Source of the DNA: Bacteroidota bacterium
Lineage (GTDB): Bacteria; Bacteroidota; Bacteroidia; Bacteroidales; ML635J-15
Assembly: GCA_029558535.1 (NCBI GenBank)
Contig: JAKQEK010000315.1
Location: forward strand, 1 to 64,000
Direction: 5' to 3'
Length of the DNA stretch: 64,000 bases
Below the pieces are notes generated by a model. That model was given only the letters and a program-made list of their open reading frames with translations, was not told where the DNA came from and did not search any database. The position numbers and the translations under genes were made by a program. Below are positions 1 to 64,000 of the stretch, in pieces (positions within the stretch are counted from its first letter, which is position 1; every line of letters starts with the position of its first letter).

Positions 1-229
1 TACTATTCCAAGTTGGTTTTTTACTGTTTTTGATAATTGGAATTATGGTAATCCTGATCCCGAAAAAAGGCCACATTATTTTAGTTTCGGTTTTGGGTAT
101 GTTCATGGAGGTAGCCGAATACAGCTAACTTACGGAAAACAAAGAGAAGGCGTAATGTGTATTGGTGGAGTATGTAGAAATGTTCCTGCATCGAATGGGG
201 TAGCTTTGTCAATTTCTTCAACTTTTTAA
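1..229 (+). CDS. C-terminal end of a DUF6029-like outer-membrane protein (partial)
   Basis: The frame open from base 2 ends at the stop at 227-229 and gives 75 residues with no start in the window. The tail runs through a segment reading RIQLTYGKQREGVMC and ends with Ser-Ser-Thr-Phe; a terminal Phe is typical of outer-membrane barrels. I recall this tail from Bacteroidota proteins named DUF6029, whose function is unknown. The next gene starts 10 bases downstream, so the two may be co-transcribed. Confidence 0.6.
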   Translation, partial: TIPSWFFTVFDNWNYGNPDPEKRPHYFSFGFGYVHGGSRIQLTYGKQREGVMCIGGVCRNVPASNGVALSISSTF

Positions 230-239
230 TAAAATAGTT

Positions 240-1094
240 ATGAAAATAAAATATTTTACCGGCTTACTTTTCGTATTAGCAACTTTTTTTACGGCATGCG
301 ACAAAATTGAAGAACCGTTTATTAAAGAAGGCAAAGTAGTTTGGAATGGCAGAAAAATAATAATTTATGATTTTACTGGGCACAAATGTGGAAATTGTCC
401 TAGGGCTCACGAAACGATTGACAATCTTACCGGCATTTACGGAGATGCAATAGTTCCAATTGCAATACACTGCACATCGTTTGCCCGGGTAACAACTACC
501 GATACTGCTAATCCATATCACTATGATTTCAGAACTGATATTGGCGATTTTCTGGGAGGACGAGATTTTGCAGCAGGTTTCTATGGTGAATTAACATTAC
601 CAATAGGTCTCGTAAATAATTTGTCAGCAGAAAAACTATCTCCTCATACTTCATGGGGTACAGAAATAGCTAAAATAATCTCTTATTATCCTGAGTTCAT
701 GATAAATCTAAGCTCAGATTTTAATGCTACAGACAGTTTAATTTCTGTTGATGTTGAAGTAATTACAAATCTGAATAATAATCGTAAACTAGCTCTAATG
801 GTACTTATTGTGGAAGATCATATTTTCGAATGGCAAAAAGATTACTCTCTGACAAATAATGATATCAATAATTACGAGCACAATCATGTATTGCGTGGAG
901 GATTTAACGGCAATTTTGGCGAAATAATTAAGAATAATACTGACCAAACAGAAAACGGTGATATCCTGACAAAAAATTATTCCCTAAAATCAGGAAATGA
1001 CTGGATTCTAAACAATTGTGCCATAATAGCATATGTTTATGATTACGATACTAACGAAATACTACAAGCAGAAGTGTTACACTTAACAGAATAA
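240..1094 (+). CDS. Omp28-related lipoprotein with thioredoxin-like CxxC
   Basis: 284 residues. The N-terminus is a lipoprotein signal peptide with the lipidation Cys at residue 20, so the mature protein is probably anchored in the envelope. A CGNC motif at residues 50-53 follows a beta strand (IIIYDFTGHKCGNC), as in thioredoxin-fold proteins. The remainder resembles the Omp28 family of Bacteroidota, whose biochemical role is not established. The gene overlaps the next start by one base (TAATG), which implies translational coupling. A disulfide-handling role is inferred only from the CxxC. Confidence 0.75.
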   Translation: MKIKYFTGLLFVLATFFTACDKIEEPFIKEGKVVWNGRKIIIYDFTGHKCGNCPRAHETIDNLTGIYGDAIVPIAIHCTSFARVTTTDTANPYHYDFRTDIGDFLGGRDFAAGFYGELTLPIGLVNNLSAEKLSPHTSWGTEIAKIISYYPEFMINLSSDFNATDSLISVDVEVITNLNNNRKLALMVLIVEDHIFEWQKDYSLTNNDINNYEHNHVLRGGFNGNFGEIIKNNTDQTENGDILTKNYSLKSGNDWILNNCAIIAYVYDYDTNEILQAEVLHLTE

Positions 1095-1744
1095 TGAGGA
1101 AATTTCTTTTATATATTTTGTTTCTAATTTTATTTTCTCCTCATATTAACGGACAATCATTTTATGGAGGTATAATAGCCGGCACAACAATTTCGCAAGT
1201 CGATGGCGATAATTACGGTGGCTACCATAAAATATCTCCATTAGGTGGTTTTTATGTCAGAAATACTTTTAATGATAAATGGGGGGCATCTTTAGGATTG
1301 GAATATAAAAGAAAAGGCAGCAAGGAAGTACAAAAAAACCAATATCATGTTATAACAAGAGTGTATAATTTAAGCCTTGATTATATTGAATTACCTTTTA
1401 TGATAAATTATAAAATAAAATCAGTTGGAATTCCCGGATTATTCAAATATGATTTCCCAAACGATTTGTTTATTGAGTTGGGATTGTCGTATTCTTATCT
1501 TTTATATAGCCGTGAAGAAATAAATGGAAGCGTTGACCCTAATGCAAAAGTTTTTCGAAAATATGAAATCGCAGACCACCTCGGACTTTATTACAGATTA
1601 AACCCTCACTGGCTAGTTTACTGGCGATTTTCCTACACATTTTTGTTTTTACCAATACGTGAACATCCGGGGGGTCAGGTATATTTATTAAACCGAGGAC
1701 AATATAATCATAACATGAGTTTTAGCCTAAAATATGAATTCTGA
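1094..1744 (+). CDS. PorT-like outer-membrane beta-barrel protein
   Basis: 216 residues with a cleavable signal peptide ending near Asn-Gly-Gln at residues 19-21. The mature part is made of alternating amphipathic strands and ends in a terminal Phe (KYEF), the usual barrel-assembly signal. The opening FYGGIIAGTTISQVDGD is typical of the porin family/PorT-like proteins of Bacteroidota. It sits between the Omp28-like gene and ubiX with one-base overlaps on both sides. The substrate is unknown; a structural or transport role in the outer membrane is inferred. Confidence 0.7.
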   Translation: MRKFLLYILFLILFSPHINGQSFYGGIIAGTTISQVDGDNYGGYHKISPLGGFYVRNTFNDKWGASLGLEYKRKGSKEVQKNQYHVITRVYNLSLDYIELPFMINYKIKSVGIPGLFKYDFPNDLFIELGLSYSYLLYSREEINGSVDPNAKVFRKYEIADHLGLYYRLNPHWLVYWRFSYTFLFLPIREHPGGQVYLLNRGQYNHNMSFSLKYEF

Positions 1745-2331
1745 TGAGTAAAAAACCTTATCATATTGTTGTGGGGATTACCGGTGCATCAGGTTCAGTA
1801 TATGCTAAGCATTTTATTGAGCATTTGTGTCAATTAAAACAAAAAAATAATCTTATTATAGACATTATCTTTTCTGAAACGGGGAAAAAGGTTTTTCTGC
1901 ACGAAAACAAGGAGGAACTTAATAACGATTTGCCTATTAGAATTTTTGACAATGATAATTTTTTTGCTCCATTTGCTTCCGGATCGTCAACAGCTGATGC
2001 ATTAATTATTATACCCTGTAGTATGGGTACTCTAGGAAGAATAGCTCACGGAACCTCTGAAAATCTAATTTGTAGAACAGCAGATGTCGTTTTGAAAGAA
2101 AAGAAAAAGCTATTATTACTTATTAGAGAAACCCCATTAAACTTAATCCATATAAAAAACATGGAATTGATATGTTTGGCCGGAGGAACTATTTTCCCTG
2201 CATCTCCTTCTTTCTATCTTATTCCTGAAACAATCGAAGATGTTATTAATTCGGTAATTTTTAGAATTATTGACCACCTAGAAATAGATCAAGAAATAAA
2301 ACGGTGGGGAAAAAATGAAATTTATTCATGA
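1744..2331 (+). CDS. ubiX: UbiX-type flavin prenyltransferase
   Basis: 195 residues, the usual length for UbiX/Pad1. The N-terminal GITGASGSVYAKHF matches the FMN-binding start of the family, and the central segment (IIIPCSMGTLGRIAHGTSENL) matches the conserved core. UbiX transfers a dimethylallyl group to FMN to make the prenyl-FMN cofactor of UbiD-type decarboxylases. No ubiD lies in this window, so the partner must be elsewhere. The start overlaps the preceding barrel gene (stop and start share one base), suggesting a three-gene transcript from about 240. Confidence 0.9.
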   Translation: MSKKPYHIVVGITGASGSVYAKHFIEHLCQLKQKNNLIIDIIFSETGKKVFLHENKEELNNDLPIRIFDNDNFFAPFASGSSTADALIIIPCSMGTLGRIAHGTSENLICRTADVVLKEKKKLLLLIRETPLNLIHIKNMELICLAGGTIFPASPSFYLIPETIEDVINSVIFRIIDHLEIDQEIKRWGKNEIYS

Positions 2332-2391
2332 ACAAAAAATATAAACCGACAAAAATTTGTAGTTTTATAATAAATTTCATATCTGGAAATT

Positions 2392-4164
2392 ATGTTTAAA
2401 AAGTTAAACAATCTATCCATAACGTATAAGCTGTCAGGTATAATTACTCTACTAATTATGACCGCAATGCTGTTTGTGGGGATTTTTTCTTACACTACGA
2501 TTAAGAAAGCGATTATTTCGCGAACATTTGAACAATTAACTTCGGTTAGATTTGAAAAGACCAGACGAATAAATAATTTTTTAAACACAAAAATACTTGA
2601 ACTGAATCAACTTGCAAACACATCTAAAGCAATTGGTATTTTTGACAATCTAATATTTAATGACAGCACAAATCAGAATTCCTTAGACTTAATAGATTTT
2701 AATCATATCATTGGCGACTATCTACTAAAGCAAGCTAATGTAAATAAGTTTTTGATTTATAATAAAAACGTTCTTTATTATGTAAACCCAGAAGATACAA
2801 GTAAACACTTTGTTAATTTCGAAATAACCGGTTTAGATACAATACTGAATGACTTTGGTACAGATTCCGCAGCTATAATTTCTGATTTACTTACCAATGA
2901 TAAAGGCGAAATTGTTTTCTATATATTTACTAAACTAATATGCATAGAAAATAATACCTACATAGGTTTTGAAATTCCATCAAAAAGCATAAACGACATA
3001 ATGCTGGAAAACAACCCTTACAATGGTCTCGGAAATAGCGGTGAAGTTTATCTTGCAGGAGAAGACAGGTTAATGAGAAGCCAATCAAGATTTGTTGAAA
3101 ATTCTGTTTTGAAAATACAGGTTCCTAACTCTAACCCCAATAATATTGATCAAAACAACTTTGTTGCTGAAACGACACTAGACTACAGAGGAATTAAAGT
3201 TCTAAGTTCAAGTGGTATTATAGAATGGGGAAATACAAAATGGACAATTTTTGCTGAAATTGACTATAAAGAGGCTTTAATACCTGTTAACACATTGAGA
3301 GACAGTATAATTTTTATTGGTTTGCTGGGTATTATTTTATTTACCTCAATTGTAATGATATTAATAATAACCATTACAAAACCTGTTGCTAAGTTAAAAA
3401 AAGCGGCTGATGAAATTTCGGGAGGTAATTATAATGTCAATGTACCTGTAAACAATACTGATGAAATTGGTCAACTTTCAGATACTTTTAATCAAATGGT
3501 TCAAAAAATTGATGAACAAAAGAAAAGATTAGATTATGAAAAATTAAATCGCGTTCAGGAAATGATTGATTGGCAAGAAACTGAGCGGCAAAGACTTTCC
3601 AGAGAGTTGCATGATGGTATTGGTCAATTACTTCTTAGTGTAAAAATGAGATTAGGGAGAATAAAAGGAAAAACAGAAAACGATGAAAGGATAATCAATG
3701 ATTCCCAAAATATTATTCAACAGACTGTAAATGACGTTCGAAATATTTCAAACAATCTCATGCCATCTGTTTTGTCTGAGTTTGGATTAAAACAAGCTGT
3801 TGAAAACATCCTTAAAGATATTAGTCAAAACTACAAAATTGCTACTTCGTGCGACATAAATCTGACAAGTCTTGATGATAATAAAACTATTACTTATTTG
3901 TACAGAATTATACAGGAGGCTGTCTCTAACACACTTAAATATGCAAAATCAAAGTCTATCAATATTACAATAACAGAAGAAGAAAACTTAATTAAACTAG
4001 AAATAAAGGATGATGGAATTGGCTTTAATCCTAATCAGGTTATAGGGTCTGGATCAAACGGATTAAGGAATATAAGAGAAAGAGTAAAGTTATTGAATGG
4101 GAAATGTTCTATTAAATCTAGTCAGGGGAATGGAACAGTAATTTATATTGAAATTATTAAATAA
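2392..4164 (+). CDS. Membrane sensor histidine kinase, NarX/DesK type
   Basis: 590 residues. A transmembrane helix near residues 16-38 is followed by an extracytoplasmic sensor region of about 265 residues (Cache/PDC-like by layout), a second helix near 305-328 and a HAMP segment near 330-380. The dimerisation domain is of the HisKA_3 kind, with phosphorylated His407 in SRELHDGIGQLLLSVK. The ATPase domain carries an N box (QEAVSNTLKYAK) and a G1 box (KDDGIGFNP). The response regulator gene begins 5 bases downstream, so the pair is almost certainly cognate. The signal is unknown. Confidence 0.9.
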   Translation: MFKKLNNLSITYKLSGIITLLIMTAMLFVGIFSYTTIKKAIISRTFEQLTSVRFEKTRRINNFLNTKILELNQLANTSKAIGIFDNLIFNDSTNQNSLDLIDFNHIIGDYLLKQANVNKFLIYNKNVLYYVNPEDTSKHFVNFEITGLDTILNDFGTDSAAIISDLLTNDKGEIVFYIFTKLICIENNTYIGFEIPSKSINDIMLENNPYNGLGNSGEVYLAGEDRLMRSQSRFVENSVLKIQVPNSNPNNIDQNNFVAETTLDYRGIKVLSSSGIIEWGNTKWTIFAEIDYKEALIPVNTLRDSIIFIGLLGIILFTSIVMILIITITKPVAKLKKAADEISGGNYNVNVPVNNTDEIGQLSDTFNQMVQKIDEQKKRLDYEKLNRVQEMIDWQETERQRLSRELHDGIGQLLLSVKMRLGRIKGKTENDERIINDSQNIIQQTVNDVRNISNNLMPSVLSEFGLKQAVENILKDISQNYKIATSCDINLTSLDDNKTITYLYRIIQEAVSNTLKYAKSKSINITITEEENLIKLEIKDDGIGFNPNQVIGSGSNGLRNIRERVKLLNGKCSIKSSQGNGTVIYIEIIK

Positions 4165-4169
4165 AAAAA

Positions 4170-4820
4170 ATGGACAAAATTAAAATTGTGTTAGTTGATG
4201 ATCATAAGATGTTTAGAGATGGCATCAAATCAGTACTCTCAGATGAAAGTAACATAGACATTTGCGGGGAATCAGGTGATTTTGAGGAAGCCATTATACA
4301 GATAAAAAATAAAAATCCTAATATTGTTATAACAGACATTACTTTACCAGGTAAATCCGGCATCGAATTATGCAAAACAATAAATACTCAATTCCCGAAT
4401 GTAAAAGTTCTTATTCTGTCGATGCATAAAGACTCTGAATTTATAATGAATTGCCTAAAGAACGGCGCTATGGGTTATCTTCCTAAAGACACCGGTCATG
4501 AAGAACTTATATTTGCCATAAATAAAATACAGCAAGGAGAAATATATTTTAATCATGAAATTTCTCAAAATATAATAAAGGAATACAAAGCTAATGAAAA
4601 CTTAGACAAGCTTGAACCTCAGACAATATTGTCGAAAAGAGAATTGGAAATTCTTAAACTCTATGCCGAGGGTTTTACAAATTCTGAAATAGCACAATCG
4701 TTATATATTTCAGTTAGAACCGTCGAATCACACAAAACTCACATATTACAAAAGCTAAATTTAAAATCAAATGTTGATTTAATAAAAATTGCAATAAAGC
4801 ACAAAATTATTAAGCTATAG
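4170..4820 (+). CDS. NarL/FixJ-family response regulator
   Basis: 216 residues. The receiver domain occupies residues 1-120, with the acidic pair Asp10/Asp11 and phospho-acceptor Asp56 (VITDITLPGKSG). A LuxR-type helix-turn-helix covers about residues 152-212 (LSKRELEILKLYAEG, then SVRTVESHKTHI). It is paired with the upstream kinase through a 5-base gap. Its targets cannot be read from sequence, but the next genes downstream encode a porin-like protein and AmtB behind their own predicted promoter. Confidence 0.92.
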   Translation: MDKIKIVLVDDHKMFRDGIKSVLSDESNIDICGESGDFEEAIIQIKNKNPNIVITDITLPGKSGIELCKTINTQFPNVKVLILSMHKDSEFIMNCLKNGAMGYLPKDTGHEELIFAINKIQQGEIYFNHEISQNIIKEYKANENLDKLEPQTILSKRELEILKLYAEGFTNSEIAQSLYISVRTVESHKTHILQKLNLKSNVDLIKIAIKHKIIKL

Positions 4821-4821
4821 T

Positions 4822-4840
4822 TTTACGTGTTTCACGTAAA
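4822..4840 (+). terminator. Hairpin after the two-component genes
   Basis: Perfect 8-base stem TTTACGTG/CACGTAAA with a 3-base loop, immediately after the response regulator stop at 4820 and followed by TTATTT. It can act as a weak intrinsic terminator. Its symmetry would also suit an operator in front of the 4939 gene. Confidence 0.5.
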
Positions 4841-4882
4841 TTATTTCAGAATTCTACTTATTTATTTTCAGAGTATCCCGAA

Positions 4883-4913
4883 TTGACACTTAATTCTGCG
4901 TTAAGCAACTTTG
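4883..4913 (+). promoter_or_regulatory. Predicted Bacteroidota-type promoter for the porin/amtB pair
   Basis: TTG at 4883-4885, a 20-base spacer and CAACTTTG at 4906-4913, a 7 of 8 match to TAnnTTTG with the spacing expected for the primary sigma factor of Bacteroidota. The predicted start of transcription is about 15-20 bases before the ATG at 4939. Confidence 0.55.
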
Positions 4914-4938
4914 TAAAATAATATAAGTAATTCTAGCT

Positions 4939-5694
4939 ATGAAACAATTTCACAAATCAGCAATTCTTATTGCACTTCCTATTTTATTTTTTACCAACAA
5001 CATTTTTTCACAAAACGAATCACCAATAAACCTTGGTTTCGACATATACAGCAGATATGTCTGGAGGGGTTCTGATTTTGGTTCTTCTCCAAGTGTTCAA
5101 CCATGTTTCGAATTTTCTAAATCGGGTTTAACAATTGGTGCATGGGGAGCATACACTACAAACATAAATGCTCCGGCACAAGAAACTGACATATATCTTG
5201 ATTATACATTTTATAAAGAAATGTTAAGCATAACTCTAACAGATTACTTTTTCCCGTCAGACGGCGTTGAAAACGAATATTTTGTTTATGATAAAAACAC
5301 CGCACATATTTTTGAAGCATCTTTATCTTTTAATGGTTTTGAGAATTTTCCTCTCGGATTATTAGTGGGTACAATATTCTATGGAGCTGATTATGACAGC
5401 AATGGTGACAATCGCTATTCCACTTATTGCGAATTGTCTTATTCTCCGGAAGTTAAAGGAATACCTATTTCTTTATTCTGTGGTTTAAATCTTACCCCTG
5501 CGTCAGAAGACGATCTTAATCTCCCTTCACCAATCAACGGATTTTATGGCAATAATCTTGGGATTTGCAATATAGGGATTTCTGCTGTTAAAGATTTAAA
5601 AATTACAGAATCTTTTGAAATACCATTAAATCTCAGCTTAATTACAAATCCAATGAAAGGGAATATTTACCTAATAGCAGGCATATCATTTTAA
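4939..5694 (+). CDS. TorF-like putative porin, paired with amtB
   Basis: 251 residues with a signal peptide ending near Ser-Gln (residues 24-25). The mature start NLGFDIYSRYVWRGSDFG is the pattern of putative TorF-type porins, followed by alternating amphipathic strands and a terminal Phe (AGISF). It should lie in the outer membrane. AmtB begins 30 bases downstream with no terminator between, so a shared transcript is likely and the barrel could supply ammonium or another nitrogen compound to the periplasm. That link is inference from position only. Confidence 0.6.
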   Translation: MKQFHKSAILIALPILFFTNNIFSQNESPINLGFDIYSRYVWRGSDFGSSPSVQPCFEFSKSGLTIGAWGAYTTNINAPAQETDIYLDYTFYKEMLSITLTDYFFPSDGVENEYFVYDKNTAHIFEASLSFNGFENFPLGLLVGTIFYGADYDSNGDNRYSTYCELSYSPEVKGIPISLFCGLNLTPASEDDLNLPSPINGFYGNNLGICNIGISAVKDLKITESFEIPLNLSLITNPMKGNIYLIAGISF

Positions 5695-5724
5695 AACCAA
5701 AAAATAACCTTAAAACTAAAAATT

Positions 5725-6960
5725 ATGATTATTAATGCAATTTTTGATTCAGGGACAACGGCTTTCATGATAATTTCAACAAGCCTAGTTATGTTAATGA
5801 CTCCCGGTCTTGCTTTCTTCTATGGAGGACTTGCAGGAAAAAGAAACATCCTTGGAATAATGATGCAAACCTTTGTTTCATTGGGTATAACAACAATTAT
5901 GTGGATTAGTTTCGGATATTCACTTTGTTTTAGTGGAGGCGAAGGTGGAATAATTGGAAACTTTGACTTCGCTTTTCTAAATGGAGTACCGTTTGACCAA
6001 GCTTTCGATATCGAGAGTGGTAAGAATTATCCAACCTTTATTTTCATTGCTTATCAGATGATGTTTGCAATTATTACACCGGCTCTTATAACGGGAGCAT
6101 TTGTAAATCGAATATCGTTTAAATCATACTTAATATTTTTAATAGTTTGGCAAATCTTTGTTTACTACCCATTTGTTCATATGATATGGGGTGGTGGTTT
6201 ACTAGCACAATGGGGTGTACTTGATTTTGCCGGTGGAATTGTTGTACACTGTACCGCAGGTTTTGCAGCATTAGCATCAGTGTTTTATGTTGGTAAAAGA
6301 CGAGACACTCAATCACGTCCAAACTCAATTCCTCTTGTAGCTATTGGAACAGGATTACTATGGTTTGGTTGGTATGGATTTAATGCGGGTTCTGAGCTTG
6401 CTGTTGATGAAATAACAACGTTAGCGTTTCTTAACACTGATGTGGCAGCTTCGTTTGCCGCAATTACCTGGCTTATTATCGAATGGATAAGAGAAGGAAA
6501 ACCAAAATTTGTTGGATTGCTGACAGGTGCAGTGGCAGGGTTAGCGACAATAACGCCCGCTGCAGGATTTGTTCCATTATGGGCGGCAATTGTTATTGGA
6601 ATTTCCGCAGGAGCTGTTTGTTACCTTGCCGTACAACTAAAGAACAAATTAGGCTGGGACGATGCATTAGATGTTTGGGGTGTACATGGTATGGGCGGAG
6701 TGCTAGGAACAATCCTTTTAGGGGTTTTTGCTGCTTCGGCTGTATCAGGACAGTCTGGACTTATTGAAGGGAATGTCGCATTTTTCGGAAAAGAAGTTGC
6801 TGCTGTTGTAATTGCAGCTATATATGCGTTTGTATTTACATATTTAATGTTATATATTATTAACTTCTTTACAAAAGTAAAAGTAAGTACTGTTGACGAA
6901 GACTTAGGTCTTGACGAATCATTACACGGAGAAAAAGCTTATGACGAAGGGGCTCTGTAG
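5725..6960 (+). CDS. amtB: Ammonium channel/transporter AmtB
   Basis: 411 residues with about eleven membrane segments. The family signature near the N-terminus (LMTPGLAFFYGGL) is present. The twin histidines of the conduction pore are seen at His175 (GIVVHCTAGFAA) and His321 (WGVHGMGGVLGT). The cytoplasmic tail (DLGLDESLHGEKAY) is the conserved region that contacts PII proteins, although no glnK is adjacent, which is unusual for amtB. It imports ammonium across the inner membrane. A strong hairpin terminator follows at 6991-7020. Confidence 0.95.
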   Translation: MIINAIFDSGTTAFMIISTSLVMLMTPGLAFFYGGLAGKRNILGIMMQTFVSLGITTIMWISFGYSLCFSGGEGGIIGNFDFAFLNGVPFDQAFDIESGKNYPTFIFIAYQMMFAIITPALITGAFVNRISFKSYLIFLIVWQIFVYYPFVHMIWGGGLLAQWGVLDFAGGIVVHCTAGFAALASVFYVGKRRDTQSRPNSIPLVAIGTGLLWFGWYGFNAGSELAVDEITTLAFLNTDVAASFAAITWLIIEWIREGKPKFVGLLTGAVAGLATITPAAGFVPLWAAIVIGISAGAVCYLAVQLKNKLGWDDALDVWGVHGMGGVLGTILLGVFAASAVSGQSGLIEGNVAFFGKEVAAVVIAAIYAFVFTYLMLYIINFFTKVKVSTVDEDLGLDESLHGEKAYDEGAL

Positions 6961-6990
6961 CGCGTTTTAAATAAATGTTGAGCAAAAATA

Positions 6991-7020
6991 GAAGGACTGT
7001 CGGTAAAATGACAGTCCTTC
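6991..7020 (+). terminator. Intrinsic terminator of amtB
   Basis: An 11-base perfect stem (GAAGGACTGTC at 6991-7001 with GACAGTCCTTC at 7010-7020) and an 8-base loop, followed by TTATTATTTC. It lies between amtB and a convergent lipoprotein gene and may serve both strands. Confidence 0.8.
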
Positions 7021-7073
7021 TTATTATTTCTAAATATATCTTTTAATAAACTTTAAGATAGGAAACCTTTAGC

Positions 7074-7739
7074 CTATTTCGTTTTAAATACCCATTTAGA
7101 TTCTTTCTCTGCTACATTAAAGATATTTCCGTTTTCTACAAATGTCTTATTATTATTACTTATGGTAAGCATTGTATCTTTTTGCACATCAAATTTTTTG
7201 ACATCTGCTTCAAATTCTAAAACAAACTCCCATCTGAAAAAATCATTCATATAATCAGTATCTTCTCCACCTTCTTCACTTTCTTCAGTTTCTTCTTTTG
7301 GAGTTGCATGACGAATATAAGTCAGACTTTTCTTCTTTGCATTAAAATACGGAGCATTTTCTACCGGCTCAAGTGCCATCAATGAAGAAAACTTCATGGC
7401 AGCATTTAATGCATCAACATTTGCAAAGTTGTATGAAAAATAAACTGTTCCGTTATCTGCATCATTAAATATTTTTATATCACTAATCCCGCTGATGTTT
7501 TTCAATTCTTTTTTAACATAACTCAAATATTCTTCAAAATCTTCATTTTTCATCATTAAAGAATCGTCTGTTTCTTCTTCTCCGCCACCCATATAACTTA
7601 TATACTCAGTAAAATCAAAAGTATATTTATATCGTCCGGAAAAATCTTTGTTGAAATAAATTTCCTGTTTAATCACACAGCCGAATAACATTAAAGTTAA
7701 TGCTGCAACAAATACGGTTTTAAAAATTTTCTTCTTCAT
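7074..7739 (-). CDS. Hypothetical lipoprotein
   Basis: 221 residues. The N-terminus has a hydrophobic helix and a lipobox (LMLFGC) with Cys21 as the predicted lipidation site. The rest is rich in Asp/Glu and Lys, with an acidic stretch around residues 145-160, and I recognise no catalytic motif. The segment after the lipobox (KQEIYFNKDFSGRYKYTFDF) reads like one beta strand pair of an LppM-like fold, but this is weak. It is flanked by the amtB terminator and a divergent fbp gene. Confidence 0.6.
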   Translation of the reverse strand: MKKKIFKTVFVAALTLMLFGCVIKQEIYFNKDFSGRYKYTFDFTEYISYMGGGEEETDDSLMMKNEDFEEYLSYVKKELKNISGISDIKIFNDADNGTVYFSYNFANVDALNAAMKFSSLMALEPVENAPYFNAKKKSLTYIRHATPKEETEESEEGGEDTDYMNDFFRWEFVLEFEADVKKFDVQKDTMLTISNNNKTFVENGNIFNVAEKESKWVFKTK

Positions 7740-7844
7740 AATGATTGGGTTTTATTTATTACTATTATGATTTAATGAAGTAAAAATATAATATGTTTAT
7801 GAAATAAAAAAATAAAAGTATAATTTAGCAGAAAATTTAAAATT

Positions 7845-8873
7845 ATGGCAGGGACACGTATTTTAACCTTAAACGAAGTAATAATTCAGAAACAATCTGC
7901 ATTCCCTTATGCAAAAGGAGAACTCTCCAGACTATTAAGCCATATTGGTCTTGCTGCAAAAATCGTAAACAATATGATAAATAAAGCAGGGCTTGAAACA
8001 AGTATTATTGGCGAAACCGAAAGTATTAATATACAAGGTGAAAATCAACAAAAACTAGACGTTTACGCTGACGAAACTTTTACAAAAGCAATCCAGGCTT
8101 CGGGCTTGGTATGTGGTATAGCTTCCGAGGAGTGCGATGAAATTACGGTATTTGATGATGACCTTTCAAGAGACGGGAACTATGTTATCTGCATGGACCC
8201 TCTTGACGGAAGTTCAAATATAGACGTAAACGTATCTGTCGGGACAATTTTTTCAGTTTATCGCAGGACTACACCTCACGGACAAAAAGTAACTAAAAAA
8301 GACTTCCTCCAACAAGGGAATAAGCAAGTTGCTGCAGGTTATATAATTTATGGTTCATCAACAATGTTAGTTTACACAACAGGGTTGGGCACTACAGGAT
8401 TCACTTATGACCCTTCTATTGGGGAATTCTGCTTATCTCATTATTTTATGGTAACACCCAAAACCGGTAAAATTTATTCAATAAATGAAGGTAATTACAT
8501 TAAATTCCCTCTAGGTGTAAAAAAGTACATTAAATATTGTCAGGAAAATGATCCTGAAAGCAGCAGACCTTATACATCAAGATACATTGGCTCGCTTGTC
8601 GCTGATTTTCATAGAAATTTACTTAAAGGAGGAATTTACATCTACCCAAAAACAGCTTCTGCTCCAAATGGTAAATTGAGATTATTATATGAGTGTAACC
8701 CAATCGCTTTCCTTGCAGAACAAGCCGGGGGCATGGCAACTGACGGATATGGAAATAGAATTCTTGACATACAGCCTAAAGATATTCATCAAAGAGTTCC
8801 ATTTTTTACGGGAGCAAAAGCAATGGTAGAAAAAGCAGAAGAGTTTATGAAAGAATTTGGTGATGGTGAATAA
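7845..8873 (+). CDS. fbp: Fructose-1,6-bisphosphatase, class I
   Basis: 342 residues, the normal length. The metal and phosphate site DPLDGSSN lies at residues 118-125, and the substrate-binding segments [22 protein letters not shown] and [20 protein letters not shown] are present. It hydrolyses fructose 1,6-bisphosphate to fructose 6-phosphate in gluconeogenesis. A possible -10-like box (TAATTTAG at 7821-7828) lies just upstream, without a clear -33 partner. The end overlaps the next gene by about 11 bases. Confidence 0.96.
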
Positions 8874-9999
8874 AGGTTTAATTTTATTTTATATTATTAT
8901 TTCATTTCCATTACTGGTTTTTTCGCAAAAAGCTAATCCTGTTTTAATTACAAATCTGGACGACTTGGTTTCTGAAACATCAGGATTACTAATCTATAAT
9001 AATAAAGTATGGACTCATAATGATTCGGGATGCGAACCTAAATTATATCAGATTGATACAATTACCGGAGCAATTCTTTACGAAAAAACGATTCTTAATG
9101 CGACCAACACTGATTGGGAAGATATTTGCCATGATGACAACTACGCCTATATTGGTGATTTTGGTAATAATAATGGTACTCGTGACGATTTAAAGATTTA
9201 TCGCATTTCGCTATCAGATTTAGACAATAATTTACTTACATCTATTGAATCGGAAATTATCTATTTTTCCTACGATCCCGAAATTTATCCGGAAACAAAC
9301 AAGGACAACGACACCGATTTTGACTGCGAAGCATTAATTGCAAAAGGTGACAGTTTATACCTTTTTTCTAAGAACTGGATAAACAAGAAGTGCTATTTAT
9401 ACTCACTCCCAAAAATTCCGGGAAGCTATATAACTTACAGATTAGACTCTCTTGATACTCAGGGATTGGTTTGCGGAGCAGATTATAATTCCGAAACAAA
9501 CACAGTAAGTCTTATCGGATATGTTTACGGAATTCCGGCACCATCCTTTATATATTTACTATCCGATTTTGAAAACAATGATTTTTTTGGCGGAAATAAT
9601 CTAAGATATGAATTAAATATGAGTGGGTATCAGACTGAAAGTGTCGTTTTTCGTGATATCAACAGACTTTGGATTACAAATGAAAACTTTTTAGGTCACA
9701 CTCAATCTCTTTATGATTTAAATCTTTTTACATTAGGAATTAGAAAAAAACAAGTTAGTACAGGCTGTAATATATACCCCAATCCTGCGAATGACAAAAT
9801 ATTTGTTAGTACTCAGATTAACGAAAAATTCAGGTATTCCGTCAATGATAGTTTCGGTAATTGCTTGATTAAAACTTATAAAAAGCAAAACTTTAACGAA
9901 CCTGTTATTATTGATATATCTGTTTTACCGACAGGAATTTATTTTATTGAGCTATTCGGTCAAAATTGCATTATAAAATCAAAATTTGTTAAACTTTAA
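8863..9999 (+). CDS. Secreted protein with type IX sorting domain
   Basis: 378 residues from the ATG at 8863; TTG at 8857 and GTG at 8860 are less likely alternatives. A signal peptide ends near LLVFSQ. The body has repeated strand-rich segments ([35 protein letters not shown]) that suggest a beta-propeller. The last 75 residues ([13 protein letters not shown] to the C-terminus) form a type A T9SS sorting domain, so the protein should be exported through PorU/PorV-type machinery. It overlaps fbp, which is odd for a secreted protein. No enzymatic function is recognised. Confidence 0.75.
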
Positions 10000-10030
10000 T
10001 CCTTTTAAGATATTTTTAAGATTTACTATG

Positions 10031-10059
10031 TTGTGTTATTAATATTTTTTGCACTTTTG
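10031..10059 (+). promoter_or_regulatory. Predicted promoter of the S46 peptidase gene
   Basis: TTG at 10031-10033 and CACTTTTG at 10052-10059 (7 of 8 to TAnnTTTG) with an 18-base spacer. Its position argues for the ATG at 10100 as the real start rather than upstream in-frame codons. Confidence 0.4.
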
Positions 10060-10099
10060 TCAAAAGATTATTTTTATTAAATTAATAAAGTTATATTTT

Positions 10100-12295
10100 A
10101 TGAAGAAAGCGATACTATTATTTTTCAGCATTTTAATGCTAAGTAGATTAGTTGCAGTTCCGGATGAAGGAATGTGGCTACCGAATAAAATTGCTCAGCT
10201 AAATTATGCTGATATGCAAAAGTTAGGTTGTAAATTAACTGCCGAAGAAATTTACAGCATTAATAATTCAAGTTTGAAAGATGCAATTTTTCAGCTACAA
10301 ACTGCTGAAGGATCGGGTTTTTGTACTGGCGAAATTGTTAGCAAACAAGGTTTGTTATTTACAAATCATCATTGTGGTTATGAAGCAATAACTAGTCTTA
10401 GTACAACAGAGCACAATTATCTTGACAACGGATATTGGGCAAAAAGCCATAAGGATGAAATATCGGTTCCCGGAATCAGAGTTACAAGAGTTGTTCGTAT
10501 TGAAGATGTAACAGAACAGGTTTTACTGGGAATAACAGATGAAACAAGTGAATCAGAGCGTGAAAAATTAATTAAAAAAGCTATTACCGAAATTGAAAAA
10601 GAAGCAATCAAAGACACTCATTTTGAGGCTTCTGTTTCTGAAATGTATCAGGGTGGTGAGTATTATTTATTTGTTTACGAAGCATTTGGAGACGTAAGAT
10701 TTGTTGGTGCTCCTCCTTCATCAATTGGCAAATTTGGTGGCGATACCGATAACTGGATGTGGCCTCGTCATACCGGAGATTTTTCTATCTTCAGAGTTTA
10801 TATGTCGCCAGACGGAAAGCCTACACAAGGTTATGATGAAAATAATGTCCCTTATGTACCATTACATTCTTTACCAATTTCCATAGCCGGAATTGAAGAA
10901 GGTGATTTTACAATGATTATGGGTTATCCGGGACAAACTGAAAGATATCTTAGTTCTTATGGTATGATTTATAAAAGAGATTTCTTCAATCCTTCTGTTG
11001 TAAAGGTTCTTGAACTTCAATTAAATCTTTTAAAAGAAGAAATGGCTTCGGATATTAATATTCGTTTGGCTTATGCAGATGATTACGCATCAAATGCAAA
11101 CGGTCATAAGTTGTTCAAAGGGGAAGCTCTTACTTTAAGTAACACAGATGCTATACAACAAAAAGAATTACTGGAATCTGAATTTCAGCTTTGGGTGGAC
11201 AGTGACGAAACCCGTAAGGCTAAATATGGTAATGTCTTGCCAAGTTTAAAAAGCAGTTATGAAGCATTTGGTCCTGCAACAAATGATATTATTTATCTTT
11301 CTCTGGGATTATTACAAGCTGGTGAACATGTGATGAATGTTCAGGCTTTTATGAGTCTTGCTAGACTTCTCGAAGATTCGAAAACAAATGCTGACGCAAT
11401 AAAATCGACGATTGAAATGCTGAAACCGGAAGCTGAAAATATGTATGCTAAATATTTCCCGAATGTGGATAAAAAAGTTTTCGAAGCTATGCTTAAACTA
11501 TATGTAACTGATATTCCCGCAGAAAAAAGAAATGGCGTTTTTGCAAACTACATATTCAAAACTTATAAAGGAAAAACCGAATTTGAGTCAATCGAAAAAT
11601 TTATTTTAGCAGCATTTACCAAATCTATTTTTACTGATAAAGCCAGAATGGATGCATTTCTCGCAAAGCCAAGTTACAAAGTTCTTAAAGCTGATCCTAT
11701 TTATGCTTATGTAGAAAATGTTTTCGGCGATTTATTTACTGTGCAAATGGCATATCTTGGAGCAATGGATGGTATTGACGTTAACGAAAGACTTTATATT
11801 GAAGGACTACGTGAGTTCCAAAAAGATAGAACTTTTTATCCTGATGCTAATTCAACACTAAGATTTACATATGGAACAGTAAAATCATACAATCCACGTG
11901 ATGCTGTTCATTATAAATATCTTACTTATGCCGATGGTATAATAGAAAAAGAAGATCCTACAAATGATGAATTTATTGTTGAACCTGAATTAAAATCAAA
12001 AATTCTTAAAAAGGAATTTGGTCGTTATGCTGACAAAACAGGAAATCTTCCGGTATGTTTTTTAAGTGATAATGACATAACAGGAGGTAATTCAGGATCT
12101 CCGATTATCAACGGCAAAGGCGAACTTATTGGATTGGCATTTGATGGCAACTGGGAATGGTTGTGCAGTAATCTTTTGTTCAGTGTTGAGTTACAAAGAA
12201 CAATCAATGTTGATGCAAGATACGTATTATGGGTTATTGATGAATTATACGGAGCTCAGAATATAATTGATGAACTTGATATCAGAACAAAATAA
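10100..12295 (+). CDS. S46-family dipeptidyl-peptidase, DPP7-like
   Basis: 731 residues from the ATG at 10100; the longer reading frame to 10049 would place the signal peptide internally. The signal peptide ends near residue 20. The S46 catalytic triad region is visible: FTNHHCGY at about residues 87-93 (His), FGGDTDNWMWPRHTGD (Asp) and GGNSGSP with Ser665. Residue 683, 18 after the catalytic Ser, is Gly (AFDGNWEW). In this family Gly there marks DPP7-type specificity for hydrophobic P1 residues, whereas Arg marks the acidic-specific DPP11. It should release dipeptides in the periplasm for peptide-based growth. Confidence 0.92.
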   Translation: MKKAILLFFSILMLSRLVAVPDEGMWLPNKIAQLNYADMQKLGCKLTAEEIYSINNSSLKDAIFQLQTAEGSGFCTGEIVSKQGLLFTNHHCGYEAITSLSTTEHNYLDNGYWAKSHKDEISVPGIRVTRVVRIEDVTEQVLLGITDETSESEREKLIKKAITEIEKEAIKDTHFEASVSEMYQGGEYYLFVYEAFGDVRFVGAPPSSIGKFGGDTDNWMWPRHTGDFSIFRVYMSPDGKPTQGYDENNVPYVPLHSLPISIAGIEEGDFTMIMGYPGQTERYLSSYGMIYKRDFFNPSVVKVLELQLNLLKEEMASDINIRLAYADDYASNANGHKLFKGEALTLSNTDAIQQKELLESEFQLWVDSDETRKAKYGNVLPSLKSSYEAFGPATNDIIYLSLGLLQAGEHVMNVQAFMSLARLLEDSKTNADAIKSTIEMLKPEAENMYAKYFPNVDKKVFEAMLKLYVTDIPAEKRNGVFANYIFKTYKGKTEFESIEKFILAAFTKSIFTDKARMDAFLAKPSYKVLKADPIYAYVENVFGDLFTVQMAYLGAMDGIDVNERLYIEGLREFQKDRTFYPDANSTLRFTYGTVKSYNPRDAVHYKYLTYADGIIEKEDPTNDEFIVEPELKSKILKKEFGRYADKTGNLPVCFLSDNDITGGNSGSPIINGKGELIGLAFDGNWEWLCSNLLFSVELQRTINVDARYVLWVIDELYGAQNIIDELDIRTK

Positions 12296-12320
12296 TTTGA
12301 TTTAATAAACTGTGTTTTAA

Positions 12321-12343
12321 AAGGCTGTCCGAAAGACAGTCTT
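12321..12343 (+). terminator. Intrinsic terminator of the S46 peptidase gene
   Basis: Nine-base stem AAGGCTGTC/GACAGTCTT (one G-T pair) around a 5-base loop, followed by a run of eight T. It lies 26 bases after the peptidase stop codon. Confidence 0.8.
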
Positions 12344-12502
12344 TTTTTTTAATAAAAAATATAATTCAAAATTCCGATAAACAAAACTTTATAAACTTTG
12401 AAGGCCCTCTCCCTGTTCCTTTTTTTCATAGGGACATGCATTTATCTTAATTTTTGTTATACATGATGATACAAATACTTATTTTTAGTAATTTTACAAA
12501 CT

Positions 12503-14065
12503 ATGAAGCAAATATGGACAATAGTATTTTTGCTTGTTAATATAATAGAAATTAGTGGACAAGTTGATAAACCGGATGGTTTTACACAGTTCTTTTATCC
12601 CAACGGACAAATATCTGCCGAAGGTATAATAAAGGATGGTAAACCTGATGGTTACTGGAAAAACTATTATGATGACGGAACTCTCAAATCTGAAGGTAAT
12701 CGTTTGTTTTTCGAACTTGACAGTATCTGGAAATTCTACTACCCAGATGGATATATCTCAAGTGAAATAACGTACCGACAAGATAAAAAAAACGGATATT
12801 CCACTAATTTTGATTTTTACTTTACAAAAGATTCTGTAAAAGTTTACTATCTTACTTCTAAAGAGCTTTTCCTGAACAGCAAACGCGAAGGGATGTCCTA
12901 TTATTATGATAGTACAGGATATGTAAAATACTGCTATAGCTATAAAAACGACAAAAAACAAGGCGACGGAAAAGAATTTAATTCTCAAGGACAAATTATT
13001 ACTTTGTTTAGTTTTTATAATGGCTATTTAGTAGAATCTGTAAAAATAAACCGCACAGATAAAAACAACCTAAAACAAGGCAAATGGATAGAATTTTATC
13101 CTAACGGTAACAAACAAATAGAATCGCATTACTTTAACGGTAAACTACACGGGCTATACCGGGAATATGATAATTCAGGAAAACTAACAAAAGAATTAAA
13201 ATATGTTGACGGAGAAATTTATGTCCCCTCACCTGAAGAGGAAATTGTTATAAAAGCCGAAATAAAAAAGAGTTACTTTCCGGACGGCAAAATACAATAC
13301 GAAGGGGCATTTCTTGAAAACACTCCTGTTGGGATACACAAAGAATATAATGAACAAGGCAAAGTGATCGTTTTAAAAGAATATACCTCTGAAGGCACTT
13401 TGTTTGGTACCGGATTTTTTGATGAAAATGGGAACAGAACAGGATTATGGAAGCTATACGACAGGTTTTTTGATTACTTTTATGCTGAAGGAAACTATAA
13501 AAACGGTTTGCAGGAAGACAAATGGATATACTACTATCCTGATAGTAAAATAGAACAAGAAGGTTATTATATTGAAGGAAAACCTGATAAAGATTGGGTT
13601 TGGTATTATCCTAACGGAATGAAAAAACGTGAAGAAACTTATATCAATGGAAAACGCGAGGGTAATTATATAGAATATGACTCAATAGGCAATACAATTT
13701 TATCGGGGAAATACTTTGACGATGCCTGTGATGAAGATTGGTATTATAATGTTGGGGATATCATGGAAAAAGGGGCTTATAAGGTTGGCGAAAAAATAGA
13801 AGTATGGAAAAGTTATTATAACGAAACAGACGAGCTTCGTTTTGTGGGAGCATACAAAAACGGCGATCCGGATGGCCAACATAAATGGTATTATCCTGAC
13901 GGGCAAATAGAGTTAACGGGAAGTTACAGGATGGGTAAGAAACAGAAAAACTGGAAAAAATTTAACGAAGACGGTAGCCTATATATGACTTTTACATACA
14001 GAAATGATGAACTAATAAAAATCGACGGGATTAGCATTAAAAAGGGAAGGGCAAATAAAAAATAA
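12503..14065 (+). CDS. Secreted MORN-variant repeat protein
   Basis: 520 residues with a signal peptide ending near ISGQ (residue 20). At least twelve copies of a roughly 22-residue unit of the form F-Y-P-N-G-Q-I-x-x-E-G-x-Y-x-x-G-K-x-x-G-x-W are visible along the whole length. This is the MORN_2 repeat, often annotated as YwqK-like; in Bacteroidota these are usually secreted or periplasmic proteins of unknown function. There is no T9SS tail and no catalytic domain. A second, shorter MORN-bearing lipoprotein lies at 37918. Confidence 0.75.
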   Translation: MKQIWTIVFLLVNIIEISGQVDKPDGFTQFFYPNGQISAEGIIKDGKPDGYWKNYYDDGTLKSEGNRLFFELDSIWKFYYPDGYISSEITYRQDKKNGYSTNFDFYFTKDSVKVYYLTSKELFLNSKREGMSYYYDSTGYVKYCYSYKNDKKQGDGKEFNSQGQIITLFSFYNGYLVESVKINRTDKNNLKQGKWIEFYPNGNKQIESHYFNGKLHGLYREYDNSGKLTKELKYVDGEIYVPSPEEEIVIKAEIKKSYFPDGKIQYEGAFLENTPVGIHKEYNEQGKVIVLKEYTSEGTLFGTGFFDENGNRTGLWKLYDRFFDYFYAEGNYKNGLQEDKWIYYYPDSKIEQEGYYIEGKPDKDWVWYYPNGMKKREETYINGKREGNYIEYDSIGNTILSGKYFDDACDEDWYYNVGDIMEKGAYKVGEKIEVWKSYYNETDELRFVGAYKNGDPDGQHKWYYPDGQIELTGSYRMGKKQKNWKKFNEDGSLYMTFTYRNDELIKIDGISIKKGRANKK

Positions 14066-14068
14066 AAA

Positions 14069-14093
14069 AAAGAGCCCTAATATCAGGCTCTTT
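14069..14093. terminator. Bidirectional terminator between convergent genes
   Basis: AAAGAGCC at 14069-14076 pairs with GGCTCTTT at 14086-14093 around a 9-base loop. A-rich on the left and T-rich on the right, it can stop the MORN gene on the plus strand and the antiporter gene on the minus strand. Confidence 0.75.
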
Positions 14094-14112
14094 AATTTAT
14101 TATTTTATCATT

Positions 14113-15429
14113 TTAATGTATAAATATCAGTTGTACAATAATATAAACTGGTAATAACACAATTAGTGAGAATTTAATCATATAACCGAAGAAACTAGGC
14201 ATATCTATTTTATTTTCTTCTGCAATTGCTTTAACCATAAAATTCGGACCGTTGCCAATGTATGTCATTGAGCCAAAGAACACAGCACCAAGGCAAATAG
14301 CTGTTAGAAACATTTCGGGAATTCCTGCCACGAGATTAGCCCCCTCAATATGCATTCCTGTTGCAAGTTTATGGAAAGAAACTGCTGTTGGAGCATTGTC
14401 AAGGAAAGAACTTAAAGCCCCGGTTGCGTAATAAAATTGTGACGGCTCGTTTATTCCAAACGAAGCTGCGTTGGCGGCCAAATAAAGCAATGCGGGAACC
14501 ATAGTGATAAATATACCTAAGAACAAAAATGCAACTTCAACAATTGGTACCCAGGTAAATTTATTTGCCTCACGAAGTTTTTTCTTAGTCAATAATAATG
14601 ATAATCCGGCCATTAACAACATTGCTGCTTCACGAACAAAACCCAAATAGTGATTTTCATGAACAAAATCAAGATACTGACCATTTAAAAATGCTACAGA
14701 AACAACAACACCTGCTAACCATAGGAAGTTTAAATTTCCCCGTATTTTTATTGGCTCTATGTTGGTTCTGTCAAATGCTATATTCTCGAGAGGCTCTTTC
14801 TTGTAATAATAAGAATCAAATATGAAATATATTGTTAGTAAAAGTGCGTTAGTTAATGCCCACTCAGGAAGCATGTGGAAAAACCAGGTAAACTCTGCAC
14901 CTCTCAAATACAATAAAAACAATGGAGGATCACCCAAAGGTGTCAATAAACCTCCACAGTTTGCTACTATAGCAATAAAAAAAAGTATTGTATGTACTTT
15001 AAATTTTCTCTCAGAATTTGTTTTTATTATCGGTCTTATCAACAACATCGCAGCTCCGGTAGTACCCATAATAGAAGCCAAAACAGCACCTATTGCTAAA
15101 AATGTTGTATTTATCCATGGTTTTGCCTGAATGTCGCCTTTCAGGTGTATTCCTCCTGTTATAACAAACAAAGAGCCTAATAAAATAATAAATGGAACAT
15201 AATCAAACAAAAGCTGATGAGCCAGAGCATCCGACAAATGCTGCGAAATAAGATAGGCCGCTGTAGGAATACCCAGTGCAAGCGAAACTATCAATTTGTT
15301 CTTATTTTCTTCCCACCAATGGTGAAATAATAATGGCCCTACAGCAATCATAAGAAGCATAAGGACAAAAGGAATTAACGCCCATAATGGCATGTCAACG
15401 TTTACTTCGGATGCAGATAATAGTATCAT
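14113..15429 (-). CDS. NhaD-type sodium:proton antiporter
   Basis: 438 residues and about 12 predicted membrane segments of the ArsB/NhaD (ion transporter) superfamily. Typical segments include MGTTGAAMLLIRPIIKTN, a Gly/Pro-rich region (NCGGLLTPLGDPPLFLLYL) and SSFLDNAPTAVSFHKLA. These are the re-entrant motifs of the NhaD and citrate/arsenite carriers. It should exchange cytoplasmic Na+ for protons at the inner membrane, in line with a sodium-rich habitat. A box TAGTTTTG on the minus strand at 15460-15453 could be its -7 element. Confidence 0.85.
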   Translation of the reverse strand: MILLSASEVNVDMPLWALIPFVLMLLMIAVGPLLFHHWWEENKNKLIVSLALGIPTAAYLISQHLSDALAHQLLFDYVPFIILLGSLFVITGGIHLKGDIQAKPWINTTFLAIGAVLASIMGTTGAAMLLIRPIIKTNSERKFKVHTILFFIAIVANCGGLLTPLGDPPLFLLYLRGAEFTWFFHMLPEWALTNALLLTIYFIFDSYYYKKEPLENIAFDRTNIEPIKIRGNLNFLWLAGVVVSVAFLNGQYLDFVHENHYLGFVREAAMLLMAGLSLLLTKKKLREANKFTWVPIVEVAFLFLGIFITMVPALLYLAANAASFGINEPSQFYYATGALSSFLDNAPTAVSFHKLATGMHIEGANLVAGIPEMFLTAICLGAVFFGSMTYIGNGPNFMVKAIAEENKIDMPSFFGYMIKFSLIVLLPVYIIVQLIFIH

Positions 15430-15562
15430 ATTCTGTCGTTTTAAAATCGAGGCAAAACTAATTAATTTTTTTAACTGATTGTATGATAATTACTAAAATT
15501 TTACTGATAAAATACTGTTCGACAACAGATTTCAATTATTGTTGAAATCACATCAATAAGAT

Positions 15563-16222
15563 TTATTCTTTTGGAATAGTTTCACTAACTGGGTTTTCAG
15601 CTTGAATTTCACCAATGTTTTTTTTGAAAACTTTTTTATAAAAAATAATCATTAAAAAAACAGAAATAGTTATGGAGGAATCGGCTACATTAAAAACTGG
15701 GCGAAAAAACAAGAGCTCTTGTCCACCAACAAATGGAAACCAATCGGGATAAGTTGATTCTATAACAGGACAATAAAACATATCTACTACATTACCATAT
15801 AAAAATGACTCATAACCACCTCCATTGGGAAATATTTGCGCAACTTGCCCAAAACTCTCATTAAAAATTAAACCATAAAAAGCACAGTCTATAAGATTAC
15901 CAGTTGCACCTGCAATTACAAGTGCAATACAAACTATATAAAATGTATTCTCTCCTGCTTTAATAATACGATACAAATAATATGATAAACCACTAATTGC
16001 AACTATCCTAAAAAGACTCAATGCAAGCTTTCCCCAACTACCTCCTAATTCCATTCCAAAGGCCATACCTGCATTTTCGGTAAAGTGAAACATTATCTTG
16101 TCGCCTATAATATGAATTTCCTCACCCATCATCATATTTGTTTTAACCCAGATTTTAATTATTTGATCCAGGATAAGTACCCCAAATATTACTGATAATG
16201 CTATAATAGTTTTTTTCTTCAT
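15563..16222 (-). CDS. lspA: Lipoprotein signal peptidase II
   Basis: 219 residues from the ATG at 16222 (MKKKTIIALSVIF); upstream codons to 16243 overlap the probable promoter. There are four membrane helices. The conserved segments are DQIIKIWVKTN, FHFTENAGMAFGM, GNLIDCAFYG (catalytic Asp) and FNVADSSITISV (second catalytic Asp). The canonical GNxxDR motif reads GNLIDCA here. The protein is longer than the E. coli enzyme (about 165 residues) because of an insertion between the two Asp segments, as is common in Bacteroidota. It cleaves signal peptides of the many lipoproteins seen in this window. Confidence 0.95.
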   Translation of the reverse strand: MKKKTIIALSVIFGVLILDQIIKIWVKTNMMMGEEIHIIGDKIMFHFTENAGMAFGMELGGSWGKLALSLFRIVAISGLSYYLYRIIKAGENTFYIVCIALVIAGATGNLIDCAFYGLIFNESFGQVAQIFPNGGGYESFLYGNVVDMFYCPVIESTYPDWFPFVGGQELLFFRPVFNVADSSITISVFLMIIFYKKVFKKNIGEIQAENPVSETIPKE

Positions 16223-16574
16223 CAGATAATTTTCAAGTCGCAAAGATAAAATATTTATATAGATTATTATTAATGTTTTTACCTACATTCAAAAAATATC
16301 AACAAATAGTGTAATTATTTAGCTGGCATCTAATATTCACTTTTGGCATAACTTGTCCCTACTTAAAAGTTGGGTTTACTGATATTTGAGCCCTCCGGAC
16401 TTATAATTTTGAACCAGCTAAATATTTATCCAATCTGATTATGACCAAATATTTTGCAAATCTACCTGAGGCATAGACTATGAATTACATAATTTTCTAC
16501 ACTTGATTACATATTCTTTATTCTTAAATTCATTTGCTTAATTATTTTTTGTTTTTTTGCATCAATTTTACAAC
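16223..16574. other. Non-coding stretch of 352 bases
   Basis: No convincing reading frame. A TATCTTTG box on the minus strand (16248-16241) may be the lspA -7 element. An 11-base perfect inverted repeat (TATTTAGCTGG at 16316-16326, CCAGCTAAATA at 16414-16424) encloses 87 bases. The rest is AT-rich. Confidence 0.5.
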
Positions 16575-17810
16575 ATGACAAAGAAATTGAAAGTTTTATA
16601 CATTTCTTATGACGGCATGACTGATTCTCTCGGACAATCACAGGTAATTCCGTATCTCAAGTATTTGTCTGCAAAAAATATAGAAATTCATATTTTATCT
16701 GCTGAAAAAAGAGAAAATTTTGATAAAGCCAAAGATGAAATTGCCGAATTATTAATATCAATCGGTATTTCCTGGCATCCTGTTTATTACACAAAAAAAC
16801 CCGCTGTAATTTCGACAATAAAAGATATTCTAAAAATCAAAAAAAAGTCTGCTATACTTCACAAAAAATACAATTTTGATATAGTCCATTGTCGCTCATA
16901 TATATCAGCATTCTCAGGTGTGTATCTGAAAAAGAAATTTCATGTGAAGTTTCTGTTTGACATGCGTGGATTTTATCCAGACGAACGTGTTGACGGGGAT
17001 TTATGGCCTCAGTCAAATCAGGTTTACAAGTTGGTCTATCGCTATTTTAAAAACAAAGAAAAATCATTTATAGCAACAGCCGACCATATTATTAGTCTTA
17101 CATATACTGCAAAAGAAATTATTCACAAAAAATTCGATTATTCTGATTCCTTTATTTCGGTTATACCTTGTTGTGCAGATTTGGAACATTTCGATTTTCA
17201 TAAAATAAGCAAATCTGTATTATCTGAACTAAGAAACAACACAGGCATTTCTGAAACAGATTTTGTTCTAAGTTATCTTGGTTCAATTGGTACCTGGTAT
17301 ATGATTGATGAAATGATAATGTTTTTCAAAATGCTGAAAAAACATAAGCAAAATGCAAAATTCCTGATAATCACAAAAGATAATCCTGAAATAATCTATA
17401 ATTCTGCAGCAAAAATAATTGTTAGCACTGATGATATTATAATTAAAGCAGCAAACAGAAGTTTAGTTCCAGATTTAATCTCACTTTCTCATGTTTCTAT
17501 TTTCTTTATAAAACCTGTGTTTTCTAAAAAAGCTTCATCTCCAACAAAACTTGCCGAACTTCTTGGGATGGGAATTCCTGTAATTTGTAACTCAAATGTC
17601 GGAGATATTGATAAATTTGTGCCCGAATTTAATTTAGGGTTTCTAATAGATCAATTTAATGAAAGAAATTACGAAAAAGTTGTTTTACAAATTGATGAAC
17701 TCGTGAAATTTGATTCGGAAAAACTAAGAACTGTTGCAGAAGAACATTTCTCGGTGAACAAGGGTGCTGATGAATATTATTCTGTTTATAAAAATTTAGG
17801 CATAAAGTGA
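16575..17810 (+). CDS. Glycosyltransferase, GT4-like
   Basis: 411 residues from the ATG at 16575. The N-terminal half begins with a Rossmann strand (KVLYISYDGMTDSLGQSQVIPYL), and the C-terminal half has the nucleotide-sugar segment SPTKLAELLGMGIPVICNSNVGD with the Glu expected in GT-B enzymes. It should transfer a sugar from a nucleotide donor during polysaccharide or glycolipid assembly at the inner membrane. Its stop overlaps the next start by 4 bases (GTGA), so the two glycosyltransferases are translationally coupled. Donor and acceptor are unknown. Confidence 0.85.
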   Translation: MTKKLKVLYISYDGMTDSLGQSQVIPYLKYLSAKNIEIHILSAEKRENFDKAKDEIAELLISIGISWHPVYYTKKPAVISTIKDILKIKKKSAILHKKYNFDIVHCRSYISAFSGVYLKKKFHVKFLFDMRGFYPDERVDGDLWPQSNQVYKLVYRYFKNKEKSFIATADHIISLTYTAKEIIHKKFDYSDSFISVIPCCADLEHFDFHKISKSVLSELRNNTGISETDFVLSYLGSIGTWYMIDEMIMFFKMLKKHKQNAKFLIITKDNPEIIYNSAAKIIVSTDDIIIKAANRSLVPDLISLSHVSIFFIKPVFSKKASSPTKLAELLGMGIPVICNSNVGDIDKFVPEFNLGFLIDQFNERNYEKVVLQIDELVKFDSEKLRTVAEEHFSVNKGADEYYSVYKNLGIK

Positions 17811-18883
17811 AGAAAATACTAGCAATAATACAACACCGCAAAGATCGTTCGCCGGGTCAGAGATTCAGGTTTGAGCAATATATACAGGCATTAGAGGCTG
17901 CGGGGTATGAAATTATCTTTTCAAATATTTTAAATGAAAAGAACGACAGGATATTTTATTCTCACGGAAAATTATTATCTAAACTTCGAATTGTTATCAA
18001 AAGCTTTTTTCATCGTTTGCAAGATTTAAAAACAGCTAAAAATTGTGACATTGTTTTCATTTATCGCGAAGCCTTTATGATGGGAACGAGTTATTTTGAA
18101 AAACGCTTTTCGAGATGCGGCAAACCGGTTATTTTTGATTTTGATGATTCGATTTGGCTAAACGATACAAGCGAAGGAAATCAAAGTCTGGCCTGGATGA
18201 AAAAACCTGAAAAAACTGCGGATATCTGTAGATATGCTAGTTTGGTTATGGTTGGCAATCAATATCTTGCAGACTATGCATTAAAATACAATTCAAATGT
18301 TTTTATTCTTCCAACGACAATAAATACAGAATATCACAAGCCTGTAAAATGCTCCGACATATCCGAAAAAATCTGTATTGGCTGGACCGGGACAACAACA
18401 ACATTAAAACATTTTGATACTGCAAGTCCTATATTAAAAAAACTGAAAGAAAAATATGCAGACAAAATTTACTTCAAGGTAATCGTAAATTCCGAAAAGT
18501 GGGTAAGAGATATAGAAGTGAAATTTATCAAATGGTCATTAGAAAATGAAATATCTGATTTGTGTGAATTTGATATTGGAATTATGCCCTTACCCGACAA
18601 TGAATGGAGCAATGGAAAGTGTGGTTTTAAGGGCTTACAGTGTATGGCTCTCGAAATGCCTGTGATTATGTCGCCCGTTGGTGTAAATACTGAAATAATA
18701 TCACATGGAATAAATGGTTTTCTTGCAAACAGCGAACAGGAATGGTTTGAAACTTTATGTGAACTAATTGAAAATCCCGAACTTCGAAAAACAATTGGTA
18801 AAGCAGGAAGAAAAACCGTTGAGGATAAGTATTCAGTAAAAGTTTGGCAAGATAAATTCGTCAAAAAAATAGTCGAATTATAA
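17807..18883 (+). CDS. Glycosyltransferase, GT-B fold, GTG start
   Basis: 358 residues with a GTG start inside the stop of the upstream glycosyltransferase. N-terminal KKILAIIQHRKDRSPGQRFRFEQYIQAL is typical of glycosyltransferases acting on cell-surface glycans. The C-terminal donor site reads LPDNEWSNGKCGFKGLQCMALEMPVIMSPVGVN. It probably works on the same product as its neighbour. No other polysaccharide genes (wzx, wzy) are nearby, so this is a two-gene unit. The 9-base gap to the convergent SRPBCC gene holds no terminator. Confidence 0.85.
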   Translation: MKKILAIIQHRKDRSPGQRFRFEQYIQALEAAGYEIIFSNILNEKNDRIFYSHGKLLSKLRIVIKSFFHRLQDLKTAKNCDIVFIYREAFMMGTSYFEKRFSRCGKPVIFDFDDSIWLNDTSEGNQSLAWMKKPEKTADICRYASLVMVGNQYLADYALKYNSNVFILPTTINTEYHKPVKCSDISEKICIGWTGTTTTLKHFDTASPILKKLKEKYADKIYFKVIVNSEKWVRDIEVKFIKWSLENEISDLCEFDIGIMPLPDNEWSNGKCGFKGLQCMALEMPVIMSPVGVNTEIISHGINGFLANSEQEWFETLCELIENPELRKTIGKAGRKTVEDKYSVKVWQDKFVKKIVEL

Positions 18884-18892
18884 TTCCGAAAA

Positions 18893-19297
18893 TTAGTAAG
18901 GCAACATTTTTAAATAATCCGCTAGCTGATCAAGTCCCTGTTGCAGAGGTTTTTTAACTGCAGTTCGCATCATCAGATTTAGCTCGGCATGCACTACCAT
19001 CCTCGCCGCAGTTTCGTAAGCAGACAAGCTTTTTAGCTGTACCCACAAAAAGAATTTATACGGAGAACCATCCTCACCTGTAATCTTAATTGTTTTAAAA
19101 GGCTCACGATCAATTATAACTAAGGACATTTTTTGTCCTTTAACCACAAAAGAGCAGTTGTTTTCTGTTGCACTCCAGTCCTGGACATCCGGAGGGATCA
19201 GTTTTGATATGTTTCTGAAATCAGAAAGAAAATTAAAAATTCTTTCATCCGAATTGCCAATCTTTACGGTCTTACTTATTATTTCTAATTCTTTCAT
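18893..19297 (-). CDS. SRPBCC (START-like) family protein
   Basis: 134 residues. The pattern TVKIGNSDERIFNFLSDFRNISKLIPPDVQDW at the N-terminus is the start of a polyketide cyclase/START-type lipid-binding fold, and a long C-terminal helix (AVKKPLQQGLDQLADYLKML) closes it. Such proteins bind small hydrophobic ligands, and no substrate can be assigned. It lies 27 bases downstream of pyrE on the same strand and may be co-transcribed with it. Confidence 0.7.
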   Translation of the reverse strand: MKELEIISKTVKIGNSDERIFNFLSDFRNISKLIPPDVQDWSATENNCSFVVKGQKMSLVIIDREPFKTIKITGEDGSPYKFFLWVQLKSLSAYETAARMVVHAELNLMMRTAVKKPLQQGLDQLADYLKMLPY

Positions 19298-19324
19298 TGT
19301 GGATTTAGGTATTAAACACAGGAT

Positions 19325-19957
19325 TTACTTTTTCCAGTTACCCGGATCAAGACGCCATTCCTTTAAAAGATTTAGGTCAGCTTGTGAAACATAACCTGTT
19401 TCAATTGCATGGTCAATTAGTGCTTCGTAATTGCTCAATGTAACCAATTTTACATTTGCCTCTTCGAATGCGTCAATAGCTTTTTTGAAATTATAGGTGA
19501 AAATTGCAGCCATACCAATAACTTCGCAATTTGCTTCGCGAACAGCTTTAACAGCACTCAAACTACTTCCACCGGTAGAAATCAAATCTTCTATGACCAG
19601 TACTTTCTGATTAGGGTCAAGTTTGCCCTCTATCTGATTTCCCATCCCGTGATCCTTAGCCTGTGAACGAATATAAACAAATGGTTTTTGTAATGCATCC
19701 GCTACTAGTGCTCCTTGTGCAATTGCCCCGGTTGCAACTCCAGCAACAATATCAAAATCGCCGAATTTTTCATTGATTATCTTAACAAAAGATTCTTTTA
19801 TAAATGTTCTCACTTCGGGGTATGATAATGTTTTTCTGTTATCACAATAAATTGGCGAATACCAACCCGATGCCCAGGTGAAATGATTTGTAGGTTCAAG
19901 TTTAATTGCTTTAATTTGTAAAAGTTTTTCAGCGATTTGTTTTGAAATTTGTTCCAT
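19325..19957 (-). CDS. pyrE: Orotate phosphoribosyltransferase
   Basis: 210 residues. The PRPP-binding motif is visible as VLVIEDLISTGGSSLSAV, and the flexible catalytic loop as SQAKDHGMGNQIEG. It joins orotate to PRPP to form OMP in pyrimidine synthesis. It is divergent from the NUDIX gene with only 6 bases between the start codons (19957 and 19964), so their promoters must lie inside each other's coding region. Confidence 0.95.
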   Translation of the reverse strand: MEQISKQIAEKLLQIKAIKLEPTNHFTWASGWYSPIYCDNRKTLSYPEVRTFIKESFVKIINEKFGDFDIVAGVATGAIAQGALVADALQKPFVYIRSQAKDHGMGNQIEGKLDPNQKVLVIEDLISTGGSSLSAVKAVREANCEVIGMAAIFTYNFKKAIDAFEEANVKLVTLSNYEALIDHAIETGYVSQADLNLLKEWRLDPGNWKK

Positions 19958-19963
19958 TTGTTT

Positions 19964-20578
19964 ATGTTTAAAATATACTATAATAATAAAATTCTTCTTC
20001 TTTCCGAATCCGCCATCGCAGATAATTCGTTTGCAAAAATAAGTTTTTTACAGAAAGAAAATATTAAAAATGCATTGAAAATTTTTCTTAAAGACAAGAA
20101 TGCGCTAAATCTTAATATTTATGAACTCTCAACAGAAAAATTACCTGATTTTATATCGGAAAACTTTAAACTGATAAATGCAGGAGGAGGTATAGTTATC
20201 AATAAATCAAACAATATTCTATACATTTTTCGCAGGGGTTTTTATGACTTTCCAAAAGGGAAAATAGAAAAACATGAAAGTGTCAAAAATGGTGCTTTAC
20301 GTGAAGTGAGTGAAGAATGTGGTATATCAATTTCAGACCTGAATATTGAAAAAAAACTTGATAATGTTTACCACATCTATTTTCTGAATGGACAATATAT
20401 TTTAAAAAACACTACCTGGTATTTAATGAAATTTTCTGGCGATTATCCCTTGACTCCGCAAATAACAGAAGATATTACCGAAATCGGATGGATGAAAAAA
20501 TCTGAATTAGAAAAATTCAGTTCTAACACATATCCTTCTCTTGTAGATTTGGTTAACATGATTGCGGATATTGTTTAA
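19964..20578 (+). CDS. NUDIX hydrolase
   Basis: 204 residues from the ATG at 19964; upstream in-frame codons overlap pyrE. The NUDIX box GKIEKHESVKNGALREVSEE continues with CGI and fits G-x5-E-x7-REVSEE-x-G-I, so the Mg-binding Glu residues are intact. An N-terminal extension of about 70 residues precedes the domain, as in many Bacteroidota NUDIX proteins. It hydrolyses some nucleoside-diphosphate derivative; the substrate is not predictable. Confidence 0.88.
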   Translation: MFKIYYNNKILLLSESAIADNSFAKISFLQKENIKNALKIFLKDKNALNLNIYELSTEKLPDFISENFKLINAGGGIVINKSNNILYIFRRGFYDFPKGKIEKHESVKNGALREVSEECGISISDLNIEKKLDNVYHIYFLNGQYILKNTTWYLMKFSGDYPLTPQITEDITEIGWMKKSELEKFSSNTYPSLVDLVNMIADIV

Positions 20579-20633
20579 TTCCCGTCGAAAGCATAAAACG
20601 GAGATTTTTTGTTATCCGTTTGACCGAATGAAA

Positions 20634-22109
20634 TTACTTATCATGAATTTGATTACCAAATCTACCCTCATTGTTACCACCAACAAGCTTGAAAAAATAG
20701 GTTTCAAAATTATCGCAAGGCGAAGGTGCCGGAGACATCAGTAAGGTCCCGTCTGTGTCTATGAGAAAGTAGGTCGGATAAGTAACAACATTGTAAGAGC
20801 TGATAGTCTTAGAATTGACATCAGTAAATAAAAATTGCCATTTTAATTCGTTCTCTCTAATAAATTTCATTGCACCCTCTTTATCTTCGTCCGTTAAAAC
20901 TGTTATAAAAATACATGTCCCCCGATATCTTTCATACAGGTTTTTTATTAAACCGAATTCTATTTGAGAGGTATATGTCTTTGTATTTGCAAAACCAAGA
21001 TACACGTACTTACCTCTGAAATCATAAAGTTCTTTAATATTTCCAGCAGAATCAGGTAATTCAAAAGGAGGTGCAATAGTTCCGCGTGCCATACTCAATG
21101 AATTATCTGCAATATTTTGTGCAATTTTCTGATGTATAGGATATTTTGTAGCTAAATAAACAGAGTCTAAAGTCAGTAAAAGCGGTAACCATGGCAAATT
21201 TTTATTAGCAAAAGCGTCATTTAATCCTTTTAAAATAACTAATTCGCGAAATTGCGGTCCTTTTAACTCAAAATTCTGATTTAAAAGTTTTTTCAATCTG
21301 TTTATGCTGTGTCCATAATTTATTATTGCATACAAAGTTGCTCCATTTTTACCTGTCAGATATTCGTCAAAATAATCTGCATAAATATTGTTAAATAAAT
21401 CCATATACGCCGGATTATCATACAACACAGGGCTTTTTGTATAATATGCGTAAACTAAAGCTTTTTCATATTGTTTTTGTGTGGCTATATTTTTTAATGC
21501 TGCAATTCTATAGTTTTTATAATCGTTAAAATATTGATTATCAATATCTTTATAGTGAAAATTAATATTATTGATAAATGTGTCAACATCAGAACTCAAT
21601 CCGCCCGAATATATGTCAAGATAATTCAAATCAAGATATCTGAAATAGTAATAATCAAAATCTATGATCAGATAATTCAAATCTGTCTGTTTTAAATCTT
21701 TTATTCCGATATGAACCTCTTCGGGACTAAAGAAAGGATTAAAAATGTCTTTCTCGTCTTTTTCATCATATTCGGGCAGGATTAATTCGTAATAAGCTCC
21801 CGGTTCAGCATAAAAATAGGCATGATAAACACCAAATTCAGCAAAGACATAAGTTATTTCTTCCAGATTAAAATTTGTATCGAAATTTCCGTCTTTATCT
21901 ATTTTTAGCGTAAAAACTTGTTCTTTTATAAATGTTATTCTGTCCGAATATTTATAAAAAATCAATTCATTGCCTTTATAGTCTTTTGAATTGCCAAAAA
22001 TATGCACATTTTCGCCATAAACACAGACTGACATTAAGATACCTAATATGGCAAAAAATTGTTTCACTAAAAAAGTTTTAACAACTGCAAATTTATTCCT
22101 TTTTGGCAA
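20634..22109 (-). CDS. TlpA-like thioredoxin-fold protein lacking CxxC
   Basis: 491 residues with an N-terminal signal segment (FLVKQFFAILGILMSVCVYGE). The central 300 residues are rich in Tyr and Asp. The C-terminal part (about residues 340-480) is an AhpC/TSA-TlpA fold: APPFELPDSAGNIKELYDFRGKYVYLGF, then ANTKTYTSQIEF where a WCxxC site is normally found, and later VVTYPTYFLIDTDG with the conserved cis-Pro. The redox cysteines are therefore missing, which argues against thiol-disulfide exchange and suggests a binding or structural role in the periplasm. Confidence 0.75.
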   Translation of the reverse strand: MPKRNKFAVVKTFLVKQFFAILGILMSVCVYGENVHIFGNSKDYKGNELIFYKYSDRITFIKEQVFTLKIDKDGNFDTNFNLEEITYVFAEFGVYHAYFYAEPGAYYELILPEYDEKDEKDIFNPFFSPEEVHIGIKDLKQTDLNYLIIDFDYYYFRYLDLNYLDIYSGGLSSDVDTFINNINFHYKDIDNQYFNDYKNYRIAALKNIATQKQYEKALVYAYYTKSPVLYDNPAYMDLFNNIYADYFDEYLTGKNGATLYAIINYGHSINRLKKLLNQNFELKGPQFRELVILKGLNDAFANKNLPWLPLLLTLDSVYLATKYPIHQKIAQNIADNSLSMARGTIAPPFELPDSAGNIKELYDFRGKYVYLGFANTKTYTSQIEFGLIKNLYERYRGTCIFITVLTDEDKEGAMKFIRENELKWQFLFTDVNSKTISSYNVVTYPTYFLIDTDGTLLMSPAPSPCDNFETYFFKLVGGNNEGRFGNQIHDK

Positions 22110-22303
22110 TTACTAAAAGAATAACTTAAATGATTGACAATTTATTTTATTGTTTCATAAAATTTATCTTATAAAACATGAAAATACCTTTTCATTCAAA
22201 ATTTGAAAACAACAGCAATTATGTAGGATTAATTCATGGTTTGACTGAGCTCACCAACCAACTTGCCCGGGATTGTTTTATAGTTTATAAAAATAATAAT
22301 TTG

Positions 22304-22311
22304 TATATTTG
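22304..22311 (+). promoter_or_regulatory. Predicted -7 box upstream of the PLP enzyme gene
   Basis: TATATTTG matches TAnnTTTG exactly, 45 bases before the ATG at 22356. No TTG occurs at the ideal distance; the nearest upstream one is at 22273-22275, spaced 28 bases. Confidence 0.4.
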
Positions 22312-22355
22312 CAGGAGCAATTGACAAAAATGTTCAAGACTGACTCAAATAAATA

Positions 22356-23603
22356 ATGACAGTATTTAACTCTAAATATATTTATCGTTGTGCCGATTGT
22401 GGAAAAGAGTATGACGGCTTACAAACATTGTATTTATGTCCGGATTGCAGTGCGAAAAACGAAACAGGTAAACCCCCACCTGGCGTTCTGCAAATTGTTT
22501 ACAATTATCAGAAACTCAAGAAGAGTGTCAGCTCAATTGTCAATTTTAAAGCAAGAGGTTTTATTGATGTAATGCCTTTTGAAAAGATTAGTAGTTTGCC
22601 TATGTTAAGAGTTGGCAATACACCACTTTATAATTTCAACAATTTAAATGGCGAAAAACTACCTTTTGAGATTTGTTTTAAGGACGATTCCCAGAATCCG
22701 ACATTTTCTTTTAAAGATAGAGCTTCGGCTGTGGTCTCGGCATACGCAAAAGAGAAAGGATACGAAACAATTGTTACAGCTTCCACAGGAAATGCGGGTT
22801 CTTCATTAGCAGGATTGTGTGCAGCACAAGGACAGAAAGCAATTATTATGGTCCCTGAAACAGCTCCAATTGCAAAGCTTACACAGATAATAATGTACGG
22901 AGCAACAATAATTCCGGTAAAAGGAACTTATGATGATGCTTTCGATCTAAGTATAAAAGCTACCGAAGAATTTGGCTGGTACAATCGTAATACCGCTTTT
23001 AATCCACTTACAATAGAAGGTAAAAAAACTGTTTCATTCGAATTGTATGAGCAACTTGGTTATAGCCTCCCTGACAGAATTTTTGTTCCTGTTGGCGATG
23101 GAGTTATTATTTCAGGTGTTTACAAAGGCTTTGAAGATTTACTTAAGCTGGAAATAATTGACAAAATGCCAGAAATTGTTATGGTTCAGTCAGAAAATAG
23201 CGACAATATTGTTCGAAATATGGAATCAGAAGAATTTATAAGTAAGCCAAGTACAACAATTGCTGATTCAATCTCTGTTGACATTCCGAGAAATTTTTAC
23301 ATGGTAAAGCATTATATTAAAAAATATGAAGGCAAATATCTCACAGTTTCTGATAGCGAAATAATAGAAGCATCACGAGTGTTGTCGAAGAATACGGGAA
23401 TATTTTCAGAACCTGCAGCTGCTACTGCATTCGCAGGACTCCTGGCATATAGCAAACGTAAAAAGATAAATGACAATTCCCGAAATGTTGTTTTACTTAC
23501 CGGCAGCGGATTAAAAGATCTCAAATCAATAAATAGACTGCTAAATATTCCAGTGTCAATTAGGCCGGAGGTTGGTGAGTTGAAGAAAATATTGAAGTTA
23601 TAA
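22356..23603 (+). CDS. Threonine-synthase-like PLP enzyme at the head of the purine cluster
   Basis: 415 residues, fold-type II PLP family. Four N-terminal cysteines at about 12, 15, 28 and 31 look like a rubredoxin-like zinc ribbon, as in some threonine synthases. The PLP Lys is Lys120 in NPTFSFKDRAS, and the phosphate loop is TASTGNAGSS. By similarity it would convert O-phosphohomoserine to threonine. However, it precedes the xdh-ssnA genes and no thrA or thrB is near. In E. coli the same kind of cluster has YgeX, a PLP-dependent 2,3-diaminopropionate ammonia-lyase, so an ammonia-lyase role is an alternative (inference). Confidence 0.75.
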   Translation: MTVFNSKYIYRCADCGKEYDGLQTLYLCPDCSAKNETGKPPPGVLQIVYNYQKLKKSVSSIVNFKARGFIDVMPFEKISSLPMLRVGNTPLYNFNNLNGEKLPFEICFKDDSQNPTFSFKDRASAVVSAYAKEKGYETIVTASTGNAGSSLAGLCAAQGQKAIIMVPETAPIAKLTQIIMYGATIIPVKGTYDDAFDLSIKATEEFGWYNRNTAFNPLTIEGKKTVSFELYEQLGYSLPDRIFVPVGDGVIISGVYKGFEDLLKLEIIDKMPEIVMVQSENSDNIVRNMESEEFISKPSTTIADSISVDIPRNFYMVKHYIKKYEGKYLTVSDSEIIEASRVLSKNTGIFSEPAAATAFAGLLAYSKRKKINDNSRNVVLLTGSGLKDLKSINRLLNIPVSIRPEVGELKKILKL

Positions 23604-23608
23604 ATCCA

Positions 23609-23678
23609 TGTGCTACCGCACGATTATATCGTGTGGTGGATATTACTAAACCACACGATACAATCGTGCGGTAGCACA
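23609..23678. repeat. REP-like double hairpin (BIME-like)
   Basis: Two 29-base arms (23609-23637 and 23650-23678) are reverse complements with one mismatch and are separated by 12 bases. Each arm is itself an imperfect palindrome: CCGCACGAT-tat-ATCGTGTGG in the left arm and CCACACGAT-aca-ATCGTGCGG in the right. Paired inverted palindromes are the form of REP/BIME units mobilised by RAYT transposases, and a RAYT-like gene lies 8.6 kb away at 32276. It could also attenuate transcription between the PLP enzyme gene and xdh. Confidence 0.8.
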
Positions 23679-23707
23679 AAAAGAAATTAGAAATTAAAGG
23701 TATTTTA

Positions 23708-26257
23708 ATGATAAAATTTAACCTTAATAACGAAGCACAGGTCTATTTAGGAGATCCCGAAAGGACACTCCTGACTTATCTGCGTTTTGAAAAACATATT
23801 ACATCAGCTAAAGACGGTTGCTCAGGTCAGGGAGTATGTGGTGCCTGTACAGTAGAAATTAACGGTAAGGCAAAGTTGGCTTGTTTAATAAGAATGAAAA
23901 CTTTAGAGGCTGCAGAAATCTTTACAACAGAAGGATTCCCTGAATATGTTAAAGATGTTATTGCCAAAGCATTCGTAAATAAAGGAGCCGTTCAATGTGG
24001 TTTTTGTACTCCGGGTTTTGTTGCAAGAACAAAAGTTTTATTGCAAAACAATTCTAATCCAACAATTGACGAAATAAGAAAAGCAATTAAACCTCACATC
24101 TGCCGTTGCACGGGATATAAGAAAATCGAAGAGGCAATTCAATTTGCAGGAGAAACAATTAAGGAAAATAAAACTCTGGAAATAACAAAAACAAGCGGTA
24201 AGATTGGCGTTTCTCATCCAAAATATGATGCATACAACACTGCTTTGGGAAACAGAGCTTTTGTGGATGATATTTTTCTTGACGGAATGCTTTTCGGTGC
24301 ACTTAAATTAAGCGATTATCCGAAAGCAAAAGTTTTAAATATAGATGCTTCAGAAGCAACAAAAATTGCCGGTGTACATCGTATTTTTACAGCTCGTGAT
24401 ATTCCGGCTGAAAAGATAGTTGGTCTTATTCATAAAGATTGGCATGTGATGATTGAGGAGGGGGTTACAACTCATTATATCGGAGATGTAATTGCAGGTG
24501 TTGTTGCCGATTCGGACGAAATTGCACGTAAAGCTGTGTCGCTTATTAAAGTTGACTATGAAGTTTATGAGCCTGTTACAGATGTCTATAAAGCGATTGA
24601 TGGTGAGAGAGTTCATGAAGATAGACCAAATCATTTCGATACCACAAAATTTGCTCTGGGAAATGCTGACGATGCATTAAAAAAATCAAAATACATATCC
24701 AGAGATCATTATGAAACTCAACGTATCGAACATGCTTTTCTGGAGAAAGAAGCTACAGTGGCACGTCCGGACGGAAAAGGAGGAATGGAAATTTTTAGTC
24801 AAAGTCAGGGAGTTTACGAAGATCGTAGACAAATTGCCATGATTCTGGGACTTCCCGAAGAAAAAGTGCGGGTAATTCTTGTTCCTAACGGAGGCGGTTT
24901 TGGCGGAAAAGAAGATTTAACCATTCAGGGACATACTGCTCTTTTTTCATATTTAATGCAAAAACCTGTAAAGATAACCCTGACAAGAGAAGAATCTATT
25001 AGAATACACCCAAAACGTCATCCTGTTTTTATGGACATTGAATTAGGAGCAGACGAAAAAGGTAAACTTACAGCACTAAAATTGAGCGCTGTTGGCGATA
25101 CGGGAGCATACGCTTCAGTGGGTATGAAAGTAATGGAGAGAGTTGCAGGGCACACTGCCGGCGGTTATTATATCCCCGAAATAGACATCGAAGCAAAGAC
25201 CGTTTATACAAACAATATTCCGTGTGGTGCGATGCGGGGTTTTGGTGCAAATCAGGTAACTTTTGCCATTGAAAGTTGTATAGACGAAATATGCAAGAAA
25301 GCAGGTTTTGACCGGTGGCAATTTCGTTATGATAATGCTTTGATAGATGGGTTACGTACTTCTACCGGACAGAAAGTGTTTGGTGTTGGTATCAGACAGT
25401 CGCTCGAAGCGATAAAAGAAGATTTTATAAATGCAAAATATGCAGGACTGGCATGTGCAATAAAAAATTCTGGAGTAGGGAATGGAATGGTTGACGAATC
25501 CAAGGTGAAAATTGAGATAATTTCAGAAAATCATATCCGATTGCACCACGGATGGACTGAAATGGGACAAGGGGTTCATAATATGGCCTTGCAAACTTTG
25601 TGTGAGGAGACCGGTGTTTCTCCCGAAATTATTGAAGTGATTGTTGACACCGAAGCCCAGATTAAAACGGGAATGACCACATCATCAAGGGCTACAGCAC
25701 TGGTTGGCCTGGCAGTTATAAATGCAGCATTAGCTTTTAAAGAAGATTTAAAAACAAAAACACTAAAAGAGCTAATAGGCAAAACTTATTCGGGACAGTT
25801 CGTCTGTGACTGGACAACAAAACCGGGAGTTACTGACAGAGAGCCTGTAATTCACTATTCATACGGATATGCAGCACAAGTTTGTATACTAGATGATGAT
25901 GGAAATATTGTAAAAATGATTGCCGCTCACGATGCAGGAAAAATTATGAATCCAATGCTTTTTGAAGGACAAATTGAAGGTGGAGTTCACATGGGACTAG
26001 GTTACGCACTTTGCGAGGATTTACCAATGAAAGACGGATATCTTGTAAGCGATAAAATGCGGGATTTACAAATATTACGTGCTCATGAAACCCCTGAAAT
26101 TGTTGTTAAAGGTGTTGAAGTTAAAGATCCTGTCGGGCCATACGGGGCTAAAGGCATTGGCGAAATCGGACTGGTTCCCACGGCCGCCGCAGTAGCAAAT
26201 GCATTTTATGCATACGATGGAATAAAAAGGACCAAATTGCCATTAAAAAGAAAATAA
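23708..26257 (+). CDS. Xanthine dehydrogenase-type molybdenum hydroxylase, Fe-S and Mo domains fused
   Basis: 849 residues. Residues 1-80 form a plant-type [2Fe-2S] domain (DGCSGQGVCGACTVEING) and 80-160 a second [2Fe-2S] domain (QCGFCTPG, then HICRCTGYKKIEEA). The rest is the molybdopterin-binding part with GGGFGGKED, EMGQGVHNMALQTL and catalytic Glu819 in GAKGIGEIGLVP. The FAD subunit usual in xanthine dehydrogenases is absent from the protein and from the neighbourhood. This size and fusion match the family named selenium-dependent xanthine dehydrogenase. It should hydroxylate purines in the cytoplasm. It is followed after one base by a CoA-binding gene. Confidence 0.9.
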   Translation: MIKFNLNNEAQVYLGDPERTLLTYLRFEKHITSAKDGCSGQGVCGACTVEINGKAKLACLIRMKTLEAAEIFTTEGFPEYVKDVIAKAFVNKGAVQCGFCTPGFVARTKVLLQNNSNPTIDEIRKAIKPHICRCTGYKKIEEAIQFAGETIKENKTLEITKTSGKIGVSHPKYDAYNTALGNRAFVDDIFLDGMLFGALKLSDYPKAKVLNIDASEATKIAGVHRIFTARDIPAEKIVGLIHKDWHVMIEEGVTTHYIGDVIAGVVADSDEIARKAVSLIKVDYEVYEPVTDVYKAIDGERVHEDRPNHFDTTKFALGNADDALKKSKYISRDHYETQRIEHAFLEKEATVARPDGKGGMEIFSQSQGVYEDRRQIAMILGLPEEKVRVILVPNGGGFGGKEDLTIQGHTALFSYLMQKPVKITLTREESIRIHPKRHPVFMDIELGADEKGKLTALKLSAVGDTGAYASVGMKVMERVAGHTAGGYYIPEIDIEAKTVYTNNIPCGAMRGFGANQVTFAIESCIDEICKKAGFDRWQFRYDNALIDGLRTSTGQKVFGVGIRQSLEAIKEDFINAKYAGLACAIKNSGVGNGMVDESKVKIEIISENHIRLHHGWTEMGQGVHNMALQTLCEETGVSPEIIEVIVDTEAQIKTGMTTSSRATALVGLAVINAALAFKEDLKTKTLKELIGKTYSGQFVCDWTTKPGVTDREPVIHYSYGYAAQVCILDDDGNIVKMIAAHDAGKIMNPMLFEGQIEGGVHMGLGYALCEDLPMKDGYLVSDKMRDLQILRAHETPEIVVKGVEVKDPVGPYGAKGIGEIGLVPTAAAVANAFYAYDGIKRTKLPLKRK

Positions 26258-26258
26258 T

Positions 26259-26708
26259 ATGATAGTAACAAAACAAAACATTGATGAGTTTTTTCAAAAT
26301 AAAGACATTGCCGTAGTAGGGGCATCAGCCAAAAGGAATAAATTCGGAAATGATGTGATTAAAGAACTTAAACAAAGAAATTTTAAGATTTATGTTTTAC
26401 ATCCGGAAGCAGAAATGATAGAAGGATTTAAGTGTTTTCGTTCTGTTTTTGATTTGCCCGAAGAAGTAAAAGCAATACATATTTCTGTAAATAAGGACAA
26501 AACAAATAAAATAGTATCCGAATCAAAACAAAAAGGAATAAAAAATATTTGGGTTCAGCAAATGTCAGAGAATGCAGAAACTTTAAAACTTGCTGAAGAT
26601 TGTAATTTAATTACCGGGCAGTGTGTTATAATGCATCTGGAACCGGTAAAGGGGTTCCATAAATTTCATCGCAGTATTAAAAAGTTTTTTGGCAAATTAC
26701 CTAAATAA
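26259..26708 (+). CDS. CoA-binding domain protein (YccU-like)
   Basis: 149 residues. A Rossmann-type CoA-binding fold is shown by DIAVVGASAKRNKFGNDVIKEL at the N-terminus, the strand KIYVLHPEAEMIEGFKCF and the late segment NLITGQCVIMHLEPVKGFHKFHR. Proteins of this kind bind CoA or acyl-CoA; their physiological roles are mostly unknown. It lies between xdh and ssnA, 1 and 6 bases from its neighbours, so it belongs to this operon. It is not one of the usual members of E. coli-type purine clusters. Confidence 0.8.
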   Translation: MIVTKQNIDEFFQNKDIAVVGASAKRNKFGNDVIKELKQRNFKIYVLHPEAEMIEGFKCFRSVFDLPEEVKAIHISVNKDKTNKIVSESKQKGIKNIWVQQMSENAETLKLAEDCNLITGQCVIMHLEPVKGFHKFHRSIKKFFGKLPK

Positions 26709-26714
26709 GAAAAA

Positions 26715-27986
26715 ATGATTATTTTAAAAAACGCAACATACATTGATTGGGAAAGTCTGGAATTTTCCAAAACAAATATTCTGGTAGATGAAGGGATTGA
26801 CAGTAAAATATCCTTAATTTCGGATGCCGAACTGGAAAAATATAAGAATAGTGAAATTGTTGACTGTTCCGGAAAACTTGTAACAAAATCATTTGGCGTA
26901 GGACATCATCATGTGTATTCTTCTCTTGCCAGAGGAATGGGAGCTCCGAAAAAAAGTCCTAAAGATTTCCAAGAAATTTTGAAATATATTTGGTGGACGC
27001 TTGACAAATGTCTCAACGAGGAAATGATAAAATATTCGGCACTAACAACCGCTATTGCATGTGCGAAAGCAGGTTCTACATTTGTAATTGACCATCATGC
27101 TTCGCCATTTGCCGTAAATAATTCTTTGGAAATTATCGCAAAAGCATTTGATCAAATAGGTGTGTCACATCTCTTATGTTATGAAATTTCCGATCGTGAC
27201 GGAAAAGATATTGCAGACAAAGGATTTGAAGAAACTGCAACTTATTTGCAAACTAATCAGGGTTTGGTTGGGCTGCATGCATCTTTTACGGTCGGGAAAG
27301 AAACATTGCAACAGGCAGTTACTCTAATGAACCGGTTTAAATCAGGTATTCATATTCATGTAGCCGAAGACCTTTCGGACCAGAATCATTGCCTCAAAAC
27401 TTATGGTAAAAATGTGGTAAACAGACTTTTTGAAAACGGAGTTTTAGATTCATCAAAAACTATACTTGGACACTGCTTGCATCTCGAAGATGAAGAACGC
27501 GGATTGATTCGCAATTCTCCTGCTTGGGTCGTTCAAAATATGGAAAGCAACCTGAATAATAAAGTTGGATATTTTTCGGCAAAAGATTTAGGGAATAATA
27601 TTATGCTTGGCACTGATGGTATGCATAGCGACATGTTGCAGTCTGCAAAATTTGCTTTTTTTGCCGGACAAAACACCGATTTAATTGATTATAAAACAGC
27701 TTATGAACGTTTTCGTAACGTACACAGATATCTAAATGTGAATGAATTTAAGGGTGATGGCGAAAATAATCTGGTAGTTCTTGATTACAAATCTCCTACT
27801 CCGATAAATAAGGATAATTTCTTTGGACATTTTTTGTTTGGATTTAATTCTTCGATAATAACTGATGTGATTTCAGACGGAAAGCTAATTGTAAAAAACA
27901 GACTTGTTCAAACTGTAGATGAAGATGTTATTTTGGAAGAATCACGAAAAGTTACGCAGAAGTTATGGGAGAAGATGCAGGGATAA
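26715..27986 (+). CDS. ssnA: SsnA-type amidohydrolase
   Basis: 423 residues of the metal-dependent amidohydrolase family (TIM barrel). The metal ligands are visible as GHHHVYSSLARGM (His64-66), HIHVAED and LGTDGMHSD. The surroundings of the first motif and KYIWWTLDKCL are characteristic of SsnA, the protein found with selenium-dependent molybdenum hydroxylases. Published work on anaerobic urate use by gut bacteria includes ssnA among the needed genes, and a ring-opening or deaminating step is likely. It is the last gene of the plus-strand xdh operon. Confidence 0.88.
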   Translation: MIILKNATYIDWESLEFSKTNILVDEGIDSKISLISDAELEKYKNSEIVDCSGKLVTKSFGVGHHHVYSSLARGMGAPKKSPKDFQEILKYIWWTLDKCLNEEMIKYSALTTAIACAKAGSTFVIDHHASPFAVNNSLEIIAKAFDQIGVSHLLCYEISDRDGKDIADKGFEETATYLQTNQGLVGLHASFTVGKETLQQAVTLMNRFKSGIHIHVAEDLSDQNHCLKTYGKNVVNRLFENGVLDSSKTILGHCLHLEDEERGLIRNSPAWVVQNMESNLNNKVGYFSAKDLGNNIMLGTDGMHSDMLQSAKFAFFAGQNTDLIDYKTAYERFRNVHRYLNVNEFKGDGENNLVVLDYKSPTPINKDNFFGHFLFGFNSSIITDVISDGKLIVKNRLVQTVDEDVILEESRKVTQKLWEKMQG

Positions 27987-28059
27987 GTTAAAAGAATAAA
28001 CTTTGAAACGAGTTTAAAAAATAAGTTGAAATTGGGGCTAGATAATTTTAGAAATCGAA

Positions 28060-30120
28060 TTAATGTGAAATAATAATTTTTTCAGTTATTACTTTCATAT
28101 TACTGTTGATATATCGAATAAAATATAAACCGTTCTCGATGTTACTAATATTAACGTAATTAGAATTCCCAGATTTAATATTTTTTCCGCGAATGTCAAA
28201 TATGGAATAATCTGTTGAACCTATGTTGAAATAAATAATTTGGCTAGCAGGGATTGGGTAAATATTTCCAATAACTATTTGATTTTCAGGTTCAATTTTG
28301 TTTATCATGTTTCTTGGATCCAACCTGTTACTAAGAATAGCGCCATTATAACCAGTAACAAATAATTGCATATTGTCATTTCTGATTATTTTCATAAAAT
28401 GGGTGTCTGCAAATCTGGGGATAATTTCCCAGTTATCACCAAAATCCCTAGTTTGGTATGCTATTCCTCCCAGACCTACACAATAGCCTGTCCCATCCTC
28501 AAACATATTAATATCTTCAAACCATGATCCTGATGTTGATACAGATACATCAGTCCATGTTATACCCCCGTCGTAAGTTTTAGCAATTTTACAATTTGAC
28601 CCGCATGCAAAAATGGTATCAGAGTTAATATAATCAACCGAATACCAATCATCATCTACAGTTCCAACTAAAACCGGACTCCACGTTGTGCCACCATCAG
28701 AAGTTACGAATATCTTGCCACATACAGTCGCAATAAAGCCAGTTTGAAGTGATGTAAAAACTACATCATACAGATAAGGATGGTTGTCGATGCTTTGTTG
28801 TGTCCAGGAATGTCCTCCGTCTGAGGTTTTACAAACTGTTCCAGTTCCTGAGGAACCTACAGCCCATCCGTTGTTTTCGTCAATAAAAAACATTCTTTTA
28901 ATGTAGAATCCTGATTTTACAGTATAAGGTGTCCAGCTATTACCAGAATTTTCAGATATGTAAACAGTTCCTAATGATGACGAGACAATTATTTTTTCTT
29001 CGCTTAAATATATTACTTCAGTCAAGTTTCGATCTGTCCCCCAATTTAATAACTCCCATGCACAACCACCATTAAATGTTCTCAATACTACACCTTTGTT
29101 ACCAACAGCTATTCCTTGATCTGGATTTATAAATGCAATTGAATTAATATACTGTTTTGTGTAGGATGTTGTTTGACATGTCCATGATTGTGAATTGTCA
29201 ACTGATTTAAAAATTTTACCCAATTCATTTCCGACAAAAATATCATTAGATTCAGACACTTCAATAGTACTTATCCTTTGATCAACTTCCGTTACGGACA
29301 TTTCCCAACTTATCCCACCATTAGTGGTCGAGAAAACGTAACCTTGGCCAGTGACAAGGTATCCAGTATTATCATCAGTGAAATAGCAATCGAAAAAGTT
29401 GTAATCATACATTTCTTCTTCGCTTACTTGTATCTCTGACCAAGAATCGCCTCCATCAGTTGTTTTGAAAAGACATAGAAACCCACATGCATATCCAATA
29501 TCCTCGCTAGGGAAGAAAATAGAAGTGAAAAAATCGGGGTTATTTGTTTCATAAGATGACCAAGAATTTCCTCCGTCAGATGTTTTAAGAATAATGCCAT
29601 TGCTACATGCTGCAAAACCAATATTACTATTGTAAAAGAAAATTTTATAAATGCAGTTGTTGTTTGTTGACACCAAATTCCAAGAGCTCCCTCCATCATT
29701 AGTACGGTATATTTTCCCGCTTTGACATCCTACCATAGCTATGGTCTCATTAAAGAGCTTACCAGAAGTAAAGTTTTCTTCAATTAAATCTGTATTCACG
29801 CTTGTCCAAGAAGAAGCACCGTCTGTAGTTTTAAGAATAGTCGAGTTCGTTCCGAATACCCAGCCAGTGTTTTCATTAATGAAAGACAAAGACACAAGAT
29901 GTTCAGAGCAAATACATCCATAAGAGAACCAATTATTTCCGCCATCTACTGTTTTTATTATATGTCCTAAAGAACCACAGGCATATGCTTCAGAATCATT
30001 AACAAACTGGATATCATAAATTTCACCTCCCATAGGTTTGGGGTTGAACCAATTCCATTGAGCGTTTAATACTGATGTAAGAAAAGATGCTGTGATTAAT
30101 ATTAAAAAACTTTTATTCAT
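28060..30120 (-). CDS. Secreted YCF48/BNR-repeat protein with type IX sorting domain
   Basis: 686 residues with a signal peptide ending near LNAQ. About a dozen repeats of the form IxKTxDGGxSW (for example ILKTSDGGNSWSS, VCKTSDGGHSWTQ) form one or two beta-propellers of the YCF48/BNR type. The C-terminal 80 residues (VIGNIYPIPASQIIYF to the end) are a type A T9SS sorting domain. It is exported and attached to or released from the surface; the ligand is unknown. It runs opposite to and inside the purine-degradation genes, so it is probably a late insertion in that cluster. Confidence 0.85.
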   Translation of the reverse strand: MNKSFLILITASFLTSVLNAQWNWFNPKPMGGEIYDIQFVNDSEAYACGSLGHIIKTVDGGNNWFSYGCICSEHLVSLSFINENTGWVFGTNSTILKTTDGASSWTSVNTDLIEENFTSGKLFNETIAMVGCQSGKIYRTNDGGSSWNLVSTNNNCIYKIFFYNSNIGFAACSNGIILKTSDGGNSWSSYETNNPDFFTSIFFPSEDIGYACGFLCLFKTTDGGDSWSEIQVSEEEMYDYNFFDCYFTDDNTGYLVTGQGYVFSTTNGGISWEMSVTEVDQRISTIEVSESNDIFVGNELGKIFKSVDNSQSWTCQTTSYTKQYINSIAFINPDQGIAVGNKGVVLRTFNGGCAWELLNWGTDRNLTEVIYLSEEKIIVSSSLGTVYISENSGNSWTPYTVKSGFYIKRMFFIDENNGWAVGSSGTGTVCKTSDGGHSWTQQSIDNHPYLYDVVFTSLQTGFIATVCGKIFVTSDGGTTWSPVLVGTVDDDWYSVDYINSDTIFACGSNCKIAKTYDGGITWTDVSVSTSGSWFEDINMFEDGTGYCVGLGGIAYQTRDFGDNWEIIPRFADTHFMKIIRNDNMQLFVTGYNGAILSNRLDPRNMINKIEPENQIVIGNIYPIPASQIIYFNIGSTDYSIFDIRGKNIKSGNSNYVNISNIENGLYFIRYINSNMKVITEKIIISH

Positions 30121-30246
30121 AAATTTTCTCTTTTGTAAAGATATAAAAAAAAGTAATACTTGATTAGAGACAACTATTTTTGTTTTTACATCTCCACATT
30201 TTACTCTTTAACAAAAGCTAAATTTGTACATTAGTATAATTGCCTT

Positions 30247-30278
30247 TTGTTTGTTAATTTTGCAAGGAAATAATTTTG
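30247..30278 (+). promoter_or_regulatory. Predicted promoter before the YgjV-like gene and hyuA
   Basis: TTG at 30247-30249, a 21-base spacer and TAATTTTG at 30271-30278, a full match to TAnnTTTG. A second TAATTTTG at 30255-30262 lies within the same stretch. The predicted transcript start is only a few bases before the ATG at 30289, giving a very short leader. Confidence 0.5.
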
Positions 30279-30288
30279 TATTGTTTTT

Positions 30289-30912
30289 ATGGAATTAACC
30301 ACACTTCAAATAATAGGATACATTGCTTCAGTTATCATTGCTTTATCAATGACAATGAATTCGATAGTCAAATTCAGATGGATAAATTTGTTAGGGGCAA
30401 CAACAATGTCAACATACGGTTTTGTTTTCGGTGCAATTCCTGTGGGGATTTTAAATGCTTTCATAGTTTCAGTGGATATTTATTACCTAATTAAAATATA
30501 TTCAAAAAAGGAATCTTTCGAAATTCTTGAAGTCAGGCCGGAGAACAGATATCTGATCAGGTTTCTAGAATTTCACAACAGCGATATTCAAAAACACTTT
30601 CCCGGATTTTCATATATTCCCGCAATGAATACAATAAGTTTTTTTATCATGAGAGATATGCTGGTAGCAGGGGTTTTTCTGGCACACAAAGAAGATAATA
30701 AATTAATGGTTGGGCTTGACTATGTTATCCCAAAATACAGGGATTTTAAAAACGGCAAATACATTTATTTCCGTTTGCGAAATCGTTTTATTCAATCAGG
30801 ATTTGATAAAGTTGTTGCCGAAGCTAAAAGTAAAACATATTCATTGTACTTGAAAAAACAAGGTTTTAAGGAAATAAATACAGGAATTTACGAGAAAGAA
30901 ATTAAGTCATAA
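30289..30912 (+). CDS. YgjV-like membrane segment fused to a GNAT-like acetyltransferase domain
   Basis: 207 residues. Residues 1-75 contain three hydrophobic helices (IIGYIASVIIALSMTM, NLLGATTMSTYGFVFGAIPVG, NAFIVSVDIYYLIKIY) as in YgjV-family inner-membrane proteins. From about residue 80 a soluble part with alternating strands (AGVFLAHKED, GLDYVIPKYRDFKNGKYIYF) and the ending YSLYLKKQGFKE resembles a GNAT N-acetyltransferase. The hyuA start is one base beyond its stop, so the two are co-transcribed. The role in purine or hydantoin breakdown is unknown; transport or modification of an intermediate is possible. Confidence 0.65.
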   Translation: MELTTLQIIGYIASVIIALSMTMNSIVKFRWINLLGATTMSTYGFVFGAIPVGILNAFIVSVDIYYLIKIYSKKESFEILEVRPENRYLIRFLEFHNSDIQKHFPGFSYIPAMNTISFFIMRDMLVAGVFLAHKEDNKLMVGLDYVIPKYRDFKNGKYIYFRLRNRFIQSGFDKVVAEAKSKTYSLYLKKQGFKEINTGIYEKEIKS

Positions 30913-30913
30913 C

Positions 30914-32272
30914 ATGTATATACTGATTAAAAACGGAAATATAATAAATGCTGAAAAAACAAGTAAAGCAGATATCTTAATTTTGGATAATAAGATTGTA
31001 AGAATTGCTAAGAATATTTCGGTAACTGAAAGCACGCAAATAATTGATGCAACACAAAAGTATGTTATTCCCGGAGGTATTGACCCTCACGTACACATGC
31101 AATTACCAACTCCAGCAGGCCCATCTTCAGACGATTTTTTGTCGGGAAGTATAGCTGCTCTATATGGAGGGACTACAACTCTGCTTGATTTTGTTACACC
31201 GTCAAAAGGACAATCTTTAACCACAGCTATAAAAAATAGAAAAGTCGAAGCAGAAGGGACATTAACAGATTATTCCTTTCATGTTAGTCCGGTTGAGTGG
31301 AAAAATACAACTGGTCAAGAGTTAAAGGATTGTATTAAGAATGGAATAACATCATTTAAAGTTTATCTTGCGTATAAAGATACTGTTGGACTTAACTACG
31401 AAGATTTTTATCAGGTTCTTAAATTTGTTGGCAAAGCCGGTGGCTTGGTAACAATTCATTGCGAAGATGGGGACAAAGTTGAGAAATTAAGAAATAAATT
31501 TGCAGAAGATGGTAAAATTAGTCCCGAGTTTCATGCAAAATCGCGACCTGCAGAATTTGAGGCGCTGGCAGTAGAAAATGCAATTGAACTGGCAAAAAAA
31601 GCCGGCTGTCCGATTTATATCGTACACGTGTCTTCTGAATTATCATTAAAACATATAGAAGAAGCTCAACGAAATGGACAAATTGTTTATGCAGAAACCT
31701 GCCCACATTATCTTCTGCTTGATGATTCAAGATATATTGGAAATTTTTCAGAAACAGTACCCTATGTAATTAGTCCACCCTTAAGAACAAAAACTGATCA
31801 AAATGCTTTGTGGAAAGCAATTTCTAAAGGTACAATCTTCACAGTCGGAACCGATCACTGTCCTTTTAATCTTAAACAAAAATCTATTGGAGTTTCTGAT
31901 TTTAGAAAAATTCCAAACGGAGCAGGGGGTGTTGAGCACAGGCTTTCATTACTATACACTTACGGTGTTTTACAAAATAAAATCACACTCAATAAATGGG
32001 TTGATTTATGTTCTAGACAGGCAGCTAATATTTTTGGATTAAAATCAAAAGGAGAAATTGCCATAGGAAAAGATGCCGATATTGTAATTTGGAATCCCGA
32101 ATTTGAAAATACAATTTCAGTTAAAAATCATCACCAAAATTGTGATTTGGAAATATTCGAAGGATTTAAAACCAAAGGATTTGCCGAAACTGTAATCAAA
32201 GATGGAAATGTTGTTGTGGAAGATGGCAAAATGAACAATAATGTTTCAAAAGGGAATCTAATTTATAGATAA
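30914..32272 (+). CDS. hyuA: Dihydropyrimidinase/hydantoinase
   Basis: 452 residues. The binuclear metal site is visible: His59 and His61 in DPHVHMQLP, the carboxylated Lys149 in SFKVYLAYKD, and later His in TIHCEDG and IYIVHVSSE plus the Asp of VGTDHCPF. It opens cyclic ureides such as hydantoins or dihydropyrimidines. In the E. coli ygeW-hyuA region and in gut urate clusters the homologue acts on a ring intermediate of purine breakdown, and the same is likely here. It is one base behind the YgjV-like gene and convergent with the transposase gene. Confidence 0.93.
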   Translation: MYILIKNGNIINAEKTSKADILILDNKIVRIAKNISVTESTQIIDATQKYVIPGGIDPHVHMQLPTPAGPSSDDFLSGSIAALYGGTTTLLDFVTPSKGQSLTTAIKNRKVEAEGTLTDYSFHVSPVEWKNTTGQELKDCIKNGITSFKVYLAYKDTVGLNYEDFYQVLKFVGKAGGLVTIHCEDGDKVEKLRNKFAEDGKISPEFHAKSRPAEFEALAVENAIELAKKAGCPIYIVHVSSELSLKHIEEAQRNGQIVYAETCPHYLLLDDSRYIGNFSETVPYVISPPLRTKTDQNALWKAISKGTIFTVGTDHCPFNLKQKSIGVSDFRKIPNGAGGVEHRLSLLYTYGVLQNKITLNKWVDLCSRQAANIFGLKSKGEIAIGKDADIVIWNPEFENTISVKNHHQNCDLEIFEGFKTKGFAETVIKDGNVVVEDGKMNNNVSKGNLIYR

Positions 32273-32275
32273 AAC

Positions 32276-32881
32276 CTATTTATTATAAAAATCCTTAACC
32301 CAATATGTGGGATTATTATTTATGTAATTTGCCATACGTTCATATGAAGGAATAGACCATAAAATCCTGTCATAATAATTTTGCTGCCAAATTTTTCGAT
32401 TTTTGGGGAATTCATTGGGGTAATTTTGTCGAAACCATTTGGTTACACCAATTTTATAACCCCGAACAATACATCTAATTGATCCATGAATGATTTTTTG
32501 ATATTCATTTTTTGTTCGAATGTTTTGTGAAACATTTGATTGCAATTGTAGAGCGTCAAAATTTTGACACCCTACAACATCGCAATAATTATTTTGCGGT
32601 ATATATTTTTTAATAATTTCAATTATTCCGTGAATATGATTGGGCATTATCACATATTCATGTGTACGCGTATTTGGATAATGATTTGGTATTTCACGCC
32701 AACATTTTTCCGCAATTTTACCACCATCATTCAGCAATAATTGTCCATCAACAATTGTCCCAAAAAAATGTTGATGTTGTTCACAACATATCGTAATTGC
32801 ATATAATCCTGGACCTGAATAATCATAATTCTTCAACCTATATGATTTTCTATGATGAATTGCAGGATTATAATGCACCAT
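32276..32881 (-). CDS. REP-associated tyrosine transposase-like protein (RAYT, IS200/Y1 type)
   Basis: 201 residues. The Y1 transposase motif is seen as HEYVIMPNHIHGIIEI, with the metal-binding HxH, and a later WQQNYYDRIL segment supplies the candidate nucleophilic Tyr. The start (YRLKNYDYSGPGLYAITICCEQHQHFF) is typical of the Bacteroidota members. RAYTs are single-copy domesticated relatives of IS200 linked to REP palindromes. It lies between hyuA and ygeW with 3- and 11-base gaps, with no flanking insertion-sequence ends seen. The REP-like repeat at 23609 is a candidate substrate. Confidence 0.85.
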   Translation of the reverse strand: MVHYNPAIHHRKSYRLKNYDYSGPGLYAITICCEQHQHFFGTIVDGQLLLNDGGKIAEKCWREIPNHYPNTRTHEYVIMPNHIHGIIEIIKKYIPQNNYCDVVGCQNFDALQLQSNVSQNIRTKNEYQKIIHGSIRCIVRGYKIGVTKWFRQNYPNEFPKNRKIWQQNYYDRILWSIPSYERMANYINNNPTYWVKDFYNK

Positions 32882-32892
32882 ATATTTTTGGG

Positions 32893-34080
32893 TTAAAATC
32901 CCACTCTAATTCTGTTTCTATCCAAAATGCTTTTTAGAACATCACCCGGTTTTTCGAAACGGTTTGTGAACATCATTGCTGCAATAATATATGGTTTGTA
33001 TCCTGCTTCGAGGTAAGTTTTGATGCGATATTTTTCGAATACATCACCGTTAACTTCGCCCTCTTTGCAAGAAACTCCGCTAATATCGGCAGGTAAACAA
33101 TGCATGTAAAGAGCGTCACCATTCTTTGTGGTTTTCATCTTGGCATCATCGTATTCCCAGTTTTTGTATTTTGCATTATTAGCTAGACATACTTGTTCAA
33201 GTTCCTTTAGTCCTGCTTTATCGGCATTCTTTAGAAGTTCTGTACGTTGTTGCATAATATGGTATGGTGCCCAACTTTTAGGATAAACAATGTCCGCATC
33301 TTTCATTGCATCTTCCATTGAGTGACTTACATTTAAAGAACCACCACTCTGTTTCGCCTGTTTCTTTGCTAGCTCTACAACATCTGGAATTAAACCGTAA
33401 CCTTCTGGATAAGCCAATTCTATATTCATTCCAAAACGTGACATCAAACCAATAATTCCTTGAGGAACAGACAGTGGTTTTCCGTAACTTGGAGAATATG
33501 CCCAACTCATAACAATTTTTTTGCCTTTAAGATTTTCGAGCGAGCCGAATTCATTTTGCAAATGCATCAAATCTGCCATTGCCTGAGTCGGATGATCAAT
33601 ATCACATTGTAAGTTAACAATACCGGGACGAACAGGAAGAACACCCTGTGCAAAACCTTCATCCAAAGCTTCGCCCACTTCGCGCATATATTTGTTGCCT
33701 TCACCAAGGAACATGTCGTCTCTGATACCAATAAAATCGGACATGAAGGAAATCATGTTTGCAGTTTCACGAACTGTTTCTCCATGAGCAATCTGCGATT
33801 TTTCTTCGTCTAGGTCTTGTACTGCTAACCCAAGCATGTTGCTTGCAGAAGCAAACGAGAATCTTGTGCGGGTTGAGTTATCACGAAAGTTTGAAATTGC
33901 TAAACCCGAATCAAAAACTCTTGGTGAAATTCCTTGTGCACGCATTTCTTTTAAAATTGCAGCGACTTCGAGTATAATGCGTAGATCTTTCTCCGTCTTT
34001 TCCCAAGTGAGTAAAAAATCTTTTTTATATAATCCGGAATTTAATTTTTGCAGAGATTGTATCTTTTCTATTGTTGTCAT
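32893..34080 (-). CDS. ygeW: YgeW-type carbamoyltransferase
   Basis: 395 residues. The carbamoyl-phosphate binding motif is present as DNSTRTRFSFASASNMLG, with the second motif DIDHPTQAMADLMHL and the HCLPAD motif typical of transcarbamylases. Length and the extended loops (GEGNKYMREVGEALDEG) fit the knotted YgeW family rather than OTCase or ATCase. In purine/urate clusters it is proposed to remove carbamoyl groups from a ureido intermediate, making carbamoyl phosphate that can yield ATP. It shares the minus strand with ygeY, 46 bases downstream of it. Confidence 0.92.
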   Translation of the reverse strand: MTTIEKIQSLQKLNSGLYKKDFLLTWEKTEKDLRIILEVAAILKEMRAQGISPRVFDSGLAISNFRDNSTRTRFSFASASNMLGLAVQDLDEEKSQIAHGETVRETANMISFMSDFIGIRDDMFLGEGNKYMREVGEALDEGFAQGVLPVRPGIVNLQCDIDHPTQAMADLMHLQNEFGSLENLKGKKIVMSWAYSPSYGKPLSVPQGIIGLMSRFGMNIELAYPEGYGLIPDVVELAKKQAKQSGGSLNVSHSMEDAMKDADIVYPKSWAPYHIMQQRTELLKNADKAGLKELEQVCLANNAKYKNWEYDDAKMKTTKNGDALYMHCLPADISGVSCKEGEVNGDVFEKYRIKTYLEAGYKPYIIAAMMFTNRFEKPGDVLKSILDRNRIRVGF

Positions 34081-34126
34081 ATTTATAGCAGTTACTTTTT
34101 ATTATTAATAATTGTTGATATCGACA

Positions 34127-35320
34127 TTACTTAGCTAGTTCATAAGCAAATGCAGCATAAAATGCCGAAGCAATTACCAAATCATTAATCGGCACCTTTT
34201 CGTTAGGGGCGTGAGCTAAAACTTCATTTCCGGGTCCAAAACCGATAGTCGGAATCTTGTATGTTCCACAAGTCATAACTCCATTTGTTGAGAAAGTCCA
34301 TTTGTCCACTTTCGGAGCACTTCCAAATAGTTTTTTGTATGCATTTACCCCTAACTGAACAACTTCGTGATTTTCCTCCATTTTCCATGTGGGATAATAT
34401 TTCTCCATTCCGTACTGTAAGCCCGTATAGGCAGTTCCGTTATAATCAAGGACTTCGACTTTAGCATTCATCCCTTTGATAATTTCTTCAATTTCTTTTA
34501 CTGCTGATTCTTTTGTTTCGCCCCAGGTTAACCGGCGATCTAGATGAATACGCGCATAATCGGCTACGGCACATAATGAGGGTGTGCCTGAGATTATTTC
34601 CGAAATTGTTACGCTGCCTCTACCTAAGAATTCGTCAAATGCAAGTTTTTCGTTTAATTTTTCTATTTCGAGAGCAGCACGAGAAGCCATATAAATTGCA
34701 TTTTTACCACGTTCTGGTGCTGATCCGTGTGAAGAAACCCCGTAAAAATGTACATGAATCTCCATTCTGCCACGATGACCACGATAAATGTTAAGGTTTG
34801 TTGGTTCTGTGCTTATTACAAAATCAGGGATTATTTTATCTTCTTCAATAATGTATTTCCAGCATAGCCCATCACAATCTTCTTCCATTACGCTACCAAT
34901 GAAGTAAATCGTCAGGTCTTTATCAAATCCTAATTCCTTTAAGATTCTTCCTGCAGTAACAAAGGATGCCGGTCCGCCCTCCTGATCAACAGATCCACGA
35001 CCATGAACAAAACCATCTTTAATTGTTCCACAGAAAGGATCAAATTCCCAGTTATTTAGATTACCTGTATCCACAGTATCCATATGGCCGTCAATTGCCA
35101 AAATCTTTTTGCCATTTCCAATTCGACCTATTACATTACCTAAACCGTCAATAAAGACCTCGTCAAATCCAGCTTCTTCCATCTGACTTTTTAGCTCTAA
35201 TTGCACATCTTTTTCCTGAGTACTTAGTGATTTATTTTTTACTAAATCAGATAAATTTTTTGCTGTATAATCTTTATATTTTTCAGATAATTGATTTATT
35301 TTTAAATATATGTCTTCCAT
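34127..35320 (-). CDS. ygeY: YgeY-type M20 family hydrolase
   Basis: 397 residues of the M20 metallopeptidase/deacylase family. Zinc ligands are seen at His79/Asp81 (AIDGHMDTVD), RGSVDQEGG, the catalytic Glu in VMEEDCDGLCWKY and a late His (EVLAHAPNEKVPI). It matches the family called selenium metabolism hydrolase YgeY. It should hydrolyse a carbamoyl or amide bond of a ureido amino acid formed from purines. A TAATTTTG box on the minus strand at 35348-35341 is its likely -7 element and would drive ygeY-ygeW. Confidence 0.92.
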   Translation of the reverse strand: MEDIYLKINQLSEKYKDYTAKNLSDLVKNKSLSTQEKDVQLELKSQMEEAGFDEVFIDGLGNVIGRIGNGKKILAIDGHMDTVDTGNLNNWEFDPFCGTIKDGFVHGRGSVDQEGGPASFVTAGRILKELGFDKDLTIYFIGSVMEEDCDGLCWKYIIEEDKIIPDFVISTEPTNLNIYRGHRGRMEIHVHFYGVSSHGSAPERGKNAIYMASRAALEIEKLNEKLAFDEFLGRGSVTISEIISGTPSLCAVADYARIHLDRRLTWGETKESAVKEIEEIIKGMNAKVEVLDYNGTAYTGLQYGMEKYYPTWKMEENHEVVQLGVNAYKKLFGSAPKVDKWTFSTNGVMTCGTYKIPTIGFGPGNEVLAHAPNEKVPINDLVIASAFYAAFAYELAK

Positions 35321-35340
35321 AATTATGAATTTTAATTTAA

Positions 35341-35348
35341 CAAAATTA
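35341..35348 (-). promoter_or_regulatory. Predicted -7 box of ygeY-ygeW
   Basis: On the minus strand this reads TAATTTTG, an exact match to TAnnTTTG, 20 bases before the ygeY start codon. No TTG lies at the ideal -33 distance. Confidence 0.4.
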
Positions 35349-35425
35349 CTTCTTTTTTTAATATGATTTACGGACCTTAATTGAATTTGAAATATTGTGA
35401 CTAATGTTTTTATACTTAATAAAAA

Positions 35426-35447
35426 AGGCTGACAGAAAAGACAGCCT
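35426..35447 (-). terminator. Intrinsic terminator of the lpx operon
   Basis: On the minus strand a 6-base stem (AGGCTG/CAGCCT, with flanking partial pairing) is followed by a T run. It lies 28 bases after the lpxA stop codon at 35475. Confidence 0.7.
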
Positions 35448-35474
35448 CGCTATTATTTTTATTAAAACAAAAAC

Positions 35475-36266
35475 TTAGTCTTCTGAATTATCAAAATATC
35501 CTTTGATAATACCTCTTTTTGAATTTCTTACAAAAAGAATTATTTCATCACGTTCTTTTGTTGCAGGTAATTCAGCTTCGATGTACTCTACGGCCTGAGT
35601 GTTATTCATCCCTTTATTGAATAATACTCTGTATATATCTTGTATTTGATTTATTTTTTCGTTGCAATAATTTCTTCTTCTTAATCCTATGGAGTTAATC
35701 CCTGCGTAAGATAACGGATATCTGGCAGCTTTGATATAGGGAGGGACATCTTTGCCAACTAGAGAATTCCCTGCAAGCATAGTATGAGCACCAATGTGAC
35801 AGAACTGATGGATTAAAGAATTTGCACTGATAATAGCATAGTCATCAATAATAACTTCACCGGCTAAAGTTACCCCATTAACAAGAATAACATTATCACC
35901 AACTACGCAATCGTGTGCGATATGAACATATGCCATTAAGAGGCAATTAGATCCTACAATAGTTTTGTTTTTTGCAGAAGTTCCTCTGTTTACTGTAACG
36001 AACTCTCTTATGGTTGTGTTATCTCCAATTATTGCAATAGTATCTTCTCCTTTAAACTTAAGATCTTGAGGGATAGCAGAAATAACAGCACCTGGAAAAA
36101 TACGGCAGTTTTTGCCGATTCGTGCGCCTTCCATTATAGTAACGTTAGACCCTATCCAAGTCCCCTCTCCTATTTCAACGTTTTTATGAATAGTTACAAA
36201 AGGCTCAATAACTACATTGTTTGCAATCTTTGCAGCCGAATGTACAAAAGCAAGTGGTTGATTCAT
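35475..36266 (-). CDS. lpxA: UDP-N-acetylglucosamine O-acyltransferase LpxA
   Basis: 263 residues, the normal length. Left-handed beta-helix hexapeptides run through residues 10-190 (for example IGEGTWIGSNVTIMEGARIG), with the catalytic His in VHIAHDCVVGDN, and a helical C-terminus. It adds the first acyl chain to UDP-GlcNAc in lipid A synthesis. It starts 2 bases after lpxC-fabZ, and the terminator at 35426-35447 ends the unit. Confidence 0.95.
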   Translation of the reverse strand: MNQPLAFVHSAAKIANNVVIEPFVTIHKNVEIGEGTWIGSNVTIMEGARIGKNCRIFPGAVISAIPQDLKFKGEDTIAIIGDNTTIREFVTVNRGTSAKNKTIVGSNCLLMAYVHIAHDCVVGDNVILVNGVTLAGEVIIDDYAIISANSLIHQFCHIGAHTMLAGNSLVGKDVPPYIKAARYPLSYAGINSIGLRRRNYCNEKINQIQDIYRVLFNKGMNNTQAVEYIEAELPATKERDEIILFVRNSKRGIIKGYFDNSED

Positions 36267-36268
36267 AA

Positions 36269-37669
36269 TTATTCTTTTGATTTAACAATTTGTGCATACA
36301 TTTCAGCCTCACTAACTATATCTTTGCCAACATAAGCTTCTCCTTTCATGTGTGCAATACCTCTACGTATAGGTTCCAGCAAAGACAATTTCATTACCAA
36401 AACATCACCGGGGACTACTTTTTTTCTAAATTTTACGTTATCTATTTTTAAGAAAAATGTTAAATAGTTTTCAGGATCAGGGACAGTATTTAATACTAAA
36501 ATTCCGCCAGTCTGAGCCATAGCTTCTACTTGTAAAACTCCCGGCATAACAGGTTCATCAGGGAAGTGTCCTACAAAATAAAACTCATCATTGCTTACAT
36601 TTTTTATTCCTATAACCTCAATGTCAGTTAAAGTCAATATTTTATCAACAAATAGAAAAGGAGCTCGATGAGGGAGGAATTCCTTAATCCTATTTATGTC
36701 CATTAAGGGTTTTATATCAGGGTTATACACCGGGATATTCGCATTCTCAGCATCTTTTTTTAAAGCATTAATATGTTCTCTTATTATTTTTGCTATCTGA
36801 GTATTCCCAAAATGTCCCGGACGACGTGCAACAACATTAGCATTAAAGCGATAACCTGTTAAAGCTAAATCGCCAATAATATCCAAAAGCTTATGTCTGG
36901 CAGGTTCATTTGTAAACTGTAATTTTGTATTATTTAAAACCCCGGAAGTCTGAACGGCAACACTAGGTTTGTTAAAGAGTTTAGCCAATCTGTCAAATTC
37001 TTCTTGTGTACTTTCTTTATCAACAATAACTATAGCATTGTCCAAATCTCCGCCTTTTATAAGATTTAATCTTAATAGAGGTTCTAACTCGCTTAGAAAA
37101 ACAAAGGTTCTGCATGAAGCAACTTCCTGTGTAAAATCCTTAAGGTTATCTAGAACCGCATATTGATTTGATAATATATCAGATTTATAATCAACCAGAA
37201 CATTTAATTTAAATGTTTTGTCAGGAAAAATATTTATTTCAATATCTCTTTCCTCATCAGAAAATAATATGTTTTCGCGGATATCATAAATCTTTAATAC
37301 AGCCTCTTGTTCAACAATCCCGGCTTTATATAAAGCTTCAATAAAATATTTTGAACTTCCGTCCAATATTGGTACCTCAGGACCGTCAATTTCAAAAATT
37401 ACATTATCTATACCAAGCGAATATGTAGCAGCTAGTAAATGTTCGACTGTACTAATACTGTATCCGTTTTTGCCAATAGTAGTTCCTCTTGATGTATCTG
37501 TAACATATTCTGCCAATGCCGGTATTTGTGGATTTGATTCCAAATCTGTTCTTATAAATATATATCCTGTATTGGGTTTTGCCGGTTTTATTGTTAGGCT
37601 CGTTTTTTTACCATAATGCAATCCGGGGCCTTCTAATTTGACTTCTTTTAAAATAGTCTTTTGCTTCAT
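36269..37669 (-). CDS. lpxC-fabZ: Bifunctional LpxC deacetylase / FabZ dehydratase
   Basis: 466 residues. The first 300 are LpxC, with zinc ligands in STVEHLLAAT and HKLLDIIGDLALTG. The last 150 are FabZ, with LPHRAPFLFVDKI and the catalytic His/Glu in GHFPDEPVMPGVLQVEAMAQTGG. The fusion joins the committed step of lipid A synthesis to fatty-acid dehydration and is a hallmark of Bacteroidota. A TATCTTTG box on the minus strand at 37714-37707 is a likely -7 element, with no well-spaced -33 partner. Operon order is lpxC-fabZ then lpxA. Confidence 0.97.
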   Translation of the reverse strand: MKQKTILKEVKLEGPGLHYGKKTSLTIKPAKPNTGYIFIRTDLESNPQIPALAEYVTDTSRGTTIGKNGYSISTVEHLLAATYSLGIDNVIFEIDGPEVPILDGSSKYFIEALYKAGIVEQEAVLKIYDIRENILFSDEERDIEINIFPDKTFKLNVLVDYKSDILSNQYAVLDNLKDFTQEVASCRTFVFLSELEPLLRLNLIKGGDLDNAIVIVDKESTQEEFDRLAKLFNKPSVAVQTSGVLNNTKLQFTNEPARHKLLDIIGDLALTGYRFNANVVARRPGHFGNTQIAKIIREHINALKKDAENANIPVYNPDIKPLMDINRIKEFLPHRAPFLFVDKILTLTDIEVIGIKNVSNDEFYFVGHFPDEPVMPGVLQVEAMAQTGGILVLNTVPDPENYLTFFLKIDNVKFRKKVVPGDVLVMKLSLLEPIRRGIAHMKGEAYVGKDIVSEAEMYAQIVKSKE

Positions 37670-37901
37670 CTCTTCTAAAAATAGAAAAACATCTGTAAAT
37701 TATTAGCAAAGATATAATTACTTAATTAAATCGAAAACAAATAGTCTAAATAATATACTATTGTATTAACTATTTACTAAAACCTATTTAATATTCAGAT
37801 GAAAAGCTGATATTAATCAGTTTTTTTAATCAAATTGGAAACAATTAATTAATATAATCATAATCCTTTAATATTATTATAATATATTATTTTCGTTTTA
37901 T

Positions 37902-37909
37902 TAATTTTG
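37902..37909 (+). promoter_or_regulatory. Predicted -7 box of the MORN lipoprotein gene
   Basis: TAATTTTG, an exact TAnnTTTG match, only 9 bases before the first ATG at 37918. This implies a very short leader and may favour the second ATG at 37924. Confidence 0.4.
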
Positions 37910-37917
37910 CAAAAAAA

Positions 37918-38478
37918 ATGTTTATGAAAAACGTTAAAATCATTTTAGTAATTACTTGTGCGATGTCGTTGTTAACGGCTTTTTCTTGTAACAACAATAA
38001 ATCCCAAACAGTAGATGTAGAGAATAACGCTAAAGACGCAATAACTCCGTTGGTTATGCAGGGAGACAGTATTCCGGAAACAGCAGAGATTAAAATCATT
38101 GACACTTTTGATACCGGTGAACCGATGAAAATTCATTTTATCAATTCTCATAATTCTGATAGTGTTTATGAAAAACAGTATTATAGAACTGGTAAGTTGT
38201 TTATTGAAGGAGCTCTTATTAGTAATCTGAGAACCGGAAAGTGGGTAGCTTACTATGAAAATGGTAAGATTTGGAGTGTCGGCTATTTTGAGAAAGGGTT
38301 GAAGCATGGTAGCAGTAATGTCTATTATGACAATGGTCAGGTGAGATACACAAAAAACTATAGTAATGACGTGGCTGAAGGTCTTTGGTCGTTTTATGAT
38401 GATAAGGGTAATTTACTGGGTGAGGTAATGTATGAAAAAGGCCAAATTCTGTGGCAAAAGGGAACTACTGAACAATAA
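37918..38478 (+). CDS. MORN-repeat lipoprotein
   Basis: 186 residues, starting at 37918 or, because of the nearby promoter box, at 37924. A lipobox (LTAFSC) places the lipidation Cys near residue 24. From about residue 85 four MORN-variant repeats appear (YYRTGKLFIEGAL, TGKWVAYYENGKIWS, GSSNVYYDNGQVRY, EGLWSFYDDKGNLLGE). It is probably membrane-anchored on the periplasmic or outer face. It leads a plus-strand series of envelope genes. Function unknown; related in repeat type to the gene at 12503. Confidence 0.7.
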   Translation: MFMKNVKIILVITCAMSLLTAFSCNNNKSQTVDVENNAKDAITPLVMQGDSIPETAEIKIIDTFDTGEPMKIHFINSHNSDSVYEKQYYRTGKLFIEGALISNLRTGKWVAYYENGKIWSVGYFEKGLKHGSSNVYYDNGQVRYTKNYSNDVAEGLWSFYDDKGNLLGEVMYEKGQILWQKGTTEQ

Positions 38479-38507
38479 TGACATAACATAAGGACTATAA
38501 ATTAATC

Positions 38508-39191
38508 ATGAAAAGAAAATTTATTCTTATTATTTTTGTATTTACAATATTTGGTGGAGAAACATATTCACAATCAATAGGGTTTTCGTATTTTTTTCCG
38601 AAAAACGGGTATTTTTCAAATCCGGTAGCTCCGGTCAATTTTAGTTTGCCGGTAAAAATGTCAGACTTCTTTCAAATATCTCCCGGAATCGGATTATACC
38701 ACATTGGAGGTATGAGTATGACCGGTTTTTCGGAAGAGTATAATTCAGAACGCGCATTAGTAGGACCTTTTCAATCAATGGAACTGACACTTCTTCCTGC
38801 TATTGTTATTGGATTTAAAAAAGTAAAATTTGATCTTGTTGGAGGATTATTTGGATTTTGGGGATTTAACGAGAAAGTGATAAAATCAGAGTTTATTGAT
38901 ATGATAGCCGAAGCACATAATTTTTCAGTAATTGACTCTGATTTGAATTGTAAAAAAAGCGGATTTGGTTGGGGCTATATTTACGGAATAAAGTTTAGTT
39001 TTAAAGTTACAAAATCTGCCTGGGGATATATTGGAGCAAATTATTATACCGGAAGTCAATTGTTTAAAATTGATGGAACCTATGTTGCAACAAAGGGGAA
39101 TAATTATATTGAATCGGGGGATTTTAATTTCAATAACAGTAAAATTCTATATCAGGGTTTACAGATTAGTGTTGGGGCGGTTCTTAAATGA
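38508..39191 (+). CDS. Hypothetical outer-membrane beta-barrel protein
   Basis: 227 residues with a signal peptide ending near TYSQ (residue 22). Repeated aromatic-rich strands (FFQISPGIGLYHIGG, GFGWGYIYGIKFSFKV, WGYIGANYYTG) suggest an 8- to 10-stranded barrel. It lies 29 bases after the MORN lipoprotein gene and may share its transcript. I do not recognise a named family. Confidence 0.55.
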   Translation: MKRKFILIIFVFTIFGGETYSQSIGFSYFFPKNGYFSNPVAPVNFSLPVKMSDFFQISPGIGLYHIGGMSMTGFSEEYNSERALVGPFQSMELTLLPAIVIGFKKVKFDLVGGLFGFWGFNEKVIKSEFIDMIAEAHNFSVIDSDLNCKKSGFGWGYIYGIKFSFKVTKSAWGYIGANYYTGSQLFKIDGTYVATKGNNYIESGDFNFNNSKILYQGLQISVGAVLK

Positions 39192-39273
39192 ATTTTATCA
39201 AAAAAATAAACTGTATGATATCGTATAGATAGAAATCTTGATTATTTTTGTTATAAATTTAAAAATATCTTTT

Positions 39274-40104
39274 ATGAAAAACCTGTTTTATTTAATTATC
39301 GTTTGTGTTTTGTTTACAACCTGGGCTTGTAATTGTGATAAAAACAAGAAAGAAGTTTGTTGTGAAAAAGAAATAGTTGTTGTTGACGAAACTTCAGAAT
39401 TTTTATTAAATGCAACCCTATGGGTTCAAACTTCTGCAGAATTCAGAGCTTGTTGTTATCAGTCATTTAATTATGCAAAGCTAGCCCTTGATAATAATCT
39501 GAAAGTATCAAAAGGTGAAAAACCTGCAGCAGTAGTTCTTGATATTGACGAAACAGTTCTGGATAACAGTTATTTTGAAGCTTTTCTTATTCTTGAAGAC
39601 ACTTCTTACACTAAAGAAAACTGGAAAGAGTGGTCTGATAAAAAATGTGCAACGGCCATCCCCGGGGCAATAGATTTTCTCAATTATGCTATTTCAAAAA
39701 ATGTTGAAATCGTTTATATTTCAAATCGTCGTGAAAACGAAACCGAAGCTACTCTAGAAAACATGAAAAATCTGGGATTTCCTGAAGTAAAACCTGAAAA
39801 CTTTTATTGCAGAACCGACGAAAGTTCTAAGGACGCTCGTAGAGCTAAAGTGGCTGAAAAATATAATATTATTTTGCTAATTGGTGATAATCTTGCAGAC
39901 TTTGACAGTTATCTTGATGACAGAACAGAAAATTACGGTTTCGACAGAGTAGATGAACTTAAAGACCAATTTGGATCGTTTTTTATTATTTTACCAAATC
40001 CTATGTATGGAAACTGGGAAAAACCACTTGTAAAAGATGAAAACAAAACTTCTTTGCAAAACAAAATAGATGCTCTTATCGGATATGATAAAGTTTGCAA
40101 ATAG
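39274..40104 (+). CDS. e(P4)-family lipoprotein acid phosphatase / 5'-nucleotidase
   Basis: 276 residues from the ATG at 39274; the longer frame to 39238 would bury the signal peptide and covers a TATTTTTG promoter-like box at 39243-39250. The lipidation Cys is Cys19. The HAD nucleophile motif is AVVLDIDETVLDN (Asp90, Asp92), and VYISNRRENE and LLIGDNLADFDSY supply the later HAD motifs. It dephosphorylates nucleotides such as NMN or 5'-nucleotides at the outer membrane, allowing uptake of nucleosides, which would complement the purine-degradation genes in this window. Confidence 0.92.
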   Translation: MKNLFYLIIVCVLFTTWACNCDKNKKEVCCEKEIVVVDETSEFLLNATLWVQTSAEFRACCYQSFNYAKLALDNNLKVSKGEKPAAVVLDIDETVLDNSYFEAFLILEDTSYTKENWKEWSDKKCATAIPGAIDFLNYAISKNVEIVYISNRRENETEATLENMKNLGFPEVKPENFYCRTDESSKDARRAKVAEKYNIILLIGDNLADFDSYLDDRTENYGFDRVDELKDQFGSFFIILPNPMYGNWEKPLVKDENKTSLQNKIDALIGYDKVCK

Positions 40105-40197
40105 CATTTAACTTATTGTTAAAAGCCACTAAAGGCAAATAAATATATTCTGTTATTGTCTTTAACCCTTTTTTAAGTTAATATCTTGTTAAGAGTT

Positions 40198-40228
40198 TTG
40201 TTTAGTATAAAATACTATTGTAATTTAG
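40198..40228 (+). promoter_or_regulatory. Predicted sppA promoter
   Basis: TTG at 40198-40200, a 20-base spacer and TAATTTAG at 40221-40228 (7 of 8 to TAnnTTTG), 29 bases before the start codon. Confidence 0.5.
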
Positions 40229-40256
40229 CACATTATTAACCTAATAAATAAGCTAT

Positions 40257-42026
40257 ATGAATAATTTTTGGAAATATACTTTGGCAACAGTTGTCGGGAG
40301 TATTATAACTTTTATTGTGATTTTCGGTATTATATTCGGGATATTTTCAGTTATAATTGCCGGATTAGGCAAGTCTGAAGTAGTTGTTAACGATAATTCT
40401 ATTTTAACAATGAATTTGGCTACAGATATTCCTGATAAAGCATCTGACAATCCTTTTGAGAGTATCGATTTTATGACATTTGAGTCAACAAAAGTGCTTG
40501 GCTTAAATGATATTTTGAAAACGCTGGAGAAAGCTAAGAATGATGAAAGAATTAAGGGAATTTATCTTGATTTAACTTATGTTCCTGCAGGAGTAGCCAG
40601 CATTGAAGAAATACGAAATAAATTGATAGATTTTAAATCATCCGGTAAATTTATAATATGTTATTCATCAGCGTATTCTCAAAAAGCATATTATATAGCT
40701 TCTGTTGCTGATAAAATCTATATGAATCCTCAAGGTGGCATTGAATGGAAAGGATTAAATTCACAGGTGATGTTTTTTAAAGGAGCTCTGGAAAAACTTG
40801 GTGTAGAAGCTCAGATATTCAGACATGGGCAATTTAAGTCTGCTGTAGAGCCATTTATGAATGACCACATGAGTGAGGCAAGTAAACTTCAATCAATAAC
40901 TCTTTTGCAAAGTATTTGGGACGATATGTGCCAAAAGATATCAAAACAGAGAAATATCAGCATGGATGACTTAAATATGTATGCCGACAGTCTTATGGTT
41001 TATAATGCAGAAACTGCCTTAAAATATGGATTTATTGACGGAATAATGTATTATGATGAAGTATTAAAAGAACTTAAAACTAAATCAGGATCTGAAGATA
41101 AGCCTGCAGAATTTATGATAAATATAAATAAATATTGCGATGCAAAAATTAAAACGGAGAAAAACAAATCTACGAACAAAATAGCAGTTATTTTTGCTGA
41201 GGGAGATATTGTTGATGGATCGAAAGCAGATAATAATATTGCAGGCGACTGGATGGCAGGGATTATAAGAGAAGCAAGAGAAGACGAAGATATTAAAGCA
41301 GTTGTTATTAGGGTAAATTCACCGGGAGGTTCAGGACTTGCATCAGAAATAATATGGAGAGAGGTTAAACTTACTGCTGAAGTAAAGCCTGTTGTTATTT
41401 CTATGGGTAATCTTGCAGCTTCGGGAGGTTATTATATTTCGTGTCCTGCAAATTATATCTTTGCTCAACCAAATACGATTACTGGCTCTATTGGCGTATT
41501 TGGGATGATTCCTAACATTGAAAAACTAATGAATGAAAAGCTTGGAATCACAGTTGATGGCGTAGGAACAAATAGCAATTCCGATTTTGGATCAATAATG
41601 AGACCATTTACTCCTGCTGAAGGTGAGTTTATTCAAAGACAAGTTGAAGATTTTTATGATGTGTTCTTAACTAGAGTTTCTGACGGAAGAAAGCTAACTA
41701 AAGCAGAAGTTGATTCAATAGGACAGGGTAGAGTATGGAGCGGTTTGAATGCAATAGAAATAGGACTTGTTGATGAAATCGGGGGACTTGATAATGCTGT
41801 TAAAAAAGCTAAAGAGTTGGCAAAAATAGAAGATTACAGAATTGTTGAGTATCCAGAAAAAGTAGATTTTATGGAAAAACTAATGTCTGATATGTCGGGA
41901 CAAGCTTCTGAAAGTTTTCTAAAAGAAACTCTTGGAGAAAATTATAAATTTTACAAATTGTTACAAGATGTAAATAGACTTCGTGGTGTTCAGGCTAGAA
42001 TGGATTTTGCAATAGAGATTTATTAG
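40257..42026 (+). CDS. sppA: Signal peptide peptidase SppA, long form
   Basis: 589 residues with one N-terminal membrane anchor (about residues 8-38) and two S49 domains, like E. coli SppA. The catalytic pair is Lys194 in GQFKSAVEPF (first domain) and Ser389 in NLAASGGYYIS (second domain). It degrades cleaved signal peptides at the inner membrane, useful in a genome with many exported proteins. A strong terminator follows at 42059-42086. Confidence 0.95.
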   Translation: MNNFWKYTLATVVGSIITFIVIFGIIFGIFSVIIAGLGKSEVVVNDNSILTMNLATDIPDKASDNPFESIDFMTFESTKVLGLNDILKTLEKAKNDERIKGIYLDLTYVPAGVASIEEIRNKLIDFKSSGKFIICYSSAYSQKAYYIASVADKIYMNPQGGIEWKGLNSQVMFFKGALEKLGVEAQIFRHGQFKSAVEPFMNDHMSEASKLQSITLLQSIWDDMCQKISKQRNISMDDLNMYADSLMVYNAETALKYGFIDGIMYYDEVLKELKTKSGSEDKPAEFMININKYCDAKIKTEKNKSTNKIAVIFAEGDIVDGSKADNNIAGDWMAGIIREAREDEDIKAVVIRVNSPGGSGLASEIIWREVKLTAEVKPVVISMGNLAASGGYYISCPANYIFAQPNTITGSIGVFGMIPNIEKLMNEKLGITVDGVGTNSNSDFGSIMRPFTPAEGEFIQRQVEDFYDVFLTRVSDGRKLTKAEVDSIGQGRVWSGLNAIEIGLVDEIGGLDNAVKKAKELAKIEDYRIVEYPEKVDFMEKLMSDMSGQASESFLKETLGENYKFYKLLQDVNRLRGVQARMDFAIEIY

Positions 42027-42058
42027 AGTCTGGTTTTCCTAACATTTGTAAATACTAT

Positions 42059-42086
42059 AGAGTTGTTTCAGAAATGGAGCAACTCT
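42059..42086 (+). terminator. Intrinsic terminator of sppA
   Basis: AGAGTTG at 42059-42065 pairs with CAACTCT at 42080-42086; with two wobble pairs the stem extends to 11 bases around AGAAAT. It is followed by TTTTT. Confidence 0.8.
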
Positions 42087-42176
42087 TTTTATTCCTATTG
42101 CTTTTGGATTATTAATGATTTTCTTTCAGAGCTCATCAAAATGACTTACTTTTGTCAGGTAAAAAACATATATGAT

Positions 42177-43316
42177 ATGAAGACAAGATTGACATCAGGT
42201 TTAATTGCAGTAATTTTAATTATAAATGGTTTTCAGGTTTTTAGTCAAGCCGATACAACTATAATTAACAAGTATCAGGAATTTGCTCTGTTTGTTACAG
42301 GACAGGAATTCCCGGCATCAATTACTGACACTGCTATGGATTTAACATTTTGGAAAGAGTATCAGGCAAAAATTAATCTTGACTGGCCTTCGATGGATAG
42401 TACCAGACTAACTCCTATGGCACAATGGAGAGATGAAGAAGTTAATATTCATATTAACGATACTTTGTTCTTGTTCTATCCTTTTTCCGGGCCTGATTTT
42501 CTTCATGCATATATTTTATTTCCCAATTCAAAAGAATATTTGTTTTTGGCTCAGGAGCAATTGGGCGAAGTTCCCGATTTGTCAAAAATGAAACAAAAAG
42601 ATTTAGCTGATTATCTTGACAAATTTTATTATTCAATTCGCGATATTTATATGAGGAGTTATTTTATTACAGGTAGAATGAATACAGATTTACACAATGC
42701 AAGAGTTAAGGGAGTTTTGCCTGTAATCATATTTTTTATGGCACAAACCGGACACGAAATTAATAATGTGACTTATGAATATGTTGCCGGCGATGGTAGT
42801 TTTAAGCCTTTAGCCTCTGTTACAGGACGCTTTTCAGCAACCGAATGTGTAAATATCAGTTTTAAACCACAGGATTCAGACAAAATGAAAACTCTCAGGT
42901 ATTTCCGTTGCGATATTTCTGATGAAGGATTTGTAAGCACTCCCGGATTTAAATCATATCTAAACAGTTTGGAGGACATTAATACTTATGTGAAATCTGC
43001 CTCATACCTTTTGCACTATGGAACTTTTAATATAATACGAAATATTATTTTAGAAAACAGTAAAGCAATTTTACAGGACGACACAGGAATTCCTTATAAA
43101 TATTTTGATTTAACAAAATGGGATGCATTTCTTTACGGTGTTTATGTTAAACCTATCGAAGATTTTCCGAGCCCTTATTTAATGCAGAGCGATCTTAAAA
43201 AGGTTTATGATTCAGGCGGGGATAACGTAAAATCACTTCCATTTTCTTTAGGATATCATTGGAGAACCGGAGATCAAAATCAAATGATGTTTATACGAAA
43301 AACCGAAGATGAATAA
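42177..43316 (+). CDS. Secreted hypothetical protein
   Basis: 379 residues from the ATG at 42177. The upstream frame to 42063 runs through the sppA terminator and a TACTTTTG box (42147-42154), so it is not coding. A signal peptide ends near VFSQ (residue 23). The mature protein has an aromatic-rich, strand-rich composition without recognised catalytic motifs. The next gene starts 22 bases downstream. I do not recognise the family. Confidence 0.6.
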   Translation: MKTRLTSGLIAVILIINGFQVFSQADTTIINKYQEFALFVTGQEFPASITDTAMDLTFWKEYQAKINLDWPSMDSTRLTPMAQWRDEEVNIHINDTLFLFYPFSGPDFLHAYILFPNSKEYLFLAQEQLGEVPDLSKMKQKDLADYLDKFYYSIRDIYMRSYFITGRMNTDLHNARVKGVLPVIIFFMAQTGHEINNVTYEYVAGDGSFKPLASVTGRFSATECVNISFKPQDSDKMKTLRYFRCDISDEGFVSTPGFKSYLNSLEDINTYVKSASYLLHYGTFNIIRNIILENSKAILQDDTGIPYKYFDLTKWDAFLYGVYVKPIEDFPSPYLMQSDLKKVYDSGGDNVKSLPFSLGYHWRTGDQNQMMFIRKTEDE

Positions 43317-43338
43317 TATAAGCGATATTGTTTAACTT

Positions 43339-43926
43339 ATGAATTATTCATCAATAATTCTGGCAGCAGGAACTTCGGGACGAATGGGTATCCCTAAGAT
43401 ATCCCTGGAGTTTGATGAAAATCATAATTTTGCAGAGCAATTATGTGAACGTTTTAATACCCCCGAGTGTAAAAAAATCATCCTGGTTGTAAATAATAAT
43501 GGAGCCGAACTTGTAAAGACCAAGAACTTTGTTCTTTCTGATAAAACCGAGATTGTTATAAATAATCATACAGAAAGAGGGAGATTTTATTCTTTGAAAT
43601 GTGGTTTAAGTAAGTGTGATAATTTATCACCGGTATTTTTCACAAATATTGACAATCCTTTCGTTAAGGCAGATATTATTTATAATCTTATTAACGAATT
43701 ACAAGATGCGGATTATGTTTGTCCCGTTTTTAAAGCAAAGGGGGGACATCCGGTTTTAATTTCACCGAAAATAATTTCAAAGATTTTTATCGAAAAAGAT
43801 GATTCGATTAATCTGAAAATTTTTCTAAAAAATTATAAGCGTAAAAATGTCGAAGTTGATGATAATAGAATATTAGCAAATATTAATACCCGGGAAGAAT
43901 ACGACAAATGGTTTCCAAAAACCTGA
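43339..43926 (+). CDS. MobA/MocA-like nucleotidyltransferase
   Basis: 195 residues. The nucleotide-binding motif LAAGTSGRMGIPK opens the protein, and the later segment FFTNIDNPFVKADIIYNLI supplies the metal-binding Asp. KGGHPVLIS is typical of the MobA/MocA group. Members add CMP or GMP to molybdopterin. The window also encodes a molybdenum hydroxylase, and YgfJ-type relatives occur in such clusters, so this may serve that enzyme, but it lies about 17 kb away from xdh. Other sugar-nucleotide roles are possible. Confidence 0.75.
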   Translation: MNYSSIILAAGTSGRMGIPKISLEFDENHNFAEQLCERFNTPECKKIILVVNNNGAELVKTKNFVLSDKTEIVINNHTERGRFYSLKCGLSKCDNLSPVFFTNIDNPFVKADIIYNLINELQDADYVCPVFKAKGGHPVLISPKIISKIFIEKDDSINLKIFLKNYKRKNVEVDDNRILANINTREEYDKWFPKT

Positions 43927-43929
43927 TAA

Positions 43930-44508
43930 TTATGAAGATATTTGTTTATGGTTAATAATTAACATAAGCGGAAACATTATCCAAAAGTTTGTAATAAAAT
44001 AAAACATTTCAAAAATAATATTACTGCCTTTTGCCGGAACCCCTTTATAACGGCTAATAACTGCATCCCAAGTATTTCCATATAAATTCCCAAAGAAAAT
44101 CATTCTGATAATAAGCATAATTTGCTTCGATGTTTTCTCACCATAATAATCAATAAATTTCTTTAGCATTTCTTCGTCCGGCTTTCTGTTTGTTTCTGCA
44201 TAATGTTGGGTAAATAGTAAAGCAGTTAGCTCGTAGTCTGTAGCATCAGCATGGAATTGTAGATTCATTATATTTTTAATTTCGTCTTTGGTTATTCCAC
44301 AAGCTAAGGCTTGTTTGGCATGAAACCACTCACAATATACACAACCATTTACAGCTGTTGCTACATTCATAATTTTTTCGATAAAAGAACGTGTGAATTT
44401 CTTAGAGTGCCTTATTCTAAAAATTTGAGGCATTTTAATTATAAGAAATCCTATATCATTTAATAGTAATCCGAAGGTGAAGATTTTTTTATTAAAGTGC
44501 TTTTTCAT
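43930..44508 (-). CDS. AhpD-like carboxymuconolactone decarboxylase-family protein
   Basis: 192 residues from the ATG at 44508; the longer frame to 44547 is less likely. The motif CVYCEWFH (Cys56, Cys59, His63) is the CxxCxxxH active site of AhpD-like peroxidase partners. Residues 120-150 carry a second helix pair, and hydrophobic segments lie near both ends. It may act in peroxide or disulfide metabolism. It is convergent with the nucleotidyltransferase gene, with a 3-base gap. Confidence 0.8.
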   Translation of the reverse strand: MKKHFNKKIFTFGLLLNDIGFLIIKMPQIFRIRHSKKFTRSFIEKIMNVATAVNGCVYCEWFHAKQALACGITKDEIKNIMNLQFHADATDYELTALLFTQHYAETNRKPDEEMLKKFIDYYGEKTSKQIMLIIRMIFFGNLYGNTWDAVISRYKGVPAKGSNIIFEMFYFITNFWIMFPLMLIINHKQISS

Positions 44509-44629
44509 TTTTATTATTAAGAATTCAATATAATAACAAATATTCAATAAAGATATAAACTGTTAATAGATAAACCATTATTTGAAGAAGAATGTTCCTA
44601 TTATTGTAAAAAAGATGGGATAAAAGAAA

Positions 44630-45181
44630 TTAATCTATTATTTCCCCTTCTTCGTTAAGTTTAATGGAATTTAAAATACTCTTTTTATATTTATTCCCAT
44701 GGTACTCAAATTTTTTGAAAGGGAAAAAGCTCTTAACGTTTCCGTTGTTATAAAATGCCGTTTGAACACCTTTTGAATTTCCGCCACCTTTAACCGGTAA
44801 AACCCCAATCATTGTATCTTCGGGGAATACGACAACCAACAAATCATCGGTATAGTTACTGACTACCCATGTACCTGTTGGAAGCATCACGGTGTTTATT
44901 TGAGTGTTTTGTGATAAACAGAACATTTTCAGCTTCATATCAGAAGTGAAGTGAACCCATCCCGCAGCGCAAGGGATACCATTAATGACTTTGTTTTCAT
45001 TAATATAACCTATTATACTTACAGTGTCATTATCACTGATTGAATACCTGTATTTTTCAAACTGAACTCCGTCAAGCTCTTCATCATATACCCATTTGCG
45101 ACAGGATGAAAACATAAAGATTAGACTTATTGTAAAAATAAATAATAATACAAATTTGAATGTTGCGTTGGCGTTGTTCAT
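44630..45181 (-). CDS. Hypothetical lipoprotein
   Basis: 183 residues from the ATG at 45181. A promoter box TAATTTTG on the minus strand (45213-45206) overlaps the alternative start at 45208, so the shorter form is preferred. The lipobox FMFSSC gives a lipidation site near residue 27. The middle is strand-rich, and a segment GVQTAFYNNGNVKSFFPFKK resembles one MORN-variant unit. No function is recognised. Confidence 0.55.
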   Translation of the reverse strand: MNNANATFKFVLLFIFTISLIFMFSSCRKWVYDEELDGVQFEKYRYSISDNDTVSIIGYINENKVINGIPCAAGWVHFTSDMKLKMFCLSQNTQINTVMLPTGTWVVSNYTDDLLVVVFPEDTMIGVLPVKGGGNSKGVQTAFYNNGNVKSFFPFKKFEYHGNKYKKSILNSIKLNEEGEIID

Positions 45182-45205
45182 AAATTTTCTAATTTCAGTA
45201 TAATG

Positions 45206-45213
45206 CAAAATTA
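45206..45213 (-). promoter_or_regulatory. Predicted -7 box of the 44630 lipoprotein gene
   Basis: Minus strand TAATTTTG, an exact TAnnTTTG match, 25 bases before the ATG at 45181. Confidence 0.4.
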
Positions 45214-45232
45214 TAAAATTATTGAATACAAA

Positions 45233-45268
45233 AAAACAGAGGCGTTAAAAATAAAAAGCCTCTGTTTT
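45233..45268. terminator. Intrinsic terminator of the NuoEF-like operon
   Basis: AAAACAGAGGC at 45233-45243 pairs perfectly with GCCTCTGTTTT at 45258-45268 (11 bases, 14-base loop). On the minus strand it follows the stop at 45289 by 21 bases and ends in a T run. Confidence 0.75.
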
Positions 45269-45288
45269 CGATTTAAAAAGATTTTTAA

Positions 45289-48200
45289 CTAAAATTCAAT
45301 GATTTCATTTAGTTTCTTGATAAGAATGTCACAGGTATTTGAGAAATAGTTTTCACAGGAGTCTTTTTCGGTTATTCCAAAACACAATTTGTATTCGGGA
45401 ACAGACGAAAGTGTTTCGACTATTTCATTCCAGACATCGTTTGCATTTGAGGACTGATTTACACCAAAAGCTTTGAATAATCCGGAGAATTGCTCGAGAT
45501 TATCTTTATTGCATCTTGGGTTCAGAGATTTTTCAAACTGCTGTATTACCTTTTGAGTATTAGTAAAACTACCACCTGTTTCATAATGGAAACTTGCAGG
45601 GATTACTAAATCGGCAGATTTTGCAGTATCAGTCATAAAGAAGTCCTGAACGACCATAAACTCACGATTAACAAACCATTTCTCAACTTCTGCTTTATTC
45701 TGTGCCTGTCCAATTGGGTCTTCCCCTAAAATTACAAAATGAGTAAAGCTTCCTGTTTTTATTTTATCGGTAATGCATGCCTCTGATGTTTTAACAGCAC
45801 CGGGCAAAAGATTTGGTCTGATACCCATATCAATTAACCCCTGAGAATTGTTCTTCTCTTTTATAGCAATTATTCCACTACCCGTTTTGCCTGTTTTACC
45901 TGTCAATAAAGAGAGATTGATTATTTCTTGAGCAGTTGCAGAAGAAACTTCTTTTTCTTGAAAAACTATTACAGCGTTTTGTTCGAGATTATAGCTCTCT
46001 GTGAAATTTTTCAAATTTTCAATGCTTTGTCCGCTAGATGAGGCTAGGACATTTAAATCGCAAGATGACAGATTGTTTTTGTATTCATCAAAACCATTAA
46101 CATTGCCATTTATGAAGAAGTTATTATTCCATGCATTATCAAGAACAATTTTATTCATTGATTTAACAAAGGCATAATAAGATTTAACCTTTATAATCTT
46201 ATTGCATTTATAGGCCATTTTGGCATTGTCCTTATCAGTTACCAGGATAACTTCCGTGCCTTTTCTGTATTTAGCGTTGAAAATCATGTGATTTACAAGA
46301 CTGTTATCATAATTCAGATCAGAGCCAAATATTATAATCTTTGAAGCCTCTTTTAAATCAGAAAAAGAGAGATTTTTATTTGAATTGTATAAATATCCCG
46401 GACCTCTGCCAATGTAATTCAGACTGCAAATATTATTGGTTCTTAAAACCTGTCTAACGAATTTTTGACTTAGATATAATTCTTCGTTAGTCATACGACC
46501 ACTTGCAGAAACCAAGGTTTTTTGCTCGTGTCCACTTAGTTTATTTTTAATTAGAGTAAAAGCCTCATCGAAACCAATTTCTTTCCATTGACCGTTTTGT
46601 TTCAGCATTGGTTTGGTAATTCTTTCCAGATTATTAAATAATCTATAACCAAATTTTGCATGTTTACCAATAGAAGCTTTTTGATTTACCATGCCAGGGA
46701 TTCCTTCAGCTCTAAAAACAAATCCTGATTTATGTAATAATTCTATTGCTGCACCTTCAGAACTAAAACAGTCAATAGTCTTAATTCTTTCCGGTTTTAA
46801 AGGCATAGTTTTGAAAGGGACATTTTCGACAATAGCACCTGTCGGACATATCGAGATACACATTCCGCATGATTCGCAATTTGTATCAGTAAGCCTTTTA
46901 TTCATACTGGGAGCTACAAATGTTTCAAATCCTCTGTTCACTAGACCAAGAGCTTTTGCTCCTACAACTTCGTTACAGACTCTAATACATTTAGCACAGA
47001 GAATACATTTATTATTATCAATTTCAATTAAAGGATGTGCAAAATCAATATCATATTGTTTAAACTCTCCGGCGTAATATTTCTGATCTGCACCATATTT
47101 ATCTGCAAATTGCTGTAATTCACAATCGAAAAATTCGGAACATCCACATTCAAAACATCTTGCTGCTTCTGTCTTTGCAATATTTTCGTCAGTATAACCC
47201 AATTCAACTTCTTTATAATTTACTCTGTCTTTAGGGTTAAGTACCGGCATTTCCTGACGGAATTGATTTTTATATCTTCCTAAATAGTCGTTTGGATCTT
47301 GATTCTTGAAATTGTCACGACGGCTAACAAAAGCTTTTTTTGGAGGTTCAACTTTTTGACCAGTAAGATATTGATGACAACTTAACCATGCTTTATTAGC
47401 CTGAGCAACGGCTTCGATAATTGTTGCGGGACCTGACACCCCATCGCCTGCTGCAAAAATTGACGGCACACCTGTTTGTAGGGTTTTTGAATCAGCATCA
47501 ATATCGCCATATTTATTTGCCTTTAGTTCTCCTTCTTTAACCACTGAATTTACATCATCAAGAAAATTGATATCTGTTTTTTGACCGATTGCTGCCAATA
47601 TATAATCGACTTCCAGATCAAATTCCGAACCTTCAACCTGTACCGGTCTGCGACGTCCTGAAGCATCAGGTTCGCCGAGTTCCATTTTTATTAAAGTTAC
47701 AGATTTTAATTTGCCTTCAGCATCTTTGTTTACTCTTACAGGATTGTGCAAAAACATATATTCTACACCTTCCAGTTTTGACTCATGTATTTCAATCGGA
47801 TTTGCAGGCATTTCTTTTTCGGTACGGCGATAAACCACCTTTACGTCAGTACTTCCGCATCTCAAAGCAGAACGACAACAGTCCATAGCCGTGTTTCCAC
47901 CACCAACAACAATTATTTTTTTACCTTTAAAATCATAACGTTGACCGGTTACCTCCATATTACGTAAGAAGTCAATCCCCGAGAAAACACCATCTGCATC
48001 TTCACCCTCTGCACCAATAAGAGTACCGCGTTGCGATCCTATCGTTAAAATTGTAGCATCATAATTTTTGTGGATTTCGGCATATTTTAAATTTTCGCCA
48101 AGCTTTTTGTTGTAAAAGATATTTACTCCTAAATCAGTAATACTTTTTACTTCGGCATCTACAATGTTGTTTGGGAGACGATATTCGGGGATTCCATATC

Positions 48201-48900
48201 TTAACCATCCTCCTGCATGAGGTTGTGCTTCAAAAATATCGCACTGATGCCCTTTAAGCTGAAGATAATATGCTGCGGTTAAACCTCCGGGACCGGCACC
48301 AATAATTGCTACTTTTTTACCAGTAGGAGCATCTTTTGGAGGGATAAATTTATTCTCTGATTTAAGATCATAATCAGCAGCAAAGCGCTTGAGATAATCA
48401 ACACCAACTCCTGATTCTCCTATATAATTACGTCTGCAAGCAGCTTCGCAAGGCCTTACGCAAACACGTCCGCAGATGGCAGGCAAAGGATTAACTTGTT
48501 TAATTAATGCTACAGCTTCAGAATATAATCCTTTTTCAATCAGAGAAATATAACCTTGTATGTCAACTCCTGCAGGACATGTTTCTTTACATGGACCAAC
48601 GCAATCAGCATAGTGATTACTCATTAAAAGATTTAATGCAGTCTGTCTGGCTTTTGTTATTTTTTCATTTTCCGTATGAATTATCATTCCTTCAGTTACA
48701 CGAGTAGAACATGAAGGTTGAGGTTTTTTAATTCCTTCAATCTCCACAACGCAAACGTAACATGAAGAATAAGGTTCCAGTCTGTCATCGTTGCAAAGTG
48801 TTGGAATAATAATACCTTCGCGTTTTGCAACCTGAAGTATATATTCGTTTTTATTTGCCTGAACCGGTTTTCCGTTTATTATTATATTGACTTTATCCAT
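45289..48900 (-). CDS. NuoG-like / GltD-like flavoprotein / degenerate molybdopterin fusion
   Basis: 1203 residues. A [2Fe-2S] domain uses Cys36, 47, 50 and 64. A His/Cys cluster motif follows at His96, Cys100, Cys104 and Cys108, then a Cys-rich GltD-type domain (NPLPAICGRVCVRPCEAACRR). Two nucleotide-binding folds (VAIIGAGPGGLTAAYYL, IIVVGGGNTAMDCC) form a glutamate-synthase-small-subunit-like flavoprotein. Two [4Fe-4S] motifs lie near residues 637-680 (CILCAKCIRVC, CESCGMCISICP). From about 720 the protein is a molybdopterin-oxidoreductase fold, but the usual N-terminal Cys cluster is lost (IDCFSSEGA). It should pass electrons between NAD(P)H and an unknown carrier. Confidence 0.85.
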   Translation of the reverse strand: MDKVNIIINGKPVQANKNEYILQVAKREGIIIPTLCNDDRLEPYSSCYVCVVEIEGIKKPQPSCSTRVTEGMIIHTENEKITKARQTALNLLMSNHYADCVGPCKETCPAGVDIQGYISLIEKGLYSEAVALIKQVNPLPAICGRVCVRPCEAACRRNYIGESGVGVDYLKRFAADYDLKSENKFIPPKDAPTGKKVAIIGAGPGGLTAAYYLQLKGHQCDIFEAQPHAGGWLRYGIPEYRLPNNIVDAEVKSITDLGVNIFYNKKLGENLKYAEIHKNYDATILTIGSQRGTLIGAEGEDADGVFSGIDFLRNMEVTGQRYDFKGKKIIVVGGGNTAMDCCRSALRCGSTDVKVVYRRTEKEMPANPIEIHESKLEGVEYMFLHNPVRVNKDAEGKLKSVTLIKMELGEPDASGRRRPVQVEGSEFDLEVDYILAAIGQKTDINFLDDVNSVVKEGELKANKYGDIDADSKTLQTGVPSIFAAGDGVSGPATIIEAVAQANKAWLSCHQYLTGQKVEPPKKAFVSRRDNFKNQDPNDYLGRYKNQFRQEMPVLNPKDRVNYKEVELGYTDENIAKTEAARCFECGCSEFFDCELQQFADKYGADQKYYAGEFKQYDIDFAHPLIEIDNNKCILCAKCIRVCNEVVGAKALGLVNRGFETFVAPSMNKRLTDTNCESCGMCISICPTGAIVENVPFKTMPLKPERIKTIDCFSSEGAAIELLHKSGFVFRAEGIPGMVNQKASIGKHAKFGYRLFNNLERITKPMLKQNGQWKEIGFDEAFTLIKNKLSGHEQKTLVSASGRMTNEELYLSQKFVRQVLRTNNICSLNYIGRGPGYLYNSNKNLSFSDLKEASKIIIFGSDLNYDNSLVNHMIFNAKYRKGTEVILVTDKDNAKMAYKCNKIIKVKSYYAFVKSMNKIVLDNAWNNNFFINGNVNGFDEYKNNLSSCDLNVLASSSGQSIENLKNFTESYNLEQNAVIVFQEKEVSSATAQEIINLSLLTGKTGKTGSGIIAIKEKNNSQGLIDMGIRPNLLPGAVKTSEACITDKIKTGSFTHFVILGEDPIGQAQNKAEVEKWFVNREFMVVQDFFMTDTAKSADLVIPASFHYETGGSFTNTQKVIQQFEKSLNPRCNKDNLEQFSGLFKAFGVNQSSNANDVWNEIVETLSSVPEYKLCFGITEKDSCENYFSNTCDILIKKLNEIIEF

Positions 48901-48912
48901 CTTTGTTGATTT

Positions 48913-50691
48913 TTAAGTTAGACTGATTGCTTCAAATTTACATTTTGAGAAACAAACACCACATTTTATACATTTATCCTGATCAATGAAATGTACCATT
49001 TTTCTTTCACCACTAATTGCTTGCGTAGGACAGTTTTTAGCACAGACTGTACATCCGGTACATTTATCTTCTATGACTGTATATGTTAGCAATGCCCGAC
49101 ATTTTTTTGCAGGGCATTTTTTGTCTCTTATGTGAGCCTCATATTCTTCTCTAAAATATTTTATAGTTGTCAGTACAGGATTTGGAGCTGTTTGACCTAG
49201 AGCACAAAGGGAATTGTCAATAATTTTGTATGAAAGTTCTTCTAATTTTTCAATATCCCCTTCTTCACCTTTACCCTCTGTTATTCTGGTTAAAATTTCT
49301 AACATTCTTTTTGTCCCGATGCGGCAGAATGTACATTTACCACATGATTCTTTTGCAGTAAAATCGAGGAAAAATTTTGCCATATCAACCATACATGTGG
49401 TTTCGTCCATAACAACCATACCTCCCGAACCCATAATTGCTCCGGTACTACTTAGAGAATCATAATCCACAATTGTATCGCCCATATAAGCAGGAATGCA
49501 ACCGCCTGAAGGACCGCCTAGCTGAACAGCTTTAAACTTTTTACCATTTTGAATTCCGCCACCAATTTTAAAAATAATATCGTTAATAGTTATTCCAAGG
49601 GGAACTTCAACCAGACCACCTCGACTTATTTTTCCTGTAACCGCAAAAACTTTTGTTCCGGCAGATTTAGGGGTTCCGTATTTTGCATAAGCTTCGGCTC
49701 CGTTATAAATTATCCATGGGATATTTGCAAAAGTTTCAACATTGTTGATGTTTGATGGTTTACGCCATAATCCTGATTCGGCAGGGAAAGGCGGTCTTTT
49801 ACGAGGCATACCTCTTTCGCCTTCAATCGAGGCCATTAATGCGGTTTCTTCACCACAAACAAATGCTCCGGCTCCTTCTTTAACATATATATCCAAATTG
49901 AAACCGGTAATTCCGCAAATATTATTACCTAGAAAACCTCTTTCTCTAGCTTGTGCAAGTGCAATATTCAAACGTTTTATTGCAAGCGGATATTCAGCCC
50001 GGCAATAAATCACACCCTGATTAGCTCCTATAGCATAGGCCCCAATAATCATTCCTTCAATTACTGAATGAGGGTCTCCTTCTAGAACAGAACGGTCCAT
50101 AAAAGCTCCGGGATCGCCCTCATCAGCATTACAGATAATAAATTTTTCTTCAGATTGATAATTATATGCAAACTGCCATTTCATTCCTGTTGAGAAACCT
50201 CCTCCCCCACGACCTCTTAAGCCTGAGTCTTTTACAGTTTTTATAATATCTTCTCTACTGATATTATTTTTGGCGATTTTCTTTAGTGCTTCATATCCGG
50301 TTCTGGCGATATATTCATTAATATCTTCAGGCTCAATATATCCACAGTTGCGTAATACTATTTTTACCTGTGATTCGAAAAAATCTTCTTCACCAGTCTT
50401 AAAAAGCTCACTTTTAACAACATAATTCTGAAGCGGATTTTTATTTAAGATATGTTCCTGTATCAATTCGGCAGCTTTATCCTCATTGATATTGCCATAA
50501 AGAAAAGAACCATTTTCGTCAATAATTTCGACAAGAGGCTCTTTATAGCACATGCCAATACAACTTGTTTTTTTAAGAATAAAATCCACATTGCCCATGT
50601 CTTTTATTGCCTGTAGTTTATTATAAACTTTAGAGGCACCGGCAGCAATTCCACAACTGCCTAAACCGACTATAACTTGAGTTTTGCTCAT
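48913..50691 (-). CDS. NuoF/HydB-like NADH-binding subunit with extra ferredoxin domain
   Basis: 592 residues. A thioredoxin-like domain at the start has Cys13, Cys44 and Cys48, but the first ligand of the usual [2Fe-2S] set is Gly9. The FMN/NADH core has GRGGGGFSTGMKWQFA and CNADEGDPGAFMDR. A [4Fe-4S] ligand set follows (ESCGKCTFCRIG plus a later Cys in SLCALGQ). The tail has two [4Fe-4S] motifs (CTGCTVCAKNCP, CIKCGVCFSKC). It oxidises or reduces NAD(H) in a soluble complex with the NuoE-like and 1203-residue proteins; 12 bases separate it from the latter. Confidence 0.92.
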   Translation of the reverse strand: MSKTQVIVGLGSCGIAAGASKVYNKLQAIKDMGNVDFILKKTSCIGMCYKEPLVEIIDENGSFLYGNINEDKAAELIQEHILNKNPLQNYVVKSELFKTGEEDFFESQVKIVLRNCGYIEPEDINEYIARTGYEALKKIAKNNISREDIIKTVKDSGLRGRGGGGFSTGMKWQFAYNYQSEEKFIICNADEGDPGAFMDRSVLEGDPHSVIEGMIIGAYAIGANQGVIYCRAEYPLAIKRLNIALAQARERGFLGNNICGITGFNLDIYVKEGAGAFVCGEETALMASIEGERGMPRKRPPFPAESGLWRKPSNINNVETFANIPWIIYNGAEAYAKYGTPKSAGTKVFAVTGKISRGGLVEVPLGITINDIIFKIGGGIQNGKKFKAVQLGGPSGGCIPAYMGDTIVDYDSLSSTGAIMGSGGMVVMDETTCMVDMAKFFLDFTAKESCGKCTFCRIGTKRMLEILTRITEGKGEEGDIEKLEELSYKIIDNSLCALGQTAPNPVLTTIKYFREEYEAHIRDKKCPAKKCRALLTYTVIEDKCTGCTVCAKNCPTQAISGERKMVHFIDQDKCIKCGVCFSKCKFEAISLT

Positions 50692-50694
50692 TAT

Positions 50695-51213
50695 TTATTG
50701 ATTTTCTTTGTTTTTGTATTCATTAATAATTTTTACCGCAGACTTGCCATTTAGCCTTCCAAAGACTTCATCTCCAATCATAATAACAGGAGCGAGAGAA
50801 CAACAGCCTAAACAAGCAACAGATTCTAGAGTAAACAATCCATCAGGAGTTGTCTCGCCATCATTGATTTCTAATGCTTCGGCTAGAGATTCTGTTAATT
50901 CGGTTGCATTTTGCACATGACAAGCGGTTCCGTGACAGACCTTTATAATATGTTTGCCAACCGGAGAAAGTCTAAATTGAGAATAAAATGTTGCAACTCC
51001 ATACATTTGACTTTTACTAATATCAAGTTCTTTTTCCAGTTTGTCAAAAACTGAATCCGGTAGATATCCATAAATTGATTGTGCACCTTGAAGTAAAGGA
51101 ATAATATTGCCCTTTTTACCACGATAAGAATTTATTTTTTCATCTAGCAAAGACAAGTCCACTTCTTTTTGTTCGGGGCGTTTTTTTTCCTGAAGAATTC
51201 TGTTAATACGCAT
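50695..51213 (-). CDS. NuoE/HydC-like [2Fe-2S] subunit
   Basis: 172 residues. The thioredoxin-like fold carries the [2Fe-2S] ligands in VCHGTACHVQN and VACLGCCSLAPV. It begins the three-gene operon, three bases before the NuoF-like gene. No other complex I genes (nuoA-D, H-N) are near, so the set is a soluble dehydrogenase module, not respiratory complex I. Confidence 0.93.
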   Translation of the reverse strand: MRINRILQEKKRPEQKEVDLSLLDEKINSYRGKKGNIIPLLQGAQSIYGYLPDSVFDKLEKELDISKSQMYGVATFYSQFRLSPVGKHIIKVCHGTACHVQNATELTESLAEALEINDGETTPDGLFTLESVACLGCCSLAPVIMIGDEVFGRLNGKSAVKIINEYKNKENQ

Positions 51214-51290
51214 ATTTCAGAAGTTTAAAATTATTTTGGGTAAAATTATAAAAATAACAATACAACATAAATGTCGTTCAAAAAAAAGTT

Positions 51291-51320
51291 AAAAAGTCCT
51301 GTAAATTTACAGGACTTTTT
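51291..51320. terminator. Intrinsic terminator between gdhA and the NuoEF-like operon
   Basis: A 30-base perfect palindrome with 15-base arms (51291-51305, 51306-51320), A-rich at the left and T-rich at the right, directly after the gdhA stop at 51332 on the minus strand. Confidence 0.8.
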
Positions 51321-51331
51321 AAAATATCGAT

Positions 51332-52953
<1,622 letters not shown>

Positions 52954-55900
52954 ATGAAAGAAACCGATAAACTTAGTCGTATTCTTGCTGATAGCAAGGA
53001 AAGACTTAAAGAGTTGGCATGTATTAATACGGCCACTGCCATAATTAAAGAAAAAAAATCTATTGAAGAAACGTGCAAACATATTGCATTAATTTTGCCA
53101 CAGGCGTTTATGTTTCCCGAAAATGCTTTTGCCGAAATAAATTATAATAACAAAAAATATTTATCTTCAAATTTTGAAGAAACAGAGTGGAAATTGTGTC
53201 AGTCTTTCGAAACTATTGATGAAATAAATGGGGAGATAATAGTATATTATAATCAGAAATTTCCTAAATCTTATGAAGGTCCATTTCTAAAAGAAGAGAG
53301 AGACTTGCTAGTTAATATTTCGAATATTATTACGGGTTATATTAATAGTCAGATAGCTAAAAAAGTCATTAATGTTGAGTTCGAAGAAAAGAAACCATCA
53401 GAATCTCAAGTAATTTTCTCGCAGGATAGTCATAAATTAATGTCAAGATTTATAAGTAAGCAAAATTCTGACAGAGACATTTATCATGACCTTATGCCTT
53501 TTAAAGTGAAAGAGATTTTACTGGTGGCAAATTTGTACGATGCTTATATTATTGAAAAAGAAGGTAGATTTTTAGAGCATATACTTGGTGAGTATTATCA
53601 GCTAAATTTAAGTTCGACACCAAGGATTACAGGGATATCTGACAATTCAGATGCCTTGGAACTTTTAAAAAACAAACATTTTGATTTGGTAATAATAATG
53701 CTCGGAATTGATAAGAAAAATTCATTTGAACTAAGCCGACAGATAAAAGCTAATTTACCATACATCCCAGTATATATGCTTCTGAACAATAATAATGATA
53801 TAGCTATTTTTGAGGAAAAACCTACATTATTGGAAAATATTGACAAGCAATTTGTATGGAACGGAGATTCGAAGATATTTTTTACAATGATAAAGCATCT
53901 CGAAGATTTGATAAATGTAGAAAACGATACGAATATTGGGATGGTGCGTGTAATTTTATTGGTTGAAGATTCTGCGAAATATTATTCGAGATATTTACCG
54001 GTTTTATATCAGGTAATTTTGGAACAAACTAAAGACATTATCGAAGAAACTAATGTAGATGAATTATATAAAGTTTTAAAACTTCGTGCCAGACCTAAAA
54101 TTCTATTAGCCAGAACATATGAGGAAGCACTTTCAATATATGAGAAATATCGAGAATATCTTTTATGTGTAATTTCTGATGTCAGTTATCCAAAAGCAGG
54201 GGAAATGTGTAATGATGCCGGGATAAAACTTATTACATATATTAAAAAAGACAAATCAGACTTGCCGGTTGTTCTACAATCGTCCGATACAGAAAATGCA
54301 AAATATGCATATCAGTTAAATGCAAATTTCATAAATAAAAACTCGGAAACACTAGCACATGATATAAAAAGTTTTATCAGGCACTATCTCGGTTTTGGTA
54401 ATTTTATTTATAGAGATTCAGGTGGTAAACAATTGACAATAGCTAAAACATTGAGAGAGTTTGAGCAAATTTTGGAAGAAATTCCTGAAGAGTCGTTAAT
54501 TTATCACGGACAGAGAAATCATTTTTCGCAGTGGCTCATGGCCCGGGGAGAAATTCATATTGCCAGAAATATTCTGGTATATAAAACTACGGATTTTATA
54601 ACGGTTGAAGAATTCAGACAGTTCCTTATCAGAACAATAAACAGACATCGGAATGAGCAAAATAAAGGAAAAGTAATACCTTTTGAGGAGCAAGCTATTA
54701 CTGACGAAAAAAATATTGTTAGTTTAACATCGGGAGCAATGGGAGGAAAAGGTCGTGGGATAGCATTCATAAACACTTTGATTCACCAGTTCGAACTTAA
54801 TAAGCATTTCCCCGACATTAATATTACAACACCTAAAACGTCAATCATTGGAACAGATGAGTTTGATTATTTTATTGAAAGAAATAAATTAAGGGATATA
54901 ATTACCGAAGAGAAGAACTATGAAATCCTGAAAATAGCCTTTATTAATTCTGAATTATCATCAGGGTTAAAGAAAAGGCTTAAGATGTTATTACAAAAGA
55001 TCAATAATCCTTTAGCCATAAGATCATCCAGCCTATTCGAAGACTCACTTATGCAACCTTTTTCAGGGATATTTGCTACATATTTGTTACCAAATAATGA
55101 CCCTGATATAAACATTCGTCTTGAACAAATATTAAATGCAATAAAGTTGGTATATGCATCAATTTATTCAGATAGTGCTAGGACTTATTTTGAAGCGATA
55201 CATTATAAAATTGAAGAAGAAAAAATGGCAATAGTTGTTCAGGAGGTAGTTGGGAATAAATATGGGGATTATTTTTATCCTCATATTAGTGGTACAGCAC
55301 AATCACATAATTTTTATCCAGTGGCTCACATGAAACCTGAAGAGGGCTTTGCTGTGCTTGCAGTTGGTTTAGGCACATACGTGGTTGAAGGAGAGAGAAC
55401 TTTTAGATTTTCGCCAAAATATCCTACTATTGAAATAAACTCACAAAAAGATATTTATAAAAGCTCACAAGTAGAATTTTATGCTGTAAATCTTAACAAT
55501 CCTAATATTAATCTAATTGAAGGTGAAGATGCGGGACTTATCCGTCTGGATATTTCGACAGCAAAAGAGCATGGTACCATAAAGCATTGTGCTTCTATTT
55601 ATGATTTCGATAATGAAAGAATAGTTGCAGGTATTGATAGTGTCGGACCTATAGTTATTAATTTTGCGAATATTCTCTCATATAATTATATTCCTTTAGC
55701 GGAAACAATTTCAAAAATATTGGATGTAATAAAGGAAGCTATGGGTTCTCCGGTTGAGATTGAATTTGCGGTTGACCTTAATAAAGACGAAAATTCGAAA
55801 GCTTCTTTTTATCTTTTACAAATAAAACCTCTGGTAGGTAATGACGAGGACTTTAATATTGACCTTGAAAATATTAATTATTCAAAGGCGATTTTGTTTA

Positions 55901-56397
55901 CGGAAAAAAGTATGGGAAATGGACTAGTTGACAATATCACCGATATGGTTTATATTGATCCCGATGTTTTTGATAATTGCAAAACACAAGAAATTGCCAA
56001 AGAAGTTGAATATATGAACGATAAATTGATGAAGGCAAATAAAAAGTACGTATTAATTGGTCCGGGACGCTGGGGAACTCGAGATCCTTTTATAGGGATA
56101 CCTGTGGTATGGCCACAAATATGCAATGCAAAAATAATTGTTGAAACAAGCCTTCAGGATTTTCCTTTGGATGCTTCTCTCGGATCTCATTTTTTTCATA
56201 ACGTTACTTCTATGAATGTTGGCTATTTCACTGTTCAGCATAGTGGGTCAAATGATTTTATTAAATGGGATATTTTGAAAGGTCAACAAATTATTGAAGA
56301 TTTAAAATTTGTAAGGCATATCCAGTTTGAAAAGCCTCTTAATGTTATTATGGATGGAAAAAAGAGAATTGCAGTAATAAGTTTATATGATGAATAA
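52954..56397 (+). CDS. Sensor/receiver/ATP-grasp (PPDK_N-like) protein without phosphohistidine domain
   Basis: 1147 residues from the ATG at 52954. Residues 1-140 are a sensor-like domain shared with the proteins at 56397 and 61037. A degenerate receiver (about 181-310) has no phospho-acceptor Asp (VIIMLGIDKK). A second receiver (about 330-490) keeps the acidic site (LLVEDS), Asp409 (CVISDVSY) and a later Lys. From about 590 to 960 an ATP-grasp domain of the PEP-synthase/PPDK type is present (GGKGRGIAF, LAIRSSSLFEDS, FAVDLNKDE). The end (about 1030-1147, LIGPGRWGTRDPF, GSHFFHNVTS) is a separate module. No PEP-utiliser His motif is seen, so PEP synthesis is unlikely. Confidence 0.8.
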   Translation: MKETDKLSRILADSKERLKELACINTATAIIKEKKSIEETCKHIALILPQAFMFPENAFAEINYNNKKYLSSNFEETEWKLCQSFETIDEINGEIIVYYNQKFPKSYEGPFLKEERDLLVNISNIITGYINSQIAKKVINVEFEEKKPSESQVIFSQDSHKLMSRFISKQNSDRDIYHDLMPFKVKEILLVANLYDAYIIEKEGRFLEHILGEYYQLNLSSTPRITGISDNSDALELLKNKHFDLVIIMLGIDKKNSFELSRQIKANLPYIPVYMLLNNNNDIAIFEEKPTLLENIDKQFVWNGDSKIFFTMIKHLEDLINVENDTNIGMVRVILLVEDSAKYYSRYLPVLYQVILEQTKDIIEETNVDELYKVLKLRARPKILLARTYEEALSIYEKYREYLLCVISDVSYPKAGEMCNDAGIKLITYIKKDKSDLPVVLQSSDTENAKYAYQLNANFINKNSETLAHDIKSFIRHYLGFGNFIYRDSGGKQLTIAKTLREFEQILEEIPEESLIYHGQRNHFSQWLMARGEIHIARNILVYKTTDFITVEEFRQFLIRTINRHRNEQNKGKVIPFEEQAITDEKNIVSLTSGAMGGKGRGIAFINTLIHQFELNKHFPDINITTPKTSIIGTDEFDYFIERNKLRDIITEEKNYEILKIAFINSELSSGLKKRLKMLLQKINNPLAIRSSSLFEDSLMQPFSGIFATYLLPNNDPDINIRLEQILNAIKLVYASIYSDSARTYFEAIHYKIEEEKMAIVVQEVVGNKYGDYFYPHISGTAQSHNFYPVAHMKPEEGFAVLAVGLGTYVVEGERTFRFSPKYPTIEINSQKDIYKSSQVEFYAVNLNNPNINLIEGEDAGLIRLDISTAKEHGTIKHCASIYDFDNERIVAGIDSVGPIVINFANILSYNYIPLAETISKILDVIKEAMGSPVEIEFAVDLNKDENSKASFYLLQIKPLVGNDEDFNIDLENINYSKAILFTEKSMGNGLVDNITDMVYIDPDVFDNCKTQEIAKEVEYMNDKLMKANKKYVLIGPGRWGTRDPFIGIPVVWPQICNAKIIVETSLQDFPLDASLGSHFFHNVTSMNVGYFTVQHSGSNDFIKWDILKGQQIIEDLKFVRHIQFEKPLNVIMDGKKRIAVISLYDE

Positions 56398-57167
56398 TGG
56401 ACGAAAAGAATCAGCTAAAAGAAAGAGAAAAAGAGCTTAACTGTTTGTATCAGACGGATCGGTTGTTGTCCGAAGAAAACGATTTATATAAATTGTTAAA
56501 TGAATTATGTAAAATTATTGCTGATGCATTTTTATACCCCCAATTAACTAGAGTAAAAATAAGATATTTTGAATTGATCGTTTGTTCGCCATATTTCTAT
56601 GTTCAAAAAGATAATATTAGGACAAATATTTTAGAAAACGGAAAAGAAGTTGGAGAGATAATTGTTTATTATTCTTCAGATTCGGGAGACACAATATTTA
56701 CATTTTTACCTGAAGAAAAGAAACTCCTTGAGTCAGTCGGGAAAAGGCTTTCGGATTATTTTTCGATAAGAAGTACATCCTGCTTTCTCGCCAAAGACAG
56801 GAAAAATATTTTTACTCTTGTTAGACTTGAGATTTGTAACAATGCGGTAAATACTATGAGATATAGTAATTTTGGGATAAAGAATATATATCTAATCGGA
56901 TCTGTTAAAAATTATATTGCAGGAATAAGCAGCGATATTGATTTAATTATACATTTTGACGGACTAAAAGAAAATGCCGAAAAAATTAAGATTTGGTTCG
57001 AAGCATGGTCTGCCTGTATTCTGTCGGATTCGAAATATGAGAATGAGATAAAACATGTAAATAATCTTTTTGATATTCATCTGATTACCGATCAAGACAT
57101 TGTACAAAAAAACAGTTATGCTGTCATGATAGATTCCCTGTATAACAATGCTAAATTAATTAAATAA
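56397..57167 (+). CDS. Sensor domain fused to a minimal nucleotidyltransferase
   Basis: 256 residues. Residues 1-130 repeat the sensor-like domain of the preceding protein (REKELNCLYQTDRLL, GEIIVYYSS, FLPEEKKLL, LSDYFSIR). The C-terminal half is a polymerase-beta-type nucleotidyltransferase with IYLIGSVKNYIAGISSDIDL; Ser-Asp-Ile-Asp gives the metal-binding DxD. It may nucleotidylate a protein or ligand. The gene overlaps the upstream stop by one base (TAATG). Confidence 0.75.
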   Translation: MDEKNQLKEREKELNCLYQTDRLLSEENDLYKLLNELCKIIADAFLYPQLTRVKIRYFELIVCSPYFYVQKDNIRTNILENGKEVGEIIVYYSSDSGDTIFTFLPEEKKLLESVGKRLSDYFSIRSTSCFLAKDRKNIFTLVRLEICNNAVNTMRYSNFGIKNIYLIGSVKNYIAGISSDIDLIIHFDGLKENAEKIKIWFEAWSACILSDSKYENEIKHVNNLFDIHLITDQDIVQKNSYAVMIDSLYNNAKLIK

Positions 57168-57174
57168 ATCTGAT

Positions 57175-58023
57175 ATGTGTAAGGCGGTTCATACAAGTGA
57201 TTTGCATGGTAAAAAAGAAATATATGGTAAGCTTTTTACTTATATTAAAAATGAAGTCCCTGACATAGTATTTTTAGGCGGAGATCTATATCCTTCTTTT
57301 AGAGATATGCAAAATCAAAATGATGACTTTTTTGAAGATTTTTTAGTACCGAATTTCACAAATTTGAAACAGGAGCTGAAAGATAAATATCCGATTATTT
57401 GTATTATTTTAGGTAATGACGATCCTGCACCAGAGGAGAAGAAGTTCAAAAAGCCCGAATATTGCAATCTTTGGAATTATATAAATTGTGGAAAGTTAAA
57501 ATATAAGAAATACACAATTTATGGTTATTCATATATCCCTCCAACTCCGTTCTTATATAAAGACTGGGAATTATATGACGTTTCAAGATATGTTGATCCG
57601 GGATGTGTTCATCCGACTGAAGGAATAAGGAGCATTGACCCTGGAAGAGATATTGATTTTGCATCAATTAAAAAGGACCTGGAAGACCTTACAGCAAATC
57701 AAAACTTGGAAAATGCCATCTTTCTTTTTCATTCTCCACCATACAAGACAAATTTAGACAGAGCAGCACTAGACAATAAATTTGTAGATTACATTCCATT
57801 AGATGTTAATGTGGGGAGTATAGCCATCAAGGAATTAATTGAATCTCGACAGCCATTACTAACATTACATGGGCACATACACGAATCTACCACATTAACC
57901 GGACATTGGAAAGAAATTATTGGAAAGACATATTGCTTTAATGCTGCAACAGAACTAAAAGCCTTGTCAATAATTGAATTCGATCTGGATAATTTTAATA
58001 ATGCAATAAGAAAAATATATTAA
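57175..58023 (+). CDS. Calcineurin-like metallophosphoesterase
   Basis: 282 residues. The five metal-ligand motifs are visible: SDLHGKKEI (Asp9, His11), GGDLYPS, LGNDDPAP (Asn-Asp), LFHSPPY and LHGHIHES. It hydrolyses a phosphoester or phosphodiester, and it lies between the nucleotidyltransferase (7-base gap) and the second ATP-grasp gene (1-base gap). It could reverse the modification made by the nucleotidyltransferase; this is inference. Confidence 0.85.
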   Translation: MCKAVHTSDLHGKKEIYGKLFTYIKNEVPDIVFLGGDLYPSFRDMQNQNDDFFEDFLVPNFTNLKQELKDKYPIICIILGNDDPAPEEKKFKKPEYCNLWNYINCGKLKYKKYTIYGYSYIPPTPFLYKDWELYDVSRYVDPGCVHPTEGIRSIDPGRDIDFASIKKDLEDLTANQNLENAIFLFHSPPYKTNLDRAALDNKFVDYIPLDVNVGSIAIKELIESRQPLLTLHGHIHESTTLTGHWKEIIGKTYCFNAATELKALSIIEFDLDNFNNAIRKIY

Positions 58024-58024
58024 T

Positions 58025-61012
58025 ATGGAATCATCACCAACGCTTAACCAGGATTTATATGAGTTTAACGAAATAAACTTTCAGGATACTGAATTTGATC
58101 AGTTGATGAAAAAGCGTATTCTCAAAGTTCTATTGATATGTAACAATTATGATAATTTTATGCTTGAGGAGGATGGAAGAATTGATGAGCAAATTTTTAA
58201 TGAGTACATGACTTTGGGCTTACGTTATCCTCCAATGTTTATTAGAGTAGATTCTGTAGAAAAAGCTTTTTTACAATTGAGAAATAAAGACATTGACTTG
58301 GTAATAACCATGTTAAATATTGTTGATGCCAATGCATTTGATTTATCAAAAAAAATAAAAAGCAAATACAAAAAAATTCCTATAGTTGTTTTAACCCCCT
58401 TTTCTCGTGAAATATCCGAAAAAATTGCTAGGGAAGATTTAAGTGCCATTGATTATGTTTTTTGCTGGTTAGGAAATCCGGATATACTTCTTGCGATAAT
58501 AAAACTTATTGAAGATAAAATGAATGCCCCAAAGGACGTCCTTAATATTGGAGTCCAGGCAGTAATTCTTGTTGAGGACAGTATAAGATACTACTCGAGC
58601 ATTTTACCAATTTTATATAAAATATTTTTCATTCAATCAAAACAGGCATCTCTAGAAGGGGTTAACGATCATCAGCAAAACCTTAGAATGAGGGGGCGTC
58701 CGAAAATCCTTCTTGCAACTAATTATAATCAGGCTATGGCTCTGTTCGAAAAATACAGAGAAAATGTCCTGGGGGTTTTTTCGGATGTTAGATACAAAAT
58801 TGGAAATCATACAGACGGTATTGCTGGGATAAAACTATGCAAACAGATTAAAGAAATTGATGCAAATATTCCAATGCTGTTGCTTTCATCGGAATTTAAA
58901 AACAAAGTTTTAGCAGATGAAATTGGGATTGACTTTTTAGGTAAGTATTCTAAAAACTTTTCATTTGAACTGAGAAATTTTAGCATTAAAAATCTACATT
59001 TGGGTAGTTTTCAGTTTTATTGTCCGGAAAAGAATAAGGTGGTATTTACTGCACCAAATCTTAAATCTTTTCAGGAATATATATTAAAAATATCTCCTGC
59101 TTGTTTAGAGTATCATGTTAAGAGAAATCATATTACCAAATGGCTCAATTCACGTTCACTATTTATTCTTGCTCGTAGATTCAAACATTTGACAATAGAT
59201 CATTTTGACAGTATTGAAGATATGAGACAGTTCATATATCATTCAATATCTTATTATAGGTCAAATTCGGGTAGGGGAGTTATTGCAAAATTTACTCAAA
59301 ACACATTTGATAATTATTCGGTTTTTTCAAGAATTGGTGACGGCTATATTGGAGGGAAAGCTCGTGGATTAGCTTTCTTAGACTTGCTGATTAAAAAGTA
59401 TAAACTTAGGCATAAGTACAAAAATGTTAAAATAATGATTCCCAGATCAGTAATCTTATGTACTGATATATTTGACGAATTTATCGAATCGCATAGATTA
59501 TATGAAGTGGGAATATCAAATTTATGTGATGATGAGATTTTAAAGCGTTTTGTTGAGGCTCAATTGCCAAACAGAATTTTTACAAGTTTATACTCATTCA
59601 TTTCATACACAGACAGTCCTATTGCTATAAGATCTTCGAGCAGATTAGAGGATTCTCACTATCAACCTTTTGCGGGGGTTTATTCAACTTATATGATTCC
59701 AAATATTCCTGACGATAAACATTTAACAATAAAATTACTAACAGAGGCTATTAAGAGTGTTTATGCTTCGGTCTTTTTTCGTGACTCAAAAGCCTATATG
59801 ACTGCGACATCAAATGTAATTGATGAAGAGAAAATGGGTGTTGTTTTGCAGGATGTATGCGGTAACACATTTGGAGACAGGTTCTATCCTACCTTTTCCG
59901 GTGTTGCAAGATCAATCAATTTTTATCCCGTATATCCCGAAAAGGCAGATGAAGGAATTGTTGACGTAGCATTGGGTTTAGGGAAGTTAATAGTTGACGG
60001 AGGAAAAACATTGAGATTTTCTCCAAAATATCCGTCAAAGATATTACAATTGTCCAGTCCCGAATCAGCATTAAGAGATACTCAAAAGGAATTTTATGCT
60101 CTTAATTTGGATCCAAAGAAATTTGTACCATCTATTAACGAAGATGTAAATATCGTTAAATTACGAATAAGTGATGCGGAAAATGACGGTGTACTTAAAT
60201 ATGTAGGGTCAACTTATGATTTTGAAAACAACGTTATTAGAGATGGTACAATGTATGATGGAATGAAAATCATAAGTTTTGCAAACATCCTTAAACATAA
60301 TACTTTCCCACTAGGCGAAATTATCAATGATATTATGGAAATAGGGAAGAAGGAGATGAATAATCATATAGAAGTTGAGTTTGCCGTTAATTTTCCAAAA
60401 AACAGTAAAGAGGAGGTTGTGTTTTATTTACTTCAAATAAGACCGGTGATAGAAACTGAACAGGATTCAGGGGTGAGTATATCACAAATCTCTGAGGAAG
60501 AAGTCGTTTTATATTCCGAATCAGCACTGGGGAATGGAATTTTTAAAAATATAAAGGATATCATTTATGTTAAGCCCGAAAAGTTTTCTTCAATTAATAA
60601 CATGAAAATTGTGGACAAAATAGATGCTTTAAATAATCAGTTGTCGAAAGAAAACAGAAATTTTATCTTAATTGGCCCGGGGCGTTGGGGTTCTTCTGAT
60701 AATGCTCTTGGAATTCCGGTTAAATGGTCGAATATTTCGGGGGCGAGAGTTATTGTGGAATCAGGACTTTCAGAATATCGTATTGACCCAAGTCAGGGGA
60801 CACATTTCTTCCATAACTTAACATCATTTAGAGTTGCATATTTTACAATAAATTCATTTATTAAAGAAGGGATTTATGATGTTAATTATCTTAACGAATT
60901 GGATGCGATTTATGAAGATGAATATATCCGTCATGTTAGATTTAATAATGATTTACGAGTTGAGGTTGACGGCAAAACAGGACGTGGAGTAGTATATAAA
61001 ACTTGTAAATAA
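58025..61012 (+). CDS. Receiver/ATP-grasp (PPDK_N-like) paralogue
   Basis: 995 residues, paralogous to the 52954 product but without its N-terminal sensor domain. A degenerate receiver (about 30-160, VITMLNIVDAN) is followed by a second receiver (about 175-330, LVEDS, Asp254 in VFSDVRY, Lys in FLGKYS). The ATP-grasp part spans about 435-810 (GGKARGLAF, IAIRSSSRLEDS). The shared terminal module (LIGPGRWGSSDNALG, GTHFFHNLTS) starts near 880. Again no phosphohistidine domain is visible. This family is often annotated as PEP synthase in Bacteroidota, which the missing catalytic His does not support. Confidence 0.8.
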   Translation: MESSPTLNQDLYEFNEINFQDTEFDQLMKKRILKVLLICNNYDNFMLEEDGRIDEQIFNEYMTLGLRYPPMFIRVDSVEKAFLQLRNKDIDLVITMLNIVDANAFDLSKKIKSKYKKIPIVVLTPFSREISEKIAREDLSAIDYVFCWLGNPDILLAIIKLIEDKMNAPKDVLNIGVQAVILVEDSIRYYSSILPILYKIFFIQSKQASLEGVNDHQQNLRMRGRPKILLATNYNQAMALFEKYRENVLGVFSDVRYKIGNHTDGIAGIKLCKQIKEIDANIPMLLLSSEFKNKVLADEIGIDFLGKYSKNFSFELRNFSIKNLHLGSFQFYCPEKNKVVFTAPNLKSFQEYILKISPACLEYHVKRNHITKWLNSRSLFILARRFKHLTIDHFDSIEDMRQFIYHSISYYRSNSGRGVIAKFTQNTFDNYSVFSRIGDGYIGGKARGLAFLDLLIKKYKLRHKYKNVKIMIPRSVILCTDIFDEFIESHRLYEVGISNLCDDEILKRFVEAQLPNRIFTSLYSFISYTDSPIAIRSSSRLEDSHYQPFAGVYSTYMIPNIPDDKHLTIKLLTEAIKSVYASVFFRDSKAYMTATSNVIDEEKMGVVLQDVCGNTFGDRFYPTFSGVARSINFYPVYPEKADEGIVDVALGLGKLIVDGGKTLRFSPKYPSKILQLSSPESALRDTQKEFYALNLDPKKFVPSINEDVNIVKLRISDAENDGVLKYVGSTYDFENNVIRDGTMYDGMKIISFANILKHNTFPLGEIINDIMEIGKKEMNNHIEVEFAVNFPKNSKEEVVFYLLQIRPVIETEQDSGVSISQISEEEVVLYSESALGNGIFKNIKDIIYVKPEKFSSINNMKIVDKIDALNNQLSKENRNFILIGPGRWGSSDNALGIPVKWSNISGARVIVESGLSEYRIDPSQGTHFFHNLTSFRVAYFTINSFIKEGIYDVNYLNELDAIYEDEYIRHVRFNNDLRVEVDGKTGRGVVYKTCK

Positions 61013-61018
61013 AAAGAC

Positions 61019-61037
61019 AAGTTCTAATAAAGAACTT
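61019..61037. terminator. Short hairpin between convergent genes
   Basis: AAGTTCT at 61019-61025 with AGAACTT at 61031-61037, loop of 5. It lies in the 24-base gap between the ATP-grasp operon and the Crp/Fnr gene. Confidence 0.45.
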
Positions 61038-62155
61038 TATCCCAGATTGCTTAAAGTTCTTAAAGTGTCAAAATTAATTATTTCAATCGTTTTGTTATTT
61101 ATAGAAATAATATTATCCCGCTTTAAATCAGATAGGATTCTAACTAGATTTTCTGTTGCTAATCCCGAAAATTCCGCAATTTCTTTACGCGATATGGATG
61201 TGTTTAATACATTACTTTGAAAAACTTTCGACGACAAATATAAAAGTGAATCACAAACCCTTCCAATAGCTTGTTTATTTGCAACACTACCAAGTTTGTC
61301 ATATACATTTTGTAATGATTTGGAATAAATCTTCATTATTTCAACACTAAATACAGGATTTGATCTTATTATGTTATCAAAGACTGATCTTTCGACCAGC
61401 AATACTTTTGACGTAATCAAAGCCTGACAACTGAAATGATAATAATTGTCGCCGTATAAACTTGATAAACCTATAATATTAAAAGGTTTTGTAAACTTAA
61501 AAATATGATTTTTATAATGTGTGTTTTCTACGAAAGCTTTTACCATTCCTTCCTTAAGAATCATAATAAAAGAAGCAAAAGAGCCTTGTTTACAAATGGT
61601 TTCTCCTTTTTTAAATTCAATCTGAACTTTTGTTATAGTGTCAATATCACTATTGGATAAACCCAATCCTTTTAAATAGTTTACAAACGTTTGTTCGTTT
61701 CGGCTTTGCTTAATTTTTCCATCCAGACTTTGAGCATAAAATTCTTTTAATTTGCGAAAAGAAAAATATTGATTTATTTTTTCAACTATCGTCGAAAATA
61801 ATCTGATTTCTTCTTGAAGGAATACCCCTTTTTCTGCTCGGACAGGCTTAATATAACACAGTATTATTTCACCTACTCTCAACTCGTCTGTATATAAATC
61901 CGATTTTAATTTTAATTCGGTATTTTTAAAGTTTTCTGTAGAAACTTCAATGTCCGAAACAATAATGCTTACCTTACATATATCCGAATATCTCCAACCC
62001 GCAGGAATGATGTTTGTTATTTTGCTTAGCACCTTTTCCAAATCGGAGTCGAAATCTTTTAAAATTTCATCAAGTTGGTAAAGACATTCCAACTCTTTCT
62101 TTCTTTCGTTAAGGTTTTTAATGATTACATTAATATCTTCATTGTCATCCTGCAT
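61037..62155 (-). CDS. Crp/Fnr-family regulator with shared N-terminal sensor domain
   Basis: 372 residues from the ATG at 62155; the longer frame to 62176 uses TTG and overlaps the promoter. Residues 1-130 repeat the sensor-like domain of the 52954 and 56397 proteins (ERKKELECLYQLDEIL, GEIILCY, FLQEEIRLF, INQYFSFR). A cyclic-nucleotide-type effector domain follows (FKKGETICKQGSFASFIMIL), then a helix-turn-helix (TSISRKEIAEFSGLATENLVRILSDL). It has no Fe-S Cys set of classic Fnr. It is divergent from the NAD-type glutamate dehydrogenase gene and likely controls it and itself. Confidence 0.85.
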   Translation of the reverse strand: MQDDNEDINVIIKNLNERKKELECLYQLDEILKDFDSDLEKVLSKITNIIPAGWRYSDICKVSIIVSDIEVSTENFKNTELKLKSDLYTDELRVGEIILCYIKPVRAEKGVFLQEEIRLFSTIVEKINQYFSFRKLKEFYAQSLDGKIKQSRNEQTFVNYLKGLGLSNSDIDTITKVQIEFKKGETICKQGSFASFIMILKEGMVKAFVENTHYKNHIFKFTKPFNIIGLSSLYGDNYYHFSCQALITSKVLLVERSVFDNIIRSNPVFSVEIMKIYSKSLQNVYDKLGSVANKQAIGRVCDSLLYLSSKVFQSNVLNTSISRKEIAEFSGLATENLVRILSDLKRDNIISINNKTIEIINFDTLRTLSNLG

Positions 62156-62173
62156 CGTCAAAATGATTTGTGC

Positions 62174-62203
62174 CAAAATTAAAAAAAATCAACAAACAAA
62201 CAA
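62174..62203 (-). promoter_or_regulatory. Predicted promoter of the Crp/Fnr gene
   Basis: On the minus strand TTG (62203-62201), 19 bases, then TAATTTTG (62181-62174), a full match to the Bacteroidota consensus. The predicted transcript starts near 62167, just before the ATG at 62155. Confidence 0.6.
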
Positions 62204-62209
62204 AAGTCA

Positions 62210-62223
62210 TTGATAAATATCAA
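62210..62223. promoter_or_regulatory. Fnr-type palindrome TTGAT-N4-ATCAA
   Basis: Perfect TTGAT-AAAT-ATCAA, identical in form to the classic Fnr consensus, 6 bases upstream of the -33 element of the Crp/Fnr gene and 126 bases before the glutamate dehydrogenase ATG. It is a candidate binding site for the adjacent regulator. Confidence 0.65.
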
Positions 62224-62349
62224 TTATTAATGAGAAAACAAACAATAATAAAACGATTTTTATAATGAAGTTAATAGTAATTTTACATCGAAATATTAAA
62301 CAAATATTTAATTCTTTACGGAATATTAATAATATTAAAATTTAAAAAG

Positions 62350-63684
62350 ATGAATGTAGAAAAATTGATGAACGACCTGGAAAAAAGACACCCGGGAGAA
62401 GTTGAGTACCTTCAGGCAGTAAGAGAAGTTTTAGAAACCATTGAAGATGTGTATAACGAAAATCCACAGTATGAAGCAAATGGTATTATCGAAAGATTAA
62501 TTGAGCCTGACAGAATTTTAACTTTTAAAGTTCCATGGACTGATGATAATGGAAAAGTTCATGTTAATTTGGGTTATCGTGTTCAATTTAACGGAGCAAT
62601 AGGACCTTACAAGGGCGGTTTAAGATTTCACCCAAGTGTAAATCTTTCTATTCTTAAATTCTTAGGTTTTGAGCAGATTTTCAAAAATTCACTAACATCA
62701 TTACCAATGGGTGGTGGAAAAGGTGGTTCTGATTTTAATGCTAAAGGAAGATCTGACAGAGAAATTATGCGTTTCTGTCAATCATTTATGTTAGAATTGT
62801 GGAAAATCATAGGTCCTGAAACTGACGTTCCTGCAGGGGATATCGGTGTTGGTGGAAAAGAAATAGGTTTCTTATTTGGAATGTATAAAAAACTTGCATG
62901 TGAGCATACAGGTGTATTAACAGGTAAAGGACTGAAATGGGGTGGTTCTTTGGTTCGTCCAGAAGCTACCGGTTTTGGTAACGTATATTTTGCTCAGGAA
63001 ATGCTTGCTACTAAAGGTGAAACCTTCCAAGGAAAAACTGTTGTGGTTTCAGGTTTCGGTAATGTAGCTTGGGGTGCGGTTAGAAAAGTTACTGAATTAG
63101 GTGGAAAAGTTGTTGCGATTTCCGGTCCGGATGGTTATGTATATGATAAAGACGGTATTTCTGGAAAGAAAATTGATTATATGCTTCAATTAAGAGCTAC
63201 AAACGAAGATATAGTAAAACCATATTCTTATGAATTTGGAGCAGAATTTCATCAGGGCAAAAGACCTTGGGAAGTTAAATGCGATGTAGCTTTACCATGT
63301 GCTACACAAAATGAATTAGGTAAAGAAGATGCATTAACTCTTGTTAAAAACGGTTGTATTTGTGTTTGCGAAGGCGCTAACATGCCTTGTACACCTGAAG
63401 CAATAGAGGTTATCCAGGAACATAAAATATTATTCGCACCAGGTAAAGCGGCTAACGCAGGTGGTGTAGCAACATCAGGGCTCGAAATGTCTCAAAACTC
63501 AATGAAATTATCATGGTCAGCTAAAGAAGTTGATGAAAAACTTCATGGCATTATGAAAAACATCCACGAAGCTTGCGTAAAATACGGCAAGGATGCTTCA
63601 GGATATGTTAATTATGTTAAAGGTGCCAATATTGCAGGGTTCTTAAAAGTTGCCGATGCAATGGTAGATCAAGGTATTATCTAG
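62350..63684 (+). CDS. gdh: NAD-type glutamate dehydrogenase
   Basis: 444 residues, paralogous to the 51332 product. The catalytic core ([22 protein letters not shown]) is intact. The coenzyme region reads SGFGNVAWGAVRKVTELGG and SGPDGYVYDKDGI, matching the NAD-dependent enzyme of Clostridium rather than the NADP-dependent E. coli enzyme. This points to glutamate oxidation, or dual use of coenzymes. It is divergent from the Crp/Fnr gene across a region holding the Fnr-type palindrome. A terminator follows at 63741-63765. Confidence 0.93.
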   Translation: MNVEKLMNDLEKRHPGEVEYLQAVREVLETIEDVYNENPQYEANGIIERLIEPDRILTFKVPWTDDNGKVHVNLGYRVQFNGAIGPYKGGLRFHPSVNLSILKFLGFEQIFKNSLTSLPMGGGKGGSDFNAKGRSDREIMRFCQSFMLELWKIIGPETDVPAGDIGVGGKEIGFLFGMYKKLACEHTGVLTGKGLKWGGSLVRPEATGFGNVYFAQEMLATKGETFQGKTVVVSGFGNVAWGAVRKVTELGGKVVAISGPDGYVYDKDGISGKKIDYMLQLRATNEDIVKPYSYEFGAEFHQGKRPWEVKCDVALPCATQNELGKEDALTLVKNGCICVCEGANMPCTPEAIEVIQEHKILFAPGKAANAGGVATSGLEMSQNSMKLSWSAKEVDEKLHGIMKNIHEACVKYGKDASGYVNYVKGANIAGFLKVADAMVDQGII

Positions 63685-64000
63685 GAGCTAACAAAATTAC
63701 ATATTGTACAACTAGCTCATCGATTATTTTTAACGCGCAGAATCCCTTCCTTTCAGGAGGGGATTTTTTTGTTATAATATATTCTTTTTTTACCAATGGG
63801 TTTTTTAAAATATAAAAATGTGATAGTAATTGAATTCATAAGTCAGTGTCCTTAAGTATTTACAATTTCTTTAACTCATAACAATAATTATTGTTTCTGA
63901 TGTTGCTGCATCGATAAATTCAATTAGTAAATGCAACAGAGATTGATTTTTCTCTCTTTCTGAAATGGAGCGTAGCGGAATGAAAGAAAGAGAGAAAAGC
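63685..64000. other. Non-coding end of window, 316 bases, with inverted repeats
   Basis: After the terminator the stretch contains a 16-base perfect palindrome AACAATAATTATTGTT (63880-63895) and a hairpin of 14-base arms (63948-63961 with 63985-63998, loop 23). No coding frame is seen. The right-hand hairpin may continue beyond the window. Confidence 0.5.
63741..63765 (+). terminator. Intrinsic terminator of the NAD-type gdh
   Basis: AATCCCTTCCT at 63741-63751 pairs with AGGAGGGGATT at 63755-63765 (one wobble pair, 3-base loop), followed by a T run. Confidence 0.85.

Follow-up and report, generated by a model that had tools for sequence, protein, structure and literature searches.

A four-gene operon of receiver/ATP-grasp proteins, a nucleotidyltransferase and a phosphoesterase linked to glutamate dehydrogenase genes in Bacteroidota: a candidate signalling system

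Background

Glutamate dehydrogenase (GDH) interconverts 2-oxoglutarate plus ammonia and glutamate. Control by nucleotidylation is known from glutamine synthetase, where it is exerted by GlnD and GlnE. For GDH of Bacteroides thetaiotaomicron, trans-acting gene(s) downstream of gdhA reportedly affect GDH activity, going by the title of a 1996 study by Baggio and Morrison (cited in PMC4539542). A second group of relevant proteins, comprising PPDK, PEP synthase and rifampin phosphotransferase, has the ATP-grasp fold and the motifs GGK, RSSxxED, (E/D)(I/V)EFA and QxRP. Nucleotidylation of GDH itself is described in mammals, where SelO AMPylates GLUD1, lowering GDH activity, according to one report (PMC12375108).

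Here we describe an operon located on a 64,000-nucleotide stretch of DNA (hereafter the window; contig JAKQEK010000315.1, positions 1 to 64,000) from a Bacteroidota bacterium of the order Bacteroidales. Like the GlnD/GlnE system, it links a Pol-beta-type nucleotidyltransferase to an enzyme of ammonia assimilation and includes an enzyme that may reverse the reaction. It differs from that system in that a sensor-like domain is joined to a minimal nucleotidyltransferase (NTase), the possible reversal enzyme is a metallophosphoesterase, the enzyme concerned is GDH, and ATP-grasp proteins are central. With barely more confidence than doubt, we favour the reading that the operon is a signalling system dedicated to GDH, in which the first gene, A, serves GDH1 and the last gene, B, serves GDH2.

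Results and discussion

Layout of the locus

Four genes, named A, NT, MPE and B, lie on one strand of the window with gaps of -1, 7 and 1 bases (Table 1). This arrangement, which an earlier note on the window had read from the sequence, was confirmed from the ORF coordinates, as was the placement of a nucleotidyltransferase and a metallophosphoesterase between two large proteins. The mechanical ORF of gene A begins upstream of the start given in Table 1, at a TTG at 52891. The operon is flanked by both GDH genes of the window, GDH1 on the A side and GDH2 on the B side, and hydrogenase/NuoE-like genes adjoin GDH1. The labels HydA, HydB, NuoE and CRP used on our maps of the loci were assigned by similarity to the window ORFs.

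Table 1. Positions of the operon, its domains and the flanking genes in the window
Feature	Position	Strand	Remarks
GDH1, NADP-specific glutamate dehydrogenase	51332-52663	-	divergent from A; NCBIfam PRK09414 766 bits, cut-off 536
Gene A	52954-56397	+	1147 aa; ATG 52954; sensor-like domain, pseudo-receiver, receiver, DUF5752-like stretch, PPDK_N ATP-grasp, C-terminal module
A N-terminal sensor-like domain	52954-53388	+	common to NT and CRP-type regulator
A second receiver	53944-54378	+	E338, D339, D409, S443, K462 invariant in 17 homologues; boundaries approximate
A PPDK_N ATP-grasp	54739-55848	+	QIKP: Lys replaces QxRP Arg
A C-terminal module	55849-56394	+	GPGRWG, SxGSHFF; boundary approximate
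Gene NT	56397-57167	+	sensor-like domain and minimal nucleotidyltransferase (GSVKNY...SSDIDL, FDIH)
Gene MPE	57175-58023	+	calcineurin-type metallophosphoesterase
Gene B	58025-61012	+	995 aa; pseudo-receiver, receiver, PPDK_N ATP-grasp, C-terminal module
B second receiver	58547-58984	+	E184, D254, S288, K307 invariant, D185 nearly so, in 22 homologues; boundaries approximate
B PPDK_N ATP-grasp	59345-60499	+	GGK, RSSSxxED, E(I/V)EFA, QIRP
B C-terminal module	60455-61009	+	GRWGS, SQGTHFF; His927 in 77/77 rows
CRP/FNR-type regulator	61037-62176	-	convergent to B; N-terminal sensor-like domain as in A and NT
GDH2, second glutamate dehydrogenase	62350-63684	+	beyond CRP gene; NCBIfam PRK14030 809 bits, cut-off 743

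Receivers and ATP-grasp domains of A and B

A and B are paralogues with 37% identity. Pfam recognised Response_reg and PPDK_N in both proteins (PPDK_N at residues 596-965 of A, E 2.7e-38, and at residues 441-825 of B, E 1.6e-33), and in A also DUF5752, at 24 bits against a cut-off of 23. Together with alignments of relatives, these matches uphold the earlier description of A and B as proteins that join receivers, a PPDK-type ATP-grasp domain and a common C-terminal module. The second receiver of each protein has the acidic pair, acceptor Asp, Ser/Thr and Lys of a response regulator; the first, read by eye, is without the acceptor Asp. The ATP-grasp fold and its catalytic residues are retained in both PPDK_N domains, with QIKP in place of QxRP in A, where Lys replaces a usually conserved Arg at a position that matters in PPDK. 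Residues 425-995 of B gave a predicted model (mean pLDDT 85) that matched the folds of rifampin phosphotransferase (5hv1, E 1.8e-13), HpeI (9goj) and PPDK (1kbl).

While A and B share the fold and motifs of PPDK, PEP synthase and rifampin phosphotransferase, they differ from these enzymes in having receivers in front and a C-terminal module without a match to a known fold, and no phosphohistidine or PEP/pyruvate domain was found in them. The best model of the NCBIfam PEP synthase equivalog reached 46.8 bits for A and 47.5 bits for B, far under its cut-off of 883, so the name PEP synthase, which the earlier note had judged not to explain these proteins, is indeed a misfit. Pfam gave no match to the C-terminal PEP/pyruvate TIM-barrel in A or B, which end instead in a module of approximately 185 residues.

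The fold matches also bear on a different account, in which A and B are metabolic ATP-grasp ligases or kinases acting on a small molecule derived from glutamate or 2-oxoglutarate, with the module binding the substrate, the receivers serving as allosteric domains and GDH being a pathway neighbour. PPDK_N relatives that act on small molecules, 5hv1 and HpeI, are among the top matches, and 2-oxoacid oxidoreductase and hydrogenase/NuoE-like genes lie nearby in some loci. However, the receivers, sensor-like domain, NTase and phosphoesterase look regulatory, and a common pathway product does not predict that A should adjoin GDH1 and B mostly GDH2, as described below. We consider this account rather unlikely.

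The C-terminal module

The motifs GRWG[ST] and SxG[ST]HFF of the module are common to A, B, a short form of 572-600 residues and the fused proteins described below. Structure-based alignments comprised 77 rows, namely the window and 76 of 97 fragments. Structure prediction of the module, which the earlier note had proposed, succeeded in that a model of the module alone was obtained (pLDDT 89, pTM 0.88); the comparison of this model with the PDB, on the other hand, gave no confident fold match (best E 5.8e-3, TM 0.27). No relative of the module was found among PDB sequences (best E 0.45), and Pfam gave no recurring match across the 77 modules, only matches scattered in one or two members (best E 0.016).

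Profile searches for the PEP-utiliser domain, PF00391, had been named in the earlier note as a test able to overturn its claim that A and B are without the phosphohistidine motif. The claim held. Neither A, B nor any of the 77 C-terminal modules gave a match at E<=1; 22 B-type proteins searched at E<=0.1 gave none either, and the same was true of a short and a fused relative at E<=0.01. A disguised phosphohistidine domain was also considered, as the invariant His927 lies 121 residues past the QxRP Arg, a spacing similar to the 118 residues of PPDK, and found no support in the fold, Pfam and PDB sequence comparisons given above. The same histidine could make A and B dikinases, with the phosphohistidine either at His927 or in trans on a separate protein, as in split dikinases; HpeI, a 387-residue ATP-binding chain, matches by fold and profile, in keeping with this view. 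Given the absence of PF00391 from A, B and the relatives searched, and a well-modelled module without a confident PDB counterpart, we regard dikinase activity of either kind as improbable.

Distribution of the four genes

A set of 80 genomes, including that of the window, was searched for the four genes, and an A/B-type match was found in 59 of them, the window's genome again included; only the first candidates per genome were scored, and a gene recorded as absent may have been overlooked. The complete set of four lies side by side in 4 of the 80 genomes (G000, G209, G221 and G260), one of which (G260) belongs to another family, while in another (G209) there are stops inside NT and B. They are therefore not neighbours in this genome alone, the outcome that the earlier note had said would count against it. 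MPE was found in 9 of the 80 genomes and directly adjoins A, B or NT in seven of these; it lies three ORFs from A in one (G224) and stands alone in the other (G232). NT with both of its domains is present in six genomes, in one case (G209) with an internal stop. Since NT and MPE are uncommon, we treat them as an accessory layer, and the GDH-linked receiver/ATP-grasp family as the core.

A phylum-wide set of 198 genomes contained an A/B-type match in 34 and MPE in 10. All ten MPE genomes fall within the 34, and each time MPE adjoins one of the A/B-type genes, which supports the earlier view that the nucleotidyltransferase and the phosphoesterase belong with the ATP-grasp proteins. Nine of the ten are from a class other than the window's, and there MPE borders a fused protein of approximately 1060 aa with the order sensor-like domain, ATP-grasp, C-terminal module and NTase; the NT protein of the window aligns to both ends of it. 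The NTase is usually fused to the ATP-grasp protein in these other-class genomes. A typical locus of this fused type consists of a GDH-like gene (428 aa), a short ATP-grasp gene (approximately 580 aa) and the fused gene, followed by MPE on the opposite strand. Among 19 fused-type loci, MPE is the next ORF in 10 and a GDH gene lies within three ORFs in 15.

NT, MPE and the sensor-like domain

NT scored 19.9 bits against Pfam NTP_transf_2, just under the cut-off of 21; its C-terminal part aligns with the NTase domains of its relatives and contains the GS...DxD motif and third acidic residue of Pol-beta-type enzymes. The NTase motif is retained in 15 of the 19 fused-type proteins and absent or degenerate in the other four. 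MPE matched Pfam Metallophos (E 3.5e-10), and its motifs SDxHG, GGD, GNDD, HxPPY and HGHxHES, which supply the DxH, GD, GN, H and GHxH of a calcineurin-like metal site, are retained in all 11 aligned sequences. From their linkage, NT and MPE may act as a forward and reverse pair, as the earlier note had proposed.

NT has an N-terminal domain of approximately 130 residues in common with A (E 2.1e-5) and with the CRP-type regulator (E 4.8e-13), referred to here as sensor-like. This domain gave weak Pfam GAF matches in 3 of 10 members (best E 0.0052), and its matches to PDB profiles span fragments only.

Two kinds of system with similar parts were compared with the operon. The type VII toxin-antitoxin protein MntA is likewise a minimal NTase and has a weak profile match to NT (E 0.043), which at 13.7 bits is far under the cut-off of 60; no HEPN domain was matched by Pfam in any of the four genes. 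An anti-phage defence system was rejected, as PADLOC gave only weak partial matches for NT (PDC-S09, 23.7 bits) and MPE (PDC-S10, 33.1 bits), no full-length model match, and none for A or B.

NT and MPE might also make and destroy a diffusible nucleotide signal that is read by the CRP-type regulator, apart from A and B. Class III cyclic nucleotide phosphodiesterases are calcineurin-type enzymes, as is MPE; the sensor-like domain is common to NT, the CRP-type regulator and A; and a CRP-type gene lies near B in five other loci (L104, L105, L107, L108 and L127). Yet the CRP-type protein, by eye, is without the usual Glu/Arg of the cAMP pocket, our maps show no ORF labelled CRP-type at the 19 fused-type loci, nor at the three four-gene loci besides the window's, and the NTase is fused to an ATP-grasp protein in most fused-type loci. 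We therefore judge a diffusible signal of this kind highly improbable.

Linkage to glutamate dehydrogenase genes

The link of A/B-type genes to GDH is strong. Over all sets, 84 of 156 loci with A/B-type genes have a GDH gene no more than three ORFs away, or 23/38, 33/80, 13/18 and 15/20 by set, the set of 80 being the best 80 of 574 confirmed matches. Loci were picked for a match to A, B, NT or MPE, or as 20 of 57 B-bearing genomes, and never by GDH; they are related by descent and not independent, some genomes yield two, and the window is included. Five loci were excluded from the count (L110, L112, L116 (without A/B), L241 and L243), and L130 and L222 each contributed a single count.

The best 80 of 574 matches come from the scan of a named collection and were picked solely by similarity to B; 32 or 33 of them have GDH within three ORFs, depending on the counting rule. 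Many contigs end close to these genes. Among the loci of these 80 with three ORFs on both sides, 19 of 44 have GDH within that distance. By comparison, GDH accounts for 1 of 347 ORFs more than three ORFs away in the same best 80 of 574, a per-ORF background from which, with six neighbours, approximately 2% of loci would be expected to have GDH nearby. Named genomes in which GDH adjoins B include Lutibacter oceani, Phocaeicola coprophilus and a Delongbacteria MAG, and B is found without GDH nearby in Bacteroides timonensis and B. muris. Among the four-gene loci, GDH is beside the operon of the window only and was not seen in the other three (L102, L103 and L115).

The two GDH types are not distributed evenly between A and B. 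Of 18 GDH genes near A, 17 are GDH1-type and one is GDH2-type; of 73 near B, 61 are GDH2-type and 12 GDH1-type, a pairing by adjacency with a Fisher p of 7e-10 for loci that are not independent. Six of the 12 exceptions at B come from genomes outside the order; the other six are at loci where GDH genes flank both sides.

Presence and absence, a comparison that is independent of adjacency, were scored in 49 genomes from 49 other families of the order, with identity cut-offs of 71% and 67%; G244, which has a 29% A-like protein, was excluded from the A set. As the sets were typed by hand and the genomes are related, the p-values are descriptive. A co-occurred with GDH1 (18/7/3/21, p 3.4e-5) and B with GDH2 (31/4/3/11, p 1.2e-5), and the cross-pairs were null (A with GDH2, p 0.76; B with GDH1, p 1.0). 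Co-occurrence of A and GDH1 was stable at all cut-offs tried. That of B and GDH2 weakened with a stricter cut-off (p 1.1e-3 at 70%, 2.4e-2 at 74%), and at 74% A was weakly associated with GDH2 (p 4.2e-2). In all 80 genomes, at 71% and 67%, the cross-pairs were weakly associated as well (A with GDH2, p 0.021; B with GDH1, p 0.057). At these same cut-offs a GDH1-type match of at least 200 aa was absent in 12 of 36 A-bearing genomes, and a GDH2-type match in 6 of 47 B-bearing genomes. Presence and absence firmly support the A-GDH1 pairing; for B-GDH2, how much support they give varies with the identity cut-off chosen.

The order and orientation of GDH relative to these genes vary among loci, being divergent, convergent or co-directional, which speaks for repeated re-association, and A co-occurs with GDH1 at every cut-off tried. 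The common descent of the loci, and cross-pairs that are in part weakly associated, would fit a neighbourhood conserved by slow genome rearrangement alone, without function, but we judge this very improbable.

Immediately upstream of B or of the A-B block, 9 of the best 80 of 574 loci have a gene pair of the 2-oxoacid:ferredoxin oxidoreductase type (KorAB-type), the pair in L144 having been named by profile. In L132 and L129 a histidine kinase lies between two GDH-B pairs, and L132 also has a LuxR-type regulator, as shown by profile.

Proposed role of the operon

The receivers, the sensor-like domain and the histidine kinase in L132 and L129 suggest a signalling role, the A-GDH1/B-GDH2 pairing points to GDH as the partner, and the 2-oxoacid:ferredoxin oxidoreductase-type and hydrogenase/NuoE-like neighbours point to the glutamate/2-oxoglutarate node. 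On these three lines of evidence together, we propose that GDH1 activity is set by A and GDH2 activity by B. The earlier note had suggested that the ATP-grasp activity acts on a receiver domain or a partner protein. The signalling character of the operon is retained from that suggestion, and GDH replaces these as the leading candidate target, on account of the linkage of GDH genes to A/B-type genes.

In such a GDH-dedicated system, a phosphorelay or ligand input would reach the intact second receiver of A and B and the sensor-like domain of A, NT and the CRP-type regulator. The receiver or sensor input would gate the ATP-grasp site, which may activate or transfer a group from ATP, and the C-terminal module, in which an Arg, an Asp, a Glu and a His are invariant, would substitute for the missing phosphohistidine domain and present the acceptor. 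This acceptor would most likely be the cognate GDH, whose activity would be set by the covalent change. As a second reversible layer, NT may nucleotidylate GDH or A/B, and MPE may take the nucleotide off again. For nucleotidylation of GDH, the SelO-GLUD1 case is a precedent, in which the modification lowers GDH activity; SelO acts in mammalian mitochondria and is an unrelated enzyme.

A wider reading, that GDH is under bicyclic covalent control across Bacteroidota, by receiver-gated ATP-grasp enzymes that have a new acceptor domain and each act on their own GDH paralogue, and by a nucleotide cycle of NT and MPE, is possible, and we lean against it. If it is true, GDH rather than glutamine synthetase would be the covalently regulated ammonia valve in these bacteria. 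The sequences also offer an ATP-grasp architecture in which an unassigned module occupies the place of the phosphohistidine domain.

A search of the open-access literature gave, among the matches listed, no description of the system; by that measure the GDH-linked control system is probably undescribed so far.

Relatives in Bacteroides and Parabacteroides

Of 60 genomes drawn from the genus of Bacteroides bouchesdurhonensis (G277), 57 carry a B-type gene. In Parabacteroides distasonis, gdhA is divergent from a relative labelled only 'PEP/pyruvate-binding domain-containing protein'; four genes on lies another GDH gene. With GDH as a likely partner, this uninformative label becomes that of a testable regulator.

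GDH lies within three ORFs of B in 15 of 20 Bacteroides-group loci; B is without a nearby GDH in the other five, including those of the B. timonensis/B. muris type. In the loci of this group that were mapped, B and the neighbouring GDH are on opposite strands. The trans-acting gene(s) of the 1996 study, which reportedly lie downstream of gdhA, are likewise close to GDH, and a B homologue may be a candidate for such a gene.

One locus (L244) has the order malic enzyme-like gene, GDH, catalase-family gene, B and GDH. In B. thetaiotaomicron, BT_1971 is the locus number of a catalase (PMC12596196, PMC4595636).

Genes neighbouring the operon

The glutamate dehydrogenase gene GDH1, which is divergent from the gene for the large receiver/ATP-grasp protein A, is adjoined in the window by HydA/HydB/NuoE-like hydrogenase genes. 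Such genes were also close to GDH and A or B (the second large protein) in L106, L111, L126, L137 and L181, and several genes distant in L222; these labels are our own, assigned in the locus maps by similarity to window ORFs. Nine loci among the best 80 of 574 confirmed matches, picked by similarity to B, carried genes of the 2-oxoacid:ferredoxin oxidoreductase alpha/beta type. In L144 and most of the others these immediately precede A; in L152 and L180, which are without A, they immediately precede B. L148 also has a beta-like ORF, but a non-adjacent one.

In two loci a PAS histidine kinase is flanked by two GDH-B pairs, as is a LuxR-type response regulator, identified by a profile search that covered L132 alone; kinase and regulator are a candidate input to the B receivers.

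The L104 protein lying between B and a CRP-type regulator had no Pfam match at E<=0.01, and a 268-aa ORF occupies its position in L107. The gene separating GDH from B in L189 and L194 looks like a prolyl oligopeptidase, and genes resembling it were close to B in 9 of the 20 Bacteroides-group loci.

Two long A variants appear to have repeated N-terminal sensor-like domains. Stop codons within both the nucleotidyltransferase (NT) and B of genome G209 may reflect decay or assembly error. Weak, partial matches related NT and the metallophosphoesterase (MPE) to the PADLOC candidates PDC-S09 and PDC-S10, respectively.

Positions of features described in the text
Locus	Positions	Feature
Window	45289-51213	Hydrogenase-like genes
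Window	56397-58023	NT, MPE
L103 (G209)	8583-13201	Interrupted NT, B
L104	11279-12133	285-aa protein
L126	6837-11075	A variant, ~1400 aa
L139	6397-10590	A variant, ~1400 aa
L129	9673-12425	PAS histidine kinase
L132	9322-11397	PAS histidine kinase, LuxR-type regulator
L144	1369-4232	Oxidoreductase-type genes
L189	5515-7626	~703-aa gene
L194	5772-7886	~703-aa gene
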